This document shows, in pieces, positions 1-64,000 of a stretch of 64,000 nucleotides of DNA. The stretch is from Sphingomonas donggukensis (GTDB lineage Bacteria; Pseudomonadota; Alphaproteobacteria; Sphingomonadales; Sphingomonadaceae). The stretch covers positions 930,001 to 994,000 of the forward strand of contig NZ_CP098401.1 of assembly GCF_023674425.1 (NCBI RefSeq). The letters run 5' to 3'. Numbering within the stretch: position 1 is the first letter of the stretch; each line of letters opens with the position of its first letter. Under the pieces are notes generated by a model. That model had not been told where the DNA came from and did no database searches. It was given only the letters and a program-made list of their open reading frames with translations. The position numbers and the translations under genes are program-made.

Positions 1-707
1 TGGAGGACGCAGTGAAGCCCGCCGACAAGGCGACCGCCCGCACCGCCGCGGTCGCCGCCGCGGCGGATGGCTTCGGCGGGCGTCCGGTCGCGATCCGCGT
101 GAACATGCTCGGTACGGAGTGGCATGATGCGGACGTCGCCGCGGTCGCTGCGTCGCGCGCGGACTATGTCATCCTGCCCAAGGCGGAGGTGCCCGACGAC
201 GTCGCCACGGTCGCCGCCCGCGCCACAAAGCCGCTGCTCGCGATGATCGAAACCCCGTGCGGCGTCCTCGCCGCGCCGCAGATCGCGTCGATCCCCGACG
301 TAGCGGGCCTGATCGCGGGCACCAACGACCTCCGCGCTACGCTCAAACTGCCGCCCGACGCGCCCCGCGCCAGCCTCGCGCTCAGCCTCCAGATGGTGGT
401 GCTGGCGGCGCGCTACGGCGATTGCTGGGCATTTGACGGCGTGTACAACCGCCTCGACGACGGCGAAGGCTTCGCCGATGAAGCGCGCGAGGGCCGCGCG
501 CTCGGCTTCGATGGAAAGACGCTGATCCACCCCAGCCAGGTCGATCCCTGCAACGCGCTGTTCGGCCCGACCGAGGCCGAAATCGCCGACGCCCGCGCCC
601 TCATCGCCGCCGCGACCGGCGGCGCCGAACGCTTCGGCGACCGCATGATCGAGGCGATGCACGTCGATCAGGCACGGGGCGTGCTAGCGCGGGTAGGGGG
701 TAAGTAG
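1..707 (+). CDS. CitE/HpcH-type CoA-ester lyase, 5' end missing
   Basis: C-terminal part of an HpcH/HpaI aldolase/citrate lyase family enzyme, which cleaves or forms C-C bonds in citramalyl-, malyl- or related CoA esters using Mg2+. The frame is open to the window edge and the first residues read EDAV-KP-DKATAR, matching the family's LEDAV...K..AR motif, so the GTG at position 12 is an internal Val and the real start lies upstream. Visible family signatures are the arginine strand AIRVN, the metal-binding glutamate in MIETPCG, GTNDLR with its Asp, and AFDGVYN. About 235 residues remain of the usual 270-290. The exact substrate cannot be told. Confidence 0.85.
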   Translation, partial: EDAVKPADKATARTAAVAAAADGFGGRPVAIRVNMLGTEWHDADVAAVAASRADYVILPKAEVPDDVATVAARATKPLLAMIETPCGVLAAPQIASIPDVAGLIAGTNDLRATLKLPPDAPRASLALSLQMVVLAARYGDCWAFDGVYNRLDDGEGFADEAREGRALGFDGKTLIHPSQVDPCNALFGPTEAEIADARALIAAATGGAERFGDRMIEAMHVDQARGVLARVGGK

Positions 708-711
708 AAAC

Positions 712-842
712 GGTTCAGGAAAGGCGCGAAGGCGCTAAGGGGTCGCGCAATCGGCGCGGCAGCGCCTTCATCATGCCGACTTTGGGCCGCTCCGCGGAAT
801 TACGATCGCAACATCTTCGCGCCTTCGCGCCTTCCCTGAACC
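712..842. repeat. 131-bp inverted repeat with 28-base arms
   Basis: The left arm (712-739) and right arm (815-842) are reverse complements at 26 of 28 positions, with cores of alternating GGCGCGAA / TTCGCGCC units. The element fills the gap between the CitE-type gene and guaB. It probably folds as RNA and may act as a terminator for the upstream gene; it looks like a dispersed palindromic repeat rather than a gene. Confidence 0.75.
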
Positions 843-867
843 ATGACCTTCTTCTTCCCACTTATAG

Positions 868-2403
<1,536 letters not shown>

Positions 2404-2422
2404 GGGCCAACTTGGCTGCTGC

Positions 2423-2502
2423 CGTGCTCTCGCGCAGGCGGGATTCCAGGGTTACGGGGCGCGGCGCTAGCGGCCCTAGGCTCCCGCCTGCGCGGGAGCA
2501 CG
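2423..2502. repeat. Palindromic intergenic repeat, GTGCTC...GGGAGCAC family, copy 1
   Basis: Inverted repeat downstream of guaB. The outer arms begin CGTGCTCTCGCGCAGGCGGGA and end with the near-perfect complement finishing in GGGAGCACG. A second copy of the same family, with the same GTTAC and CCTAGGCTCCCGCC internal blocks, lies at 52518-52596, which shows it is a dispersed element. It may also work as the guaB terminator. Confidence 0.8.
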
Positions 2503-2693
2503 ATAGGGGAGATGAATGACGGTCCGGGGAAGCCGCCCCAACCACGCCCACGCGCATTTCACTGGTAATGTTGGAGCCGATTTGCTCCACGCGAAGGCAT
2601 GACCATTCTTCACGCCGTCTCAAGCCACGGCCCTGTCGACACCCCCGCAATCGGGCGTCAACTTCGTCAACATTCGCGCCCGCCGGTGGCCGC

Positions 2694-3875
2694 GTGACGC
2701 CCGCCGCCCGTACCCAGTCCGCGATCGACCTGCTCGACGCCATCATCGTCGCCGCGCGGGATGGCGGGGCCGCTGCCGATACGCTGATCGCCCGCTATTT
2801 CGCCGCGCGCCGCTATGCCGGGTCGAAGGACCGCCGTGCCGTCCGCGCTTTGGTGTACGAGGCGATCCGCCTGCTCGGCGAACGTCCAACCTCGGGCCGC
2901 GCCGCGATGCTCGCGGTCGCCAAGGTCCGCCCCGAGCTGCTCGAGACCTTCGACGGCAGCACCTATGGCCCGGCCCCCGTCGGGGAAACCGAAGTCCCCG
3001 CGCTGACCGGCCTTGCTCCCGCATGGCTCCGCGACGCGCTCCAGCGTTCCGGCCTCGACAAGGTGCAGATGGCGGCGCTGCTCGACCGCGCCCCGCTCGA
3101 CATCCGCGTCAACACGCTGATGGGCACGCGCGACGATGCGCTGGAGCTGTTCGAGGGCGCGGAGACCGTCGCCGGCGCCCCCGCCGCGCTGCGCCTACCC
3201 GCCGACACCCCGGTCGAACGCTCGCCCGCCGCAGAGGGTGGGCTGGTCGAGATCCAGGACGCCGGCAGCCAGATCGTCACCGCGGTCGCCGACGCGCGAG
3301 CCGGCCAGACCGTCATCGACCTGTGCGCAGGCGGCGGCGGCAAGACGCTCGCGCTCGCCGCGGCGATGGCCAATGACGGGCGCATCATCGCCACCGACAC
3401 AGACCGCACCCGCCTCCAGCGGATGCAGCCCCGCGCCGATCGCGCGGGCGTGACGATCGTCGAGAGCCGCCTGCTCGATCCGGGCGAGGAGGCGAAACCG
3501 CTCGCCGACCTGAAGGACGCCGCGGACATCGTACTGATCGATGCGCCCTGTTCAGGCACCGGCACGTGGCGCCGCAATCCCGAGGCGCGGTGGCGGCTGA
3601 GTTCGGGGCGGCTCGAGCGGCTGACCACGACGCAGGCGATGCTGCTCGATCTCGGCGCGACGCTGACGAAGCCGGGCGGGGCGATCACCTATATCGTCTG
3701 CTCGCTGCTCGATGCCGAGGGTGCGGAGCAAGTCGCGGCGTTTGCCGCGCGGCACCCGGACTGGACGGTCGAGGCGCCCGCGGTCGGCACGGCCCACGGC
3801 GGCGGCGCGCGGCTGACCCCGGCAACCGACGGCACAGACGGCTTTTTTGTCGCGCGGCTGCGGCGCCCATGCTAG
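2694..3875 (+). CDS. rsmB: RsmB-type 16S rRNA (cytosine-C5) methyltransferase
   Basis: SAM-dependent RNA m5C methyltransferase of the RsmB/NOP family, by homology modifying C967 of 16S rRNA. 393 residues: an N-terminal NusB-like helical region, SAM motif I DLCAGGGGKTLALA, motif IV DAPCSGTG with Cys286, and motif VI YIVCSLL with the probable nucleophile Cys336. The GTG start at 2694 (VTPAARTQSAIDLL) is where family similarity begins; codons further upstream encode a low-complexity, unconserved stretch. The Shine-Dalgarno site is weak, and the stop of a 32-codon ORF starting at 2599 overlaps this GTG, so translation may be coupled. It overlaps no downstream gene, but the TPR gene follows closely. 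Confidence 0.93.
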   Translation: MTPAARTQSAIDLLDAIIVAARDGGAAADTLIARYFAARRYAGSKDRRAVRALVYEAIRLLGERPTSGRAAMLAVAKVRPELLETFDGSTYGPAPVGETEVPALTGLAPAWLRDALQRSGLDKVQMAALLDRAPLDIRVNTLMGTRDDALELFEGAETVAGAPAALRLPADTPVERSPAAEGGLVEIQDAGSQIVTAVADARAGQTVIDLCAGGGGKTLALAAAMANDGRIIATDTDRTRLQRMQPRADRAGVTIVESRLLDPGEEAKPLADLKDAADIVLIDAPCSGTGTWRRNPEARWRLSSGRLERLTTTQAMLLDLGATLTKPGGAITYIVCSLLDAEGAEQVAAFAARHPDWTVEAPAVGTAHGGGARLTPATDGTDGFFVARLRRPC

Positions 3876-3907
3876 CCGATGTGGCGGTATCCCGGTGGGA
3901 GATTGTG

Positions 3908-4414
3908 ATGCGTTACCTCTCGGTCACCGCGGCGGTCGGCTTGACGCTGCTGAGCCTCTCGACGTCCTTGAGCGGCCAGCGACCCGACGAACAGATCGAC
4001 GCACGCAGCCTGGCCTTGCTCGAAAAGGGCAAGGCGGCGCGGGCGGCGGGCAACCTGCAGGGCGCGACCGACCTGATCGAGACGGCGCTGGTCGTCGACC
4101 CCCGCAACCGCGGCGCCTTCCTGACGCTCGCCGAGATCGCACGGACGCAGGAGCTGCCCGGCAAGGCGATCCGCCTGTACCGCGAGGCGCTGCTGCTCGA
4201 GCCCAACGACGTCGCTGCGCTGCGCGGGCAGGGTGAGGCGCTGGTGCAGAAGGGCGCAGTCGTCCGCGCCCGCGAGAACCTCGCCCGCATCCAGAAACTG
4301 TGCCCGAAAACCTGCGCCGACGGCACGACACTGGCCGCGGTGATCGCGAAGGGTCCGCCGGTGCGCGCCGCCGCTGCGTCCCCGGTCGAGCCGCCGACGA
4401 CCGCGAAGAACTGA
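3908..4414 (+). CDS. Exported tetratricopeptide-repeat protein
   Basis: 168-residue protein with a clear N-terminal signal peptide (MRYLSVTAAVGLTLLSLSTS) followed by about three TPR units between residues 30 and 130, rich in small and basic residues, and an Ala/Pro-rich tail. Probably a periplasmic scaffold for protein-protein contacts; no enzymatic motif is visible. ATG 3908 is preferred because GGGAG sits 8 bases upstream and the signal peptide begins there. An earlier in-frame ATG at 3869 overlaps the rsmB stop (ATGCTAG) and would place 13 residues before the signal peptide. Converges tail-to-tail with rsmA, 3 bases apart. Confidence 0.75.
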   Translation: MRYLSVTAAVGLTLLSLSTSLSGQRPDEQIDARSLALLEKGKAARAAGNLQGATDLIETALVVDPRNRGAFLTLAEIARTQELPGKAIRLYREALLLEPNDVAALRGQGEALVQKGAVVRARENLARIQKLCPKTCADGTTLAAVIAKGPPVRAAAASPVEPPTTAKN

Positions 4415-4417
4415 CGC

Positions 4418-5233
4418 CTAGCTGAGTGTGCGGGCGACCGCGACGAAATCGGCGACGCTGACCGTCTCGGCGCGCCGGGCGGGGTCGATGCCGAGCGTTT
4501 CGAGTGCCGCCAGCGCGCCCGGCACGCCCTTCAGGCTCTGTCGCAGCATCTTGCGCCGCTGTCCGAAGGCGGCGCCCGTCACCGCTTCCAGCCGGTCCAG
4601 CCGGACCCCCACGGGCGCGTCGGCGGGAACGATGTGGACCACCGCCGACATGACCTTCGGCGGGGGCGTGAAGGCGGAACGATGGACCGGCATGGCGATG
4701 CGCGCGGTTGATCGCCACTGCGCCAGGATCGCCAGGCGGCCATAGGCGTCGTCCCCCGCGTCGGCGACGATGCGGTCGGCAACCTCTTTCTGGAACATCA
4801 GCGTCAGGCTCTGCCACCACGGGTACCAGTCCGCCGACAGCCAGCCGACCAGCAGCGCAGTGCCGACGTTATAGGGCAGGTTGGCGACGATATGCGGCTT
4901 GCCCGCGAACAGCGACGGCGCGTCGATGGCGAGCGCATCGCCTTCGATCACCCGCAGCCGGCCCGGATAGGCCGCCCCCAGTTCCTCGAGCGCCGGGATG
5001 CAGCGCCGGTCGCGTTCGATCGCGGTGACCCGCGCTCCGGCAGCCAGCAAGGCACGGGTCAGCCCGCCGGGACCGGGTCCGATTTCCAGCACCTCGGCAT
5101 CGGTCAGCTCGCTAGGCACCGCGGCGATGCGGGCGAGCAGCTGCCCGTCGAACAGGAAATTCTGGCCGAGCGCCTTCGACGCGGTCAGGCCGTGGCGCGC
5201 AACGACTTCGCGCAGCGGGGGCAGGGCGACCAC
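4418..5233 (-). CDS. rsmA: 16S rRNA (adenine1518-N6/adenine1519-N6)-dimethyltransferase
   Basis: KsgA/RsmA, which dimethylates two adjacent adenines in helix 45 of 16S rRNA during late 30S assembly. 271 residues with the family hallmarks in order: [10 protein letters not shown] (about 20-29), SAM motif [13 protein letters not shown] (48-59), acidic IERD, GDAL, and the catalytic NLPY at 118-121. GTG start at 5233, five bases after the pdxA stop, as in the classic lptD-surA-pdxA-rsmA operon. The apaG/apaH genes that follow rsmA in enterobacteria are absent here. Confidence 0.96.
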
Positions 5234-5238
5234 CGCGC

Positions 5239-6237
5239 TCAGCCGGCAAGCGCGCGGCGGGCGGCGGCGTCGGCGGCCAGCCGGATCGCGTGGATCATGG
5301 CGCTGGGGTCGGCCAGATTCTGACCCGCGATGCCGAATGCGGTGCCGTGGTCGGGCGACGTGCGGACGATCGGCAGGCCCAGCGTCATGTTGACGCCCTC
5401 ATCGAAATGCAGCGCCTTCAGCGGGATCAGTGCCTGATCGTGGTACAGGCAGATCGCGGCGTCGTAGCCGGCGCGGGCGCGGGCGTGGAACATGCTGTCG
5501 GCGGCGAACGGCCCGACGGCGTCGATGCCCTCGGCGACGAGTTCGGCGATGGCGGGGGCGACGGTCTCGATCTCCTCACGCCCGATCTCGCCGTCCTCCC
5601 CGGCGTGGGGGTTGAGCCCGGCAAATGCCAGGCGCGGGCGTTCGATGGCGAAATCGCGGACCAGCCCCCGCGCCGTTACCCGCGCCTTGGCGACGATCAG
5701 CTCGATCGACAGCGCCGCGGAGACTGCGCTGAGCGGGATGTGCGTCGTCACCGGCACCACGCGCAGCGTCGGCCCGGCGAGCATCATCACCGCATTCTCG
5801 CGCGCGATGCCGCAGCGTTCGGCGACGAATTCGGTCTGGCCGGGATGGGTGAAGCCGATGCGGTACAGCTGCGCCTTTGCGACCGGCCCGGTCACCAGCG
5901 CGCTCGCCGAGCCCGAGCGGGTGATCCCGACCGCCAGCTCCAGCGCCTCGATCGCGCAGCGCGCGCCATCGACGTCGGGAGCGCCGGGCGTGATCTCGCC
6001 CGCGTCGGCGACCGACAGGACGGGAAGGGCGTCGTCGAAGCATCCCGCGACAGCGCCCGGGCTGTCGACCCTGACCAGCGGCCCGTCCCATACCCGCCCG
6101 ATCGCGCGCATGTCGCCGATCGCGAAGAACGGCGGCAGGGCATGGGCGGCACGTGCCGACCAGGCCTTGCCGATGGTTTCCGGGCCGATTCCCGCAGGAT
6201 CGCCCATCGAAATGGCGAGGGGGGCGATTCCGGTCAC
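5239..6237 (-). CDS. pdxA: 4-hydroxythreonine-4-phosphate dehydrogenase
   Basis: NAD-dependent oxidation of 4-phosphohydroxy-L-threonine in the DXP-dependent pyridoxal-5'-phosphate pathway. 332 residues, standard length. Motifs: [12 protein letters not shown] at the N-terminus, [23 protein letters not shown], and [10 protein letters not shown], supplying the metal-binding histidines. I chose GTG at 6237 ([14 protein letters not shown]) because it sits just after the surA stop and gives the family N-terminus; an in-frame codon as far upstream as 6384 would add 49 residues that only mirror surA. Third gene of the lptD operon. Confidence 0.94.
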
Positions 6238-6256
6238 GACACCGCCCGATCCACGA

Positions 6257-7612
6257 TCAACGATACTCGACCACCGCGTCGCGGCGGATGTCGCGCAGCA
6301 TGCGCTGGGCGCGCAGGTTGACGCGATCTTCCTCGAGCTTTGCCTGCACCGCGTCCGACGACGGCAGGCCGGCGACCCGCGCATCGTCGCGACCGCACAG
6401 CACCAGCGCGCGCACGCCTTCCTCGGGCGAACCGAACGGCGGGGTCGACTGGCCGATCTGCATCTTCATCAGGATTTCCTGAAGCTGCGGCGGCAACTGA
6501 CGGATGGTGACCGAGTCATTGTCGACGACTTCGGCCCCGATGTCCGTCGCGACCTTCGACACGCCGCCGCAGCCGTTGATCGCCTGCGTCGCCTTGGCAA
6601 AGGCGGCGGCGCGCTGCGATGCCTGGGCCTGGGTGGTGCCGGCGGGGAATTTCACCGTCAGCTGGCGCAGGCTGAGCTTCGCGTCGCGCGGATCGGCCAT
6701 CAGCACCTGGCGCTTATCGACCAGATACAGGATCGAATAGCCGCCCGCGATCTCGACCGGCCCGGCGATCTGGCCGACGCCCATCTTGCTCGCCGCGTCC
6801 TGCAGCTCGGGCGGCAGCACAGCCAGCTTCACCCAGTCGAGATCGCCGTCCACCGCGCGGGTCGACGCTTCGGAGAAATTGCGCGCGAAATATTCGAACG
6901 GTGCGCCGCCGCGCATCTGCTCGATCATCTTGCGGGCGTTGGCGACGACCTCGCCCGACCGCTCGGGCGTCGAGGAGAGGTAGATTTCCTTGATGTGATA
7001 TTCTTCGGTGCCCTGCGACGCCTTCAGACGGTCGAGGATGGCCTTCACCTCCTCGTCGCCGACGTTGACGAAAGGCGTCACCTTCTTGCGGAGCAGCCGG
7101 TTCCACGCCAGCTCGCCCTCGATCTGGCGGCGCAGCGAGCGGTCCGACGACCCGACCGAGCGGAGGTATTCCCGGAACTGCGCCGGGGTCTGCTTGAAAT
7201 TGCGGGCGATGCGGTCGAACGACTGGTCCATCTCGCCGGTCGTGACGGCGATCTCGTTGGCCTTGGCCTCCTGGATCTGCAGCGTCTCGTCGATCAGCTG
7301 GCGCAGCACCTGCAGGCGCACCTGATCGCGCTCGGCGTCGGGGATCTTCATGTTGTTCAGCGCCAGCGTCATGTTCATGCGCTGGTCGACGTCGGTGCCG
7401 GTGATGACGCTGTCGTTGACGATCGCGGTCGGCTTACGGACGTTGGGATCCTGCTTGCCGAAGATCTGGAGGTTGGCGGGCAGGTTCAGGCCCGAGGGAT
7501 CACGCACCTGCGGCGCACCCGGCGTCGCCTGCGCCATCAGAACGCCAGCCGTCGCCACCGCTGCCAACGCCACGCCATTGCGGGCCAGCCGCGTCATTTT
7601 TCCGGTCATCAT
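6257..7612 (-). CDS. surA: SurA-type periplasmic chaperone / peptidyl-prolyl isomerase
   Basis: Periplasmic chaperone for outer-membrane beta-barrel proteins, with parvulin-type isomerase homology. About 451 residues: signal peptide with hydrophobic stretch GVALAAVATAGVLMAQA, SurA N-terminal domain at about 55-170 (AIVNDSVITGTDVDQRM, LRQLIDETLQIQEA), parvulin domain with YHIKEIYL and GDLDWVK, and a second, more divergent parvulin-like region. The start is uncertain: I use ATG 7612; TTG 7627 or ATG 7597 are alternatives. Lies 65-80 bases downstream of lptD, its best-known client. Confidence 0.92.
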   Translation of the reverse strand: MMTGKMTRLARNGVALAAVATAGVLMAQATPGAPQVRDPSGLNLPANLQIFGKQDPNVRKPTAIVNDSVITGTDVDQRMNMTLALNNMKIPDAERDQVRLQVLRQLIDETLQIQEAKANEIAVTTGEMDQSFDRIARNFKQTPAQFREYLRSVGSSDRSLRRQIEGELAWNRLLRKKVTPFVNVGDEEVKAILDRLKASQGTEEYHIKEIYLSSTPERSGEVVANARKMIEQMRGGAPFEYFARNFSEASTRAVDGDLDWVKLAVLPPELQDAASKMGVGQIAGPVEIAGGYSILYLVDKRQVLMADPRDAKLSLRQLTVKFPAGTTQAQASQRAAAFAKATQAINGCGGVSKVATDIGAEVVDNDSVTIRQLPPQLQEILMKMQIGQSTPPFGSPEEGVRALVLCGRDDARVAGLPSSDAVQAKLEEDRVNLRAQRMLRDIRRDAVVEYR

Positions 7613-7692
7613 CACGTTCGTCAGCAATCCTAACCATGCGCAATTCGTCGCGCGTCCGGGCCCATATAGCGCAATTCAGGCTGAACCGTGGC

Positions 7693-9954
7693 TTAGCGAC
7701 CGAGGTTCTTGAGCGATAGCGTCAGCAGATAGCTGTTCCCCCGCCGCGCATCGCCCGTCGTCTCATAGTCGCGCTTCCAGGTCAGGCCAAGCCGCAGACA
7801 GTCGTCCTCATAGGCGACGCCGAGGCGGTGGCGGATCGGGGTGAAGCCGTCGCTGATCGACAGCGGGTCTTCGGACCGATCGGTCAGGTCGACGGTCGCC
7901 GATCCGAACACCGACCAGAACTGCGCGACCTGCACCCGTCCGCCCACACGCGCTTCCTCGCGGTCCTGCAGATCCTCCAGCGCGAAGCCGATGTTGCGGT
8001 TGAGCCGCAGGTAGCCGATCAGCGCATAGGTGTCGCGCGTGCCGACCGTCGCATCGACCTCGTTCCGGCGCACCGCCAGCCCGTCCTTGTCCAGGCGATA
8101 GCGGTGGGTGAGGCTGACGAAATCGCGGAAGCGGACGGTCGTGCGCCCGACGATGTCGGAGAAGCGATCCGACAGCCCGGTGCCGTCGGGCAGGATCGTG
8201 GGCCGCGTGTTCAACCGATAGCTTTGCCCGACGACGGCATCGATCGACAGGCCCGGCAGGTCGATCGCATAGTCGAGGCCGTAGGTGACGCGCGGCGAAT
8301 CCTCGAACCGGTCGTATCCAGGGAAGCGATTGAGCGCGAAGAGGTTCGAATCCTCCAGCTCGACCGCGCGCGCATCCTCGTTCGGGACCGACAGGTTGGC
8401 GACCCGCGGGCTGGCGACCAGCTGGACGCGGGGTGTGATCCGTTGCGTGCCGCCGAGGAAACTGCCGATGAACGGCCATTTCACATCGACCGCGACCGCG
8501 CCGATCGCGCGCGCCTGGAACCCCTCGTCCCCGCGGTAGCTGGCGACCGTCGTCGCGAGCGTGTCGTTGGCGTTGTAGAGGTCGCCGCGCGCAAAGGCGG
8601 TGAAGGTCACTTCCTGCCCCCAGCGGGTCAGGCGGCGCAGATCCCATTGCACCGACGCGAACGCGCGCTGCGTGTCCTGCCCCTCGGTCCGGGTCAGCGC
8701 CAGCGTGTTGAGCTGGAGCGAGAAACGCCCGCCGAGCACGCCGTCGTCAAACCGGCGGCGATAGTCGATCTCGGGCAGGGCGATCGGTTGCAGACCCTGG
8801 TTGTCGGTCAGGCGCAGCGTCTGCACCGACCAGCCGGCGATCGAGAAATAGCTGTCGTCGTCGATCCGTTCGACCCGCACCGTGCTGCGCAGCCGGGTGT
8901 CGCGCGAGATGTCGTAGCGGCGCAGGAACGTGCGGTCGCTGGCGAGGCGGATCGATTCGCTGATGCTCCATTTGGGGCTCAGCTGATACCGGCCGACGCT
9001 GTCGATGTAGCCGCGGAAGTCGTTCTGCGTCGTCACCGACGATCCGGCGACGCCCAGGTCGTCGCTCCTGCGGCTGTAGGTGCCGTAGGCGTCGATCCTG
9101 AACGCGCCGAGCGTGTTGAGCTCGCGGTAGCCGACCTGCAGCATCGGCAACGCCCCGGTGAAGACTCGCGGGGTGATCGTCAGGTCGCGGTTGTCGCCGA
9201 AGCTGAAGACATAAGGGGCCGCGATCTCTAGCCCGTTGACGCGGCTCAGGCGGAATTCAGGCGCCAGGAAGCCGTTGGCGCTGCGCCCGCCGATCGGGTG
9301 CGAAAATGTCGGCAAGGGGATGGTGGCAATGCCGAACAGCGAAATCCGCGCACCCTTGTACTTGATGCGGCCAAGTTCGGGATCGTAGACGACGGTGACT
9401 GCGCTGATCTTCCACGACGGCTCCTTGGGGCAACCGTCCGAGGTGGTGACGTCGCAGGCGGTGTAGGCGGCGTCTTCCACGGTGATGACGCCGCCGTCGT
9501 TGCGGGTGCCGCGCCGCGCCGCGATGCGCCCGCCCTGTTCCAGCACGACCAGCATGTTCTCGATCACGCCGTCCTTCAGCGAATCGGTCAGCTCGATGCT
9601 GTCGCCATAGGCTACGTCGCCCTGCGGGTTGGTGACGGCGATGTCGCCGTTCGCGACGACCTTTCCGGTGTTGCGGTTCCACGTGACCGTGCCCGCGCGC
9701 AGCCGATCGCCGCCGCGGTACATGCGCACGTCGCCGCGCGCGGTAACGATGTCGGCGTTATATTCATATTCCAGGCTGTCGGCCGTGAACTGGACCTGTT
9801 CGTCGCCTGCCGGCAGCGGAGTTTCGGACGGCGGCGGCGGCGCCACCGGACGATCCTGCAGATCCTGCGCCGCGGCGGGCAGCGCGGTTAGGGCGAGTGC
9901 GAGCGCGCCGGTCGTCAGAAGGGCGTTGCGCGTCACGGCCGTAAGCGTCTCCAC
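7693..9954 (-). CDS. lptD: LPS-assembly protein LptD
   Basis: Outer-membrane beta-barrel that inserts lipopolysaccharide into the outer leaflet together with LptE. About 753 residues: signal peptide (LLTTGALALALTALPAAAQ), periplasmic OstA/LptA-like jelly-roll domain at roughly 55-180 (VQFTADSLEYEYNADIVTARGD), then a long barrel of alternating strands with many RF/Y repeats ending in the terminal strand LLTLSLKNLGR. The start is uncertain: GTG 9954 is used; GTG 9933 has a GGAG upstream and keeps the whole signal peptide, and ATG 10011 is also possible. First gene of lptD-surA-pdxA-rsmA and divergent from pepA. Confidence 0.93.
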   Translation of the reverse strand: METLTAVTRNALLTTGALALALTALPAAAQDLQDRPVAPPPPSETPLPAGDEQVQFTADSLEYEYNADIVTARGDVRMYRGGDRLRAGTVTWNRNTGKVVANGDIAVTNPQGDVAYGDSIELTDSLKDGVIENMLVVLEQGGRIAARRGTRNDGGVITVEDAAYTACDVTTSDGCPKEPSWKISAVTVVYDPELGRIKYKGARISLFGIATIPLPTFSHPIGGRSANGFLAPEFRLSRVNGLEIAAPYVFSFGDNRDLTITPRVFTGALPMLQVGYRELNTLGAFRIDAYGTYSRRSDDLGVAGSSVTTQNDFRGYIDSVGRYQLSPKWSISESIRLASDRTFLRRYDISRDTRLRSTVRVERIDDDSYFSIAGWSVQTLRLTDNQGLQPIALPEIDYRRRFDDGVLGGRFSLQLNTLALTRTEGQDTQRAFASVQWDLRRLTRWGQEVTFTAFARGDLYNANDTLATTVASYRGDEGFQARAIGAVAVDVKWPFIGSFLGGTQRITPRVQLVASPRVANLSVPNEDARAVELEDSNLFALNRFPGYDRFEDSPRVTYGLDYAIDLPGLSIDAVVGQSYRLNTRPTILPDGTGLSDRFSDIVGRTTVRFRDFVSLTHRYRLDKDGLAVRRNEVDATVGTRDTYALIGYLRLNRNIGFALEDLQDREEARVGGRVQVAQFWSVFGSATVDLTDRSEDPLSISDGFTPIRHRLGVAYEDDCLRLGLTWKRDYETTGDARRGNSYLLTLSLKNLGR

Positions 9955-10087
9955 ACGGCCGTTCGCGGCCCCCAATCGAAGCCCTATCGCACCGGACGGG
10001 CCGCGCGGCAATCCGCCGATCGGTGCTTTGCGGTTCGCGTGAAGCCGCCCTACATGACAGCTTCAATCGCTCAGGATTCCCGACCCC

Positions 10088-11560
10088 ATGAAACTCGCCT
10101 TCGCCGCCGCCGTCCCCGTCGACTGCCCGCTCGTCCTGCTGCCCGTCGCGAAGGGCGCGCTGGCGGACGCCGACCTGTCGTCGCTCGGCACGCGCGCCGC
10201 CGGCTTCGTGGGCGAAGCGGCGAAGGCTGCGGCGTTCGAGGGCGAAGCCGGGTCGATCGCGGAATTCTACGCGCCGGGCGACGACGATGGCCTCAACCGC
10301 GTCGCGCTGGTGGGGGTCGGCGGCGGCGAGGCGGCGGACTGGGAGAAGGCCGGCGGCGCGGTGACCGCACGCTACTTGGTCGGCGGGCCGGCGACGCTGG
10401 CGATCGACCTGGGCGACGTGGATGTGGCGGCGGGCTCGGTGGCGCGGTTCGGCGCGGCGATCGTCCAGCGCGGATGGCGCTATGACGTGTATCGCACCAC
10501 GCTGGCCGACAAGAAGAAGCCGTCGCTGACCGCGGTGACGATCGTCGGCGCGTCGGATGCGGCGCAGGCGGGCTGGGCCGACCAGGACGCGGTGAACCAG
10601 GGCATGGAGCTGACCCGCACGTTGGTCACCGAGCCGGCGAATATCCTCTATCCGGAGAGCTTCGTCGAGCGCGTGACCGCGTCGGTCGAAGGACTGGGGC
10701 TGAGCGTCGAGGTGCTCGACGAAGCGGCGATGACCGCACTCGGCATGGGATCGCTGCTGTGCGTCAGCCAGGGGTCGCGGCGCGAGGCGCGGTTGCTGGC
10801 GCTGAAGTGGAACGGCGGCGGCGATGCCGCCCCGACCGCGCTGGTCGGCAAGGGCGTGACGTTCGACACCGGCGGTATCTCGATCAAGCCCGCCGCCGGC
10901 ATGGAAGACATGAAGTGGGACATGGGCGGTGCCGGCGCGGTCGCGGGCGCGATGAAGACGCTCGCGCTGCGCAAGGCGAAGGCGAACGTCATCGGCGTGA
11001 TGGGGCTGGTCGAGAACATGCCCGACGGCGCGGCGACGCGGCCCGGTGACGTCGTGACGTCGATGTCGGGGCAGACGATCGAGGTCATCAACACCGATGC
11101 CGAGGGGCGGCTGGTGTTGTGCGACGCGGTCACCTGGGTCCAGCGGACGCACAAGCCGGCGACGATCGTCGACCTCGCCACGCTGACCGGCGCGATGATC
11201 GTCAGCCTGGGCAATGAATATGGCGGGCTGTTCGCCAACGACGAGGATCTGGCGCGCGACCTGCTCGACGCCAGCGCCGCATCGGGCGACAAATTGTGGC
11301 GCTTCCCGCTCGCCGATGCCTATGACAAGCTGATCGACAGCCCGATCGCCGACATGAAGAACGTCGGCCCGCGCGGTGCCGGGTCGATCACCGCGGCGCA
11401 GTTCATCAAGCGGTTCGTGGACGAGGGCGTGCGCTGGGCGCATCTCGACATCGCCGGCATGGTGTGGTCGGACAAGGACGGCACGCATTACGGCAAGGGC
11501 GCGACCGGCTACGGCGTGCGCCTGCTCGACCGGTTCGTGCGGGACGCGCTCGAAAAGTAA
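10088..11560 (+). CDS. pepA: Leucyl aminopeptidase (M17)
   Basis: Cytosolic hexameric di-metal aminopeptidase releasing N-terminal residues from peptides. 490 residues, usual size. The C-terminal catalytic domain shows GKGVTFDTGG with a metal-binding Asp, the catalytic Lys region SIKPAAGMEDMKWDMGGA, and the diagnostic NTDAEGRL at residues 335-342. N-terminal macro-like domain is variable, as usual. The ATG at 10088 gives a standard N-terminus. holC starts directly after the stop codon, an arrangement widespread in proteobacteria. Confidence 0.96.
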   Translation: MKLAFAAAVPVDCPLVLLPVAKGALADADLSSLGTRAAGFVGEAAKAAAFEGEAGSIAEFYAPGDDDGLNRVALVGVGGGEAADWEKAGGAVTARYLVGGPATLAIDLGDVDVAAGSVARFGAAIVQRGWRYDVYRTTLADKKKPSLTAVTIVGASDAAQAGWADQDAVNQGMELTRTLVTEPANILYPESFVERVTASVEGLGLSVEVLDEAAMTALGMGSLLCVSQGSRREARLLALKWNGGGDAAPTALVGKGVTFDTGGISIKPAAGMEDMKWDMGGAGAVAGAMKTLALRKAKANVIGVMGLVENMPDGAATRPGDVVTSMSGQTIEVINTDAEGRLVLCDAVTWVQRTHKPATIVDLATLTGAMIVSLGNEYGGLFANDEDLARDLLDASAASGDKLWRFPLADAYDKLIDSPIADMKNVGPRGAGSITAAQFIKRFVDEGVRWAHLDIAGMVWSDKDGTHYGKGATGYGVRLLDRFVRDALEK

Positions 11561-12001
11561 ATGCAGGTCGATTTCTATCACCTCGTCGCCTCGCCGCTGG
11601 AGCGAGTGCTGCCGCGCATCGCCGAGAAGGTGGTGGAGGGCGGCGGGCGGCTGGTGGTCGTGGCGGGCGACGCCGGGCAGCGCAGCGTGGTCGACCGGTT
11701 CCTGTGGACCTACACGCCGGAAAGCTTCCTGCCGCACGGTCAGGCGGGCGGCGAGGGCGACGCGGAGCAGCCGGTGTTGATCGCCGACACCGCCACCGCG
11801 ACCAACGCCGCGCGCAACGTCGCGATCGTCGATGGGGTGTGGCGGGACGAGGCTCTCACGTTCGACCGGGCGTTCCACTTCTTCGACGAGGACAGCGTCG
11901 GCGCGGCGCGGGTCGCGTGGAAGGCACTGGCCGAGCGCGAAGGCGTCGAGCGGCGCTACTGGAAGCAGGACGAGAACGGGCGCTGGACACAGGCCGCCTG
12001 A
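11561..12001 (+). CDS. holC: DNA polymerase III chi subunit
   Basis: Subunit of the clamp-loader complex that contacts single-strand binding protein. 146 residues, MQVDFYHLVASPLERVLPRI at the start, then LLVV-type strand, VDRFLWTYTPESFLPHG and VLIADT blocks typical of HolC. It begins on the base after the pepA stop codon, so it is surely co-transcribed with pepA and probably translationally coupled. No odd features. Confidence 0.93.
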   Translation: MQVDFYHLVASPLERVLPRIAEKVVEGGGRLVVVAGDAGQRSVVDRFLWTYTPESFLPHGQAGGEGDAEQPVLIADTATATNAARNVAIVDGVWRDEALTFDRAFHFFDEDSVGAARVAWKALAEREGVERRYWKQDENGRWTQAA

Positions 12002-12079
12002 CGGTTGCCAATTCCGCCGCCCACTCCTAGAGCGCGGCCAGTTTTTCCACAGCCTCAAACACAGGAGCCCGTGACCGTC

Positions 12080-12502
12080 ATGGCCGCGAACCGTACCTTT
12101 TCGATCATCAAGCCCGATGCCACCCGCCGCAACCTGACCGGTGCGGTCACCAAGATGCTGGAGGACGGCGGCCTGCGCGTCGTCGCGTCCAAGCGCATCC
12201 AGATGACCCGCGAGCAGGCCGAAGGCTTCTACGCGGTCCACAAGGAGCGTCCGTTCTTCAACGACCTGGTCGACTTCATGATCTCCGGCCCGGTCGTCGT
12301 GCAGGTGCTGGAGGGCGAGAACGCCATGCAGCGCAACCGCGACATCATGGGCGCGACCAACCCCGAGAATGCCGACGCCGGCACGATCCGCAAGGAAATC
12401 GCCGAGTCGATCGAGGCCAATTCGGTCCACGGTTCGGACAGCGACGAGAATGCCGCGATCGAGATCGCGTACTTCTTCAAGCCCGAAGAGATCGTCGGCT
12501 GA
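12080..12502 (+). CDS. ndk: Nucleoside diphosphate kinase
   Basis: Transfers the gamma phosphate of NTPs to NDPs through a phosphohistidine. 140 residues, exactly the family length. Signatures: [12 protein letters not shown] at the N-terminus, [28 protein letters not shown], and the active-site NSVHGSDS with His117. The ATG at 12080 gives the canonical [14 protein letters not shown] start. AGGAG at 12063-12067 is 12 bases from this ATG but only 3 from GTG 12071, so a start three codons earlier is possible. Followed by a palindromic repeat and convergent genes. Confidence 0.96.
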
Positions 12503-12512
12503 TCCGAACCCC

Positions 12513-12582
12513 CCGTTCGGCCTGAGCGAAGTCGAAGGCCATGCGTCTCACGCTGTGCTTCGACTTCGCTCAGCACGAACGG
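12513..12582. repeat. CCGTTCG...CGAACGG palindromic repeat, copy 1
   Basis: 70-bp imperfect hairpin between the convergent ndk and a minus-strand gene. Left arm CCGTTCGGCCTGAGCGAAG, right arm with CTTCGCTCAGCACGAACGG. Related copies lie at 47064-47167 and 59756-59837, and a sub-family copy at 61911-61987. Its position suggests it serves as a bidirectional terminator. Confidence 0.8.
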
Positions 12583-12583
12583 A

Positions 12584-13216
12584 TTATGGGCGTACTGCCC
12601 GCGCCAACCGTTTCGCCTCGACCGCCCAGAGCGCGTCGAGGCGGGCGGTGGCGTCGCCCCTGACCCGCTCGCGGAACACGACCCCTTCCAGCTTGAGCGT
12701 GCGGCCGCCGAAGGTGTGGCCCTCGGTCGAAAACACCACATCGTAGATCGCGCGATCGACCGCGGGGCGATCGCCCTCCGCGATGGTCGCGGCGACCAGC
12801 ACCGGCATCCGCCCGCGCACCGCATCGGCGCCGCCATCGGTCAGTTTCAGCACCGCATCGTCGATCCACCCGGCCTCGATCCGCGGCGGCACGATCGTCT
12901 GCTCGGCGGCGATGCCGAGTGCGCGGGGGAAGGTGACGTCTATGCTGGCGACCGCAGGCTGGGCGGGGTCGGCGAGCGCCACCCGGTCGCCGCCGCGCTC
13001 GACCGTGCCGACCAGGCGAGCGGTGGTGGCCTTGCGCGCGTCCCTCGACTGTTCTGCCTGACGCGCCGCGGCATCCTCGCGGCGGTCGGACCAGCCGAGG
13101 TAGAGCGACAGCGCGGCGATCAGCACGCCGGCGACGCCGACGACTTCGGCGAGCGTGATCCAGCGGCGGCGGGTGGCGGCAGCCTCTGCCTTTTCCTGCG
13201 GGGTGTCGGTGCTCAT
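12584..13216 (-). CDS. Membrane-anchored protein of unknown function
   Basis: 210 residues with no family I recognise. A charged N-terminus (about 20 residues) is followed by one transmembrane helix (ITLAEVVGVAGVLIAALSLYLGW), a short coiled-coil-like segment rich in Arg/Gln/Ala (about 45-68), and a mixed alpha/beta domain that by topology would be periplasmic. The last part has ARLDALWAVEAKRLARA. Start ATG overlaps the end of the yjbR-like gene by 4 bases (ATGA), so it is the last gene of a purN-yjbR-this operon. It may respond to envelope state, but nothing in the sequence shows how. Confidence 0.75.
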   Translation of the reverse strand: MSTDTPQEKAEAAATRRRWITLAEVVGVAGVLIAALSLYLGWSDRREDAAARQAEQSRDARKATTARLVGTVERGGDRVALADPAQPAVASIDVTFPRALGIAAEQTIVPPRIEAGWIDDAVLKLTDGGADAVRGRMPVLVAATIAEGDRPAVDRAIYDVVFSTEGHTFGGRTLKLEGVVFRERVRGDATARLDALWAVEAKRLARAVRP

Positions 13217-13590
13217 CGCCCGCCCATCTCCAGCAGGCGCCGGGGCGCGACCATTTCCCAGCTTTGCGCGACGCGGTCGGCGATGTGATCCCAGTCGGTG
13301 CCGGGCGCATCGGTGCGGATCGCGATCCAGCCCGATGGGCCGAGATAGGGTGGCTTGTAGTAAAGCGCGGGGTCGCGATCGATCAGGTCGGCCATCTCGT
13401 CCGCGCCGCTGGTTTTCACCATCACGGCGGTTTCGCCGTCGCCGTGGTGGTCGTGCCAGATGTAGGCGAAGAACTTGCCGCCCTCGATATGGAAACCGGG
13501 CGAGCCGTGGGAGGTGCGCTCGGCGGCTTCGGGCAAGGCCAGCGCGATCGCGCGCAGGCGCTCCAGATCGGCGTTGTAATCGGGGCTCAT
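13213..13590 (-). CDS. MmcQ/YjbR family protein
   Basis: 125-residue protein of the MmcQ/YjbR family, a cytosolic fold related to DNA-binding and phage-derived small domains with no firm biochemical role. Typical elements: LRAIALALPEAAERTSHGSP near the N-terminus, a central FAYIWHDHHGDGETAVMVK strand pair, and the tail GWIAIRTDAPGTDWDHIADRV followed by a helix. Overlaps purN upstream and the membrane-protein gene downstream by 4 bases each, so all three are probably translated in a coupled way. Confidence 0.85.
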   Translation of the reverse strand: MSPDYNADLERLRAIALALPEAAERTSHGSPGFHIEGGKFFAYIWHDHHGDGETAVMVKTSGADEMADLIDRDPALYYKPPYLGPSGWIAIRTDAPGTDWDHIADRVAQSWEMVAPRRLLEMGGR

Positions 13591-14144
13591 CGGGTCACGA
13601 ACTCCGCAAGGACCTTGGGATAGAGCAAATGCTCGGCGGCGAGCACCCGTTCCGCGAGCGCGTCGGGCGTGTCGCCGGGCAGGATCGGTACGCGCGCCTG
13701 GCCGAGCACGGCGCCGCCATCGAGCTCCTCGGTCACGACATGCACCGAGCAGCCGCCATGCGCGTCGCCCGCTGCGATCGCGCGGGCGTGCGTGTCGAGC
13801 CCCTTGTAGGCGGGCAGGAGCGAGGGGTGGATGTTGACGATGCTCCCCCGCCAGCGCGCGACGAATTCGTCTGACAGCAGCCGCATATAGCCGGCGAGCG
13901 CGATGGTATCGACGCCGTTGGCGCGGAATATCGCGTCGAACGATGCCTCTCGCGCAATCTTTCCGGGCGGCCCGACGAACACCGGGATGCCATTGGCGGC
14001 GGCATGGGCGAGGCCAGCAGCATCGGCCTTGTCCGAAGCGACGACCGCGACTTCATAGGGGCAGGCCGGATCGCGTGCCGCGGCGACCAGCGCCGCCATG
14101 TTCGATCCGCGGCCCGAGATCAGAACGCCGACGCGGTGCTTCAT
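13587..14144 (-). CDS. purN: Phosphoribosylglycinamide formyltransferase 1
   Basis: Transfers a formyl group from 10-formyl-tetrahydrofolate to GAR in de novo purine synthesis. 185 residues. Catalytic triad is visible: Asn104 and His106 in NIHPSLLPAYKG, and Asp142 in EELDGGAV; GAR-binding ISGRGSNM sits at 9-16. ATG 14144 gives the standard start. In many proteobacteria purN follows purM; purM is not here, and purN instead leads a small operon with yjbR and a membrane protein. Confidence 0.95.
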   Translation of the reverse strand: MKHRVGVLISGRGSNMAALVAAARDPACPYEVAVVASDKADAAGLAHAAANGIPVFVGPPGKIAREASFDAIFRANGVDTIALAGYMRLLSDEFVARWRGSIVNIHPSLLPAYKGLDTHARAIAAGDAHGGCSVHVVTEELDGGAVLGQARVPILPGDTPDALAERVLAAEHLLYPKVLAEFVTR

Positions 14145-14316
14145 GCGGCCTCCGATCGTGGGCTGGTCCGACTCGAAAGGTTCCGCGGAATGGGGTCGTA
14201 TCGAAACTTTCCACCCCCGTGCGCCCCTCGCGCCAAGGGATCAGCAGCGGGTCGCGTGCAGGTCATGTCCTGTCGCTGGCAGATGAAATCCAACTTTACC
14301 AGCGCAATCGCGACGC

Positions 14317-16638
14317 TCACGCCACGCTGACGAAACTGTCCATCACGCGCTTTCGACCCGAGGTTTCGAAGTCGATCTCCAGCTTGTTGCCCTCGATCTC
14401 CGCGATCAGGCCGTAGCCGAATTTTTCGTGAAACACGCGCTGGCCGCGGGAGAGGTCGTCGCGCCCCTTGTTGCCGAGGCTGACAGCGCTGCGCGTCGCT
14501 TCCTTCACGCGCGAGGGTTCGCGCGAGAAGCTACGCGGGGTGTAGGCGCCGCCCGGGTTCTTGACGTCGACGCCCGCGCTCACGCCCGCTGCGCGCTGCC
14601 AACCCGGCCCGCGACCGGTGCCTCGCGCGACATCGGCAAAGGGATCGGCGCGCTCGCTCCAGTTGGCCTGCCACAGGCTGGCGCCGCCGGTCATCGTGGT
14701 CTCGCTGTCGATATGTTCGCCCGGCAATTCGCCGACGAAGCGCGACGGGATCGAGGAATTCCACTGGCCGTAGATGCGGCGGTTGGCGGCGTGGAGGATG
14801 ATCGCGCGTCGGCGGGCGCGGGTAATCGCGACATAAGCGAGGCGGCGCTCCTCCTCCAAACTCGCGACGCCGCCTTCGTCAAGCGAGCGTTGCGAGGGGA
14901 ACAGCCCTTCCTCCCATCCGACCAGGAACACGGTGTCGTATTCCAGCCCCTTGGCGGCATGGATGGTCATGATGGTGACCTTCGCCCCCGTGTCGCGGCC
15001 CTCGTTCTCCATGACGAGGCTGACGTGTTCGAGGAACGCGCCGAGGCTGTCGTATTCCTCCATCGCGCGGACGAGTTCGCCGAGGTTTTCGAGCCGTCCC
15101 GCGGCCTCCGCCGAGCGATCGGCCTCGAGCATCGCGGTATAGCCGCTTTCGTCGAGCAGCTGGCGGGCGAGTTCGGCATGGGGCAGTTCGTCGGCCTTCA
15201 TCCGCCAGCGCGCGAAGTCGCCGACGAGGTTGCCGAGCGACCGCTTGGCCGCGCCGGTCAGCTCGTCGGTATCGAGGATGCGGGCGGCCGCCTCGCTCAT
15301 CGGCACGCCCATCGCGCGCGACAGCTGGTGGATGCGCGCGATCGCCTTGTCGCCGAGGCCGCGCTTGGGGACGTTGACGATGCGTTCGAAGGCGAGGTCG
15401 TCGGCGGGCTGCGCGACCACGCGAAGATAGGCGAGCGCGTCGCGGATTTCGGCGCGTTCGTAGAAGCGGAAACCGCCGACGATGCGGTAGGGGATGCCGG
15501 TCGCGATGAAGCGATCCTCGAACTCGCGGGTCTGGTGCTGGGCGCGCACCAGGATCGCCATGTCGTCGAGCGGCGTGCCGTCGCGACGGCGATCCTCGAT
15601 CTCCTGCGCGACGCGGCGGGCTTCCTCCGGCCCGTCCCAGACGCCGACGACCTTCACCTTCTCGCCGACGTCGATGTCGGTCCAGAGTGTCTTGCCGAGG
15701 CGCCCACCGTTGTTGGCGATGACGCCCGATGCGGCACCGAGGATATGCGGGGTGGAGCGGTAATTCTGTTCGAGGCGGATGACCTTTGCGCCCGGAAAGT
15801 CGCGCTCGAACTTCAGGATGTTCTCTACCTTGGCGCCGCGCCACGAATAGATCGACTGATCGTCGTCGCCGACGCAGGCGATGTTGCGGCGTTCCTGCGC
15901 GAGCAGGCGCAGCCAGAGATACTGGACGCTGTTGGTGTCCTGATACTCGTCGACCATGATGTAGCGGAACCGCTGCTGATACTGCTCCAGCACGTCGCGG
16001 TGATCGCGCAGGATGGTGAGCATGTGGAGCAGCAGGTCGCCGAAGTCGCAGGCGTTCAGCGCCTTCAACCGGTCCTGATAGGCGCGGTACATTTCCTGCC
16101 CGCGGCCGTTGGCGTAGAGCTCGCTCTCGCCGGCATCGATGTCCTTGGGAGTCAGCCCCTTGTTCTTCCACCCGTCGATGATTCCGGCGAGGCTGCGCGC
16201 GGGAAACCGCTTCTCGTCGATATCGGCGGCGAGGATCAGGCTTTTGAGCAGGCGCAGCTGGTCGTCGGTGTCGAGAATGGTGAAGTTCGATTTCAGCCCG
16301 ACCAGTTCGGCATGGCGACGCAACATCTTCGCGCCGATCGCGTGGAAGGTACCGAGCCACGGCATCCCCTCCACCATGTCGCCGACCAGTGCACCGACGC
16401 GGTGGCGCATTTCCTTCGCCGCCTTGTTGGTGAAGGTGACGCTGAGGATTTCGGATGGGTAGGCCTTGCGTGTGTAGAGCAGGTGCGCGAGCCGCGCGGT
16501 GAGCGCCGCGGTCTTGCCGGTGCCGGCGCCGGCGAGGACCAGCACGGGGCCGTCGGTGGTCAGCACCGCCTCCCGCTGGGGCGCGTTCAGGCCGCGGAGA
16601 TAGGGCGGGTCGTCTTGCGAGGGGGCAGGCGCGGTCAT
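14317..16638 (-). CDS. UvrD/PcrA-type ATP-dependent 3'-5' DNA helicase
   Basis: Superfamily 1A helicase used in nucleotide excision and mismatch repair and in removing blocks ahead of forks. 773 residues. Motifs in order: Q-motif GLNAPQREAV, Walker A AGAGTGKT (Lys42), TFTNKAAKEM, VDEYQDTN, GDDDQSIYSWRGA, LEQNYRST, TIHAAKGLEYDTVFLVGWEEG and YVAITRAR. The C-terminus has the Tudor-like GQRVFHEKFGYGLI module that binds RNA polymerase in PcrA/UvrD. ATG 16638 (MTAPAPSQDD) is preferred over 16674 since similarity begins just after it. The 172 bases downstream, before purN, show nothing recognisable. Confidence 0.95.
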   Translation of the reverse strand: MTAPAPSQDDPPYLRGLNAPQREAVLTTDGPVLVLAGAGTGKTAALTARLAHLLYTRKAYPSEILSVTFTNKAAKEMRHRVGALVGDMVEGMPWLGTFHAIGAKMLRRHAELVGLKSNFTILDTDDQLRLLKSLILAADIDEKRFPARSLAGIIDGWKNKGLTPKDIDAGESELYANGRGQEMYRAYQDRLKALNACDFGDLLLHMLTILRDHRDVLEQYQQRFRYIMVDEYQDTNSVQYLWLRLLAQERRNIACVGDDDQSIYSWRGAKVENILKFERDFPGAKVIRLEQNYRSTPHILGAASGVIANNGGRLGKTLWTDIDVGEKVKVVGVWDGPEEARRVAQEIEDRRRDGTPLDDMAILVRAQHQTREFEDRFIATGIPYRIVGGFRFYERAEIRDALAYLRVVAQPADDLAFERIVNVPKRGLGDKAIARIHQLSRAMGVPMSEAAARILDTDELTGAAKRSLGNLVGDFARWRMKADELPHAELARQLLDESGYTAMLEADRSAEAAGRLENLGELVRAMEEYDSLGAFLEHVSLVMENEGRDTGAKVTIMTIHAAKGLEYDTVFLVGWEEGLFPSQRSLDEGGVASLEEERRLAYVAITRARRRAIILHAANRRIYGQWNSSIPSRFVGELPGEHIDSETTMTGGASLWQANWSERADPFADVARGTGRGPGWQRAAGVSAGVDVKNPGGAYTPRSFSREPSRVKEATRSAVSLGNKGRDDLSRGQRVFHEKFGYGLIAEIEGNKLEIDFETSGRKRVMDSFVSVA

Positions 16639-16697
16639 CGGCGAACATCTAGGGAACGTGGCTTGCGAGGGCAACCACGCACGCCTAGCATCGTGCG

Positions 16698-17849
16698 ATG
16701 ATCGTCGATCGCCGCAGCATGCTCGCCGGTGCCGCCGCCCTGGCCGCGCTCCCCACCGCCGCGTTGCGCGCCCAGACCGGGCGAATCTACCGCAATTCGA
16801 TCGCCCTCGACGGGACGCGGGTGTGGATGGCGGCGAAGATCGGGACGCACGGACCCTATTTCTTCATCGTCGATACCGGCGCGACGCTGAGCGTGATCGA
16901 CGACGATCTGGCGCGGACGCTGAAACTGGACGTGATCCGGAAGCGGGCGCTGGTGAAGGGCATTGGCGGGGTGGCGGAATATCCGCTCTACGATGCGCGC
17001 GACGTCACCTTCGCGAGCGGTCTGCGGATCCCGAACATGCCGTTCAACGGGACGAAGGCGCGGCTCGGCAAGGATGCGGTCGGAAGCTTCGGGTCGGGCC
17101 TGTTCACGACCTACGACAGCGATCTCGATTTCGTGAAGGGCGAGTGGCGCGCCTATCCGGAGGGGCGCCCGGACTTTGCCGGCCTGCGCCAGTTGAAATC
17201 GCGTTTCCTGGGCAGCTTCACCAACGGCGACCGGATCTTTGCCGACGCGACGCTCGACGGATTTGCCGGCGAATTCATGCTCGACACCGGGATGCCGGGG
17301 CAAGTCCGGCTGGATGGACGCGCGGCGAAGACGAGCGGACTGTGGTCGGCGGACCGGCCCTATGCGCCGACGGAGGGCCGCGGTTTCGGCCCCGGATCGG
17401 TGTCGATGCGTCTGGTGCGCGTGAAGGATCTGCACCTGGGGCCGATGACGCTGCACCGCCCGATCGTCGCGCTGGAGAAGCCGGGCAGCCCGCTGCACGA
17501 GGGCGACGGCATCATCGGGCTGGGCGTGCTCGGTCGGCTGCACCTGACCACGCAGGTGAGAAGCCGCACGCTGTGGATTGCGCCCAACGGCCTGCCGCCC
17601 CGCGCCGAGGTCTATCCGATGTCGGGGCTGTGGTTCGACCGCAAAGGCGATACGATCACGATCGCGGATGTCGGCACCGGCAGTCCCGCCGCCGCGGCGG
17701 GATTGATGGTCGGGGACCGGATCGGCGGGATCGCATGGAGCGACCTGATCCGCCGCGTCAACGGCCCCGCCGGCAGCGAAGTCGCCTTCACCGCCGAGCG
17801 TGGCGGCCAGCGGCGGGACGTCACGCTGAAGCTTGTCGACTATCTTTGA
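16698..17849 (+). CDS. Exported two-lobed aspartyl protease with PDZ domain
   Basis: 383 residues. The N-terminus (VDRRSMLAGAAALAALPTAA) has a twin-arginine-like signal and an ALRAQ cleavage region, suggesting export. Two clan-AA lobes each carry an active Asp motif: FIVDTGATLSVI (Asp59) and FMLDTGMPG (Asp196), as in pepsin-like proteins with both halves in one chain. A PDZ domain follows at about 310-383 (VGTGSPAAAAGLMVGDRIGGI). Likely a periplasmic peptidase that recognises substrate C-termini. Divergent from uvrD. Substrate unknown. Confidence 0.85.
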   Translation: MIVDRRSMLAGAAALAALPTAALRAQTGRIYRNSIALDGTRVWMAAKIGTHGPYFFIVDTGATLSVIDDDLARTLKLDVIRKRALVKGIGGVAEYPLYDARDVTFASGLRIPNMPFNGTKARLGKDAVGSFGSGLFTTYDSDLDFVKGEWRAYPEGRPDFAGLRQLKSRFLGSFTNGDRIFADATLDGFAGEFMLDTGMPGQVRLDGRAAKTSGLWSADRPYAPTEGRGFGPGSVSMRLVRVKDLHLGPMTLHRPIVALEKPGSPLHEGDGIIGLGVLGRLHLTTQVRSRTLWIAPNGLPPRAEVYPMSGLWFDRKGDTITIADVGTGSPAAAAGLMVGDRIGGIAWSDLIRRVNGPAGSEVAFTAERGGQRRDVTLKLVDYL

Positions 17850-17939
17850 CGTCGGCGCCGGCGCGCGCTTGCCCACTGGTCGCCTTGCTCTATCGTGCGG
17901 TGACGACGGGGAGGGCAGGATGACGAACGGGACGCCGGC

Positions 17940-19220
17940 ATGAGCACGCAGACGCATCGCCGCGTGCTGCTGGCGAGTTTCGTGGGCACGGGGATCGAGT
18001 TCTACGATTTCTACATCTACGCGACCGCGGCGAGCCTGGTGTTCGGGGAGCTGTTCTTTCCCGCGCAGGATCCCGGCCTCGCTCAGATGGCCGCATTCGC
18101 GACGCTGGCGGTGGCGTTCTTCGCGCGACCGGTGGGGGCGGCGTTCTTCGGGCATTTCGGCGACCGGATCGGGCGCAAGTCGACGCTGGTCGCGTCGCTG
18201 CTGACGATGGGGGTTTCGACGACGCTGGTCGCATTCCTGCCGACCTACCACGACGCCGGATGGATCGCGCCGATCGCGCTGTGCGTGCTGCGGTTCGGGC
18301 AGGGCTTCGGCCTGGGCGGCGAATGGGGCGGGGCGGCGTTGCTGGCGGTGGAGAACGCGCCGCCGGGCTGGCGCGCGCGGTTCGGCGCGGCGCCGCAGAT
18401 GGGGGCGCCCGCGGGCTTCATCGCCGCCAACGGGCTATTCCTGCTGCTGGGCGTGCTGCTGACGCCGGAGCAGTTCCGCGACTGGGGCTGGCGCCTGCCG
18501 TTCGCGATCAGCGCGCTGCTGGTGGCGGTGGGCCTGTATATCCGCCTGAAGCTGACCGAGACGCCCGAGTTCGCGCAGTCGCTGCGGCAGGCACCGCCGC
18601 CGAAGGTGCCGCTGGCGGAGCTGGTGCGCAGCCACGGCGGGATGCTGGTCGGTGGCCCGGTCGGAGCGATCGCGTGCTTCGCGACCTATTATGTCGGGAC
18701 GGCGTTCCTGCTGGGGTATGGGACCAAGACGCTCGGCTATTCGATGCAGGCGTTCCTGGGCGTGCAGCTGGGCGCGATCCTGTTCATGGCGGTCGGCATC
18801 TATGCCGCGGCATGGCTGGCCGACCGGCATTTCGACGAGCGGCGGGTGCTGGCGGGCGGGTGTGTCGCGACGATCGTGCTGGGGTTCGTGATTGCGCCGC
18901 TGGTCGAGCATTCGCTGTTCGGCGCGTTCGTTTTCCTGGCGCTGGCGCTGCTGGCGATGGGGTTCGTCTATGGCCCGCTCGGCGCGTGGTTGCCGGGGCT
19001 GTTCCCGCCGCGGGTGCGCTACACGGGCGCGTCGATGACCTTCAACATCGCCGGGGTGCTGGGCGGCGGGCTGACCCCGCTGATCGCGCAGGGGCTGGCA
19101 CTGAAGGGCGGGCTGGCGCCGGTCGGCCTGTACCTGAGCGCGGCGACGGCGGTGAGCCTGGTCGCGCTGTTGCTGCTGAAACCGAAGCCGGTCGCGCCGG
19201 TGGTCCTCGAGGGAGTCTGA
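17940..19220 (+). CDS. MFS transporter, metabolite:H+ symporter (MHS) type
   Basis: 426-residue major facilitator protein with 12 predicted helices. The start LLASFVGTGIEFYDFYIYATAASLVF and the GDRIGRKSTL loop between helices 2 and 3 match the MHS subfamily (shikimate, 2-oxoglutarate, citrate or betaine symporters). FGQGFGLGGEWGGAALLAVE in helix 4-5 is another family mark. Its ATG overlaps the stop of a seven-codon ORF (17920-17943) that has a much better Shine-Dalgarno site, so translation may be coupled. An M20 hydrolase gene starts 3 bases after its stop; together they may import and hydrolyse an acylated amino acid or dipeptide (inference). Confidence 0.9.
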   Translation: MSTQTHRRVLLASFVGTGIEFYDFYIYATAASLVFGELFFPAQDPGLAQMAAFATLAVAFFARPVGAAFFGHFGDRIGRKSTLVASLLTMGVSTTLVAFLPTYHDAGWIAPIALCVLRFGQGFGLGGEWGGAALLAVENAPPGWRARFGAAPQMGAPAGFIAANGLFLLLGVLLTPEQFRDWGWRLPFAISALLVAVGLYIRLKLTETPEFAQSLRQAPPPKVPLAELVRSHGGMLVGGPVGAIACFATYYVGTAFLLGYGTKTLGYSMQAFLGVQLGAILFMAVGIYAAAWLADRHFDERRVLAGGCVATIVLGFVIAPLVEHSLFGAFVFLALALLAMGFVYGPLGAWLPGLFPPRVRYTGASMTFNIAGVLGGGLTPLIAQGLALKGGLAPVGLYLSAATAVSLVALLLLKPKPVAPVVLEGV

Positions 19221-19223
19221 CCC

Positions 19224-20519
19224 ATGATCCTGCCGCTGTTGCTCGCCGCTGCGTCGCCGGTCGCGCCGCCCGCCTATGAAACCGCGATCCGGGCGGATTA
19301 CGCGAAGGATCTGGGTAAGCTGTGGGACTGGTTCCACCGTAACCCGGAGCTGTCGTTCAAGGAAACCGCCACCGCCGCCCGCATGGCGAAGGAATTGCGC
19401 GCGGCGGGGGCGACCGTGACCGAGCGGGTCGGCGGCACCGGGGTCGTCGCGGTCATGCGCAACGGCGCCGGGCCGACCGTGCTGCTGCGCGCCGACATGG
19501 ACGGTCTGCCGTTGAAGGAAGCATCGGGGTTGCCCAACATGTCGGTCGCGCGGCAGGTCGGCGTGGACGGCGTCGAGCAGCCGGTGATGCACGCCTGCGG
19601 CCACGACACCCACATCACCGCGATGGTCGCGACCGCGCGGCGGCTGGCGGCGATGAAGGACCGGTGGAAGGGCACGGTCGTGATGATCGTCCAGCCCGCC
19701 GAGGAGCGGGTCGGCGGCGCGGCGGCGATGCTGAAGGACGGGCTCTATACGCGCTTTCCGAAGCCCGACTATGCGCTCGCCTTCCACGTCAACGCGCAGC
19801 AGCCGACGGGAACGGTTTCGGCATCGGAGGGCATTCAATATTCGTCGTCGGACGCGGTCGATATCGTCGTGCCCGGTATCGGCGCGCACGGGGCGTCGCC
19901 GGACGCCGGCAAGGACCCCGTCTATATGGCGAGCCAGCTCGTCATCGCGCTGCAAGGCCTGATCTCCCGCGAGAAATCGCCGCTTGCGCCGGGCGTCATC
20001 ACGGTGGGGTCGTTCCATGCCGGGACGAAGCACAACATCATCTCGGATCGCGCCGCGTTGCAGGTGACGGTGCGCGCCAATGACGAAAAGACCCGCGCCG
20101 AACTGCTTGCCGGGATCAAGCGGGTCGCCGAGGGTGTGGGGCGGCTGAACGGGATGCCCGCCGACAAGCTGCCGGTCGTGACGGTGAGCGAAGGCACGCC
20201 GACGACGATCAACGACGCCGCGCTCGCCCGCCGGCTGAACGCGACGATGACGACGGTATTGGGCGCGCCGGCGGTGCTGCCGTTCGAGCAGAACGGGATG
20301 GGGGCGGAGGACTTCGCGTATCTGGTCCAGCCCGAGCTGAAGGTGCCGGGCTATTATTTCTCGGTCGGGGGCACGCCCAAGGCTGCGCTGGATGCGGCGG
20401 CGCGGGGCGGGCCGGCGGTGCCGACACATCACTCGCCGCTGTTCAAGATCGATCCGGAGGCGGCGGTGGTGACGGGGGCCACGGCGATGACCGCGGCGGT
20501 GCTGGATTTGCTGGGGTAG
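19224..20519 (+). CDS. Exported M20-family amidohydrolase
   Basis: 431 residues, M20D-type di-zinc amidohydrolase (N-acyl-amino-acid hydrolase/carboxypeptidase). A short signal-like N-terminus (MILPLLLAAASPVAPPA) suggests export. Metal and catalytic motifs: LRADMDGLP, HACGHDTH, QPAEERVGGA, a dimerisation lid with GIGAHGASPDAGKDP, and the C-terminal GAEDFAYL and HHSPLFKID. Coupled to the transporter upstream by a 3-base gap. Substrate could be N-acylated amino acids, hippurate-like amides or short peptides; the sequence does not decide. Confidence 0.88.
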   Translation: MILPLLLAAASPVAPPAYETAIRADYAKDLGKLWDWFHRNPELSFKETATAARMAKELRAAGATVTERVGGTGVVAVMRNGAGPTVLLRADMDGLPLKEASGLPNMSVARQVGVDGVEQPVMHACGHDTHITAMVATARRLAAMKDRWKGTVVMIVQPAEERVGGAAAMLKDGLYTRFPKPDYALAFHVNAQQPTGTVSASEGIQYSSSDAVDIVVPGIGAHGASPDAGKDPVYMASQLVIALQGLISREKSPLAPGVITVGSFHAGTKHNIISDRAALQVTVRANDEKTRAELLAGIKRVAEGVGRLNGMPADKLPVVTVSEGTPTTINDAALARRLNATMTTVLGAPAVLPFEQNGMGAEDFAYLVQPELKVPGYYFSVGGTPKAALDAAARGGPAVPTHHSPLFKIDPEAAVVTGATAMTAAVLDLLG

Positions 20520-20532
20520 GGGGGAACCAAAA

Positions 20533-20750
20533 CCTTCTCCGGAGGGAGAAGGATACTGGAGCTTGGCAGCTTGCTGCCTAGCGGAAGTTGGATGAGGGGA
20601 CGCGCTCTCGATAGGGTGATCCCCTCACCCAGCTACGACTAGGCAGCAAGCTGCCAAGTCTGCGCAACCAGTTTGGGGTGAACATCACCCCGTGATGTTC
20701 AGGCCATGCCGGGGGCATGGCCGACCCCAAACTCCCGATGGGAGAGGGGC
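20533..20750. repeat. Composite nested palindromic element
   Basis: Fills the gap between two convergent genes. It contains a small GA/CT palindrome at about 20533-20552, a perfect 20-base inverted pair (20562-20581 with 20639-20658) around an inner GATGAGGGGA / TCCCCTCA hairpin, and a separate three-way-junction module at 20670-20733. It ends with a CTCCCGATGGGAG hairpin. Nothing codes for protein here. It looks like several palindromic modules joined together, probably non-autonomous repeats, and should stop transcription from both sides. Confidence 0.8.
20670..20733. repeat. Perfect three-way-junction palindrome
   Basis: Outer arms AGTTTGGGGT (20670-20679) and ACCCCAAACT (20724-20733) pair perfectly. 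Between them are two perfect 9-bp hairpins with 3-base loops: GAACATCAC/GTGATGTTC (20680-20700) and GGCCATGCC/GGCATGGCC (20702-20722). As DNA or RNA this gives a clean cloverleaf-like fold. Confidence 0.85.
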
Positions 20751-20752
20751 TG

Positions 20753-21292
20753 TTACGCTAGCCTCAACAACGTCAGCATCGCTTTCCCGTACACGCGTTC
20801 CGCATCGACCGCGAAGCCCGCCACCTCGACCGCCTCGCCCTTCATCGTTTCTACGCTGACCCAGGTCGCCGGGCCGATCCAGCCGAGGCGGGCGAGCTTG
20901 TCGAGGGCGACGTTGCCGGCGCCGCTGGCATAGGGCGGGTCGAGCATCACCAGGTCGAGCGGCTTTTGCGCCGGGCCGAGCGCCAACACCGACGTCGCGC
21001 GCACATCCGCCCCCTTGGCGCCGAGCGTCGCGATATTGGCCTTGAGCGCGTCGATCGCGGGGCGATCCTGTTCGACGAACAGGCAGGTCGCGGCGCCGCG
21101 CGACAGCGCCTCCAGCCCCAGCGCGCCCGAGCCCGCGAACAGATCGGCGACCGCCAGCCCGTCGAAGCTGCCGAGGCGGCTGACCAGCATCGAGAACAGC
21201 GCCTCGCGCGTGCGGTCGGCGGTCGGGCGGGTGGCGTCGCCCGGCGGCGCGACGATGGCGCGACCGCGCCACTGACCGGCGATGATGCGCAT
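20753..21292 (-). CDS. rsmD: 16S rRNA (guanine966-N2)-methyltransferase
   Basis: SAM-dependent methyltransferase acting on G966 of 16S rRNA. About 179 residues. MRIIAGQWRGR at the start, TRPTADRTREALFSML, SAM motif I VADLFAGSGALGLEAL, acidic FVEQD, and catalytic LDPPYAS are all typical. I use ATG 21292, the canonical MRIIAG start; a GTG at 21307 overlapping the rluB stop (GTGA) would add five residues. Downstream of and coupled to the RluB-type gene, so the pair modifies rRNA. Confidence 0.94.
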   Translation of the reverse strand: MRIIAGQWRGRAIVAPPGDATRPTADRTREALFSMLVSRLGSFDGLAVADLFAGSGALGLEALSRGAATCLFVEQDRPAIDALKANIATLGAKGADVRATSVLALGPAQKPLDLVMLDPPYASGAGNVALDKLARLGWIGPATWVSVETMKGEAVEVAGFAVDAERVYGKAMLTLLRLA

Positions 21293-21303
21293 ACCCTGAC
21301 GCT

Positions 21304-22698
21304 TCACGAGCGCGGGCGCCTCGGCTTGCCGGGCTTCGCGCCGGGCTTCGGCCTGGCCTTCGCCCAGCCGGCGCCGCGCTTGGGCCGCGGGGTGGGTGTG
21401 GTGTCGGTGTCGGAGCGGGCCGTCACCGGGCCGGCGCGCGCGCGGCGGGGACGGGTAGTGATGTCCTCGCGCGCGTCGGCGTCCGGTCGCGGGGCGTGCG
21501 CCGAGCGGGGCGGGCGGGCGGCGACCGGGCGTTCGCCGCGTGGCGCTGTCGATGGGCGAGCCGCATAGGCGGCCTGGCTGTCGCGGGAGGGACGTGCCGG
21601 GCGTTCGGAGCGCTGGGCGCGGTCGGTGCGGCCAGAACGCCCCCCGGCATCGGCCGGCGGCGCGGCGCGGTCGCGGGGGGCGGGCGGACGCTCGGTCCAG
21701 GCAGTGCCGTCGGGCCGGGCGCGGCTCGGGCGCTGCGGGCGGGTATCGAGTTCCTCGCGCACCTCGCGCTTGCGCGGCACGGGCGGGCGGAGACGGCGCG
21801 TACCCTCGGGCTCGGTCGCCGGGCGGCGCGGCGCGGCGGGCACGTCGGGGTTCGGCGCGGGCACAGCGGAGCGGCGCGGCTTCGCGCCTACGCTGACCGC
21901 GATCGGGTTGGCGCGGGCATCGTCGGTCGCCTTGGCCTTGTTGCCCTTCAGTCTCGCGCGGAAGGCGTCGAGATCGTGGCTGCGGACTTCTCCGATCGCA
22001 CCGACCGGCATGTCGCCAAGGATGAATGGGCCGTAGCGGGTGCGGATGAGCCGGCTGACGCGAAGACCAAGGTGTTCCAGCACGCGGCGGACTTCGCGGT
22101 TCTTGCCCTCCGTCAACACCATCTCGATCCAGACGTTGGCGCCGGTGCGGCGTTCGAGGTTGGCGTCGATCGGGCCGTAGCGCACGCCCTCCACCTCGAC
22201 ACCGTCCATCAGATCCTCGAGCTGGGCCTGGGTGACCGCGCCATAGGCACGGGCGCGGTAGGCGCGCTCGACGCCGGTCGCGGGCAGTTCGAGCTGGCGC
22301 TTCAGTTCGCCGTCGGTGGTCATCAGCAACAGCCCCTCGGTCGCGAGATCGAGGCGCCCGACCGGCATCAGCCGCGGCAGGTCGGGGGGCAGGCGATCAT
22401 AGATGGTCGGGCGCCCGGCGGGGTCGTTGGCCGCGGTGAGAAGGCCCGAGGGCTTGTGGAACAGGAACAGCCGCGCCGCCTCCGCCGCGCGCACCGCGAC
22501 GCCATCGACGGTGACGCCCGTCAGCGACGTCAGGATCGTCGCCGGCGTGTCGAGCGTCACGCCGTTCAGCGCGACCCGCCCCTCGGCGATCATCCGTTCG
22601 ATCTCGCGCCGCGACGCTACGCCGGCGCGCGCCAGCAATTTGGCGATACGCTGCTGCTCGGGCGGGCGCGCGGGCTCTTTTGATCCGGTTCGGTGCAC
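21304..22698 (-). CDS. RsuA/RluB-type pseudouridine synthase with long basic tail
   Basis: Forms pseudouridine in rRNA (RluB/RsuA family; RluB acts on 23S U2605). 464 residues. An S4 RNA-binding domain spans about 15-75 (RIAKLLARAGVASRREIERMI), then the catalytic domain with GRLDLATEGLLL (catalytic Asp117), YRARAYG and EGKNREVRRVLEHLG. From about residue 250 to the end there are over 200 residues of low-complexity Arg/Pro/Ala sequence, strongly basic and surely disordered; the folded part alone is normal size. GTG 22698 (VHRTGSKEPARPPEQ) is the chosen start; further upstream codons only mirror the opposite-strand regulator gene. Precedes rsmD. Confidence 0.9.
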   Translation of the reverse strand: MHRTGSKEPARPPEQQRIAKLLARAGVASRREIERMIAEGRVALNGVTLDTPATILTSLTGVTVDGVAVRAAEAARLFLFHKPSGLLTAANDPAGRPTIYDRLPPDLPRLMPVGRLDLATEGLLLMTTDGELKRQLELPATGVERAYRARAYGAVTQAQLEDLMDGVEVEGVRYGPIDANLERRTGANVWIEMVLTEGKNREVRRVLEHLGLRVSRLIRTRYGPFILGDMPVGAIGEVRSHDLDAFRARLKGNKAKATDDARANPIAVSVGAKPRRSAVPAPNPDVPAAPRRPATEPEGTRRLRPPVPRKREVREELDTRPQRPSRARPDGTAWTERPPAPRDRAAPPADAGGRSGRTDRAQRSERPARPSRDSQAAYAARPSTAPRGERPVAARPPRSAHAPRPDADAREDITTRPRRARAGPVTARSDTDTTPTPRPKRGAGWAKARPKPGAKPGKPRRPRS

Positions 22699-22804
22699 GG
22701 ATGGCGCCTTAGACGACGCGCACCCACGTGACAAAAAAACTTTGCGTCCCGAAACGACTTGGCGCGTTACACTGGCGTCCCGCGTCCGGGACCGGGAGGG
22801 CATC

Positions 22805-23236
22805 ATGTTGTTCGGTAAGAAGGAGCGCCGCATCAGCCGCGTCCTCGTCGTCGAGGACGAGCCGCTGGTCGCGTTCGATACCGAACACTTCCTGGGCAGC
22901 GAAGGCTTCGAGATCGTCGGCACGTTCGACACCGTCGCCGACGCGCTGGTGACGATCGAAAGCGCCGAAGACATCCACTTGGTGCTGGTCGACGTCAACC
23001 TGTCGGACGGCAGCGGGGTCGAGGTAGCGCGCGCCGCGCATCTCCGCGGGATCAAGGTCGTGTTCGTGACCGGCCAATGCCCCGGTGAAGCGCAGTCGCT
23101 GGCGGCGGGCTGCCTTGGCAAGCCCTATCCGCAGCGCGACCTGCTCGCGGCGATTGCGGCGCTGGAGAAAGTGATGGACGGCAAGGTGCCCAAGCGCCTG
23201 CCGCCGAGCTTCACCTTGTTCCTGCAACCGGCCTGA
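22805..23236 (+). CDS. Single-domain CheY-like response regulator
   Basis: 143 residues: a receiver domain with a basic 11-residue lead ([11 protein letters not shown]). Acidic pair Glu17/Asp18, phosphoacceptor Asp63 in [12 protein letters not shown], Thr89 in VVFVTGQ, and Lys106 in LGKPY are all in place, so it should be phosphorylated. There is no output domain; it probably works by binding a partner or as a phosphorelay sink. ATG 22805 has a strong GGGAGG six bases upstream. No histidine kinase lies nearby. Its last 26 bases overlap the 3' end of the convergent Rieske gene. Confidence 0.9.
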
Positions 23237-24374
23237 TCGCAGGCGGCGCAGGGGAGAGCATCGTTTCCACCGTGTCGTGGAAAGTGCGGATGCCGGCCTC
23301 CAGTCCGCCGAGCGTCACCCGGTTGATCGCGCCGGACGCCAGCCCCTGTTGCCCGAGCGCGGCGGCGCGGAAATCCTCGCTGGCGAACACGCCGCCGTCG
23401 AGCAGGTCCCAGCTGCGCTCCCAATGGTCGCGCGCCTTGTCGGTCGCGGGCGCCTGCGGGATCAGCATGAAATCGTCGACCAGCACGCGGCCCTCGGACT
23501 GCGGCATCAGGACCATCAGGTTGATGTAGTCCGGGCTGGCGATCAGGACCGTGCCGGGGAACATCTGATAGGTGAAGGTGATCGCGCGGCGCAGCACCGA
23601 CCAGTCGGTCGAGGCGAGCGCGGCGTCGTCCGCCGCGCGCCCGACCGCAGAACGCTGATGCACGCCGATGCTGTCGGCGGTCGACACGCCGTCCTTGAAG
23701 AACGGGCCGATCGTGCCCGCATGCAGGCGCGCGACGTGATAGCTTTCGAGGAAGGCGTCCATGACGAGCTTCCAGTTTGCGGCGACGTCATGGGTGCGGC
23801 GACGGAACAGGTAGTGCTCGGCGAGGTCGAACGCGGCGAAATCGCCGGCCAACGCCTGCGCTTCGGAGAAATCGGCGGCCTCGTCGAAGGCGAACCAGAT
23901 GAGTCCGCCCACTTCTCGCGACGGTAGCTCGCGCAAGCCATAGTCGGCCTTGTCGAGTCCGGGGAACACCTCCGCACGGGGCACGCCGACCAGGCGACCG
24001 TCGGTGGCATAGCTCCAGGCATGATACGGGCAGACGAGCCGCGGGGCCTTCACGCAGTCCTGCCCCTCGACCAGCCGGGTGCCGCGGTGGCGGCAGACGT
24101 TGAGGAACACGTGTGCTTTCCCATCGCTGTCGCGCGTGACGAGCAGCGGCTTGCCGAAGCCGTTATGCGGCACCGCCATGTTGCGGTCCGGCAGCAATGC
24201 CGATGGCGCGATGACCAGCGGCACGCGGTCGAAGATGCGCGCGCGTTCGGCGGCATGGCGCTCGGGCGAGGTGTAGGCCGACGCATCGACATGCGCGATC
24301 GCGTGGCGCTCGCCCTCGCCGCCTGCCGCCAGCCGCGCAGCGAGGGCGAGCTGGCCCTGCGTCGGTGCGTTCAT
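23211..24374 (-). CDS. Rieske-type aromatic-ring-hydroxylating oxygenase alpha subunit
   Basis: 387 residues. The N-terminal Rieske [2Fe-2S] domain has Cys94-x-His96 (CRHRGTRL) and Cys115-x2-His118 (CPYHAWSY). The catalytic domain has the mononuclear-iron site [11 protein letters not shown] with the bridging-acid region upstream. This is the terminal oxygenase type that dihydroxylates or demethylates aromatic or quaternary-amine substrates. No beta subunit, ferredoxin or reductase gene is near, so electron partners are elsewhere. ATG 24374 (MNAPTQGQ) has GAGAGGAAG just upstream. Substrate unknown. Confidence 0.9.
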
Positions 24375-24430
24375 GCTTCCTCTCCCGTGCTTTTCCGCTA
24401 GTCTCGCGCGCCTGGGAGCGGGGAGCAAGT

Positions 24431-25774
24431 ATGACGAGCGTGACGGATTCGGGCGCGGCGAGCTGGTGGGACGGGGTGAAGCCGTATCTGGAGCCGGCAC
24501 CGCTGACCGCGCTGTTCCTGGGAATTTCGTCGGGCACGCCGTTCACCCTGCTCGCCGCAACGCTGACCAACCGGCTGGCCGAGGCGGGGATCGAGAAGAA
24601 ATCGGTGTCGGCGTTCGCGCTCGCACTGTTGATCTACAGCTTCAAATGGATCTGGGCGCCGCTGATCGATCGGTTGCGCGTGCCGCTGCTGTCGTCGGCG
24701 ATCGGCCAGCGGCGGTCGTGGCTGTGGGTCGCGGCGCTGCTGGCGTCCGGAGCGATCGTGGTGATGGGCGCCGCGGACCCGGCGCAGAGCCTGCAACCCG
24801 TGGTTGTCGGCGCGCTTTTGCTCGGCTTTGCCGGCGCGACGTTCGACATCGTCATCGACGCCTACCGGATCGAGACGCTGGAGCCGCGCCAGCTGGGTGT
24901 CGGATCGGGCATGTCGCAATATGGCTGGCGGCTGGGGGCGTTCTTCGCCGCCTCGATCGCGCTCGGCGTCGCCAATGTGTCGGGCTGGAGCTGGGGCTAT
25001 TACGCCTGCATCCCGCTGGTGTTCGCCGCGCCGATCGCGTCGATGTTCATGGGCGAGCCCGCGCGCCACAACGAGCCGGCACCGATCCGCGGCGTGGGTG
25101 CGTTGGCGGCGGCATTCTGGACCCCGCTTGCCGATTTCTTCAAGCGTGAAGGCGCGGTCATCGTGCTGCTGTTCGTGCTGGTTCACAAGATCGGCGACAC
25201 GCTTGCCAATCTGATGATCCGCGACCTGCTGGTGCAGCTGGGCTTCACCAAGCCCGAAATCCTGGCCGGCGACGTGTGGGTCGGCTTCATCGCGCTGCTG
25301 GTCGGGATCTTCGTCGGCGGGGTGATCTACGCCAAGATGGGCATGAAGCGCGCGGTCATGGTCGGGCTGGTGCTGATGGCAGTGTCTAACCTGAGTTTCG
25401 CGGGACTTGCAGCGGTCGGCCATTCGATGCCGATGCTGGCGTGGACCATCGGGTTCGAGAATTTCGCAAGCGGCGTCGGCGGGGTGTCGATCGTCGCGTA
25501 CCTGTCGGCACTGTGCAACCTGCGCTTCACCGCGACGCAGTTCGCCCTGCTCTCCGCCGCTGCCGCCATCGCCGGGCGGTTCCTGACCGGCACAACCGCG
25601 GGCGCGGTGATCGAGGCGGTTGGCTATGTCGACTTCTACCTCATCACCACTGCCCTCGCCGTGCCGGGGATCGTGATATACTGGCTGATGCTGCGATCCG
25701 GGCTGATCGACCGATCGATCGGGTCGGCGGGCGTCGAGGGCGAGGGGGACGCGCGGACGGAGAGCGCCGCTTGA
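24431..25774 (+). CDS. AmpG-like MFS transporter
   Basis: 447 residues, 12-14 predicted helices, of the AmpG/PAT branch of the major facilitator superfamily, which includes importers of GlcNAc-anhydro-muropeptides in peptidoglycan recycling and acetyl-CoA transporters. Family-like blocks: [55 protein letters not shown] and [15 protein letters not shown] 24431 has GGGAGCAAG upstream and gives a good N-terminus. The last codons overlap the start of a PLDc_N/TPR gene by 4 bases (TTGA). Muropeptides are the most likely cargo, not proven. Confidence 0.85.
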
Positions 25775-26523
25775 TCGCCTATGCCGCGGTGATCGCGATG
25801 CAGATCGCCTGCATCGTCCATGTCATCCGCAATCGCCGCAACCAGCTGTGGATCATGGCGCTGTTCTTCCTGCCCGTCGCCAGCGCGATCGCGTATTTCG
25901 TGGTCGAAGTGCTGCCGGGCATGCAGGGCAACCGTCACGTCCGCACGGTGAAGGCGGCGGCGCTTGCGAAGATCGATCCGGAGCGCGAGTTGCGCGCGGC
26001 GCGCGATGCGCTCGACCTGTCCGATACCGTGGCCAACCGGGTGCGGGTCGCCGACGCGCTGGCCGATTTAGGGCGGCATGACGAGGCGGTGGCCGCCTAT
26101 CGCGAGGCGTTGTCGCGGACGACGATCGGCGACGCGGCGACCCGGGCGAAGCTCGCCCGCTCGCTGTTCGAGACGGGCGATGCGGCAGCGGCGCTGGCGA
26201 TGCTCGACGACCTTGCCCCGGTGACCGGGCAGAACGAGACCGATCGCCGCGCAATGCTGCGGGCACGCATCTTCGATCATCTTGGCCGCGAGGACGAGGC
26301 GCTGGAGATCTATGCCGATGTGGTCACGCGCTTGCCCGGGGAGGAAGCGCGCTGCCGCTATGCGGGCCTTTTGCTGGAGCAGGGATATGAAGGCCGCGCG
26401 CGCCGCGTGCTGGAGGAGGTCGAGGCGCGGATGAAGCGGCTCGACCGGCAGCAGCGCGCGGCAGAGGCCGACATGTACGCCTGGGCGACGCGCAAACTCG
26501 CGGAGTTGCGGGCGAACGATTAG
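25771..26523 (+). CDS. PLDc_N-like membrane protein with TPR domain
   Basis: 250 residues starting at a TTG that overlaps the transporter stop. The first about 55 residues resemble the PLDc_N membrane module: two helices with HVIRNRRNQLWIMALFFLPVASAIAYFVVEVLP between them. The rest is soluble, with three to four TPR-like helix pairs (about 80-250: ADALADLGRHDEAVAAYREAL, LEIYADVVTRLPGEEARCRYAGLLLEQGYEGRARRVLEE in pieces). No catalytic HKD motif is present, so it is not a phospholipase; more likely a membrane scaffold. Coupling to the AmpG-like gene suggests a shared role. Confidence 0.8.
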   Translation: MIAYAAVIAMQIACIVHVIRNRRNQLWIMALFFLPVASAIAYFVVEVLPGMQGNRHVRTVKAAALAKIDPERELRAARDALDLSDTVANRVRVADALADLGRHDEAVAAYREALSRTTIGDAATRAKLARSLFETGDAAAALAMLDDLAPVTGQNETDRRAMLRARIFDHLGREDEALEIYADVVTRLPGEEARCRYAGLLLEQGYEGRARRVLEEVEARMKRLDRQQRAAEADMYAWATRKLAELRAND

Positions 26524-26946
26524 CCGCCGATCGGCATGCCCTGGTCGGCGATGGCGATGGCGAGGGCCGTCGCGGTCGCGAGCGGGCCGCCGGCGTGGCG
26601 GACGCCAAGCATGTCGGCTAGCAACAGGTGGGCGGCGTGCTCGTTCGACAGGCTCCTGCCCAGCACGTCGATCAACGCCGCTTCACTGCCGGTCATGCGA
26701 CAGCAGCACCACGGCGCGATCCGGATCGGGCGGGTCGCGGCGGCGGACAATTCCATCATGAGCGTGCGCAGCAGGACCAGCGGGCGGCGGAAATCCTTGC
26801 CTAATGCGATGAGGAAGGCGTGGGCGGCGCTAGCGTCCTCAAGGCCGTGGGCGCCCATCTGGCGGCAGGCGAACAGCAGCGTCGTCGGGCTGCAACCGGG
26901 GCAGGACGGCGGCAAGTGTATCGGCGAGAGGGGCGCTGTCGGGCAT
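26520..26946 (-). CDS. Small sphingomonad protein with apparent frameshift
   Basis: The main frame (26520-26915) encodes MGAHGLEDASAAHAFLIALG, FRRPLVLLRTLMMEL, an unusual triple-Cys block IAPWCCCRMT, and LLLADMLGVRH. I recall this as a small family of unknown function in sphingomonads (possibly DUF6628, not checked). Its expected N-terminus lies in another frame: ATG 26946 begins MPDSAPLADTLAAVLPRLQP, then DD, and joins LLFACRQMGAHG only if one base is removed or two are added near 26885-26893. It is therefore frameshifted, mis-sequenced, or starts at an internal codon such as ATG 26915. A Fur-box-like site lies 41 bases upstream. Confidence 0.6.
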
Positions 26947-26973
26947 CCGGGGACTCCACTGGCTGGTCCGCAG

Positions 26974-27005
26974 AGTGTGCCACATCGCTATTGATAGTCA
27001 ATCGC
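26974..27005 (-). promoter_or_regulatory. Fur-box-like operator over a candidate promoter
   Basis: GCTATTGATAGTCAATCGC at 26987-27005 is a 19-base imperfect palindrome with perfect inner arms ATTGA/TCAAT and matches the Escherichia coli Fur consensus at 13 of 19 positions. On the minus strand it contains TTGACT, followed 16 bases on by CACACT as a weak -10. The gene starting at 26946 is the only one it can control at this distance; folC ends at 27015 and faces the other way relative to its own promoter. Confidence 0.5.
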
Positions 27006-27014
27006 AATAAAGAG

Positions 27015-28319
27015 TCAGTCGGGCAGTTCGTCGTTGTCGCGGAGCACTTCGCCCGCGAGATACAGCGAGCCGAGAATGGCGATATCGACCGGCGCATCCG
27101 CCAGCGGCCTCAGCGCGGCGGAAACGTCCGCAGCCGTCGTGGCCGGCACGCCAAGGCCGCGGGCGATCTCGGCGAGATGGTCGGGGGCGTGGTGGTCATG
27201 GCCCGGGATCGGGACCGCCGTCAGCGATGCCGCGAGCGAGGCGAAGGGCGCGAGGAATCCCGCCGCATCCTTGTTCGCGAGCATGCCGACGACCAGATGC
27301 GCGCGCGCGCCGCCAAGCACCTGCCGCAGCGCATCGGCGACCGCATCCGCGGCAGCGGGATTGTGCCCGCCGTCGAGCCAGACTCGCGAGCCCGGCGCGA
27401 GCGTCGCGACCAACGGGCCGTCGCCCAGCCGCTGCATCCGCGCCGGCCAACGGGTCGTCGTCGCCGCGGTCGCGAGCGCCGCGGACGAAACGGGCACTCG
27501 GTCCTGATGGCGCAGCATCGCGGTGGCGAGCGCGAGGTTGCGCGCCTGGTGCCCGCCCGACAGCGCAGGGAGCGGCGTGTCCAACGATCCGCGCGCGTCG
27601 GCGTAGGCGAGCGTATCGCTGACCAGCGCGGTCCAGTCGCGACCCTCGATATGCAAGGCGGCGCCCGCGGTGTCGGCGACCTCGGCCACCGCGCGGGCGA
27701 CGTCGTCGGTGTAGGCGAGGGTCACGAGCGGGCGGCCGGGCTTGGCGATGCCGGCCTTTTCGCGAGCGATGGCGACGGCGGTGTCGCCGAGGAAGCTCTG
27801 ATGATCGATGCCGAGCTGGGCGATGCCGCAGACCGCGGGATCGACGACGACGTTGGTCGCATCGAGCCGCCCGCCCAAGCCCACCTCTATCACGCAGGCG
27901 TCGGCGGCAACTTCGGAGAACATCAGGAACGCAGCAGCGGTCGAGACTTCGAAGAAACTCGCGCCGATCCCCTCGGCCACGTCGAGCACGCGGGCCATGA
28001 CGGTGGCCAGCGGTTCGTCCTCGATCAGCTGTCCGGCCACCCGGATGCGCTCATTGAAGCGGACGAGGTGCGGCGAGGTGTAGGCGTGGACCCGGTAGCC
28101 CTCCGCCTCCAGCGCGCTGCGCAGGAACGCGCAGGTTGATCCCTTGCCGTTGGTTCCGGCGACGTGGAACACCGGCGGAAGGCGCAGATGCGGATCGCCG
28201 AGCCGCGCCAGCAGCTGCGCGATGCGGGCCAGGCCGAGGATATCGGCACCGGGCGACAGCATCGTCAGGCGATCGAGCTGTGCCTGGACGGCGGGGGAGG
28301 TGGAGGTGGCGTGGTCCAT
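27015..28319 (-). CDS. folC: Bifunctional dihydrofolate / folylpolyglutamate synthase
   Basis: Adds glutamate to dihydropteroate and to folates, ATP-dependent, in the cytosol. 434 residues. Mur-ligase fold: P-loop VAGTNGKGSTCAFL, YTSPHLVRFNERI, EVGLGGRLDATNVV, and the C-terminal domain with WLDGGHNPAAADAV. ATG 28319 is standard. It is the last gene of the long minus-strand trp/acc run, separated from accD by a 124-base gap holding a palindromic repeat, so its expression may be partly uncoupled. Confidence 0.95.
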   Translation of the reverse strand: MDHATSTSPAVQAQLDRLTMLSPGADILGLARIAQLLARLGDPHLRLPPVFHVAGTNGKGSTCAFLRSALEAEGYRVHAYTSPHLVRFNERIRVAGQLIEDEPLATVMARVLDVAEGIGASFFEVSTAAAFLMFSEVAADACVIEVGLGGRLDATNVVVDPAVCGIAQLGIDHQSFLGDTAVAIAREKAGIAKPGRPLVTLAYTDDVARAVAEVADTAGAALHIEGRDWTALVSDTLAYADARGSLDTPLPALSGGHQARNLALATAMLRHQDRVPVSSAALATAATTTRWPARMQRLGDGPLVATLAPGSRVWLDGGHNPAAADAVADALRQVLGGARAHLVVGMLANKDAAGFLAPFASLAASLTAVPIPGHDHHAPDHLAEIARGLGVPATTAADVSAALRPLADAPVDIAILGSLYLAGEVLRDNDELPD

Positions 28320-28330
28320 CTGTCTTTACT

Positions 28331-28432
28331 CCCTCCCCCCTCCGGGGGAGAGGTTCGGCGAGGGGTCGTGCCGCGAGCGTCGGTCTCTGCGAGGCTCCCC
28401 CCTCTCCCAACCCTCTCCCCAAGGGGAGAGGG
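28331..28432. repeat. CCCTCTCC...GGAGAGGG palindromic repeat
   Basis: Two hairpins of the same kind face each other: a CCCTCCCCC/GGGGGAGAGG stem at 28331-28353 and CCCTCTCCCC/GGGGAGAGGG at 28411-28432. Together they form a larger imperfect inverted repeat. It lies within the presumed operon, between accD and folC. Confidence 0.75.
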
Positions 28433-28442
28433 CTTCTTCTTG

Positions 28443-29297
28443 CTACGCCGCCTGCTTGACCGGCGTCAGATACGCGACCAGCCGACCCAGCGTTTCCTTC
28501 AGGTCGCGGCGGTGGGTGACCATGTCGATCAGGCCGTGGTCGCGGTAATATTCGCTCGTCTGGAAATCGTCGGGCAGCTTTTCGCGGATCGTGTTCTCGA
28601 TCACGCGGCGCCCGGTGAAGGCGAGCGTCGCATTGGGCTCGGCGATCTGCACGTCGCCGAGCATCGCATAAGCGGCCATGACCCCGCCCGACGTCGGGTC
28701 GGTCAGTACCACGATGTAGGGCAGGCCGGCGTCGTGCAGCATCTCGATCGCGACGGTGCTGCGCGGCATCTGCATCAGGCTGAGGATGCCCTCCTGCATC
28801 CGCGCGCCGCCGCTGGCGGTGAAGACGATGTAGGGCGCACGCTCTGCGATCGCGGCTTCGCAGCCGGCGACGAATGCCTCGCCGACCGCCTGGCCCATTG
28901 ATCCGCCCATGAAGGCGAAGTCCTGCACGCCGATGACGGCGCGGTTGCCGTCGATGGTGCCGACCGCGTTGACGAAAGCGTCCTGTTCGCCGGTGGCGAC
29001 GCGGGCGGCTTTGAGCCGGTCGATGTAGCGCTTGGAATCGCGGAACTTCAACGGATCCTCGGCGACACGCGGGCTGTCGAGGACGGTCCAGCTATCCTCG
29101 TCGAAATGATAGTCGAAGCGCAGCGATGGCCCGATGCGGTCGTGGTGATCGCATTTCGGGCAGACGTGCTGGTTGTCCTCCAGCTCCTTCACGAACACCA
29201 TCTGCCCGCAGCCCTTGCACTTGTGCCACAGGTTGTCGGGCGTCTCGCGCTTGGCGACGAAGGGGATCGCGTTGCGGACGCGGTCGAGCCAGCTCAT
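28443..29297 (-). CDS. accD: Acetyl-CoA carboxylase carboxyltransferase beta subunit
   Basis: Half of the carboxyltransferase that moves CO2 from biotin to acetyl-CoA, making malonyl-CoA for fatty-acid synthesis. 284 residues. The N-terminal zinc ribbon has Cys27, Cys30, Cys46 and Cys49 (CKGCG...CPKC). The crotonase-fold core has DFAFMGGSMG, FTASGGARMQEG and TDPTSGGV. ATG overlaps the trpA stop by 4 bases, the usual trpA-accD-folC order in many proteobacteria. Confidence 0.97.
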   Translation of the reverse strand: MSWLDRVRNAIPFVAKRETPDNLWHKCKGCGQMVFVKELEDNQHVCPKCDHHDRIGPSLRFDYHFDEDSWTVLDSPRVAEDPLKFRDSKRYIDRLKAARVATGEQDAFVNAVGTIDGNRAVIGVQDFAFMGGSMGQAVGEAFVAGCEAAIAERAPYIVFTASGGARMQEGILSLMQMPRSTVAIEMLHDAGLPYIVVLTDPTSGGVMAAYAMLGDVQIAEPNATLAFTGRRVIENTIREKLPDDFQTSEYYRDHGLIDMVTHRRDLKETLGRLVAYLTPVKQAA

Positions 29298-30100
29298 GCT
29301 GCTGCTTCCTTGTTCTTCGGGTGCCGACAGGCGTCGGCGAGGGTGGAGATATAGGCGCGCACCGGCTCGGCGGCATCGGCGCCGTGGATGGCGACGAGGT
29401 CGACGATCGCGGAACCGACGACGACGCCGTCCGCGACCGCGGCGACCGCAGCGGCCTGTTCGGGGGTACGGATGCCGAAGCCGACCGCGACGGGCAGGTC
29501 GGTCGCGGCCTTCAGCCGGGCGACGGCCTCGGCGATCGAGGACTGCGCGGCCTGTTGCAGACCGGTGATCCCGGCGACCGACACGTAGTAGAGGAACCCG
29601 CTGGCGCCATCGAGCACCGTCGGCAGGCGCGCGGCGTCGGTGGTCGGGGTGGCGAGGCGGATCGGGGCGACGCCCTTGGCCCGGAGCGCAGGGCCGAACG
29701 CATCGTCCTCCTCGGGCGGGATGTCGACGCAGATCACGCCGTCGACACCGGCGTCGGCACAGGCATCGGCAAACCAGTCCGCCCCGCGGCGCAGCATCGG
29801 ATTGGCGTAGCCCATCAGGACGAGCGGCACGTCCGGATGACGGGCACGAAAGTCCTTGGCGATCGACAGGATGTCGGCGGTGGTGGTGCCGCCGCCGAGA
29901 CTACGCAGGTTCGCCGCCTGGATCGCGGGGCCGTCGGCCATCGGGTCTGTGAACGGCATGCCGAGTTCGATGACATCGGCACCCCCGGCGACCAGCGCGT
30001 CGAGGATGGCGGGCGTGGTGGCCACAGTCGGATCGCCCGCGGTGACGAAGGTGACGAGCGCGGGACGGCCCTTGGCGAAAGCGGTGGAGAGGCGGGTCAT
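29294..30100 (-). CDS. trpA: Tryptophan synthase alpha subunit
   Basis: Cleaves indole-3-glycerol phosphate and channels indole to TrpB. 268 residues. Catalytic Glu45 in VIELGMPF and Asp56 in PMADGP, followed by LVLMGYANP, VDIPPEE and the phosphate-binding VGFGIRTPEQ and GVVVGSAIV. ATG 30100 gives the standard MTRLSTAF start and overlaps by 4 bases (ATGA) the stop of a small membrane-protein gene that separates it from trpB. Confidence 0.96.
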   Translation of the reverse strand: MTRLSTAFAKGRPALVTFVTAGDPTVATTPAILDALVAGGADVIELGMPFTDPMADGPAIQAANLRSLGGGTTTADILSIAKDFRARHPDVPLVLMGYANPMLRRGADWFADACADAGVDGVICVDIPPEEDDAFGPALRAKGVAPIRLATPTTDAARLPTVLDGASGFLYYVSVAGITGLQQAAQSSIAEAVARLKAATDLPVAVGFGIRTPEQAAAVAAVADGVVVGSAIVDLVAIHGADAAEPVRAYISTLADACRHPKNKEAAA

Positions 30101-30318
30101 AAGGTGCGCACGCCGCGCGGCCTGAGCCAAGCAACCTTCCGCTGCATGAGAGTTGCAATAGGAATTGCCGTCCAAAGCGCAATTATCCATGCGAGCGATT
30201 GTCCAAGAATCTCAGTCCCAGTCAGTGCTGAGAACTCGCGTAAAACGCTCCAAAAAATGAAGAAGAGGCCGCAAGCTAAGACGAGCCAACACATCCACTT
30301 CAGCGCGATTAAGATCAC
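30097..30318 (-). CDS. 73-residue two-helix membrane protein between trpB and trpA
   Basis: I recognise no family. GTG start at 30318 overlaps the trpB stop (GTGA) and its TGA stop overlaps the trpA ATG (ATGA), so it is wedged in with 4-base overlaps on both sides, good evidence that it is translated. It has two hydrophobic helices (about 3-26, [16 protein letters not shown]; about 40-60, [16 protein letters not shown]) and a basic tail ([12 protein letters not shown]), which suggests both ends face the cytoplasm. Bases 30121-30300 are 50% G+C by direct count, far below the flanking genes, and codons such as TTA appear. It may be a recent insertion, perhaps a remnant or small toxin-like or regulatory membrane peptide; function unknown. 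Confidence 0.7.
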
Positions 30319-31544
30319 ATCGCCACTCCCAGCGCGTCGGCCACGGTGAAGATGTCCTTGTCGCCGCGCCCGCACAGGTTCGCCAGAATCACCTGGTCGC
30401 GCCGCATCTCCCGCGCGCGATTCGCGACCGCGGCGATGGCGTGGCTGGGTTCGAGGGCGGGGATGATACCTTCCGTCCGGCACAGCAGCTGGAAGGCGTC
30501 GAGCGCCTCGGTGTCGGTGATCGCGGTATATTCGACCCGGCCGATATCCTTCAGCCACGCGTGCTCCGGGCCGATGCCGGGATAGTCGAGGCCGGCGGAG
30601 ATCGAGTGTGCCTCAGTGATCTGGCCGTCGTCGTCCTGGAGCAGATAGGTCTTGTTGCCGTGGAGAACGCCGGGGAAGCCACCGGCAAGGCTCGCCGCAT
30701 GCTTCTTGTCGAGACCCTCGCCCGCCGCCTCGACGCCGAGCATCTGTACGTCGGCATCGTCGAGGAAGGGGTGGAACAGGCCGATCGCGTTGCTGCCCCC
30801 GCCGATCGCGGCGACGAGCAGGTCGGGAAGCTTGCCGGTGCGCTCCAGCATCTGCGCGCGCGCCTCGCGCCCGATCACGCTCTGGAAATCGCGGACCAGC
30901 TCGGGGTAGGGATGCGGGCCGGCGGCGGTGCCGATGATGTAGAACGTGTCGTGGACGTTCGCGACCCAGTCGCGCATCCCCTCGTTCATCGCGTCCTTCA
31001 GCGTGTGCGCGCCGCTGGTCACAGGGCGGACTTCGGCGCCGAGCAGCTTCATGCGGAAGACATTCGGTGCCTGACGCTCGACGTCCTTGGCGCCCATGTA
31101 GATGACGCAGGGCAGCCCGAACCGCGCGCAGACGGTGGCGGTCGCGACGCCGTGCTGGCCGGCGCCGGTCTCGGCAATAATCCGCGTCTTGCCCATGCGG
31201 ATCGCGAGCAGGATCTGGCCGATGCAGTTGTTGATCTTGTGCGCGCCGGTGTGGTTCAACTCGTCGCGCTTGAACCAGACCTCTGCGCCCATGCCTTCGG
31301 GGGCGCTCTCGCGAAGCATCTCGGTCAACCGCTCGGCATAATAGAGCGGGCTCGGGCGACCGACATAATGTTCGAGCAGGTCGTCGAACTGCGCCCGGAA
31401 TGCCGGGTCCGCCTTCGCCGCGCGATATTCGCGATCGAGGTCGAGCACGAGCGGCATCAGCGTCTCGGCGACGTAGCGCCCGCCGTATTCGCCGAAATGG
31501 CCGCGATCATCAGGCTGCGCGCGGAAGGAATTTGGGGTGGTCAT
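30315..31544 (-). CDS. trpB: Tryptophan synthase beta subunit
   Basis: PLP enzyme joining indole and serine into tryptophan. 409 residues. [17 protein letters not shown] at the start, PLP-binding Lys103 in [17 protein letters not shown], the phosphate-clamping GGGSNAIG, and CGRGDKDIF near the end. ATG 31544 overlaps the trpF stop (ATGA). Part of a coupled trpF-trpB-x-trpA-accD series. Confidence 0.97.
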
Positions 31545-32179
31545 AGCTGCGCGACCGATTGGAGGAAGGCGGCGATCTTGTCCACATCCTTGACCCCCGG
31601 CGCGCTTTCGACGCCCGAGGAGACGTCGACCAGCGTCGCACCGGTGCGGCGGACGGCTTCCGCCACATTGCCGGCATCGAGCCCGCCCGAGAGTGCCCAC
31701 GGCAGCGGATGGCGGAAGCCATCGAGCAGGCTCCAGTCGAAGCGCACCCCCATGCCGCCGGGCAGCGCGGCGCCGTCCGGTGTCTTGGCGTCGTATAGGA
31801 TGCGGTCGGCGGCGCCGGCGTAGCTGCGCGCGGCGTCGAGGTCGGCGCGGGTCTTCACCGCCACCGCCGCCCAGGTTTCGATACCGAACCGTGCGCGTAA
31901 AGCAGCGACGCGGGAGGGAGCGGTCTTGTGCAGCTGGAGCGTATCGATCCCGGCGACGCTTACCGCGCGCTCGACCGCCGCGTCGTCGGGATCGACGAAC
32001 ACGCCGACCGCACGGACATGGTCGGGGACCATCGCGACCAGCGCGGCGGCGCGGGCCGGGTCGACGTCGCGCGGGGAGGGGGCGAAGAATACGAAGCCGA
32101 CGTGGCTCGCGCCACCGGCGATGGCGGCGCCGAGCGTGTCTTCGGTCGATAGGCCGCATATTTTTGCGCTGACGGGCAT
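31541..32179 (-). CDS. trpF: Phosphoribosylanthranilate isomerase
   Basis: Amadori rearrangement of phosphoribosyl-anthranilate to CdRP in tryptophan synthesis. 212 residues, TIM barrel. KICGL at the N-terminus carries the catalytic Cys8; GFVFF, LQLHK, and the C-terminal phosphate site [12 protein letters not shown] and VDVSSGVE are typical. 16 bases downstream of a GNAT gene. No trpD/trpC in the window, so the pathway genes are split, as usual in alphaproteobacteria. Confidence 0.95.
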
Positions 32180-32195
32180 GGCACCGCCATAGGCG

Positions 32196-32705
32196 TCAGG
32201 GGAGGGGCTTTACCAGTACCGTCAGATGCAGCGGCGGCTCGACCGCGACCGGGAAAGCGCGACGCTCACCGGTCAGCGCGTAGCCGCGGCGCTCGTAATA
32301 GGCGATCAGCGCGGTGCGGACGTCGATGACGGTCATTTCGATGGCGTTCGCGCCGAAGGTGTCGCGCGCGCAGGCTTCGGCGGCGGCGATCAGGCGGCTG
32401 CCGATGCCGTCCGCCTGCCGCTGCGGATCGACCGACAGCAGGCCGCGATAGGCGAGGCCATCGCCGCGGCTCTCGACATGGACGCTGCCGACCGGGTCGG
32501 TGCCATCGAACGCGACCAGCAAGCGCGCGTGCGGATCGGTGACGATTGCTTCGAGCGTGGCGAGATCGGTACGCGCGCCGGGAACGAGATCGGCCTCATG
32601 CGTCCAGCCTGCACGCGCCGCTTCGCCGCGATACGCCCGCTCGATCACGGGGTGCAGTCGCGCGAGGTCGTCGCGGACCGCTGGGCGGATCGTCAGGTCT
32701 GACAT
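32196..32705 (-). CDS. GNAT-family N-acetyltransferase
   Basis: 169 residues, cytosolic acetyl-CoA-dependent acetyltransferase of the GNAT fold. N-terminal MSDLTIRPAVRDDLARLHPVI, central beta strands with VGSVHVE, the acetyl-CoA loop around YRGLLSVDPQRQADGIGSRLI (Q/R-x-x-G-x-G/S type), and the C-terminal ALIAYYERRGYALTGE. Substrate unknown. Lies between pyrF (10 bases) and trpF (16 bases), so co-transcribed with them. ATG 32705 is the first start that keeps the full fold. Confidence 0.85.
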   Translation of the reverse strand: MSDLTIRPAVRDDLARLHPVIERAYRGEAARAGWTHEADLVPGARTDLATLEAIVTDPHARLLVAFDGTDPVGSVHVESRGDGLAYRGLLSVDPQRQADGIGSRLIAAAEACARDTFGANAIEMTVIDVRTALIAYYERRGYALTGERRAFPVAVEPPLHLTVLVKPLP

Positions 32706-32715
32706 CGCGCGGAAG

Positions 32716-33390
32716 TTACAGCGTCGCCTCGATCGCGCGCGCGGCCATGTCGGGATCTTCGGCCAGCGTGATCGGGCGACCGACGACCAGGATCGAGGCA
32801 CCGGCGTCGAGCGCCGCGCGGGGGGTGACGACACGTTTCTGGTCGCCAGCGGAGCCGTTGGCGGGACGCACGCCGGGCACGACGAAGAAGCCGTCGCGCC
32901 AGACCTTGCGCGCGGCGGCGACTTCCTCTCCCGAACACACGATGCCGTCGATGCCCGATTCGCGTGCCAGCTCGGCCAGCCGCACCACCTGATCGTGCGG
33001 ATCGGATCCGACTCCGATCGAGGCGAGGTCGCTGGCGTCGAGGCTGGTGAGCATCGTCACCGCGACCACCTTCGTACCCTCGGGCGCGGCCGCCTTGGCA
33101 TCCTCCATCATCGCGCGGCCACCCGCGGCGTGGACGGTCAGGATCGCAGGCTCCAGCCCGCGCAGCGCCTGCACCGCCTTGGCGACGGTGTTCGGGATGT
33201 CGTGGAACTTCAGGTCGAGGAAGATCGGCAGGCCGACGTCGGCCATCTCGCGCACCCCGGCGCGACCGTTGGCCATGAAGAATTCGAGGCCGAGCTTGAT
33301 CCCGCCGACATGGTTGCGGACGCGGGCGGCGATCGACTTGGCGCGGGCAAGGTCGGGGGTGTCCAGCGCGACGTAGAGCGGGCTGCTCAC
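32716..33390 (-). CDS. pyrF: Orotidine 5'-phosphate decarboxylase
   Basis: Last step of de novo UMP synthesis. 224 residues, TIM barrel. Catalytic cluster Asp59-x-Lys61-x-x-Asp64 in FLDLKFHDIPNTV; VHAAGG, TMLTS and the phosphate loop VVPGVRP with VVGRPIT follow. GTG 33390 overlaps the stop of the lapA-type gene (GTGA), so translation is likely coupled. A pyrimidine gene sitting in a trp cluster gives shared control of phosphoribosyl-consuming pathways (inference). Confidence 0.96.
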   Translation of the reverse strand: MSSPLYVALDTPDLARAKSIAARVRNHVGGIKLGLEFFMANGRAGVREMADVGLPIFLDLKFHDIPNTVAKAVQALRGLEPAILTVHAAGGRAMMEDAKAAAPEGTKVVAVTMLTSLDASDLASIGVGSDPHDQVVRLAELARESGIDGIVCSGEEVAAARKVWRDGFFVVPGVRPANGSAGDQKRVVTPRAALDAGASILVVGRPITLAEDPDMAARAIEATL

Positions 33391-33752
33391 GGACGGGGAT
33401 CGTCGATCTGCGGCGGCGCGGGGGCGGGCGCAAGCGGCGGCACCGGCTCGGCATCGCCGGGGGTGATGAGGCCGGGCGCGATCGGGGCGGGCGCGACGGC
33501 GACGGTGCGCAAGTCCTGCACCGCGCGCTCGCTCGACGACAGGCGCTGCTTCAGCCGCCAGCGCACCGCATAATGCCAAAGCCACGTCGGGACCAGGCCG
33601 GCGAGGAAGCAGACCAGCATCAGCAGCGGCAGGTTGATATCGACGATCATCCCGCCCCACAGCCGCACGGGGACGACGTCCCAGTTGTTGAAGGCAAAGG
33701 CCACGCCGAGCGCGACGGTGAAGACGATCAGCAACGTTTTCAGAAACTGCAT
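33387..33752 (-). CDS. LapA-domain membrane protein
   Basis: 121 residues with the LapA (DUF1049) layout: two transmembrane helices (TLLIVFTVALGVAFAFNNW and LPLLMLVCFLAGLVPTWLW) joined by a short loop with VVPVRLWGG, then a basic cytosolic segment and a Pro/Ala-rich disordered tail. In enterobacteria LapA homologues work in lipopolysaccharide homeostasis; that is not shown here. ATG 33752. Next to pyrF, as usual in sphingomonads. Confidence 0.85.
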   Translation of the reverse strand: MQFLKTLLIVFTVALGVAFAFNNWDVVPVRLWGGMIVDINLPLLMLVCFLAGLVPTWLWHYAVRWRLKQRLSSSERAVQDLRTVAVAPAPIAPGLITPGDAEPVPPLAPAPAPPQIDDPRP

Positions 33753-33793
33753 GAGGTGCAGCTTATGCGCGTCGCGCGCGGATTGCCAATCCT

Positions 33794-36088
33794 CTAGCCG
33801 CGCCGTCCGCCGATCTCTGCCCTGAGCGTCCGGAACAGCGTGGCGATCGTGGTCAGCCGCGGCTCCTCCGCATCGAGGATGGCGAGGAAGGCAGCGCGCT
33901 TGATCTGCGCGATTCGCCCAGGCTTCAGGCGGGTGCCGGCGGGAATCGTCGATGCCACGATGTCGATCAGCCGGTCGGTGCCGTGCAGTCGCCCCCACAG
34001 ATAGTCGTTCTCACGGTAGGCGCGGCTGAAGAACGCGCCGAAATTGTGGAACTGCGTGCCCTTCAGCGTCGCCGCAGCGCCGCCTTCGCGGATCGCGGTC
34101 GCATCGTCGGGGGAGATGCGGTCGACCTTCACCGGATCGAATTCGTCGAGACCCTCGCCTTGCAGCAGGGGCAAAGTGGCGATGTCGAAATAGGGGAAGC
34201 CGAGATAGGCGAGCAGCAGCGGGCGGCGCTGGTCCTTGGGGAGGGCGGAGAGACCGTCCGACAGGCGGCGATCGGTCTCGGCATCGATGCGCGGCAGGTC
34301 CATCGCCGCGGCGAGCGCGTCGAGCAGCGGGCCGGCATCGTCCTTCGTGCGCCGCACCTCGGCACGCAGCGCGAGGTGGCGGTCGCTCCGCTGGAGGTCG
34401 AGGTAGGCGGCGAGCGATTCGTACACCGCCGAGCGCACCGGTGCGAGCGCGGCGTCGTCGGCGCCCTCGTCCATCTCGGTCAGGCGCCGCGCCAGGATGC
34501 GCAGGCGGCGGATGCGGAAGCCGAGGTCGTGTTCGCGCAGGAATATGACCATCGGCGATGTATGGGCGACGTCGGCGGCATGCCCGGCGACGATGCCGCG
34601 GGCAGTGAGCGTCGCGCGCACCGCGTCGCGCAACCGACGCGCGCGGTCGCCGCGCAGGTCGCCGCCCGCCATCTGCAACAGGCGCACAGTGACGTCGGTG
34701 ACGTCGGCCAGCTTCAGCCGGGCATAGGCCGAATAGGCGAAGCCCGCCTCCTTGGCCGCGGCGACCTGCGCGCGGCGCCGCCACGCCGAAATGCGCGCCG
34801 GCGTCGGATAATCGAGGAACAGCGTATAGCCGAACTGGCGCATCACCTGCGCCTCCACTTCGCCGCGCAGGCCGGCCAGGATCGACTGCAACCGCTCGAT
34901 CCGTTCGGTCCGCGCCTCGATCGCCTCCAGATTGTCGCGGATCGGCTGCTGGCGCGGCAACTCGCTCAGCGCGCCGATGATGGTCTGGAAGAATCCGGGC
35001 GCTTCGGCAGCGGCGACGCCCAGGTTGAACTGATAGCCCGGAACCGGATCGACATAGACGAAGCGGCGGTCGATCTGGCGCCTGGCGGGGCGGTCGCGCA
35101 GCGCGTCGATGGCGGGGCGGAAGGGCGCGTTGGCGAGAACCGAGCCGTCGATCAGCACCGCATCCTCGGCACCGCCGATCGCGGCGTGCCGCGGGAGCAT
35201 GCGTTCGAGGAAGGCGTCGCGGGTCGGCCAGCGCAGCTTGCGCTCCTTCGCCACCGCGTCGATCTCGGCGACCTTCAGCGGGGGGAAGGCGCCGGGAAAG
35301 CTCGACGTCGCCCGGGCGGCGAGCGCCAGTTCGATCGGCTCGCCGATGCCGCCGGCGCCGTGGCCGCGATCGGAGAAGGGGAAGACCAGGCGATGCTCGG
35401 TCTCGACCACTTCCGCCGGGGAATTCAGCCGCAATCGCTCCGGATGGCCGCGGAAATCGGTGACGGTAACGAACAGGTCGAGCGGCTGGCCGTCGGGCAG
35501 CAGGCGCTTGCCCTTGGGCCCGTTCGCCATCGCATCGAACGCGTCGAGGATCATGTGGGTCAGGCGCTTGCCGCCGAACGGCGGCTCGAACCAGCGGGCG
35601 CGGATGAACTGGCGCAGCTTGCGCCCAACTTCCTCGCGCGTTTCCGGCTCGACGGTGCCGGCGATCTGGTTGCGGTCGGACACCATCCACGCGAGCGGCG
35701 TCGCCCAGAGCTTCGAGAAGCGGTCGGGGGCGGCCTCTGCATCCAGCAGCGCCTCGATATCGGCGTTGTCGAGCCACATCGCGGTCAGCGGGTCGAGCGA
35801 CTGGCCGCTGGCCATTGCCTGCGCCAGGAAGATGCCGTTGATGCCGCCCGCGCTCGCGCCCGCGACGATATCGATCAGGACGCGGACGTTGGTGTCGGTC
35901 GTCTCGGCGATCTCGGCGAGCAGCGCACGGTACACCCCGACGCTGCCCGTGTCGGGATCGGCATCGTCGTGATGCGCGCGGCTGGCACGCGCGAGGCGCC
36001 AGATCTCCGACGTGATGCCGTGCATGTACACCGCCAGGCTGATCCCGCCGTAGCACACCAGCGCCAGCCGCAATTCCTTCTCGCGCAT
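33794..36088 (-). CDS. Patatin-like phospholipase
   Basis: 764-residue lipid acyl hydrolase of the long bacterial patatin-like family. The fold's oxyanion region YGGISLAVYMHG is at 13-23, nucleophile Ser79 sits in GASAGG, and the dyad Asp314 in LIDGSVLANAPF. A helical C-terminal part (about 400-764, including EHDLGFRIRRLRIL and ENDYLWGRLHGTDR) is rich in charged residues and of unknown role. No signal peptide, so cytosolic or membrane-associated. ATG 36088. Lies 20 bases after an endonuclease/exonuclease/phosphatase-family gene and 41 bases before lapA. Confidence 0.88.
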   Translation of the reverse strand: MREKELRLALVCYGGISLAVYMHGITSEIWRLARASRAHHDDADPDTGSVGVYRALLAEIAETTDTNVRVLIDIVAGASAGGINGIFLAQAMASGQSLDPLTAMWLDNADIEALLDAEAAPDRFSKLWATPLAWMVSDRNQIAGTVEPETREEVGRKLRQFIRARWFEPPFGGKRLTHMILDAFDAMANGPKGKRLLPDGQPLDLFVTVTDFRGHPERLRLNSPAEVVETEHRLVFPFSDRGHGAGGIGEPIELALAARATSSFPGAFPPLKVAEIDAVAKERKLRWPTRDAFLERMLPRHAAIGGAEDAVLIDGSVLANAPFRPAIDALRDRPARRQIDRRFVYVDPVPGYQFNLGVAAAEAPGFFQTIIGALSELPRQQPIRDNLEAIEARTERIERLQSILAGLRGEVEAQVMRQFGYTLFLDYPTPARISAWRRRAQVAAAKEAGFAYSAYARLKLADVTDVTVRLLQMAGGDLRGDRARRLRDAVRATLTARGIVAGHAADVAHTSPMVIFLREHDLGFRIRRLRILARRLTEMDEGADDAALAPVRSAVYESLAAYLDLQRSDRHLALRAEVRRTKDDAGPLLDALAAAMDLPRIDAETDRRLSDGLSALPKDQRRPLLLAYLGFPYFDIATLPLLQGEGLDEFDPVKVDRISPDDATAIREGGAAATLKGTQFHNFGAFFSRAYRENDYLWGRLHGTDRLIDIVASTIPAGTRLKPGRIAQIKRAAFLAILDAEEPRLTTIATLFRTLRAEIGGRRG

Positions 36089-36108
36089 GGCCGCGACCGT
36101 CTCCCCCC

Positions 36109-36822
36109 TCAGGCGATTTCGAGTGTCGCCCAGATCGGCAGATGGTCGGATGCGGTGCGCGCGGCAAGGCTGGAATGGACGCCGCAGTCGGTGATCCTGA
36201 GATCGCGCGAGGCAAGAATGCGGTCGAGCCGTGCGACCGGGCGGCGGGCATGGAAGCTCGGGCCGGTATCGGCGCTGATGTAATCGCGCTGGAAATCGCG
36301 CAGGCACCCGGCCTGGCGCGACCATTCGTTGAGGTCGCCCATCAGCACCGATGGGTGCGGCGTCGGGCAGGCGGCGACGTGCGACAGGATCGCGTGCGCC
36401 TGCCGCCGTCGCCAGAGGCCCGACAGGTCGAGGTGCATGCCGACCGCGCGCAGCGTGACGCCGCGCACGCTGACGTCCGCCATCACCGCGCCGCGGGGTT
36501 CGAGCGTCGGCAGGTGGATCATGTCGCGGTCGCCGACGCTGGCGTCCTTGCGCACCAGCAGGGCGTTGCCGTGCCAGCCCATGCTCTGCGCGCGCACGCC
36601 GAAGGGCACCGCCTTCCACGGCGAATGTTCGTCGAGCAGGTGGAGCGGGATGACCCCGGCTCGCTGGCCGAAGCGGCGGTCGCATTCCTGTAGCGCGATG
36701 ACGTCGGCATCGATTTCCCGCAGCACCTCCAGCGTGCGTTCGGGGTTGCGGCGGCGATCGGTGCCGATCGCCTTGCGCATGTTGTAGCTTGCGACCTTGA
36801 TCGGTCGTGACGTCCTGGTCAT
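36109..36822 (-). CDS. Endonuclease/exonuclease/phosphatase-family hydrolase
   Basis: 237 residues of the EEP superfamily (DNase I, AP endonucleases, sphingomyelinase- and inositol-phosphatase-like enzymes). Motifs: KVASYNMRKAIG, DVIALQECD (metal-binding Glu), MHLDLSG, LMGDLNEW (catalytic Asp/Asn) and ASDHLPIWATLEI (catalytic His). No signal peptide. Being next to a phospholipase gene, it could be a phosphodiesterase on lipid headgroups, but a nuclease is equally possible. ATG 36822. Confidence 0.88.
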   Translation of the reverse strand: MTRTSRPIKVASYNMRKAIGTDRRRNPERTLEVLREIDADVIALQECDRRFGQRAGVIPLHLLDEHSPWKAVPFGVRAQSMGWHGNALLVRKDASVGDRDMIHLPTLEPRGAVMADVSVRGVTLRAVGMHLDLSGLWRRRQAHAILSHVAACPTPHPSVLMGDLNEWSRQAGCLRDFQRDYISADTGPSFHARRPVARLDRILASRDLRITDCGVHSSLAARTASDHLPIWATLEIA

Positions 36823-36832
36823 CGAGCGGGGA

Positions 36833-37021
36833 TCAGCCGTCGTTGCTGCGCTGGCGGCGGGCTTCCTGCGCCGCTGCATGCAGGTTGCGGGCGGTCGCCT
36901 CCGCCGCGTCGGGGGTCAGCGAGACGGCCACGCCGTTGGGGCCGTCCAGCATCACCACGCCCTGTTCCGCAAAGGCTTCGCCGGCCCGGCCTTCCGGCGC
37001 GTGTTCCTCGAACGTCATCAT
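36833..37021 (-). CDS. 62-residue protein of unknown function
   Basis: Small acidic-then-basic protein, MMTFEEHAPEGRAGEAFAEQ at the start, VVMLDGPNGVAVSLTPDAAE in the middle, and a helical tail with AEATARNLHAAAQEARRQRS. Sequence is non-repetitive and looks like a real conserved small protein rather than a chance ORF. It is 10 bases upstream of the EEP-family gene. Family not recognised. Confidence 0.7.
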   Translation of the reverse strand: MMTFEEHAPEGRAGEAFAEQGVVMLDGPNGVAVSLTPDAAEATARNLHAAAQEARRQRSNDG

Positions 37022-37073
37022 CGTGCTCCAGCCTCACCGGATCGGATAACGGCCACACTGGCGCTTTGTTGCC

Positions 37074-38411
37074 TCACCGCCGCGGCAATTCGATCGTCGC
37101 GGCAAGGCCGCTGCCGTCGCGGTTGGCGATGCGGATCGTGCCACCGGCTTCCTCGACGATGGCGCGGGCGAGCGCGAGGCCCAGGCCGATGCCGCCGGTA
37201 TCGCGGTTGCGGGAGGTTTCGACACGGATGAAGGCGTCGAAGACCGAGGCGATGCGATCCTGCGGGATACCCGGCCCGCGATCGAGCACCTCGATCCGCG
37301 CGGCGTTCGGCAGGGGGGTGACGACGACTTCGGCGGCGCCGGCATATTTGATCGCGTTCTCGATCAGGTTGCGGACCGCCCGCCGGATCAGCGCGGGCCG
37401 CAGCCGCATCGGCAGGCGCGCGGGTTCGTCGGCGGCGATATCATGGCCGAGATCGCGGAAATCGTCGATCACCGCATCGACCAAGGCGGCCAGATCGACC
37501 TCGATCGGCGGCTCGCTCGACCGGCCGAGGCGCGCGAGTGACAATATGTCTTCCAGTGTGTGCGTCATCTCGTCGATGATGTCGGCCATGCGGGTGCGGT
37601 CGGTATCGTCCTCGACCGATTCGATCCGAACGCGCAGCGCGGCGAGCGGGGTGCGCAGATCGTGGCCGATCGCGCCCAGCATCCGGTCCTTCTCGTCCAG
37701 CATCGCGGTCACGCGGGTGCCGAGCGTGTTGTAGGCGGAAATGACCGCGCGCACGTCGTCCGGGCCGCTTTCGGGCACGGGCTGCGCCGCTTCGCCGGGG
37801 CGGAAGGCGCGGGCGGCGGTGGCGAGTTCGCGCAACGGGCGCGAGATGCGGCGCCCGATCCACAGCACCGCGAGCAGGACGATGCCGTAGAGGATCAGCG
37901 TCTGCGCGACGAGCCGCCAGAAGATGCGCTGCTCCCAGCCCGGCCACGGCGCGACCACCCTCAGCCAGCCGCGGCCCGGCTGTTCGACGGCGATGACGAC
38001 GGTCGCGATGCGCCGCTCCCCGCGGCGCCCGTTGGCGCGGCGGGGCGGCTCCTCGTCGGACACGGGGCGCAGACCGGTGTCGATGCGTCCGGCGGGGATG
38101 TTCAGCTCCGCGAGCTGCGCGCGCAGGGCTTCCGCTACCTCGGGCTTGCGCGTCAGATAGGGCGCGACCGGGTTCAGCGTGACGCGGCGGACATAGCCGC
38201 GGTCGGCCTGGATGGCACGGCCACCGCCCGCCTCGCGCTCCAGCGCATCGGCAATCCGGGTCGCGACGGGACGGGTCGCCTGGGCCAGGCGGAAGTTGGC
38301 GCGGTCGCGCAGCGCGAGGCCGAAGTTGATCGCCTGCGCCACGAACAGCGCGATCGCGACCAGCAGCGCGATCTGCCCGGCAAGGCTCGTCGGGCCGCGC
38401 CACATCTTCAT
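37074..38411 (-). CDS. Sensor histidine kinase (EnvZ-like layout)
   Basis: 445 residues. Two transmembrane helices (about 10-32 and 168-186) flank a periplasmic sensor domain of about 130 residues with TRKPEVAEAL and many Arg/Pro. A HAMP domain follows (IGRRISRPLRELATAA), then HisKA with His250 in GAIGHDLRTPLAALR, and the ATPase with NLIENAIKYA (N box), DRGPGI (G1) and GGIGLGLALARAI (G2). It starts 10 bases after its cognate regulator. Signal unknown; the neighbouring exported EF-hand protein suggests a divalent-cation or envelope cue (inference). Confidence 0.92.
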   Translation of the reverse strand: MKMWRGPTSLAGQIALLVAIALFVAQAINFGLALRDRANFRLAQATRPVATRIADALEREAGGGRAIQADRGYVRRVTLNPVAPYLTRKPEVAEALRAQLAELNIPAGRIDTGLRPVSDEEPPRRANGRRGERRIATVVIAVEQPGRGWLRVVAPWPGWEQRIFWRLVAQTLILYGIVLLAVLWIGRRISRPLRELATAARAFRPGEAAQPVPESGPDDVRAVISAYNTLGTRVTAMLDEKDRMLGAIGHDLRTPLAALRVRIESVEDDTDRTRMADIIDEMTHTLEDILSLARLGRSSEPPIEVDLAALVDAVIDDFRDLGHDIAADEPARLPMRLRPALIRRAVRNLIENAIKYAGAAEVVVTPLPNAARIEVLDRGPGIPQDRIASVFDAFIRVETSRNRDTGGIGLGLALARAIVEEAGGTIRIANRDGSGLAATIELPRR

Positions 38412-38421
38412 GGCCGCAGCC

Positions 38422-39150
38422 TCACAGGCGCGTGACTTCCGATGCCAGCGTGTAGCCGCCGCCCCACACCGTCTTGATGAGCTCGGGCGCCTTGGCATCC
38501 GCCTCGACCTTCTTCCGCAGGCGGCTGACCTGGTTGTCGATCGCGCGGTCGAACGCAGCGGCTTCGCGGCCCTGCGTCAGGTCGAGCAGCTGGTCGCGGG
38601 TCAGCACCTGGCGCGGGCGGGTGACGAGCGCCAGCAGGAGATTATATTCGCCGGTCGACAGCGGCACCGACACGCCTTCGCGGTCCACCAGCGTGCGCTC
38701 GCCGGTCTTCAGTACCCAGCCCGAGAAGGCGAAGCTGCCGCTGTCGGGGGCATGCTGGCGCGTGCCGCCGGCGGCCATGCGGCGCAGCACGACCTTGATC
38801 CGGGCGGCGAGTTCGCGCGGGGAAAACGGCTTCACGACGTAATCGTCGGCGCCCATTTCCAGCCCGACGATGCGGTCGGTTTCCTCACTCTTGGCGGTCA
38901 GCAGGATCACCGGCGTCTCGCTGGTCGCGCGGATATGGCGGCACAGCGACAGCCCGTCCTCGCCCGGCATCATGATGTCGAGCACAACGAGGTCGATGGC
39001 ATAGGCCGTCATCCGCGCCCGCGCGCCCTCCGCATCGCCCGCCTGGGTGACGCGGAATCCCTGCTTGGTGAGATACTGCGCGAGCGGCTCGCGGATCGAA
39101 CGCTCGTCGTCGACGAGCAGCACATGCGGATGGTCTGCGGACATATCCAT
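38422..39150 (-). CDS. OmpR/PhoB-family response regulator
   Basis: 242 residues. Receiver domain with Asp14/Asp15, phosphoacceptor Asp58 in LVVLDIMMPGEDG, Thr85 and Lys107 (VVKPFSPRELAARI); winged-helix DNA-binding domain with STGEYNLLLALV, RDQLLDLTQGRE and DNQVSRLRKKVE, ending VWGGGYTLA. The ATG at 39150 (MDMSADHPH) is the first likely start. Pairs with the downstream kinase; sits 75 bases after the EF-hand gene, which it may regulate. Confidence 0.93.
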   Translation of the reverse strand: MDMSADHPHVLLVDDERSIREPLAQYLTKQGFRVTQAGDAEGARARMTAYAIDLVVLDIMMPGEDGLSLCRHIRATSETPVILLTAKSEETDRIVGLEMGADDYVVKPFSPRELAARIKVVLRRMAAGGTRQHAPDSGSFAFSGWVLKTGERTLVDREGVSVPLSTGEYNLLLALVTRPRQVLTRDQLLDLTQGREAAAFDRAIDNQVSRLRKKVEADAKAPELIKTVWGGGYTLASEVTRL

Positions 39151-39225
39151 CGCGTTATCACACTTGAGCAAAGCCGCCAGCGCCGGAACGGGGAGGAGGG
39201 TTCGCCCGGCGCTGGCGATCCGGCC

Positions 39226-39927
39226 TCAGGCGCCGGTAGGCGCTGCGGGCGGAGGGGTGGGGGCCATGCGGGGCGGCTTTCCGCCGCGGCCCTGGCGCAT
39301 GGCGTTGCCGATCGCGGCGCGCTCCGCCGCATCGATCACGCCATCGCCGTTCGAATCGATCCGGGCAAAGCGGGTTTCGGACTGCTTGTCGAACTCGGCA
39401 CGGGTCAGCGTACCGTTACCGTCGGCATCGATGCGCGCCATGCCACGGCCACCGCCGCGCATCGCCGCCATTTCGGTCTTGTCGACGGTGCCGTCGCCGT
39501 TCGCATCCATTCGCGCGAAGCGGGTGCCGGCCTGCGCGGCGTATTCGGCGCGCGTGATGCGGCCATCGGCGTTGGTGTCGAGGCGCTCGAGCATCTTTCC
39601 GACACCGGGGCGACCTGCGGGAGCAGGCGCGTCCTGGCCGGCAACCGGCTCGAACGGGCCGCCCATGCCGCCACGCTTGCCGTGACGCCCGCCGCGGTCG
39701 GCGTGTGCCGCGCGGCGCTCTTCACGGCTGATCGCGCCGTTCTTGTCGGTGTCCATCGCGGCGAACTTGGCCTGCGCCTGCGCTATGAATTCCGCTCGGC
39801 TGATCTGGCCGTCGGCGTTGGTGTCGCCCTTCAGCGGCTTGGAGGCAGGCGGGGTCTGTGCAGCATAGGCAAAGCCGCCGACGGCGGTGGTGCCCATCAG
39901 GGCGGCGGCGATCAGAAAACGCTTCAT
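39226..39927 (-). CDS. Exported protein with six EF-hand motifs
   Basis: 233 residues: a signal peptide (MKRFLIAAALMGTTAVGGFA) then six canonical 12-residue calcium loops at about 35-46, 59-70, 117-128, 141-152, 167-178 and 191-202 (for example DTNADGQISRAE and DSNGDGVIDAAE). They form three pairs separated by Gly/Arg/His-rich linkers, and the C-terminus is Pro-rich. Predicted periplasmic Ca2+ buffer or sensor. It is the first gene of an operon with a two-component pair, and a 10-base-period direct repeat lies upstream. Confidence 0.9.
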   Translation of the reverse strand: MKRFLIAAALMGTTAVGGFAYAAQTPPASKPLKGDTNADGQISRAEFIAQAQAKFAAMDTDKNGAISREERRAAHADRGGRHGKRGGMGGPFEPVAGQDAPAPAGRPGVGKMLERLDTNADGRITRAEYAAQAGTRFARMDANGDGTVDKTEMAAMRGGGRGMARIDADGNGTLTRAEFDKQSETRFARIDSNGDGVIDAAERAAIGNAMRQGRGGKPPRMAPTPPPAAPTGA

Positions 39928-40027
39928 CGGCGGACACTCCGGAAGAGGATCGGCGGGCAACTGCACCCGCCACGTCTGCGGTTATGCTGCGCCCCTGTCG
40001 TGGCGGTGTGTCACGTCACCGCGAAAG

Positions 40028-40047
40028 TGTCGCGATTTGTCGCAATC
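40028..40047 (-). promoter_or_regulatory. 10-base direct repeat upstream of the EF-hand/two-component operon
   Basis: TGTCGCGATT (40028-40037) is followed directly by TGTCGCAATC (40038-40047), identical at 8 of 10 positions with TGTCGC starts exactly 10 bases apart. Tandem repeats of about 10-11 bases are the usual binding pattern of OmpR/PhoB-type dimers. It lies about 100 bases before the EF-hand ATG and at the 3' end of the neighbouring thioesterase gene. The regulator encoded in the same operon is the natural candidate ligand. Confidence 0.4.
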
Positions 40048-40819
40048 AGGCGAACACCGCGACTCCCTGCATCGCATCGACCACCGGTACGCCGTCGGCA
40101 TTGCTGATGGTCATCCGCTGGCTGGAATAGCCGCCGACGGCGCGGTCGGTCGTCGCGTGGAGCAGCCACCATCCGTCGCGCGTCTCGGGACGCGGCGTCA
40201 GCACGTTGACGATCCAGGTGAGCGAGCTGACCGGTGCGGGCTTGCCGCCGTTCAGCTTCAGCGCGGCGGGGGGCAGGGCATCGGCGACCGCGATCAGCGC
40301 GGTTTCGGGGTCGAGGCCTTCGCGCTCCCTCAGGCGCCCCCAGCGCAGCCACTCGGTCGCGTGCAGCCCCTCCTTCACGTCGAGGAAATTGAAATTGCCG
40401 GTGAAGAACTCCGCCGGGCCGGTGTAGAGCTTCGCGTCGGCGGCGGGCGGGGGCATGTCGTTCGGCACCGTGGTGTCATGCGCGAACTGCGAGGGCACGT
40501 CCGACATGAAGACGAAGGTCGCGCGATAGCCGAGGCCCGCGTCGGACACGATCGTCGCCTCGACGAAGGCTGCGTTGCGCCCGCGGCGGAGGCGTTGCGC
40601 GGTGACGGTCACTTCGCCCGACAGCGGCCCGACGAACGCGATCAGGGCGGAGCGGAGCGGCGGCAGGTCGGTGTCGCTGGCCTTGGCCGCGTGCAGCGCG
40701 AGCGCGCTCGACAGCCCGCCGTAAGCGGTGCGCCCCTGCAACCAGTCGGCGGGGATGACGACGCGAAACCCGCCCTCGACCGGAGTCGCGGCGGCCAGGA
40801 TATCGGCGATCGCGGTCAT
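40046..40819 (-). CDS. Thioesterase-family (TesB-like) protein
   Basis: 257 residues with the acyl-CoA thioesterase II-like double hotdog layout: DWLQGRTAYGGLSSALALHAA near the start, central TEWLRWGR-type segment, and DRAVGGYSSQRMTIS near the end. It should release free acids from acyl-CoA esters or bind them. ATG 40819 overlaps the stop of an acyl-CoA synthetase gene (ATGA), so ligase and thioesterase form a pair that can load and unload the same acyl group. Confidence 0.8.
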   Translation of the reverse strand: MTAIADILAAATPVEGGFRVVIPADWLQGRTAYGGLSSALALHAAKASDTDLPPLRSALIAFVGPLSGEVTVTAQRLRRGRNAAFVEATIVSDAGLGYRATFVFMSDVPSQFAHDTTVPNDMPPPAADAKLYTGPAEFFTGNFNFLDVKEGLHATEWLRWGRLREREGLDPETALIAVADALPPAALKLNGGKPAPVSSLTWIVNVLTPRPETRDGWWLLHATTDRAVGGYSSQRMTISNADGVPVVDAMQGVAVFA

Positions 40820-42336
40820 GCCGCCACCCCCTGCGCGGCGACCCAGCGGTCGCGAAGCTCGCGCTTCAGCACCTTGCCGATGGCGTTGCGGGGCATCTCG
40901 TCGACCGCCTCCAGCGCGCTCAGCCGCTGGTTCTTGCCGACGCGGGCGTTGACGTATGCGCGGATCGCTTCTGCGTCCTCGCCACCCGGAGCCGGAACAT
41001 AGAAGCCGACCGGCGTCTCGCCCCACGCCGCGCTCGGCACGCCGACGACGGTGCCGTCCGCGACCGACGGATGGGCGTTCAGCACCCCCTCGATATCGGT
41101 CGGATAGATGTTGAATCCGCCTGAAATGATGACGTCCTTCTTGCGGTCGAGCAGTTGCAGGAAGCCATCGGCGTCGAAGCGCCCGACGTCACCGTGGCGG
41201 ATGTAGCGGTTGCCCTCCGCATCAAACCACTCCGCCGCGCTCGTGGCGTCGCTGCGCCCATGGTATCCGGTCATCATCGCCGGCGACCTGCCCACGACCT
41301 CGCCCATTTCGCCCGGCGCAACTTCGTGGCCGTCGTCGTCGATCAGGCGAATGTCGTGGCCATCGATCGGCCTGCCGACGGTGTGGAGCTTGTCGGGAAA
41401 GGCGTTGGCGATCAGCAGGCAGGTGCCGCCGCCTTCGGTCATGCCGTAATATTCGACCAGCAGCCCCGGCCAGCGCGCGACGACCTCGGCTTTCAACGCT
41501 GCGGAGAAGGGCGCGGAAGTGCAGGTCTTCAGCCGGAACGCCGACAGGTCGAACATGTCGAAGTCCGGAACCGCCATGATCCGCGCATATTGCACTGGCA
41601 CCAGCATCGCATGGGTCGCGTGGTGCGCTGCCGCTGCCTCGAGAAAGGCGCGCGCATCGAACTTGCCGAGCAGCACCACCGTCCCGCCCCACGCGAGCGT
41701 CGGCAGGAAGCTGACGAGCGTGGTGTTCGAATAGAGGGGCGTCGAGATCATCGTGACCGCGGTGTCGAACCCGGCGGTTTCGTTGCGGGCGATGTGGGCC
41801 CAGCGCATCGCGTGGCTCTGCACGATGCCCTTGGGCGTGCCGGTGGTGCCGCTGGAATAGATGATGTTGAAGGGGTCGCCGGGCGCGATCGTGACGGGAG
41901 CCGGGCAGGCACCCTCCGGCGCCAGCCACGCGGCTAGATCGGCAAGCGGCACCGCGTCTGCGATCCCGGCATCGGCGAACACAACGGGCGCGCCGCAATC
42001 GGCGATCATCGCCGCGATCTGCTCGGGCGTGGACGAGGGTGCGATCGGGGTGGGTACGCATGCGGCGCGCAAGGCGCCGAGGAACACGACGGCGTAGGCG
42101 ATCGATACCGGCCCCACGATCGCAATTGCCGCACCTTGCGCCACGCCGTCCGCCTGTAGTCGCGCCGCGAACCGATCCATCCGCGCGTCGAGCGTCGCAT
42201 AGTCGAGCGTGTCGTCACCGTGGATCAGCGCGGTCTTGTCTCTCCGCTCCCGCGCATGCGCCGCGATCAGATCGGGCAGGGTCGCGAAATCGGAGTGCAG
42301 CATAGCATCAGCAGTGGGCAGCGGGGCAGTCGGCAT
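40816..42336 (-). CDS. Acyl-CoA synthetase (ANL superfamily)
   Basis: AMP-forming CoA ligase. 506 residues. A3 P-loop IIYSSGTTGTPKG, the A5 YGMTEGGGTCL motif, GEVVGRSPAMMTGYHG, DVGRFDADGFLQLLDRKKDVIISGGFNIYP (hinge and A8 in parts), and the catalytic Lys near the end in NAIGKVLKREL. The substrate pocket cannot be read from sequence; an aryl or medium-chain acid is likely. Start chosen at ATG 42336, which has GGAG six bases upstream; ATG 42348 would add four residues. Confidence 0.9.
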   Translation of the reverse strand: MPTAPLPTADAMLHSDFATLPDLIAAHARERRDKTALIHGDDTLDYATLDARMDRFAARLQADGVAQGAAIAIVGPVSIAYAVVFLGALRAACVPTPIAPSSTPEQIAAMIADCGAPVVFADAGIADAVPLADLAAWLAPEGACPAPVTIAPGDPFNIIYSSGTTGTPKGIVQSHAMRWAHIARNETAGFDTAVTMISTPLYSNTTLVSFLPTLAWGGTVVLLGKFDARAFLEAAAAHHATHAMLVPVQYARIMAVPDFDMFDLSAFRLKTCTSAPFSAALKAEVVARWPGLLVEYYGMTEGGGTCLLIANAFPDKLHTVGRPIDGHDIRLIDDDGHEVAPGEMGEVVGRSPAMMTGYHGRSDATSAAEWFDAEGNRYIRHGDVGRFDADGFLQLLDRKKDVIISGGFNIYPTDIEGVLNAHPSVADGTVVGVPSAAWGETPVGFYVPAPGGEDAEAIRAYVNARVGKNQRLSALEAVDEMPRNAIGKVLKRELRDRWVAAQGVAA

Positions 42337-42422
42337 CGGCGTCTCCATCGATCGGACAGCTAGGCGGCGAGCCAGCGAAATGCCATACGCGAAGTTCGAA
42401 AAGCGAGGAGAGGGTTGCGCCC

Positions 42423-43037
42423 ATGCTGTTCTACGACACGCCGCTGCCGGCGCCGAACCCGCGGCGGGTGCGGATCGTCGCGGCGGAGAAGGGCATCGTC
42501 CTGCCGACCGTGACGGTTCAGATCGCCAAGAGCGAGCACAAGGCGCCCGAATTCCTGGCGGTCAATCCGCTCGGCCAGACACCCGCGCTGGTGCTGGACG
42601 ACGGCGAAGTGCTGACCGAGAGCATCGCGATCTGCCGCTACCTCGACGCGCTCCACCCCGAACCGCCGCTGTTCGGGCGCACGCCGATCGAGATCGCGCG
42701 GGTCGACATGTGGATGCGGCGCGTCGAGTTCCGGCTCGGCAATCCGCTGGCGATGCTGTGGATCCACGCGCACCCCTTCACCGCGAAGATCGTGCCGCAG
42801 CAGTTTCGCGAATTCGGCGACAGCAACCGCCCCGCCATCGCGCGGGCGCTCGCGCTGTTCGATACGCGGCTGGCCGACACGCAGTGGCTGGCGGGGGATA
42901 GCTTCTCGATTGCCGACGTCGTGCTGCTCTGCACGATCGATTTCATGACCTTCGTCGGCATCAAGCTGACCGACGAGACCCCGCATCTGAAGGACTGGCA
43001 TATGCGCGCATCCTCGCGACCGAGTGCGACCGCATGA
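42423..43037 (+). CDS. Glutathione S-transferase
   Basis: 204 residues. Thioredoxin-like N-terminal domain with a first-strand MLFYDTPLPAPNPRRVRI, NPLGQTPALVLDDG (cis-Pro) and LTESIAICRYLDA (gamma-Glu contact), then an all-helical C-terminal domain ending in DSFSIADVVLLCTIDF. GAGGAGAGGG lies 8 bases before the ATG. Its last 4 bases overlap the following SDR gene, so the two are co-translated, which suggests detoxification or dismutation of an electrophilic substrate. Confidence 0.88.
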   Translation: MLFYDTPLPAPNPRRVRIVAAEKGIVLPTVTVQIAKSEHKAPEFLAVNPLGQTPALVLDDGEVLTESIAICRYLDALHPEPPLFGRTPIEIARVDMWMRRVEFRLGNPLAMLWIHAHPFTAKIVPQQFREFGDSNRPAIARALALFDTRLADTQWLAGDSFSIADVVLLCTIDFMTFVGIKLTDETPHLKDWHMRASSRPSATA

Positions 43038-43819
43038 GCATGGAGGGGATGGTCGCGATCGTCACCGGCGGCGGCACCGGTATCGGCGCGGCGGTGGTAC
43101 GCCGGCTCGCCGCGCGCGGCGTGAAGTGCGTGGTGAACTACGCCAGCAGCCGCGACGCGGCCGAGGCGCTGGCGGCGGAGGTCGGGGGGATCGCTGTCCA
43201 GGCCGACATCGCCGACGACGCCGCCTGCCGCGCGCTGGCGCAGGCGGCGACCGATGCGTTCGGGCGCATCGACCTGCTGGTCAACAACGCCGGCCGGACG
43301 AAGTTCGCCAATCATGAGGATCTCGACGCGCTGCAGGCGGAGGATTTCGTCGACATCTACCGGCTGAATACCGTCGCCGCTTTCCAGATGATCCGCGCCT
43401 GTGCTCTGGCGATGCGAGAGGGGCCGGCGAGCGCGGTCGTCAACGTCGCCTCGGTCGCGGGGCTGCACGGGCATGGATCGTCGGTCGCCTACGCCGCGTC
43501 GAAGGGGGCGCTCATCACCATGACGCAGAGTCTGGCGCGGGTGCTGGCGCCGAAGATTCGCGTTAATGCGGTGGCGCCGGGCTATGTCGGGACCGGCTGG
43601 TTCGAGGATCGGCTGGGGCCGGAGGGCTTCGCCGCGCTCAACGCCCGCATCGCCGGCGCGACCCCGATGGCGATGGCGGCGAACGCCGACGATATCGCCG
43701 GGCCAATCGTGATGCTGCTCGACCCCGACGCGCGCGTCGTGACCGGCGAGACGTGGCGGCTCGATGCGGGCGCGCACCTCGACGTCGGGCTCGCCCGCCG
43801 GCCCGGACGGGAGGGCTAG
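43034..43819 (+). CDS. SDR-family oxidoreductase
   Basis: 261 residues, classical short-chain dehydrogenase. GGGTGIGAAVV nucleotide motif at the start, NNAG (about 85-88), Ser in NVASVAGLHG, catalytic YAASK with Tyr/Lys, and substrate loop NAVAPGYVGTGWF. Overlaps the GST gene by 4 bases, and its stop overlaps that of a convergent GST. Cofactor not determined; the acidic-residue pattern is not decisive. Confidence 0.88.
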   Translation: MSMEGMVAIVTGGGTGIGAAVVRRLAARGVKCVVNYASSRDAAEALAAEVGGIAVQADIADDAACRALAQAATDAFGRIDLLVNNAGRTKFANHEDLDALQAEDFVDIYRLNTVAAFQMIRACALAMREGPASAVVNVASVAGLHGHGSSVAYAASKGALITMTQSLARVLAPKIRVNAVAPGYVGTGWFEDRLGPEGFAALNARIAGATPMAMAANADDIAGPIVMLLDPDARVVTGETWRLDAGAHLDVGLARRPGREG

Positions 43820-44508
43820 GGGCGGGCGCCCTGGCCGAAGAGGATTTTCTTTTCGGCGTCGCTCATCGGCGCACCCTCGTTGCGTAGCGCCTTGCCGACG
43901 GCATAGGCGCGTTCGGTCGCGGGCCGTGCCTTGATCGCTGCGTGCCAGCGCGCGAGGTTCGGAAAGTCGCCGAAGTCCTGCCCCTGGATGTGCGGCATGA
44001 TCCACGGATAGCAGGCCATGTCGGCGATCGTGTAGTCGTCGCCGGTGATAAACGCGCGCTCGGCAAGCTGCCGGTCGAGCACGCCGTACAGGCGCGTGGT
44101 TTCCGTCACATAGCGGTCGATCGCATAGGGCACCGGCTCCGGCGCGTACCGGGTGAAGTGATGGTTCTGCCCCAGCATCGGACCCAATCCGCCCATCTGC
44201 CACATCAGCCACTGGAGGACGTCGGTGCGCTGGCGCAGGTCTGAGCCGCCGAAGCGCCCGGTCTTTTCGGCGAGGTACAGCAGGATCGCGCCGCTTTCGA
44301 ACACGCTAACGGGGGCTCCCCCGCCTGCGGGATCATGGTCGATGATCGCCGGCATGCGGTTGTTCGGGCTGAACGCCAGGAATTCGGGTGCGAACTGGTC
44401 GCCGGCGCCGATGTTGATCGGCCTGATCGCATAGTCGAGCCCGGCTTCCTCCAGAAACAGCGTGATCTTGTGGCCGTTCGGGGTGGGCCAGTAATAGAGG
44501 TCGATCAT
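43816..44508 (-). CDS. Glutathione S-transferase-like protein (YfcG/Nu type)
   Basis: 230 residues. LYYWPTPNGHKITLFLEEAG at the start (Asn of the NGHK turn as in bacterial Nu-class enzymes), PNNRMPAIID with cis-Pro, FESGAILLYLAEKTG, then a helical domain with DYTIADMACYPWI. Nu-class enzymes act as disulfide-bond reductases with little classical GST activity, so this may be one. Overlaps the upstream transporter by 4 bases. Confidence 0.86.
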   Translation of the reverse strand: MIDLYYWPTPNGHKITLFLEEAGLDYAIRPINIGAGDQFAPEFLAFSPNNRMPAIIDHDPAGGGAPVSVFESGAILLYLAEKTGRFGGSDLRQRTDVLQWLMWQMGGLGPMLGQNHHFTRYAPEPVPYAIDRYVTETTRLYGVLDRQLAERAFITGDDYTIADMACYPWIMPHIQGQDFGDFPNLARWHAAIKARPATERAYAVGKALRNEGAPMSDAEKKILFGQGARP

Positions 44509-45734
44509 GCCGTGTCCTTCGTTTGCGCGTCGGGGGCTGGCAGATGGGGCGTCGCGAACGCGATGATAAGGGTGGCGCTACCCATCAGCGCCGCTGCGAC
44601 CAGAAACGCCGCCCCGTCGAACCCGCGCGTGCTGCCCGCCGCCAGCGATTGGGCCGCCACCAGCGGGCCGATGATCTGCGCGACGCTGTTCATGCTCGCG
44701 ATCCCGCCCTGCAACCCGCCCTGCCGCGTCGCGTCGACCATGCGGGACAGCAGGCCGTTGAGCGCCGGCCACGCGAACGCTCCGAACGCGCCGACCAGGA
44801 AGAAGGCATAGACCTGCCACCCTTGCGTCGTGAAAGCATAGGCAGCCAGGCACGCGGTAGCTGCGGCCAGTCCCACGATCGCGGCGCGTCGCTCGCCCAA
44901 TACCCGTACCGCGCGATCGGTCATGCCCAACTGAACGATGACCGACAGCAGCCCGACCCACGCGAGACTCCACCCGATCGCGGTCGCGTCCCAGCCGAAG
45001 CGGATCGCCGCCCAGAAGCTCCACACCGCGGGATAGACCACGCCGCCGACCTGCCACAGGAACCATGCCACCAGTAGCGGGGTGGCGTTGCCGGCGTCGA
45101 ACAGCGGGCGGAACGCGCCGACGACATGGGCGTCGCGCAGCCGGAACGCGCGGCGGTTGGCCTCCGCCAGCGTCTCGGGCAGCGCGAAATACATGACGGT
45201 CGCATTGATCGCGGCGAGCGCGCCGGCGACCAGGAACGGCGTGCGCGGGCCGAGCGTCGATACCAGCCCGCCTATCGCCGGCCCCAGGATGAAGCCGACG
45301 CCGAATGCCGCGCCCATCAGCCCGAACGTCGCGGCGCGGCGCTCGGGCCTCGTGACGTCGGCGATGACCGCGCCCGCCGGGCCGAACGTCGCGCCCGCCA
45401 CGCCGGCGATCGCGCGCCCGACGAACAGCCAGGCGAGCGTCGGTGCTGCGGCCATCAATGCATAGTCGATCGCGAACGCCACCATCGACGCGATCAGCAC
45501 AGGGCGTCGGCCATAACGGTCGCCGAGCATGCCGAGCACCGGCCCGGCAAAGAATTGCGCCAGCGCGAACACCGCCAGCATCCATCCCGAAATCCGTGTC
45601 GCCTGCGTCAGGCCGACATGGCCGAGCTCCGTCACCAGCGTCGGCAGTACCGGCATGACGATGCCGAAGCCGATCACGTCGATCACGACCGCGACCAAGA
45701 CGATGGGGACGGCACGATGATCGAAGCGGGGCAT
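44505..45734 (-). CDS. MFS exporter of the TetA-like TCR/Tet type
   Basis: 409 residues with 12 predicted helices. The N-terminus VDVIGFGIVMPVLPTLV, GMLGDRYGRRPVLIASM loop, GAVIADVTRPERRAATFGLMGAAFGVGFILGPAIGG (antiporter motif C) resemble tetracycline-type proton antiporters. Many family members export other compounds, so resistance is not implied. Coupled by a 4-base overlap to the GST gene downstream, which suggests a detoxification unit. Confidence 0.87.
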   Translation of the reverse strand: MPRFDHRAVPIVLVAVVIDVIGFGIVMPVLPTLVTELGHVGLTQATRISGWMLAVFALAQFFAGPVLGMLGDRYGRRPVLIASMVAFAIDYALMAAAPTLAWLFVGRAIAGVAGATFGPAGAVIADVTRPERRAATFGLMGAAFGVGFILGPAIGGLVSTLGPRTPFLVAGALAAINATVMYFALPETLAEANRRAFRLRDAHVVGAFRPLFDAGNATPLLVAWFLWQVGGVVYPAVWSFWAAIRFGWDATAIGWSLAWVGLLSVIVQLGMTDRAVRVLGERRAAIVGLAAATACLAAYAFTTQGWQVYAFFLVGAFGAFAWPALNGLLSRMVDATRQGGLQGGIASMNSVAQIIGPLVAAQSLAAGSTRGFDGAAFLVAAALMGSATLIIAFATPHLPAPDAQTKDTA

Positions 45735-45826
45735 CGCCGCTCAATATCGGAGCGTCGTAAAACCGGCAAACGCGCTTGACGCCACCGGGTCCATACCGCA
45801 TCTTCGAAAGTGAAGAGGAGAGGATC

Positions 45827-47044
45827 ATGGCAACGCTTGCCGACCGGGACACCCGGAGCGACCCGTTGGACGCTTTCCGCCAGGAAGCGCGCGACTGGAT
45901 CGCGGCGAATTTCCCGCCCGCGCTGAAGGGTGTCGACAACACCATGTCGGCGGTCGAGGGCCCGTCCGATCCCTCGCCCGACGAGGAAGCCTGGCGCAAG
46001 GCGATGGGCGACAAGGGCTGGGGTGTGCCGACCTGGCCGAAGCAATATGGCGGCGGCGGCCTGTCGCGGGCCGAGGCGCGGGTGCTCGGCGAGGAACTGG
46101 CCCGCGCCGGCGCCACCAACCCGATCGGCGGTATGGGCGTGATGATGTTCGGCCCCACGATGCTGGAATATGGCACCGAGGAGCAGAAGCTGGAGCATAT
46201 CCCGCCGATCGCGCGTGGTGAGATCCGCTGGTGCCAGGGCTATTCCGAACCGGGCGCGGGCTCCGACCTCGCCTCGCTCCAGACTTTCGCCGAGGACAAG
46301 GGCGACCATTATCTCGTCAACGGGCAGAAGACGTGGACCAGCGGCGGGCAGTGGGCCGACAAATGCTTCGCGATCGTGCGCACCGACAAGACGAAGAAGC
46401 ATGAGGGCATCACCTTCGTCCTGATCGACATGAAGGATCCGGGCGTCGAGGTGAAGCCGATCCGCCTCATCAGCGGCCAGTCGCCGTTTTGCGAGACGTT
46501 CTTCACCGATGTGAAGGTGCCGAAATCCGACCGTGTCGGCGCGGAGGGTGAGGGCTGGACGATCGGCAAGCGCCTGCTCCAGCACGAACGCAGCAGCCTG
46601 TCGGGCGGCGGCTCGGCGAGCCGGTTGTTCGGCGGCGTACCGCTCGGCAAGCTCGCCAAGGAGTATCGTGGCGAGGATGCGGCTGGCCGCGTCGGCGATG
46701 CCGACCTGCGCATGCGGATCGTTCGCCACGAAATGGACAGCCGCGCCTTCGCGCTCACCCTGCGTCGCGCCGCGCTGGAGGCGAAGTCGAACCAGGGGCC
46801 GTCCGCGGCGACCTCGATCATGAAGAACGTCGGCGCCCGCATCACCCAGGAGCGCGCCGAACTGACGCTGGAAATCCGCGGGATGCAGGGGCTCGGCTGG
46901 GAAGGCGAGGGCTTCGCGGAGGACGAGATTGCCGCGACCCGTGGCTGGCTGTTCGGAAAAGCGGTGTCGATCTACGGCGGATCGAGCGAGATCCAGAACA
47001 ATGTGATCGCGAAACGCATCCTCGGGATGCTCGATCACCAGTAA
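45827..47044 (+). CDS. Acyl-CoA dehydrogenase, alpha-type member of a pair
   Basis: 405 residues. FAD-dependent alpha,beta-dehydrogenation of acyl-CoA. Contains WPKQYGGGGL, WCQGYSEPGAGSDLASL, NGQKTWTS (FAD/acyl contact) and IYGGSSEIQNNVIAKRILG near the end. At the position of the catalytic Glu in MCAD/SCAD (E-G-T-S) there is Gly (Gly-Gly-Ser-Ser); enzymes of this class carry it elsewhere, as in ChsE-type heteromers. The next gene encodes a complementary dehydrogenase. ATG 45827 has GGAGAGG upstream. A TTGACG at 45776 is a possible -35, with only a weak -10. Confidence 0.88.
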   Translation: MATLADRDTRSDPLDAFRQEARDWIAANFPPALKGVDNTMSAVEGPSDPSPDEEAWRKAMGDKGWGVPTWPKQYGGGGLSRAEARVLGEELARAGATNPIGGMGVMMFGPTMLEYGTEEQKLEHIPPIARGEIRWCQGYSEPGAGSDLASLQTFAEDKGDHYLVNGQKTWTSGGQWADKCFAIVRTDKTKKHEGITFVLIDMKDPGVEVKPIRLISGQSPFCETFFTDVKVPKSDRVGAEGEGWTIGKRLLQHERSSLSGGGSASRLFGGVPLGKLAKEYRGEDAAGRVGDADLRMRIVRHEMDSRAFALTLRRAALEAKSNQGPSAATSIMKNVGARITQERAELTLEIRGMQGLGWEGEGFAEDEIAATRGWLFGKAVSIYGGSSEIQNNVIAKRILGMLDHQ

Positions 47045-47063
47045 TCGCGGCGCCCATCCCTAT

Positions 47064-47167
47064 CCGCTCGTCCTGAGTAGCCGCTGAGCGCAGTCGAAGC
47101 GGCGTATCGAAGGAGCGGCCCGTTTGAGGCACGTCCTTCGATACGGGGCGTTATTCAGGACGAACGG
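47064..47167. repeat. CCGTTCG...CGAACGG palindromic repeat, copy 2 (with insertion)
   Basis: About 104 bp between the two dehydrogenase genes. Left arm starts CCGCTCGTCCTGAG, right arm ends TTCAGGACGAACGG. A tandem piece (GCTGAGCGCAGTCGAAGC) is inserted in the left half. Same family as 12513-12582 and 59756-59837. Confidence 0.75.
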
Positions 47168-47195
47168 TAAGAGGGGTGCCGCTAGGAGAATGCAG

Positions 47196-48266
47196 ATGGC
47201 AGTCCTGACCGAAGAACAGACGATGCTCCGCGACTTGGCGCGCGAGTGGGTGGACAACGAAGCGCCGGTGACGGCGTGGCGCAAGACCCGCAACGCGGGG
47301 GTCCCCGCGGGCTACGATGCCGAAGTCTGGAAGACCCAGGCCGAGATGGGGTGGGCGGGCGTGTTAATCCCCGAGGAGCATGGCGGCGTCGGCATGGGCT
47401 ATCTGTCGCTCGGGCTGGTGCTCGAACAAATGGGCCGCAACCTCGTCGCCAGCCCGCTGGCCGCGACGGCGGCGGCGACGTCGGCAATCCTGCTCGGCGG
47501 GTCGGATGCGCAGAAGGCGGAGTGGCTGCCGCGCATCGCCAGCGGCGAGGTTGTCGCAACGGTGGCGTTCGACGAGGGCCCGAATTTCGCGCCTGGCCGC
47601 GTGGCGACCAGCGTGACTGACGGCAAGCTGACCGGTACAAAGGCGTTCGTGGCGGAGGGCGACAGCGCGCAGCTTTTCATCGTCTCCGCCACCGATGGCG
47701 TCTATCTGGTGTCGGGCGACACGGGCGTCACGCGCTCGACACGGGCGATGGCTGATGCGCGCAGCCATGCCGCGATCACCTTTGCCGCTGCACCCGCCGA
47801 CAAGCTGGCCGGCGACCCCGACCTCGCCACCAAGGTCGCCGATCGCGCGGCTGTGGCAACGGCGGCGGAGATGCTGGGCCTTGCCGAGGCGGCATTCGCG
47901 ATCACCAACGACTATCTGAAGACGCGCGTCCAGTTCGGGCAACTGCTCTCCAGCTTCCAGGCGCTCCAGCACCGCATGGCCAAGATGTTCACCGAGCTCG
48001 AGCTGATGCGCTCGGCGGTCGAGGGCGCGCTCGAGGCGATCGACAGCGGGCGCTCCGACGTCGATCAGGCCGCCAGCCTTGCCAAGGCGATTGCCGGCGA
48101 CGTCGCGAAACTGGTCAGCCGCGAAATGGTTCAGCTGCACGGCGGCATTGGCATGACCGACGAGCATGATGCCGGGCTGTTCCTCAAGCGGTCGGCGATG
48201 CTGGAGACGATGTGGGGCAATGCCGCCTATCACCGCGAGCGGTTCGCCCGCCTGAACGGCTATTGA
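47196..48266 (+). CDS. Acyl-CoA dehydrogenase, beta-type member of a pair
   Basis: 356 residues. Shorter than a standalone dehydrogenase and lacks the WCQGYSEP-type middle block; it has EEHGGVGMGYLSLGLVLEQMG, GTKAFVAEGDSAQLFIV, and a C-terminal LHGGIGMTDEHDAGLFLKR (FAD pyrophosphate region). Enzymes of this size pair with a larger partner to build alpha2beta2 complexes, as in mycobacterial sterol degradation. ATG 47196 has AGGAG 7 bases upstream; ATG 47190 is only 1 base from that AGGAG. Same strand as the partner, 151 bases on, with a palindrome in the gap. Confidence 0.86.
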   Translation: MAVLTEEQTMLRDLAREWVDNEAPVTAWRKTRNAGVPAGYDAEVWKTQAEMGWAGVLIPEEHGGVGMGYLSLGLVLEQMGRNLVASPLAATAAATSAILLGGSDAQKAEWLPRIASGEVVATVAFDEGPNFAPGRVATSVTDGKLTGTKAFVAEGDSAQLFIVSATDGVYLVSGDTGVTRSTRAMADARSHAAITFAAAPADKLAGDPDLATKVADRAAVATAAEMLGLAEAAFAITNDYLKTRVQFGQLLSSFQALQHRMAKMFTELELMRSAVEGALEAIDSGRSDVDQAASLAKAIAGDVAKLVSREMVQLHGGIGMTDEHDAGLFLKRSAMLETMWGNAAYHRERFARLNGY

Positions 48267-48288
48267 TACACGTGCAAAAGGACGAGCG

Positions 48289-49611
48289 ATGACGACAACG
48301 CCAACGTTGTCGGCGCCGCTCGCCGACGCGATCCAGTACCGGCGTCGCGGGCTGACGCTCGCGCTGCTGACCACGGCCTATTTCTTCAGCTACATGGACC
48401 GTCAGATCCTGGCGATCCTGCAGGAGGATATCCGCGCCGAACTGCACCTGAGCGACACGCAGCTCGGGTTGCTCGCCGGGTTCGCCTTCGCGATCTTCTA
48501 CGCGACGCTGGGCCTTCCGGTCGCGCGGCTGGCGGACAAGGGCAACCGCATCAACATCATCGCGGTCGCGCTGACGATCTGGAGCGCGATGACCGCGGTG
48601 TGCGGTCTAGCCCAGAATTTCATACAGCTGCTGCTCGCCCGCATCGGCGTCGGCATCGGTGAGGCCGGGTCGAGCCCGCCCAGCCATTCGATCATCGCCG
48701 ACCTCTATCCGGCGGAAAAGCGTGCGGGCGCGATGGGCATCTATTCGCTCGGCGTCGTGCTCGGCACAGCATTCGGGACGATGATCGGCGGGTTCGTCGC
48801 ACACCTCTATGGATGGCGGGTCGCGATGTTCACCATCGGTCTGCCCGGCATCCTGCTGGCGGTCGTCATCAAGCTGGTGGTGCCCGAGCCGAAGCGCGGC
48901 CTGTCCGACGTGCAGATCGTCGCGGAGGGCGAGGATCGCGGCACGATGCCGAGCCTCGGCGACGGGTTCCGGTCGCTGTTCGCCAACCGCGCCGCGGTGC
49001 ATCTGGTGATGGGCGTCACCATCACCTCAATGATTGGATATGGCCATGCCGCGTTCGGGCCGAGTTTCCTGATCCGGGCGCTTGGGCTCGACAAGCTCCA
49101 GATCGCCTCGATCGTCGCCCCGGTCGGGGCCTTGTGCGGGACCCTGTCGGCGGTCGTCGGCGGGATACTCGCCAACCGCGCGGCGAAGCGCTGGGGCATC
49201 CATGCGCAAAGCTGGCTGGTGTTCGGCCTGAAATGCGTCGGCCTGCCGCTGTCGTTCTTGTTCTACGCCTCCAGCGATCCGTGGGTGGCGGTGCCGCTCT
49301 ATTGGGCGTCGCTACTGCTGATCTCGACCTATCTCGGCCCGACCTTCGCGCTGATCCAGGGCCAGGCGCCGCTCAGGATGCGGGCGCTGTGGGCGGCGAT
49401 CACGCTGCTGGTCATCAACCTGGTCGGGCTGGGGCTGGGGCCGACGTTGATCGGCGTCATCTCCGATATGCTGAAGCCCTCGCTCGGCGATGCGCAGGCG
49501 TTGCGCTGGGCGATGTTGTCCTTCGCGCTCGCGACCCCGTGGGCGCTCTGGCACTATTGGCGCGCGGGCGTGCTGCTGAAGCGGCAGGAGGCGGCGAAGG
49601 CCGGCGGCTGA
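48289..49611 (+). CDS. MFS transporter, spinster-like
   Basis: 440 residues with 12 helices, of the spinster branch: YFFSYMDRQILAILQEDI, LSDTQLGLLAGFAFAIFYA, PVARLADKGNRINII and ARIGVGIGEAGSSPPSHSII. These are commonly placed beside catabolic genes for sterols, terpenoids and aromatics in sphingomonads. Starts 22 bases after the beta dehydrogenase stop; uptake of the substrate is the likely role. Confidence 0.88.
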   Translation: MTTTPTLSAPLADAIQYRRRGLTLALLTTAYFFSYMDRQILAILQEDIRAELHLSDTQLGLLAGFAFAIFYATLGLPVARLADKGNRINIIAVALTIWSAMTAVCGLAQNFIQLLLARIGVGIGEAGSSPPSHSIIADLYPAEKRAGAMGIYSLGVVLGTAFGTMIGGFVAHLYGWRVAMFTIGLPGILLAVVIKLVVPEPKRGLSDVQIVAEGEDRGTMPSLGDGFRSLFANRAAVHLVMGVTITSMIGYGHAAFGPSFLIRALGLDKLQIASIVAPVGALCGTLSAVVGGILANRAAKRWGIHAQSWLVFGLKCVGLPLSFLFYASSDPWVAVPLYWASLLLISTYLGPTFALIQGQAPLRMRALWAAITLLVINLVGLGLGPTLIGVISDMLKPSLGDAQALRWAMLSFALATPWALWHYWRAGVLLKRQEAAKAGG

Positions 49612-49621
49612 CCGGCCCATT

Positions 49622-49765
49622 TCAGGGCAACAGCGCCTCAGCCATGCCGGACGCGACGTGACCGAACGCCATAAGCATCAGGATCATCGTTGCGACGATC
49701 CTGCCGTGATTGGCGAACATGTCGGCGACCAGTACGACGATCGCCGCGACAAGGAACAGCTTCAT
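49622..49765 (-). CDS. 47-residue two-helix membrane protein
   Basis: Too short for a standard ORF cut-off but convincing: MKLFLVAAIVVLVADMFANH, then a second hydrophobic stretch VATMILMLMAFGHVASGMAEALLP. Two helices with a short GR-containing turn make a hairpin. GGGGTCGGGGGCGC lies just before the ATG at 49765. No family assigned. It is on the minus strand between the spinster carrier and the TetR gene, convergent with the former. Confidence 0.6.
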   Translation of the reverse strand: MKLFLVAAIVVLVADMFANHGRIVATMILMLMAFGHVASGMAEALLP

Positions 49766-49829
49766 ACGCGCCCCCGACCCCTAGCGCCGATCAGTCTAGC
49801 CGGGAAACTCTTAAGAAATCGTCCGCGGA

Positions 49830-51068
49830 CTACAGCACGCGGTTGTCGAACAGTCCGTACATCAGTGTGGACGCATAGTAACGCACCGCCCGCTCGCGCG
49901 GCATGGCGCTCGCCCATTTGCGCATGTCGAAGGCGGCGTTCTGGAGCGACATCAGCGCCTGGCTAGCCACCAGCGGATCGACCGCGCGCACCGACCCCTC
50001 GGCCACGCCGTCGGAGATCATGCCGGCGAAACGCCGGGCGATACGGTTCGACCGGTCGATCATCGTCTGCCGATCACGCGGCGGCAGGCCCGACAGCGCG
50101 GTGGTGCGGAGCAGGGGCCCGCGCTCGGAAAACTGGATGTCGAGCAACGTCGCCATGACGTTCGACAGCATCGCCCACAGCGTACCGCCCCGCGCGTGCG
50201 CGACCGCCTGCGCGCTGGCGATGGTGTCGAAGCTGCGGCGATAGCATTCGGTCACCAGCTCGTCCTTGGCGTCGAGGTGGTGGTAGAAACTGCCTTTGGT
50301 GACGTTCAGCTCGCTCGCGATTTTCTGCACCGATGCGCCGCGATAGCCGAGCTCGTTAATGAGCGTCGTCGCCGCGGTCAGGAACGCGGCGCGGCCCGGC
50401 TCGCTTTCGTCGTGGGCCAGGTCGAGCAGGTGCGGTGCCCACGCATCGCCGTCGACCGCGAGCCCCGATCGGAACACGTCCATCAGCCGGTCCTCGACCC
50501 GCGGAAATTCGTCGAGGTCGTAGCGGCTGAGCCATGCGGATAGCCAGAAAGTGTTTTCCAGCAGCACGTGCGCGCGTGCGCCGTTCAGGTCCTTCGTCGC
50601 GCGGTCGCTCGGGTCTCCCCACAGCGCGCGGGTGTTGCGGAACACCCGCTGCCACCCGGCGAGCAGGCGCCCCTTCATCGGCTCGTCCATCGCGCGCAGG
50701 TCGCTGAGGACGGCAAACGCCTTTTCCTCGCCGCGCTGGATGCGCGCGAGCCGCTCGAAATTGATCGCCAGATAGCGCGCGACCCGCGCCTCCGGCGTCG
50801 CCTCGGCCATCGCCTCGTCCAGCATCGCCTGCAGCCGTTCGAGCGTATCCTCGAAACAGGCGGACGCCAGATCCTCCTTGCGGCGGAAATAATAGGTGAC
50901 GCTGGTGGTGTTCAGCCCGACACGGCTCGCCACGTCGGCGAAGGTCATGCCCTTCGCGCTCTGGTCGTTGATCGCTTCGGCGGCGGCGGCAAGGATCGCG
51001 TCACGCTTCGCGCGAAACCGCTTCGTCCCCCCCGCGTCGCCCGATCCCTTGCTCTCCGGGGCGTTCAT
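49830..51068 (-). CDS. Tandem TetR/AcrR transcriptional regulator
   Basis: 412 residues with two TetR-type DNA-binding domains in one chain. The first is at about 20-66 ([42 protein letters not shown]); the second at about 226-272 ([31 protein letters not shown]). Each is followed by a helical ligand/dimer region. Most TetR proteins have one such domain and about 200 residues. Divergent from the ACAD10/11-like gene with a perfect palindrome between them, so it is likely the local repressor. ATG 51068. Confidence 0.88.
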
Positions 51069-51167
51069 GCCGGCGATCCTAGCACCGCATTTTCGAAGGC
51101 ATAGTGGCTTTTTGGCGCGCCCGCGCAATCCGACGCAGCGAGGCGAAAGAATCACCCTCGCGGGGTT

Positions 51168-51183
51168 TACCGAAAAATCGGTA
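51168..51183. promoter_or_regulatory. Perfect palindrome, candidate TetR operator
   Basis: TACCGA-AAAA-TCGGTA, 6-base arms perfectly complementary around four A's. It lies in the 160-base gap between the divergent tandem-TetR gene and the acyl-CoA dehydrogenase gene, 45 bases before the latter's ATG. Position and symmetry suit a repressor site; ligand binding is inferred. Confidence 0.45.
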
Positions 51184-51228
51184 TGGCCTAACCCGCTCCC
51201 CGCAACACGTACCTGGGAGGATGCCGAC

Positions 51229-52512
51229 ATGGACTTCACGCTGAGCGAGCGCGAGACCTATTTCCGCGACCGGGTGAAGACCTTCATCGACCGCGAGATC
51301 GCGCCGCGGCAGGACGAGTATTACGCCCAGCAGAAGGATGGCGAGCGCTGGAAGGTGCTGCCGGTGATCGAGGACGTGAAGAAACTCGCCCGCGCTCAAG
51401 GCCTGTGGAATTTCTTCATGCCGCCGCATTCGGGCCAGACCCATGTCGACGGCAGTTTCGAATTCGAGGGCACGCAGCTCACCAACCTCGAATATGCGCT
51501 GTGCGCCGAGGAAATGGGCAAGATCGGCTGGGCCAGCGAATGCTTCAACTGCTCGGCGCCCGACACCGGCAACATGGAGGTGTTCCACCGTTACGGCACC
51601 CGCGCGCAGAAGGATCGCTGGCTGAAGCCGCTGATGGACGGCGAGATCCGCTCCGCCTTCCTGATGACCGAGCCGGCGGTCGCGTCGTCGGACGCCACCA
51701 ATATCGAAACGTCGATGGTCCGCGACGGCGACCATTATGTCATCAACGGGCGCAAATGGTGGTCGTCGGGCGTCGGTGACCCGCGCTGCGCGGTCGCGAT
51801 CGTGATGGGCAAGACCAATCCGGATGCCAAGCGCCACGCCCAGCAGAGCCAGATTCTGGTGCCGATGGATGCTCCGGGCGTCACCATCGAACGCATGCTT
51901 TCGGTTTATGGGTATGACCATGCGCCCCACGGCCACGGCGAAGTCGTGCTGAAGGATGTGCGGGTTCCGGTCGAGAATGTGCTGCTGGGCGAGGGTCGCG
52001 GATTCGAGATCGCGCAGGGACGCCTGGGGCCGGGGCGCATCCATCACTGCATGCGCACGATCGGCGTCGCCGAAACCGCGATCGAGGCGATGGCCAAGCG
52101 TCTGCTCAGCCGCGTTGCCTTCGGCAAGCGCATTGCCGACCATTCGATCTGGGAACAGCGGATCGCGAAGGCGCGCATCGATATCGAGATGACGCGCCTG
52201 CTGTGCCTGAAGGCCGCGGACATGATGGACAAGGCGGGCAACAAGTCCGCCCAGCTCGAAATCGCGATGATCAAGGTCGCGGCGCCGACGATGGCGCTCC
52301 AGATCCTCGACGACGCGATCCAGGCGCATGGCGGCGGCGGCGTCAGCCAAGACTTCCGCCTGGCGCACGATTGGGCCGCGATGCGCACGCTGCGCTTTGC
52401 CGATGGTCCTGACGAGGTCCACAACCGCGCCATCGCCCGCAACGAATTCGGCAAATACGGCGACTGGAAGGCCGAGGCGCTGTCGAGCGGAGATGTTGGG
52501 GTTAGTCGCTAG
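51229..52512 (+). CDS. Acyl-CoA dehydrogenase, ACAD10/11-like
   Basis: 427 residues. FAD enzyme with the marks of the ACAD10/11 branch: [44 protein letters not shown], and the C-terminal [21 protein letters not shown], where GPDEVH replaces the MCAD-type YEGTSEIQ. In animals and in Pseudomonas LvaC, related proteins act on 4-phosphoacyl-CoA made by a kinase from 4-hydroxyacyl-CoA. A kinase-like gene lies 1.2 kb downstream in the same direction. ATG 51229 has GGGAGG ten bases upstream. Confidence 0.88.
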
Positions 52513-52517
52513 CTTCC

Positions 52518-52596
52518 CGTGCTCCCGCGAAGGCGGAAGCCCAGAGCCGCGCGCGGTTACGCCTGTAACCCTAGGCTCCCGCCTTCGCGGGAGCAC
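52518..52596. repeat. GTGCTCCCGCG palindromic repeat, copy 2
   Basis: Inverted repeat in the 95-base gap between the ACAD10/11-like gene and the alcohol dehydrogenase gene. The outer arms (CGTGCTCCCGCGAAGGCGG and its complement ending GGGAGCAC) match the 2423-2502 copy, including the inner GGTTAC and CCTAGGCTCCCGCC blocks. It adds an inner GGTTAC/GTAACC hairpin. Confidence 0.8.
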
Positions 52597-52607
52597 AGAG
52601 AGGTGAA

Positions 52608-53690
52608 ATGAAAGCAGCCGTTCTTTTCGAAGCGAAGCAGCCCCTCTCGATCGAGGACGTGCAGGTCGCCAACCCCGGCCCGCACGAGGTGCTGATCCGC
52701 ACCGTCGCGGTCGGCGTCTGCCGGTCCGACCTGCACTTCGTCGATGGCGCCTACCCGCACGCGATGCCGACGATCCCCGGCCACGAGGCGGCGGGGGTGG
52801 TGGAGGCAGTCGGCAGCGAAGTGCGCTTGGTGAAGGTCGGCGACCATGTCGTCACCTGCCTCAGCGCCTTCTGCGGACACTGCGAATTCTGCGTCACCGG
52901 CAACATGTACCTGTGCCTGGGCGCCGACACGCGCCGCGGCAAGGGTGAGGTACCGCGGCTGATGCTGGGCGACACGCCGGTCGCGCAGATGCTGAATCTC
53001 AGCGCCTATGCCGAACAGATGCTGGTCCACGAACACGCCTGCGTCGCGATCGACCGGGAAATGCCGATGGACCGCGCAGCGCTGATCGGGTGCGCGGTGA
53101 CGACGGGGGCGGGGGCGGTGTTCAACTGCTGCGACCTCGATCCCGGCGAGATGGTCGCGGTGGTCGGCTGCGGCGGGATCGGGCTGGCCGCGGTCAATGC
53201 CGCGAAGATCGCGGGTGCGGGGCGGATCATCGCGATCGATCCGGTGCCCGAAAAGCGCGCGCTCGCCGAGAAGCTCGGCGCCACCCACAGCATCGACGCC
53301 CTGAGCGATACCGCCGCCGACGAAGTCGTCGCGCTGACCAAGGGCGGCGTCCACCACGCGATCGAGGCGGTCGGGCGCCCGCAATCGGCGGCGACCGCGG
53401 TGAAGGTGCTGCGCCGCGGCGGCACCGCAACCATCCTGGGCATGATGCCGCTCGCTGAGAAGGTCGGGCTCTCCGCACTCGACCTGCTGTCGGGAAAGAA
53501 ACTACAGGGCGGGCTGATGGGCGCAAACCGCTTCCCGGTCGACATTCCGCGGCTCGTCGATTTCTACCTGCGCGGGCTCCTCGATCTCGACAGCATCATC
53601 GCCGAGCGCGTCCCGCTTGCGCAGATCAACCACGCCTTCGAAGAACTCCGCAAGGGCGACGCGACCCGATCGGTCGTCGTCTTCGAATGA
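52608..53690 (+). CDS. Zinc-dependent alcohol dehydrogenase (MDR)
   Basis: 360 residues. Catalytic zinc ligands Cys38 and His59-Glu60 (GHEAAG), structural zinc Cys89, Cys92, Cys95 and Cys103 (CGHCEFC...C), and a Rossmann motif VVGCGGIGLAAV. Class III-like layout. Oxidises a primary or secondary alcohol to aldehyde/ketone with NAD+. Its stop overlaps the next gene by 4 bases, so dehydrogenase and kinase are co-translated. Confidence 0.9.
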   Translation: MKAAVLFEAKQPLSIEDVQVANPGPHEVLIRTVAVGVCRSDLHFVDGAYPHAMPTIPGHEAAGVVEAVGSEVRLVKVGDHVVTCLSAFCGHCEFCVTGNMYLCLGADTRRGKGEVPRLMLGDTPVAQMLNLSAYAEQMLVHEHACVAIDREMPMDRAALIGCAVTTGAGAVFNCCDLDPGEMVAVVGCGGIGLAAVNAAKIAGAGRIIAIDPVPEKRALAEKLGATHSIDALSDTAADEVVALTKGGVHHAIEAVGRPQSAATAVKVLRRGGTATILGMMPLAEKVGLSALDLLSGKKLQGGLMGANRFPVDIPRLVDFYLRGLLDLDSIIAERVPLAQINHAFEELRKGDATRSVVVFE

Positions 53691-54742
53691 GCGAGGCGCC
53701 GCAGACCATCGCCGCGGAGGGCAGGGACCGCCTCGACGTCGCGGCGCTGACCGCGTGGATGGAGGCGAACGTCGCGGGTTTCGCCGGGCCGCTCACTTAC
53801 GCGAAGTTCGCGGGCGGCCAGTCGAACCCGACCTATCGCATCGACGCCGCCTCTGGCAGCTATGTGCTGCGCCGCAAGCCGTTCGGCCCGCTGCTGCCGT
53901 CGGCGCACGCGGTCGATCGCGAATACCGCTTGATCGCCGGGCTGCACCCCACCGGCTTCCCGGTCGCGCGGCCTTATGGCCTATGCACCGACGAAGGCGT
54001 CATCGGTGCCATGTTCTACGTCATGGGCCTGGCCGATGGGCGCAACCTGTGGGACGGCACGCTGCCGGATTATGCGCCGGCGGAGCGCACCGGCATCTAC
54101 GATGCGATGTGCGACACGCTCGCCGACCTGCACAACACGGACTATGTCGCGGCGGGGCTCGGCGATTACGGCAAGCCCGGCAACTACTTCGAACGCCAGG
54201 TCGCGCGCTGGACGAAGCAGTATCGCGCGTCCGAGACCGAGCATATGGCAGAGGTCGAGCGGCTGATCGCATGGCTGCCCGCGACACTGCCCGAACAGAC
54301 GCGCACGTCGATCGTCCACGGCGACTACCGCATCGACAACATGATCTTCGCGCACGACGCGCCGCGCGTGATCGCAGTGCTCGACTGGGAGCTGTCCACA
54401 CTCGGCGATCCGCTCGCCGACTTCAGCTATTTCCTGATGAGCTGGGTAACCCAGCCCGAAGGACGCTCCGGCGTGATGGGCGTAGCGGGCGGCGACAGCG
54501 GCATCCCGACGATCGAGGACATGGTCGCGCGCTACTGCGCTCGCACCGGTCGCGACGGCGTGCCCGACCTCAACTGGTATTTCGCCTACAACCTGTTCCG
54601 CCTGACCGGCATCGTCCAGGGCATCAAGAAGCGCATCGTCGAGGGCACGGCGTCAAGCGCGCAGGCTGAGCGGTCCGCGGCGCAGGTGTATCGATTGGCT
54701 TCGGCCAGCTGGAGCTTTGCAGAGAAGGCGGGGGCGGCGTGA
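53687..54742 (+). CDS. APH-fold phosphotransferase, ACAD10/11 N-domain-like
   Basis: 351 residues. Kinase-like APH fold: GGQSNPTYRID glycine-rich loop, Lys64 in VLRRKPFG, catalytic IVHGDYRIDN (His211, Asp213, Asn218) and metal-binding VLDWELSTLGDP (Asp233). The GGQSNPTY...LRRKP and DWELST blocks are typical of the family fused to the dehydrogenase in ACAD10/11 and of LvaA, not of antibiotic kinases. Proposed role: phosphorylating a 4-hydroxyacyl-CoA for elimination by the ACAD10/11-like enzyme. Overlaps its neighbours by 4 bases on each side. Confidence 0.88.
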   Translation: MSEAPQTIAAEGRDRLDVAALTAWMEANVAGFAGPLTYAKFAGGQSNPTYRIDAASGSYVLRRKPFGPLLPSAHAVDREYRLIAGLHPTGFPVARPYGLCTDEGVIGAMFYVMGLADGRNLWDGTLPDYAPAERTGIYDAMCDTLADLHNTDYVAAGLGDYGKPGNYFERQVARWTKQYRASETEHMAEVERLIAWLPATLPEQTRTSIVHGDYRIDNMIFAHDAPRVIAVLDWELSTLGDPLADFSYFLMSWVTQPEGRSGVMGVAGGDSGIPTIEDMVARYCARTGRDGVPDLNWYFAYNLFRLTGIVQGIKKRIVEGTASSAQAERSAAQVYRLASASWSFAEKAGAA

Positions 54743-55506
54743 AAAACCTGTTCGACCTGACCGGTAAGGTCGCAATCGTCACCGGCTCATCGAAGGGTAT
54801 CGGCAAGGCGTCCGCCGAGGCCTTGGCCGAGCATGGTGCCAAAGTCGTGATCTCCAGTCGAAAGCAGGAGCCGTGCGACGAGGTCGCCGCCGCGATCAAC
54901 GCGGAGCACGGGGACGGCACCGCGATCGCGGTCGCGGCCAACATCTCCGACAAGGACGGCCTCCAGAGCTTAGTCGATCGCTCCCGCGCGGCCTTCGGGT
55001 GGATCGACGTGCTGGTCTGCAACGCCGCGTCCAACCCCTATTACGGGCCGATGGCGGGCATCGAGGATGCGCAGTTCCGCAAGGTTCTCGACAACAATAT
55101 CCTCTCCAACCACTGGCTGATCCAGATGGTCGCGCCCGAGATGATCGCGCGGGGGGAGGGGTCGATCGTGATCGTCTCGTCGATCGCCGGCATCCGCGGC
55201 ACGGCGACGCTCGGCGCCTATGGCATTTCGAAGGCCGCCGACATGGCGCTCGCCCGCAACATGGCGCAGGAATTGGGGCCGCACGGCGTGCGCATCAACT
55301 GCATCGCGCCGGGGCTGGTGAAGACCGACTTCGCCCGCGCGCTGTGGGAAGACCCGGAGCGGGAGCGCGAGACCAACGCCCGCGTGCCGCTGCGCCGCAT
55401 CGGCACGCCGGACGAGATCGCGGGTGCGGTCGTCTATCTCGCGAGCCCGGCCAGCGCCTTCATGACGGGCCAGGCGATGGTGATCGATGGGGGAGTGACG
55501 ATCTGA
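54739..55506 (+). CDS. SDR-family oxidoreductase
   Basis: 255 residues from a GTG overlapping the kinase stop (GTGA). VTGSSKGIGKASAE nucleotide loop, CNAASNPYYGP (an NAA variant of NNAG), IVSSIAGIRG with the catalytic Ser, YGISK with Tyr/Lys, and CIAPGLVKTDF. Resembles peroxisomal DECR/DHRS4-like and 3-oxoacyl reductase-type SDRs. Could interconvert the hydroxy and oxo forms of the acyl-CoA chain. Confidence 0.88.
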   Translation: MKNLFDLTGKVAIVTGSSKGIGKASAEALAEHGAKVVISSRKQEPCDEVAAAINAEHGDGTAIAVAANISDKDGLQSLVDRSRAAFGWIDVLVCNAASNPYYGPMAGIEDAQFRKVLDNNILSNHWLIQMVAPEMIARGEGSIVIVSSIAGIRGTATLGAYGISKAADMALARNMAQELGPHGVRINCIAPGLVKTDFARALWEDPERERETNARVPLRRIGTPDEIAGAVVYLASPASAFMTGQAMVIDGGVTI

Positions 55507-56294
55507 TGCGGTTCAAGGGCAAGTCGATCATCGTGACCGGCGCGGGCTCCGGCATCGGGCGCGCCGCGGCGTGGCTGTTCGCCAGCGAGGGCGGGCGCGT
55601 GATCTGCGCCGACATCAACGATGGCGCCGATCGCATCGCCGAGGAAATCGGCGACCGCGCCACCGCGATTCGCATGGACGCGGGTTGCGAAGAGGACGTC
55701 GTCCGCGCGGTCGACCTTGCCGTCGCGACGCACGGCGGGCTGGACATCATGTTCGCCAACGCCGGCATTTCGGGCGGGATGGCCAACATCTTCGACACCG
55801 ACGTCGCGCTCATCACCGACGTGCTGCGGGTCAACCTGATCGGGCCGTTCCTGGCCATCAAGCATGCCGCCCCGCGCATCGCCGAGCGCGGCGGCGGCGC
55901 GATCGTGCTGACGGCCAGCGTCGCGGGCATCCGATCGGGGGCAGGCTCGCCCGCCTATTCGGCTTCGAAGGCCGGCGTCATCAATCTGGCCGCGGTCGCC
56001 GCGCAGCAATTGTCGGGCAGCAACGTGCGCGTGAACGCCATCTGCCCCGGCTTGACCGAGACGGGCATGACCAAGCCCACGTTCGACTATGCGCGAGAGG
56101 CCGGAAAGGTCGACCGCATCGGTCGCCTGAACCCGCTGCGCCGCGGCGCCCAGCCGGAGGAACTGGCGAAGGTCGCCGCGTTCCTGGCCAGCGACGACGC
56201 CAGCTACGTCAACGGCCAGGCGATCGCGGTCGATGGCGGCCTGTCTTCGAGCCACCCGGTAACGAAGCAGGAATACGGCAAGACCGCGGTCTAG
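55506..56294 (+). CDS. SDR-family oxidoreductase
   Basis: 262 residues. VTGAGSGIGRAAAW, FANAGISGG, LTASVAGIRSGAG with the catalytic Ser, YSASK, and NAICPGLTETGM. Its ATG shares one base with the previous stop (TGATG). The acidic residue after the second strand (VICADIND) favours NAD(H). Last gene of the dehydrogenase-kinase-SDR-SDR operon; the stop overlaps that of the convergent tesB gene. Confidence 0.88.
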   Translation: MRFKGKSIIVTGAGSGIGRAAAWLFASEGGRVICADINDGADRIAEEIGDRATAIRMDAGCEEDVVRAVDLAVATHGGLDIMFANAGISGGMANIFDTDVALITDVLRVNLIGPFLAIKHAAPRIAERGGGAIVLTASVAGIRSGAGSPAYSASKAGVINLAAVAAQQLSGSNVRVNAICPGLTETGMTKPTFDYAREAGKVDRIGRLNPLRRGAQPEELAKVAAFLASDDASYVNGQAIAVDGGLSSSHPVTKQEYGKTAV

Positions 56295-57190
56295 GCCTTG
56301 TCGCGCAGGCGGATCAGCCCCTCCTGCGCGGTGCTGGCGACCAGGCGTCCGTCGCGCGTGAAGATGCGCCCGCGATTGAAGCCGCGGGCGTGCCCGGACC
56401 ACGGACTGTCGGTGGTGTAGAGCAGCCAGTCGTCGGCGCGGAACGGCTCGTGCAGCCAGACGGCGTGGTCGAGGCTGGCGGTCTGCATCCGGTCGGTCAG
56501 CCAGCTTTTGCCATGCGGCAGCATCGCCGTGCCGAGCAGCGCCATGTCGGATGCATAGGCCAGCATCGCGCGATGGATCGCGGCATCGTCGGGCAGGGGC
56601 GCGACGACGCGGAACCAGCTGTGCCAGACGGGGTCGGTGGCGGTCGGCCGGGTCAGCGACCGCGGGCTGACCGGGCGCATCTCGATCGGACGCGCGCGCA
56701 GGAAGAACGGGCGCAGCTTCTCGGGGATGTCGTCGATATGTTCGAGCCGCAGGTCGCGCTCGGATTTCAGGGCGTCGGGGCCGGGCACCTCGGGCATCGC
56801 GTCCTGATGATGCAGCCCGTCCTCGGCGCGCTGGAACGATGCCGCCATGTTCAGGATCGGCTTGCCGCGCTGCATCGCGATGACGCGCCTCGTCGCGAAG
56901 CTGCCGCCGTCGAAATCGCGCACCACGCGGTAGATGATCGGGAAATTCTCGTCGCCGGGGCGCATGAAATAGGCGTGGAGCGAGTGCGCCGCCTTGTCAT
57001 GCACGCTGCGCTGCGCGGCCTGGAGCGCCTGGGCGATCACCTGCCCACCGAACACGCGCCCGACGCCGCCGGGCTGGCGCGCCCCGCGGTAGAGGTCGGT
57101 GTCGATTTCCTCGACGTCGAGCAGGGCGATGAGCTGCGCGGTCAGCGCCTCGGGCGTTTCGGCGCGGGCAGGGGGATTGTGGTCGGTCAT
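56291..57190 (-). CDS. tesB: Acyl-CoA thioesterase II
   Basis: 299 residues, double-hotdog TesB. RVFGGQVIAQALQAAQRSV at the first hotdog, HAYFMRPGD, and DHAVWLHEPFRADDWLLY in the second, with the Asp/Thr/Gln catalytic positions expected there. Cleaves medium- and long-chain acyl-CoA to fatty acid and CoA. Separated from the next minus-strand gene upstream by nothing but its own start; a long palindrome precedes it. Confidence 0.92.
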   Translation of the reverse strand: MTDHNPPARAETPEALTAQLIALLDVEEIDTDLYRGARQPGGVGRVFGGQVIAQALQAAQRSVHDKAAHSLHAYFMRPGDENFPIIYRVVRDFDGGSFATRRVIAMQRGKPILNMAASFQRAEDGLHHQDAMPEVPGPDALKSERDLRLEHIDDIPEKLRPFFLRARPIEMRPVSPRSLTRPTATDPVWHSWFRVVAPLPDDAAIHRAMLAYASDMALLGTAMLPHGKSWLTDRMQTASLDHAVWLHEPFRADDWLLYTTDSPWSGHARGFNRGRIFTRDGRLVASTAQEGLIRLRDKA

Positions 57191-57197
57191 GCTTAAG

Positions 57198-57330
57198 TTC
57201 CTCCCCGGTCACGGGGAGGGGGACCATGCGCAGCATGGTGGAGGGGGCGTGCCTCCAGCGATGCGCGTGGGGCGATCCCCCTCCACCACGTCCTTCGGCC
57301 GCGGTCCCCCTCCCCGTGAACGGGGAGGAA
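57198..57330. repeat. 133-bp long inverted repeat, TTCCTCCCC...GGGGAGGAA
   Basis: The arms (57198-57225 and 57303-57330) match at 27 of 28 positions; a second inner pair, TGGTGGAGGGGG with CCCCCTCCACCA, extends the stem. It lies between tesB and a dehydrogenase gene, both on the minus strand. In size and architecture it is like the 131-bp element at 712-842. Confidence 0.8.
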
Positions 57331-57338
57331 CTCAGTCG

Positions 57339-58466
57339 TCAATATCCCGCCGCGCGCGCCAGCTGGTCCGTGTGGAAATTGGTGTCGCCGAACATCTCCG
57401 CCAGCACCCGCGCGCGCTTCATGTAGAAGCCGATGTCGTATTCGTCGGTCATGCCGATACCGCCGTGCATCTGGATGCCCTCCTGCACCGACAGCGTAGT
57501 GGCGAGGCCGGTCATCGCCTTTGCGACCGACACCGCGGCATCCGCGCCGGGATCGCTCGCATCGAGCAGTTGCTGCGCCTTCAGCGTCGCGGCCCGCGCG
57601 ACCTCCATTTCGGAATACAGATGCGCGGCGCGGTGCTGGAGCGCCTGGAAGCTGCCGATCGGCACGCCGAATTGCTTGCGCTCCTTGAGATAGGCGACGG
57701 TCATGTCCATCGCCCCGCCGCCGACGCCGAGCATTTCCGCCGACGCGCCGGTCCGGCCGGCTGCGAGCAGGCGGGTGAGGCCACTCCATCCGCCATCGAC
57801 CTCGCCGATCACCGCATCTGCATCGACCTCGACGCCATCGAAGGTCAGTCGCGATGCGAAGCTGCTGTCGGCCAGCCGCTGCGGATCGTTGGCGAGCCCC
57901 GCGGCGCCCGCTTCGACGGCGAACAGCGTCACGCCGTCCTTCTCGCCGGCTGCGCCGGCGGTGCGGGCCGCCACGATCAGCAGGTCGGCGACATGGCCGT
58001 GGGTCACGAACCGCTTGGTGCCGCTCAACCGGAACCCGTTGCCGGCGCGCTCGGCCTTCAGGGCGATGTCGGTGCGGTGCTTGGGGCCTTCATCGATTGC
58101 CAGCGCCGCGACGGTGTCGCCCGAAAGGATGCCGGGGAACCAGCGCGCGGCGTGCGCGGTGCCGCCCAGCGCCGATACCGCAGCGACCGCGGTCGTGAGG
58201 AAGGGGGAGGGCGTCAGATTGCGCCCGATCTCCTCCAGCACGACGCCTGCCTCGACATGGCCAAGACCCAGGCCTCCGTCGGCCTCGGGGATCAGGATGC
58301 CGGTGAAGCCCATCTCGGCAAAGGATTTCCACAGCGTCCGATCGAAACCGGTCGCATCCTTGGCATCGCGCAGGCGCCGCATGTGGCCGACCGGGGCGTG
58401 CTCGGCGACATACTCCTTCGCGGTATCCCGGAGCATCGTCTGTTCGTCGTTCAGGAATAGCGGCAT
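57339..58466 (-). CDS. Acyl-CoA dehydrogenase, beta-type member of a pair
   Basis: 375 residues, similar in layout to the 47196 gene: EADGGLGLGHVEAGVVLEEIG, GTKRFVTHGHVADLLIV, and MHGGIGMTDEYDIGFYMKR at the C-terminus. Lacks the WCQGYSEP block of full-length enzymes. Probable partner of the dehydrogenase just upstream (58558-59742), giving an alpha/beta complex. ATG 58466 (MPLFLNDEQTML) is the best start. Confidence 0.86.
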   Translation of the reverse strand: MPLFLNDEQTMLRDTAKEYVAEHAPVGHMRRLRDAKDATGFDRTLWKSFAEMGFTGILIPEADGGLGLGHVEAGVVLEEIGRNLTPSPFLTTAVAAVSALGGTAHAARWFPGILSGDTVAALAIDEGPKHRTDIALKAERAGNGFRLSGTKRFVTHGHVADLLIVAARTAGAAGEKDGVTLFAVEAGAAGLANDPQRLADSSFASRLTFDGVEVDADAVIGEVDGGWSGLTRLLAAGRTGASAEMLGVGGGAMDMTVAYLKERKQFGVPIGSFQALQHRAAHLYSEMEVARAATLKAQQLLDASDPGADAAVSVAKAMTGLATTLSVQEGIQMHGGIGMTDEYDIGFYMKRARVLAEMFGDTNFHTDQLARAAGY

Positions 58467-58476
58467 TTGTAACTCC

Positions 58477-58555
58477 GTCATCCCAGCGGAAGCTGGGATC
58501 TTGCGCCGCAAGGGCGCGCTAGGTTGCGGGAGACCCCAGCTTTCGCTGGGGTGAC
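58477..58555. repeat. GTCATCCCAGC...GCTGGGGTGAC palindromic repeat
   Basis: Between the two dehydrogenase genes. Left arm GTCATCCCAGCGGAAGCTGG and right arm CCAGCTTTCGCTGGGGTGAC pair into an imperfect hairpin, each arm also being a smaller hairpin. A common repeat type in several proteobacterial groups. Confidence 0.75.
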
Positions 58556-58557
58556 GG

Positions 58558-59742
58558 TCAGGACGGCAATTCCAGGATGCGCTTGGCGATGATGTTCAGC
58601 TGCACCTCGCTCGTCCCGCCTTCGATCGAATTCGCCTTGGTGCGCAGCCACGCGCGCGCAGCGGCACCGCCGTTCGAGGCGTCGCTTTCCCACTCCAGCG
58701 TGTCCGTCCCGCCAGCGGCCATGATGAGTTCGTGGCGCGCCTTGTTCAGTTCGGTGCCGTAGTATTTCATCATGCTCGGCTGCGCGGGGTGCGAGCGTCC
58801 GGCCTTCAGTTCGTCGATGAAACGCTCCGACATCATCCCGAACGCCTTGCTGCGCACCTCGAACAGCGCGAGGCTGGCACGCAGCAGCGGATCGGCGAGC
58901 CGCCCGTCGTGATCGAGCCCGATAGCGGCGATCGCGCCGTCGATCAGCGGATTGCCGCCGGGCGACGACAGCCCCATGCCGGAGATCATCTCGCGCTCAT
59001 GCCCGAGCAGATATTTAGCGACGTCCCAACCCTTGTTGAGTTCGTGGACCAGGTTTGCCTTGGGCACCTTCACATTGTCCATGAAGGTTTCGCAGAACGG
59101 CGAATAGCCCGAGATCAGCAGGATCGGCTTCGTCGACACGCCTTCCGACGCCATGTCGAACAGGACGAAGCTGATGCCGCCTTGCTTCGTCGTCCTGTCG
59201 GTGCGGACGAGGCAGAAAATCCAGTCGGCCTTGTCGGCGTAGCTGGTCCAGACCTTCTGCCCGTTGACCAGGAAATGGTCGCCCTTGTCCTCGGCGGATG
59301 CCGCCAGCCCGGCGAGGTCGGAGCCGGCGTTGGGTTCCGAATAGCCTTGGCACCAGCGGATTTCGCCGCGCGCGATCTTGGTGAGGTGATCGAGCTTCTG
59401 CTCCTCGGTCCCGTATTTCAGCAGCGCCGGCCCGAGCATCGAGATGCCGAAGGAATTGAGCGGATTGCGTGCGCGGATCCGCGCCATTTCTTCGCGCAGG
59501 ATCTTCGTTTCCGCCGCCGACAGCCCACCGCCGCCATAGGCCTTGGGCCAGTCCGGCACCGTCCAGCCGCGCGCGGCCATGCGATCCATCCACAGCTTCT
59601 GGTCCGGGGTCAGCATCGACTGGTCGCGCCCGCCCCAGCATGCGTCCTTCTCCGACCGGACGGGCTCGCGCATCGACGGCGGGCAGTTTTCCTCCAGCCA
59701 GGCGCGGGTTTCGCTGCGGAAGGTTTCGAGGTCTTGGGTCAT
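58558..59742 (-). CDS. Acyl-CoA dehydrogenase, alpha-type member of a pair
   Basis: 394 residues. PDWPKAYGGGGLSAAETKIL, WCQGYSEPNAGSDLAGL, NGQKVWTSYADKADWIF, and the C-terminal IEGGTSEVQLNIIAKRIL. As in the 45827 enzyme, the MCAD Glu position is Gly. Same two-gene logic with the shorter dehydrogenase downstream. The two pairs are homologous modules, likely with different chain or ring specificity. Confidence 0.88.
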   Translation of the reverse strand: MTQDLETFRSETRAWLEENCPPSMREPVRSEKDACWGGRDQSMLTPDQKLWMDRMAARGWTVPDWPKAYGGGGLSAAETKILREEMARIRARNPLNSFGISMLGPALLKYGTEEQKLDHLTKIARGEIRWCQGYSEPNAGSDLAGLAASAEDKGDHFLVNGQKVWTSYADKADWIFCLVRTDRTTKQGGISFVLFDMASEGVSTKPILLISGYSPFCETFMDNVKVPKANLVHELNKGWDVAKYLLGHEREMISGMGLSSPGGNPLIDGAIAAIGLDHDGRLADPLLRASLALFEVRSKAFGMMSERFIDELKAGRSHPAQPSMMKYYGTELNKARHELIMAAGGTDTLEWESDASNGGAAARAWLRTKANSIEGGTSEVQLNIIAKRILELPS

Positions 59743-59755
59743 ATTAACTACTCCA

Positions 59756-59837
59756 CCGTTCGTCCTGAGCTTGTCGAAGGACGTGTCACGGGCAATGCGT
59801 TTGGGGCATGTGCTTCGACTTCGCTCAGCACGAACGG
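59756..59837. repeat. CCGTTCG...CGAACGG palindromic repeat, copy 3
   Basis: 82 bp with left arm CCGTTCGTCCTGAGCTTGTC and right arm CTTCGCTCAGCACGAACGG. Lies between the FadB-like gene and the dehydrogenase gene, both on the minus strand. Clear match to the 12513-12582 copy. Confidence 0.8.
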
Positions 59838-59862
59838 GGGAGGGGCGACCCTCCCCGCATCG

Positions 59863-61890
<2,028 letters not shown>

Positions 61891-61910
61891 GGATTTCCTT
61901 TCAAACTCAT

Positions 61911-61987
61911 CCGTTCGTTTCAAGCGAAGTCGAGAAACGGGTGGCGGGGCATCGGTCACGTTTCTCGACTGCGCTCGAAACGAACGG
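61911..61987. repeat. CCGTTCGTTTC...GAAACGAACGG palindromic repeat
   Basis: 77 bp just upstream of the FadB-like gene. Arms start CCGTTCGTTTCAAGCGAAGT and end CTCGAAACGAACGG, with matching GAGAAACG/CGTTTCTC cores. A sub-family of the CCGTTCG repeats seen at 12513, 47064 and 59756. Confidence 0.8.
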
Positions 61988-61998
61988 TGGGAATTAGG

Positions 61999-63219
61999 TC
62001 AATTCAGCGCCGAATAGATCATCGTCTTCAGTTCGCGGCGGATCGGATAGGTGTTGCTGGGCGACATTTGCGTCATGAAGATCATGATGATGCGCTCCAC
62101 GGGATCGATGAAGAACGCGGTCGAGAACAGCCCGCCCCAGTAGAATTCGCCGACCGATCCCGGTACCAGTGTCGGCGCGACGTCGATGGTGACCGCGAAG
62201 CCGAGGCCGAAGCCGACCCCGGCGTTGGTCGCTTCCGAAAACATCGACCGGCTCATGCTGGCAAGGTCGGCGCTCCCGGGCAGGTGATTCATCGTCATCA
62301 GCGCGACCGACTTGCGCGAAAGGATGCGCGCGCCGTCCAGCGTGCCGCCATCCAGCAGCATCCGGCAGAACCGATGATAGTCGAGCGCGGTCGAGACCAG
62401 CCCGCCGCCGCCGGAGACCAGCTTAGGCGCCCGGCTCCACGCCGATGCCGCTCCCTGGTCGTACATCACGCGGCCTTTGCCGGGCGCCAGCGTATAGCAG
62501 TCGGTCAGGCGATCGATCTTGTCGGCGGGCACTTCGAAGAAGGTGTCGTGCATGCCGAGCGGCGCGAAGATGCGGGTGCGGAATACTTCGGCCAGCGGCA
62601 TTTCGGCGACACGCTGCACGACCAGCCCGAGAAGGTCGGTCGATACCGAGTAGTTCCACGCCTCACCGGGTGAAAACTCGAGCGGCAGCTTCCCCAGCGC
62701 CGCGGCGAAGCCGTCGAGGTCGAGGTTGCCGTGCCAGCTTTCGATCCTGCCCTCGCGGTAGGCGGCGTCGATGTTCGAACGGTTCTGGAACCCGTAGGTG
62801 AGCCCCGACGTGTGCCGCAGCAGGTCGATCATCCGCATAGGCTCGGCGGTTGGCTTGGTCGCGAACGCCATGCCGGCACCGCCGCCGTTGTAGACGCCGA
62901 CGCCCTTCAGTTCGGGGACGACGTGGTGGACCGGGGTGTCGAGCGCGACCCGACCCTCCTCGACCAATTGCATGAACGCGACCGACGTCACCGGCTTGGT
63001 CATGCTGGCGATGCGGAACAGGCTGGCGTCATCGACCGCCGCGCCGCCTTCCCGCGCCGCGCCCATCGACGACAGGTGGACGATCGCGTCGTCGCGACCG
63101 ATCAGCAGTTGCGCGTTGGGCAGCTTGCCGTTGGCGACGTAATTCGCGTCGAGGAAGGCATCGATCCGGGCCAGGCGACCGGCGTCGAAGCCATGATCCT
63201 CGGGCTTCGCGATTGTCAT
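61999..63219 (-). CDS. Serine hydrolase of the beta-lactamase/transpeptidase-like fold
   Basis: 406 residues. SMTKP motif (Ser72, Lys75), YSVS in WNYSVSTD (class C-like Tyr), and FYWGGLFSTAFF near the end in place of the KTG. No signal peptide, so cytosolic, and more like EstB-type esterases and class C-like hydrolases than beta-lactamases. With CoA ligases near, it may open a lactone or hydrolyse an ester before CoA activation (inference). ATG 63219. Divergent from the acyl-CoA synthetase gene. Confidence 0.85.
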   Translation of the reverse strand: MTIAKPEDHGFDAGRLARIDAFLDANYVANGKLPNAQLLIGRDDAIVHLSSMGAAREGGAAVDDASLFRIASMTKPVTSVAFMQLVEEGRVALDTPVHHVVPELKGVGVYNGGGAGMAFATKPTAEPMRMIDLLRHTSGLTYGFQNRSNIDAAYREGRIESWHGNLDLDGFAAALGKLPLEFSPGEAWNYSVSTDLLGLVVQRVAEMPLAEVFRTRIFAPLGMHDTFFEVPADKIDRLTDCYTLAPGKGRVMYDQGAASAWSRAPKLVSGGGGLVSTALDYHRFCRMLLDGGTLDGARILSRKSVALMTMNHLPGSADLASMSRSMFSEATNAGVGFGLGFAVTIDVAPTLVPGSVGEFYWGGLFSTAFFIDPVERIIMIFMTQMSPSNTYPIRRELKTMIYSALN

Positions 63220-63235
63220 GGCTGGCCCATACCCC

Positions 63236-63247
63236 TGTTTCGAAACA
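63236..63247. promoter_or_regulatory. TGTTTCGAAACA palindrome in divergent promoter region
   Basis: Perfect 12-base palindrome in the 152-base gap between the divergent serine hydrolase and acyl-CoA synthetase genes, 16 bases upstream of the hydrolase ATG. GTTTC/GAAAC arms recall sites for TetR-type regulators of fatty-acid metabolism, though usual ones have a spacer. Only position and symmetry support it. Confidence 0.3.
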
Positions 63248-63371
63248 TTACCGGCGGCCCGCCCGGCGGGTGCGGCGTCTCTATCGCCTTGAGCGCCGCG
63301 CGAATCAACACTAAACCGTGTCGGGAACCGGCGTCCGCGCCCAAACCGAATATTCAACTGGAGAGCGCGCC

Positions 63372-64000
63372 TTGGCCGAAAAACCCCTGATCGCCCTCGA
63401 TCCCGCATGGCCCAGGATGACGCAGGAGCAGGCGAAGGCGCTGCTGTGTGCGCCCGGCGAGCGGTTCGAAATGGATACGGTGTCGGTCGGCGGCGTGCCG
63501 ACGCGGGTGTGGAAGAATGCGCCGCCCAATCTGTCGCTGCTGATCCAGTTCGGGCGCAGCCACGGCGACCGCGCGTTCATAGTCCATGAGGGCGAGCGGA
63601 TCAGCTACGACGCGACGGTGCGCGCCGTCGCGCATCTTGCCACCCGGATGCGCGAGATGGGCGTGGGGAAGGGCGACCGCGTCGCGCTGACCATGCGGAA
63701 CCTGCCCGAATGGCCGGTGATCTTCTTCGCAACGGTGGCGCTCGGCGCGATCGCGGTGCCGCTCAACGCCTGGTGGACCGGTGGCGAGCTGGAATATGGC
63801 ATGCGCGATTCGGGTGCGCGGATGCTGTTCGTCGATGCCGAGCGCCATGCCCGCCTCGCGCAATGCTATGACGCGCTGCCCGATCTGGAACGGGTCTTCG
63901 TCGCGCGGGCCCGCATCCCGCTGGAGGGGAAGGCCGGGGCGATCGAGGATCTGATCGGCACGCCCGACAGCTGGGCATCGCTGCCCGACATTCCGTTCCC
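63372..64000 (+). CDS. Acyl-CoA synthetase (ANL superfamily), 3' end outside window
   Basis: 209 codons of an AMP-forming ligase running off the window. The frame from TTG 63372 has GGAG 8 bases upstream and reads LAEKPLIALDPAWPRMTQEQ; ATG 63417 is a later alternative. Visible family regions: VWKNAPPNLSLLIQFGRSHG, FIVHEGERISYDATV (A1 region), GVGKGDRVALTMRNLPEWPVIFFATVALGAIAVPLN (A2 region, in parts). The P-loop and catalytic Lys lie beyond the edge. Divergent from the serine hydrolase gene. Confidence 0.88.
   Translation, partial: MAEKPLIALDPAWPRMTQEQAKALLCAPGERFEMDTVSVGGVPTRVWKNAPPNLSLLIQFGRSHGDRAFIVHEGERISYDATVRAVAHLATRMREMGVGKGDRVALTMRNLPEWPVIFFATVALGAIAVPLNAWWTGGELEYGMRDSGARMLFVDAERHARLAQCYDALPDLERVFVARARIPLEGKAGAIEDLIGTPDSWASLPDIPF

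Follow-up and report, generated by a model that had tools for sequence, protein, structure and literature searches.

Beta-oxidation is stalled by 4-hydroxy acids. Do five adjacent genes of Sphingomonas donggukensis, in a window of 64,000 nucleotides (the whole stretch of DNA analysed, whose numbering is used throughout), encode a bacterial version of the ACAD10/ACAD11 enzymes? Animals use these enzymes to degrade 4-hydroxy fatty acids, and in the mammalian proteins kinase and ACAD domains occupy one chain; here they are specified by two genes, with a Zn-alcohol dehydrogenase (Zn-ADH) gene between them. The core interpretation of the initial annotation, a split ACAD10/11-type gene set, is supported by sequence comparison. 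We give a probability of roughly 0.8 to the reading that kinase and dehydrogenase form a split ACAD10/11, in which 4-hydroxyacyl-CoA would be phosphorylated and the phosphate then lost to leave a 2-enoyl-CoA; the reaction itself we infer. The reading rests on three lines of evidence: clade membership, the active-site residues checked, and conserved linkage.

The five genes lie where they had been placed, all on the forward strand, and the Pfam families agree with the description. They encode an ACAD11/LvaC-type dehydrogenase (51229..52512, from ATG 51229 to the stop at 52512), predicted to convert 4-phosphoacyl-CoA to 2-enoyl-CoA; a Zn-dependent alcohol dehydrogenase of the class III/NDMA-like MDR family (52608..53690; Pfam); an APH-fold kinase, predicted to act on 4-hydroxyacyl-CoA from its matches to PDB 3dxp and the mouse ACAD11 kinase domain (53687..54742); and two SDRs, SDR1 (54739..55506) and SDR2 (55506..56294). 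As described, the last four genes overlap, by 4, 4 and 1 bases; the gap between the dehydrogenase and Zn-ADH genes is 95 bases.

The conserved neighbourhood is wider than the extent first given to the set, 51229 to 56294. It stretches from a TetR gene (49830) to an acyl-CoA ligase gene that crosses the window end (63417..65117), and the noted five genes are joined by others that had been missed. Convergent with them, on the reverse strand, is a TesB-type acyl-CoA thioesterase II gene (56291..57190; Pfam; NCBIfam tesB, 271 bits against a cut-off of 293). Also on the reverse strand are genes for a two-subunit-type acyl-CoA dehydrogenase pair, small-subunit-type ACADd (57339..58466) and large-subunit-type ACADc (58558..59742); a FadB-like enoyl-CoA hydratase/3-hydroxyacyl-CoA dehydrogenase (59863..61899, the start being a choice), whose FadB-type NCBIfam matches lie below equivalog cut-offs; and a serine hydrolase of beta-lactamase fold (61999..63219; PF00144, 217 bits by Pfam), a candidate esterase or lactonase. 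The ligase gene, on the forward strand, has its first part in the window (63417..64000, the start again being a choice); its product carries the Pfam AMP-binding domain and is 65% identical to the ligase of a Croceicoccus cluster. Pfam was searched with a subset of genes, 39 ORFs from the window and from 6 kb beyond its end (batches of 10, 9, 10, and 10).

The window dehydrogenase belongs to the ACAD11 clade and carries the phosphate-handling residues that were checked. The initial annotation had called it ACAD10/11-like, naming another acyl-CoA dehydrogenase clade as the alternative placement. In a tree built without mouse ACAD10 and P. putida LvaC, it sits in a 29-row clade with human and mouse ACAD11 (support 100/99), and nine other acyl-CoA dehydrogenases of its own genome (four encoded within the window and five outside it) fall apart from that clade. 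It is 54% identical to mouse ACAD11, which scores 447 bits among PDB chains; the top-scoring chain that is not of the ACAD11 group reaches 139 bits. The GPDEVH carboxyl terminus is present. Numbered from ATG 51229, residues R265, R270, H273, R276, and D392 align with mouse R626, R631, H634, R637, and D753. Both the HCMR motif and its upstream Arg (mouse R626, H634, and R637) are kept, as is the catalytic Asp that replaces Glu, D392 falling at the position changed from D to N in chain 8v3v. In mouse ACAD11, R626, HCMR, and D753 are shown or proposed to handle 4-phosphoacyl-CoA, according to the accessible part of PMC12440821. The R626 position and the sequence GRIHHCMR are invariant in all 104 dehydrogenase rows at 66% identity or more, and the dehydrogenase is present in 57 of the 61 same-genus genomes searched.

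The kinase was likewise placed correctly with the ACAD10/11 amino-terminal domains. It groups with the mouse ACAD11 kinase domain and 3dxp (support 99/98; 39% and 52% identity, respectively) in a tree that left out the two other APH kinases of its own genome. Kinase residues R78, R170, D213, and N218 align with mouse R86, R176, D220, and N225: the CoA-contact Args, the catalytic Asp (the site that is Ala in chain 8v3u), and Asn are all kept. Thus both parts of mouse ACAD11 have homologues here, identical at the catalytic and phosphate-handling residues checked. ACAD10, set apart by description, has a HAD domain (PMC11342911, as far as the available text goes), and none is found here.

The neighbourhood can be arranged into a provisional pathway. 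The serine hydrolase may release an acid from a lactone or ester, and the ligase at 63417 would make its CoA ester. The kinase is predicted to use ATP to phosphorylate the 4-hydroxyl of 4-hydroxyacyl-CoA; the FAD-bound dehydrogenase, its Asp acting as base, would then expel the phosphate. The resulting 2-enoyl-CoA would then enter beta-oxidation, where the FadB-like protein would take it onward and ACADc and ACADd might desaturate the chain in other rounds. That genes for activation and later steps share the neighbourhood with kinase and dehydrogenase counts in favour of the scheme. Separately encoded enzymes would also be useful for studying FAD-dependent phosphate elimination.

The two SDRs carry opposite cofactor signatures, both invariant among orthologues: an Arg after beta-2 (NADPH-type) in all 56 rows for SDR1, whose PDB match is DHRS4, and an Asp at the end of beta-2 (NAD-type) in all 66 rows for SDR2. 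This suggests an oxidation/reduction step. SDR2 may oxidise the 4-position and SDR1 re-reduce it, either supplying the isomer preferred by the kinase or admitting 4-oxo acids. For the Zn-ADH, the best PDB chain is S-(hydroxymethyl)glutathione dehydrogenase, and the NCBIfam matches are below cut-offs. A bolder proposition, which we advance tentatively and would sooner bet against, is that phospho-elimination in the ACAD superfamily extends beyond ACAD10/11 and that the window SDRs are a redox epimerase feeding the kinase one isomer. On this view, a number of bacterial gene pairs of the type "acyl-CoA dehydrogenase plus phosphotransferase" would encode hydroxyacyl-CoA deoxygenases, working on different hydroxyl positions or skeletons. 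From the window locus the generic annotations "phosphotransferase family protein" and "SDR" acquire testable assignments.

What is the substrate? Most likely it is a fatty acid that is longer than levulinate and carries a hydroxy or oxo group; gamma-lactones and hydroxy fatty acids might be broken down through this locus. Oleate hydratase was considered as a source of even-position hydroxy fatty acids. It exceeds the family cut-off in 5 of the 61 genomes searched, but the strain's own genome has no match, so this is not its source.

Relatives of the ligase and of ACADc act in steroid degradation, and the substrate could therefore be a bulky molecule instead of a simple fatty acid. The chemistry would be the same, with the kinase/ACAD11 pair stripping a hydroxyl from a steroid- or terpenoid-like skeleton. 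We judge this unlikely, yet the strongest of the alternatives. Among PDB chains, 4x28_A and chains of Tcur3483 take the top three places for ACADc, and Tcur3481 (6wy8_A, 149 bits) ranks second for ACADd. We take all of these to be steroid enzymes; the best chain for ACADd, however, is an isovaleryl-CoA dehydrogenase (4kto, 151 bits). Both proteins are conserved across the neighbourhood comparisons. The second-best NCBIfam model for the ligase is the steroid-24-oyl-CoA synthetase CasG (449 bits, cut-off 750), behind a general long-chain model (462 bits, cut-off 476), and the CasG match, like those of ACADc to PimC and ACADd to PimD, is far under its cut-off. A Rieske ring-hydroxylating oxygenase gene does lie in the window (23211..24500), but no steroid-ring cluster beyond this one oxygenase is evident among the 39 ORFs searched with Pfam. 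A separate lead to bile acids, PMC12882949, was rejected: the word phosphotransferase is absent from its main text, so far as that is accessible.

The levulinate pathway proper, in which an SDR reduces levulinyl-CoA before kinase and dehydrogenase act, is improbable. The P. putida lvaABCDE operon and the window locus, compared by description, have kinase, ACAD, SDR, and acyl-CoA ligase families in common, matching LvaA, LvaC, LvaD, and LvaE (PMC6692424, in part); the likeness of the ligase and the two SDRs is at family level. The window locus has in addition an extra SDR, Zn-ADH, TesB, the two-subunit-type ACAD pair, FadB, and the serine hydrolase, and its two SDRs, dehydrogenase pair, TesB, and long-chain-type ligase point towards substrates of greater size. 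Moreover, the regulator beside the lva operon, LvaR, is of the sigma-54 type (PMC6692424, same portion), whereas the window neighbour is a double-TetR protein. As in the initial annotation, no gene resembling LvaB, the small partner of LvaA, was recognised at the locus, and the overlapping gene block is too tight to hold an additional small gene. As an objection, this absence is weak, because the lva cluster of Pseudomonas citronellolis LA18T also has LvaA, LvaC, and LvaD homologues without LvaB, in what is available of PMC6692424. That source also places a histidine phosphatase gene beside LvaA in LA18T; Pfam finds none among the window cluster genes.

A split ACAD10/11 is not new in kind. 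The two 2024-2025 papers (PMC12440821, PMC11342911), in their accessible parts, define the animal enzymes and name one bacterial operon, after levulinate. Bacterial orthologues are reported to replace either ACAD10 domain, and Burkholderia LvaA and LvaC orthologues, compared by description, are likewise a separate kinase and ACAD of ACAD10 type (PMC11342911, in part). The chemistry and bacterial orthologues are thus already published, and this locus adds another case.

The arrangement recurs too often for chance, both in 30 loci and in 54 of 57 genomes. Among the 57 same-genus genomes with the dehydrogenase (the strain's own included), the kinase gene lies no more than 3 kb away, on the same strand, in 54. 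Thirty loci, each some 4 kb of DNA surrounding the kinase gene, from this genome and 29 others of the genus, contain SDR2 in 30, ACAD11 in 29 (the thirtieth sits just past the fetched stretch), ADH in 28, and SDR1 in 23. Across 100 genomes, kinase and dehydrogenase are both present in 84, both absent from 10, and single in 6. Several observations count against the split ACAD10/11 reading: SDR1 or ADH is absent from several genus loci; kinase and dehydrogenase are rarely adjacent in other families of the order (4/30 genomes); and SDR1/SDR2 occur without a nearby kinase at loci L095, L105, L106, and L127. No kinase at 55% identity or more was found in the fetched DNA of 18 of 60 more distant named loci, some incomplete; Caulobacter, Phenylobacterium, and Methylobacterium loci are among these. 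TesB is a neighbour in 17 of 20 genus regions and rare outside the genus (2 of 60 more distant loci), and serine hydrolase relatives are co-located in Sphingomonas, Sphingopyxis, Croceicoccus, and (36-42%) Bradyrhizobium loci. That an ordinary acyl-CoA dehydrogenase merely adjoins an unrelated APH-family enzyme is very hard to credit: both families are large and general, but the clade placement, phosphate-binding motif, and linkage speak against it, as do the antibiotic-kinase models listed for the kinase by NCBIfam, all below 24 bits against cut-offs of at least 205.

Divergent from the cluster, and setting the locus apart from mammalian ACAD10/11, is the bacterial regulator gene (49830..51068, reverse strand; the start at Met 51068 is a choice), whose product has two TetR_N stretches by Pfam. 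Of 20 genus-type named loci, 19 also contain a TetR match of at least 40%. About 55 bases upstream of the ACAD11 start is a perfect palindrome, TACCGA-AAAA-TCGGTA (51168..51183), a candidate TetR operator from which the double-TetR protein may repress the gene set. With up to 2 mismatches it recurs in 37 of 44 upstream regions with a TetR gene (4/44 when shuffled) and in 2 of 56 without one (3/56 shuffled); the control, one mononucleotide shuffle per region, is weak, and the motif was picked from the window. An operator-defined regulon was rejected. At that threshold, no copy lies between serine hydrolase and ligase, so their co-regulation lacks support; elsewhere in the window, matches are scattered; and genome-wide there are 75 forward matches, against 43 for a reversed control. 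Overall, the locus resembles a bacterial form of the ACAD10/11 pathway that is regulated and almost complete.

Two further observations concern dehydrogenases elsewhere. On a Sphingomonas plasmid, an ACAD11-type gene adjoins linX, with linA close by and IS6100 copies around; a mobile-element link was rejected, the gene's neighbours differing from those of the window locus. The proposed wider reach of phospho-elimination draws on a deep, often kinase-linked sister clade with the same R-x4-R-x2-HCMR and Asp signature, whose members occur in sphingomonads and, in Acinetobacter soli, on a plasmid.

The initial annotation placed five genes at 51229-56294, and all five were found exactly there: an ACAD11-type acyl-CoA dehydrogenase (ATG at 51229, stop at 52512); a Zn alcohol dehydrogenase (ADH, 52608..53690); an APH-fold kinase (53687..54742); and two SDRs, SDR1 (54739..55506) and SDR2 (55506..56294). 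The last four genes, said to overlap by 1-4 bases, do so by 4, 4 and 1. The gene content of the block stands, but its limits do not: the neighbourhood is larger than reported. The genome is 2.9 Mb in one contig (the window being G000:C1:930001-994000), and the nearest named loci, fetched from relatives, are those of Sphingomonas, with 90% dehydrogenase identity.

Against PDB sequences, the dehydrogenase's best scores are 447 bits for mouse ACAD11 (54% identity), 433 for human ACAD11, and 427 for 4hr3; the top chain beyond this group reaches 139. In a 62-row maximum-likelihood tree, human and mouse ACAD11 fall with it in a clade of 29 rows (100/99), which upholds the original assignment. Nine other dehydrogenases of the genome, four of them in the window, fall outside this clade. 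According to PMC12440821, residues R626, H634, R637 (HCMR) and D753 of mouse ACAD11 set ACAD10/11 and LvaC apart, and the most disruptive changes were nonconservative substitutions at the first three. The equivalents, numbered from 51229, are R265, H273, R276 and D392. All 104 of 104 related rows with at least 66% identity keep the R626 position and GRIHHCMR unchanged; in the 45-66% band, HCMR is found in 9/12 rows and HTMR in 3/12. HTMR replaces HCMR in the ACAD11-type copies of three loci (L073, L158 and L169; 63-64% identity) that also contain a kinase, and represents natural variation in the phosphate-binding motif. Plasmid pISP1 of Sphingomonas sp. MM-1 carries a lone ACAD11-type gene (L156:10004-11242, 72%) adjoining linX and near linA, amid IS6100 copies.

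The kinase matches the dehydrogenase in type, with scores of 380 bits against 3dxp (52% identity) and 243 against the kinase domain of mouse ACAD11 (39%). It groups with both at 99/98 in a 32-row tree, in which the mouse and some other branches are long. Outside this group fall 9o56, an Acinetobacter kinase, and the kinases of one distant family of the same order. Mouse ACAD11 residues D220, N225, R86 and R176 correspond to D213, N218, R78 and R170 here. The ACAD10/11 N-domain type named at the outset is supported. The antibiotic-kinase NCBIfam models among the matches listed score below 24 bits, against cut-offs of at least 205. On every sequence feature tested, both proteins belong to the ACAD10/11-LvaA/LvaC kind.

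The dehydrogenase is present, at the threshold used, in 57/61 same-genus genomes searched (own included), and 54 of these 57 have the kinase on the same strand, within 3 kb. Among the order's other families, this applies to only 4/30 dehydrogenase-bearing genomes. The pair is kept in the same genomes even when not adjacent: among 100 genomes, 84 have both, 10 neither, and 6 one only (Fisher p about 4e-9, overstated owing to shared ancestry and incomplete genomes).

The order TetR, dehydrogenase, (ADH), kinase, (SDR1), SDR2 recurs in 19/20 same-genus regions of 17-18 kb, TetR being the divergent double-TetR regulator gene. In the exception (G027), the kinase stands alone and the dehydrogenase is on another contig. 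Next come the thioesterase gene TesB and an ACADd-type gene in 17/20 regions (the latter count resting on weak ACADb matches, ACADd not being among the queries), ACADc in 16/20, and FadB in 12/20; several regions end early. With the dehydrogenase as query, 80 named loci were fetched and presence was scored by set identity thresholds. Twenty have a dehydrogenase of at least 78% identity: kinase, 19; TetR, 19; SDR2, 18; ADH, 16; SDR1, 15; and 12 each for TesB, ACADc and ACADd. The other 60 loci, which are more distant and in many cases cut by contig ends, give kinase, 42; ACADc, 27; SDR2, 27; ACADd, 24; SDR1, 23; ADH, 22; FadB, 15; TetR, 5; and TesB, 2.

Sphingopyxis, Bradyrhizobium, Ideonella and Rubrivivax have rearranged subsets of these genes, the kinase being absent from the stretch examined in the last two. 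On a Novosphingobium capsulatum plasmid, the set is almost complete and runs in one direction, with a TetR gene divergent from it. Its members are the dehydrogenase, the kinase, two SDRs, a FadB-type gene, a long-chain acyl-CoA ligase, three further acyl-CoA dehydrogenases, MaoC, thiolase, and an oxidoreductase. Two of the three acyl-CoA dehydrogenases match other dehydrogenases of the Croceicoccus cluster, not ACADc/d. The set on a Croceicoccus plasmid is similar but more dispersed; within our genome, the top match to the Croceicoccus ligase (65% identical) is at G000:C1:993423-995096, part of an acyl-CoA ligase gene running from about 63417 to 65117 in window numbering and so ending just past the window. 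Two Sphingomonas loci (L092 and L101) have a ligase relative after FadB. A serine hydrolase gene lies between FadB and the ligase, and is co-located in further genera too.

Between the dehydrogenase and TetR genes lies a perfect palindrome (51168..51183), which makes a good candidate operator. With up to 2 mismatches, it occurs in 37/44 upstream regions with a TetR gene, about 52-68 bases before the start (4/44 after one shuffle each), and in 2/56 regions without one (3/56 shuffled). No copy at this tolerance lies between the serine hydrolase and ligase, leaving a regulon shared with those two genes unsupported.

Because its regulator differs, the locus is not strictly an lva operon. No clear LvaB-like gene was recognised there, as first noted; this apparent absence is not decisive, since a P. 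citronellolis lva cluster presented in PMC6692424 is without LvaB. A row in Acinetobacter baumannii (L032:4703-8537) resembles that arrangement: dehydrogenase with HHCMR, APH kinase with HND in place of HGD, histidine-phosphatase-like gene (called by eye from an RHG motif), and SDR-like gene. The long-chain-type ligase, TesB and the two-subunit-type dehydrogenase pair argue for a substrate larger than levulinate. ACADc's closest solved relatives are steroid enzymes, and so is the ligase's second-best NCBIfam model; but ACADd's top PDB chain is an isovaleryl-CoA dehydrogenase, and the NCBIfam matches (CasG, PimC and PimD) fall far short of their cut-offs. The chemistry itself is already published for animals, for P. 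putida and with Burkholderia orthologues. Open-access literature listings showed no publication on this Sphingomonas locus; what appears to be new is the locus with its extended gene set.

The usual rule takes Arg after the second strand to mean NADPH and Asp to mean NAD. SDR1, whose closest solved relative is DHRS4, is thus predicted to be NADPH-type (Arg in 56/56 orthologue rows) and SDR2 NAD-type (Asp in 66/66). Catalytic YxxxK is present in 54/55 SDR1 rows inspected and 66/66 SDR2 rows. The ACAD10 kinase favours the R isomer about fourfold, according to PMC11342911. NAD-linked oxidation of one isomer and NADPH-linked re-reduction of the ketone by the SDR pair would fit, and the pair could also admit 4-oxo acids. 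The case that both are always needed is weakened by loci without SDR1, which are frequent, and by loci without SDR2, which are occasional (L090).

Some kinase genes akin to that of the window (49-54% for three) adjoin a dehydrogenase of a sister clade, class B (L033:4744-5934, L071, L072 and L170-L181), whose identity to the window dehydrogenase is only about 29-33%. In the 62-row tree, three class B rows attach to the ACAD11 clade through a long branch, with support of 100/98. R-x4-R-x2-HCMR and the Asp are kept in 15/15 rows examined (14 distinct genes), within the motifs xRL[SA]PARL[ST]HCMR and IYDGP[TS]E; the HCMR motif is called ACAD10/11-specific in PMC12440821. The 100 relatives contain 28 copies in 25 genomes, 15 with an APH kinase on the same strand no more than 1.2 kb away and 13 without; at the threshold used, none was found in the window's own genome. 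Class B-like proteins, counted by similarity irrespective of motif, occur in 152 plasmid records. The class B clade suggests a wider family of phosphate-eliminating dehydrogenases.

Just upstream, at 40816-49611, lies a second acyl-CoA block: AMP-binding ligase, SDR, GST-like gene (named by eye), MFS, ACADa/ACADb, and MFS transporter. ACADa/ACADb is another two-subunit-type dehydrogenase pair, PimC/PimD-like but below cut-offs, and parts of the block recur beside the locus in the genus. GC-rich palindromes (CCTCCCC...GGGGAGG), possibly dispersed repeats or terminators, are repeated between ACADd and TesB (57200-57328) and upstream of ACADc (59837-59856). Elsewhere in the window, a Rieske ring-hydroxylating oxygenase alpha-subunit-type gene (23211-24500) overlaps the frame at the start of an MFS gene, and a protein with several EF-hand matches (39226-39966) is encoded near a histidine kinase gene (37074-38498).
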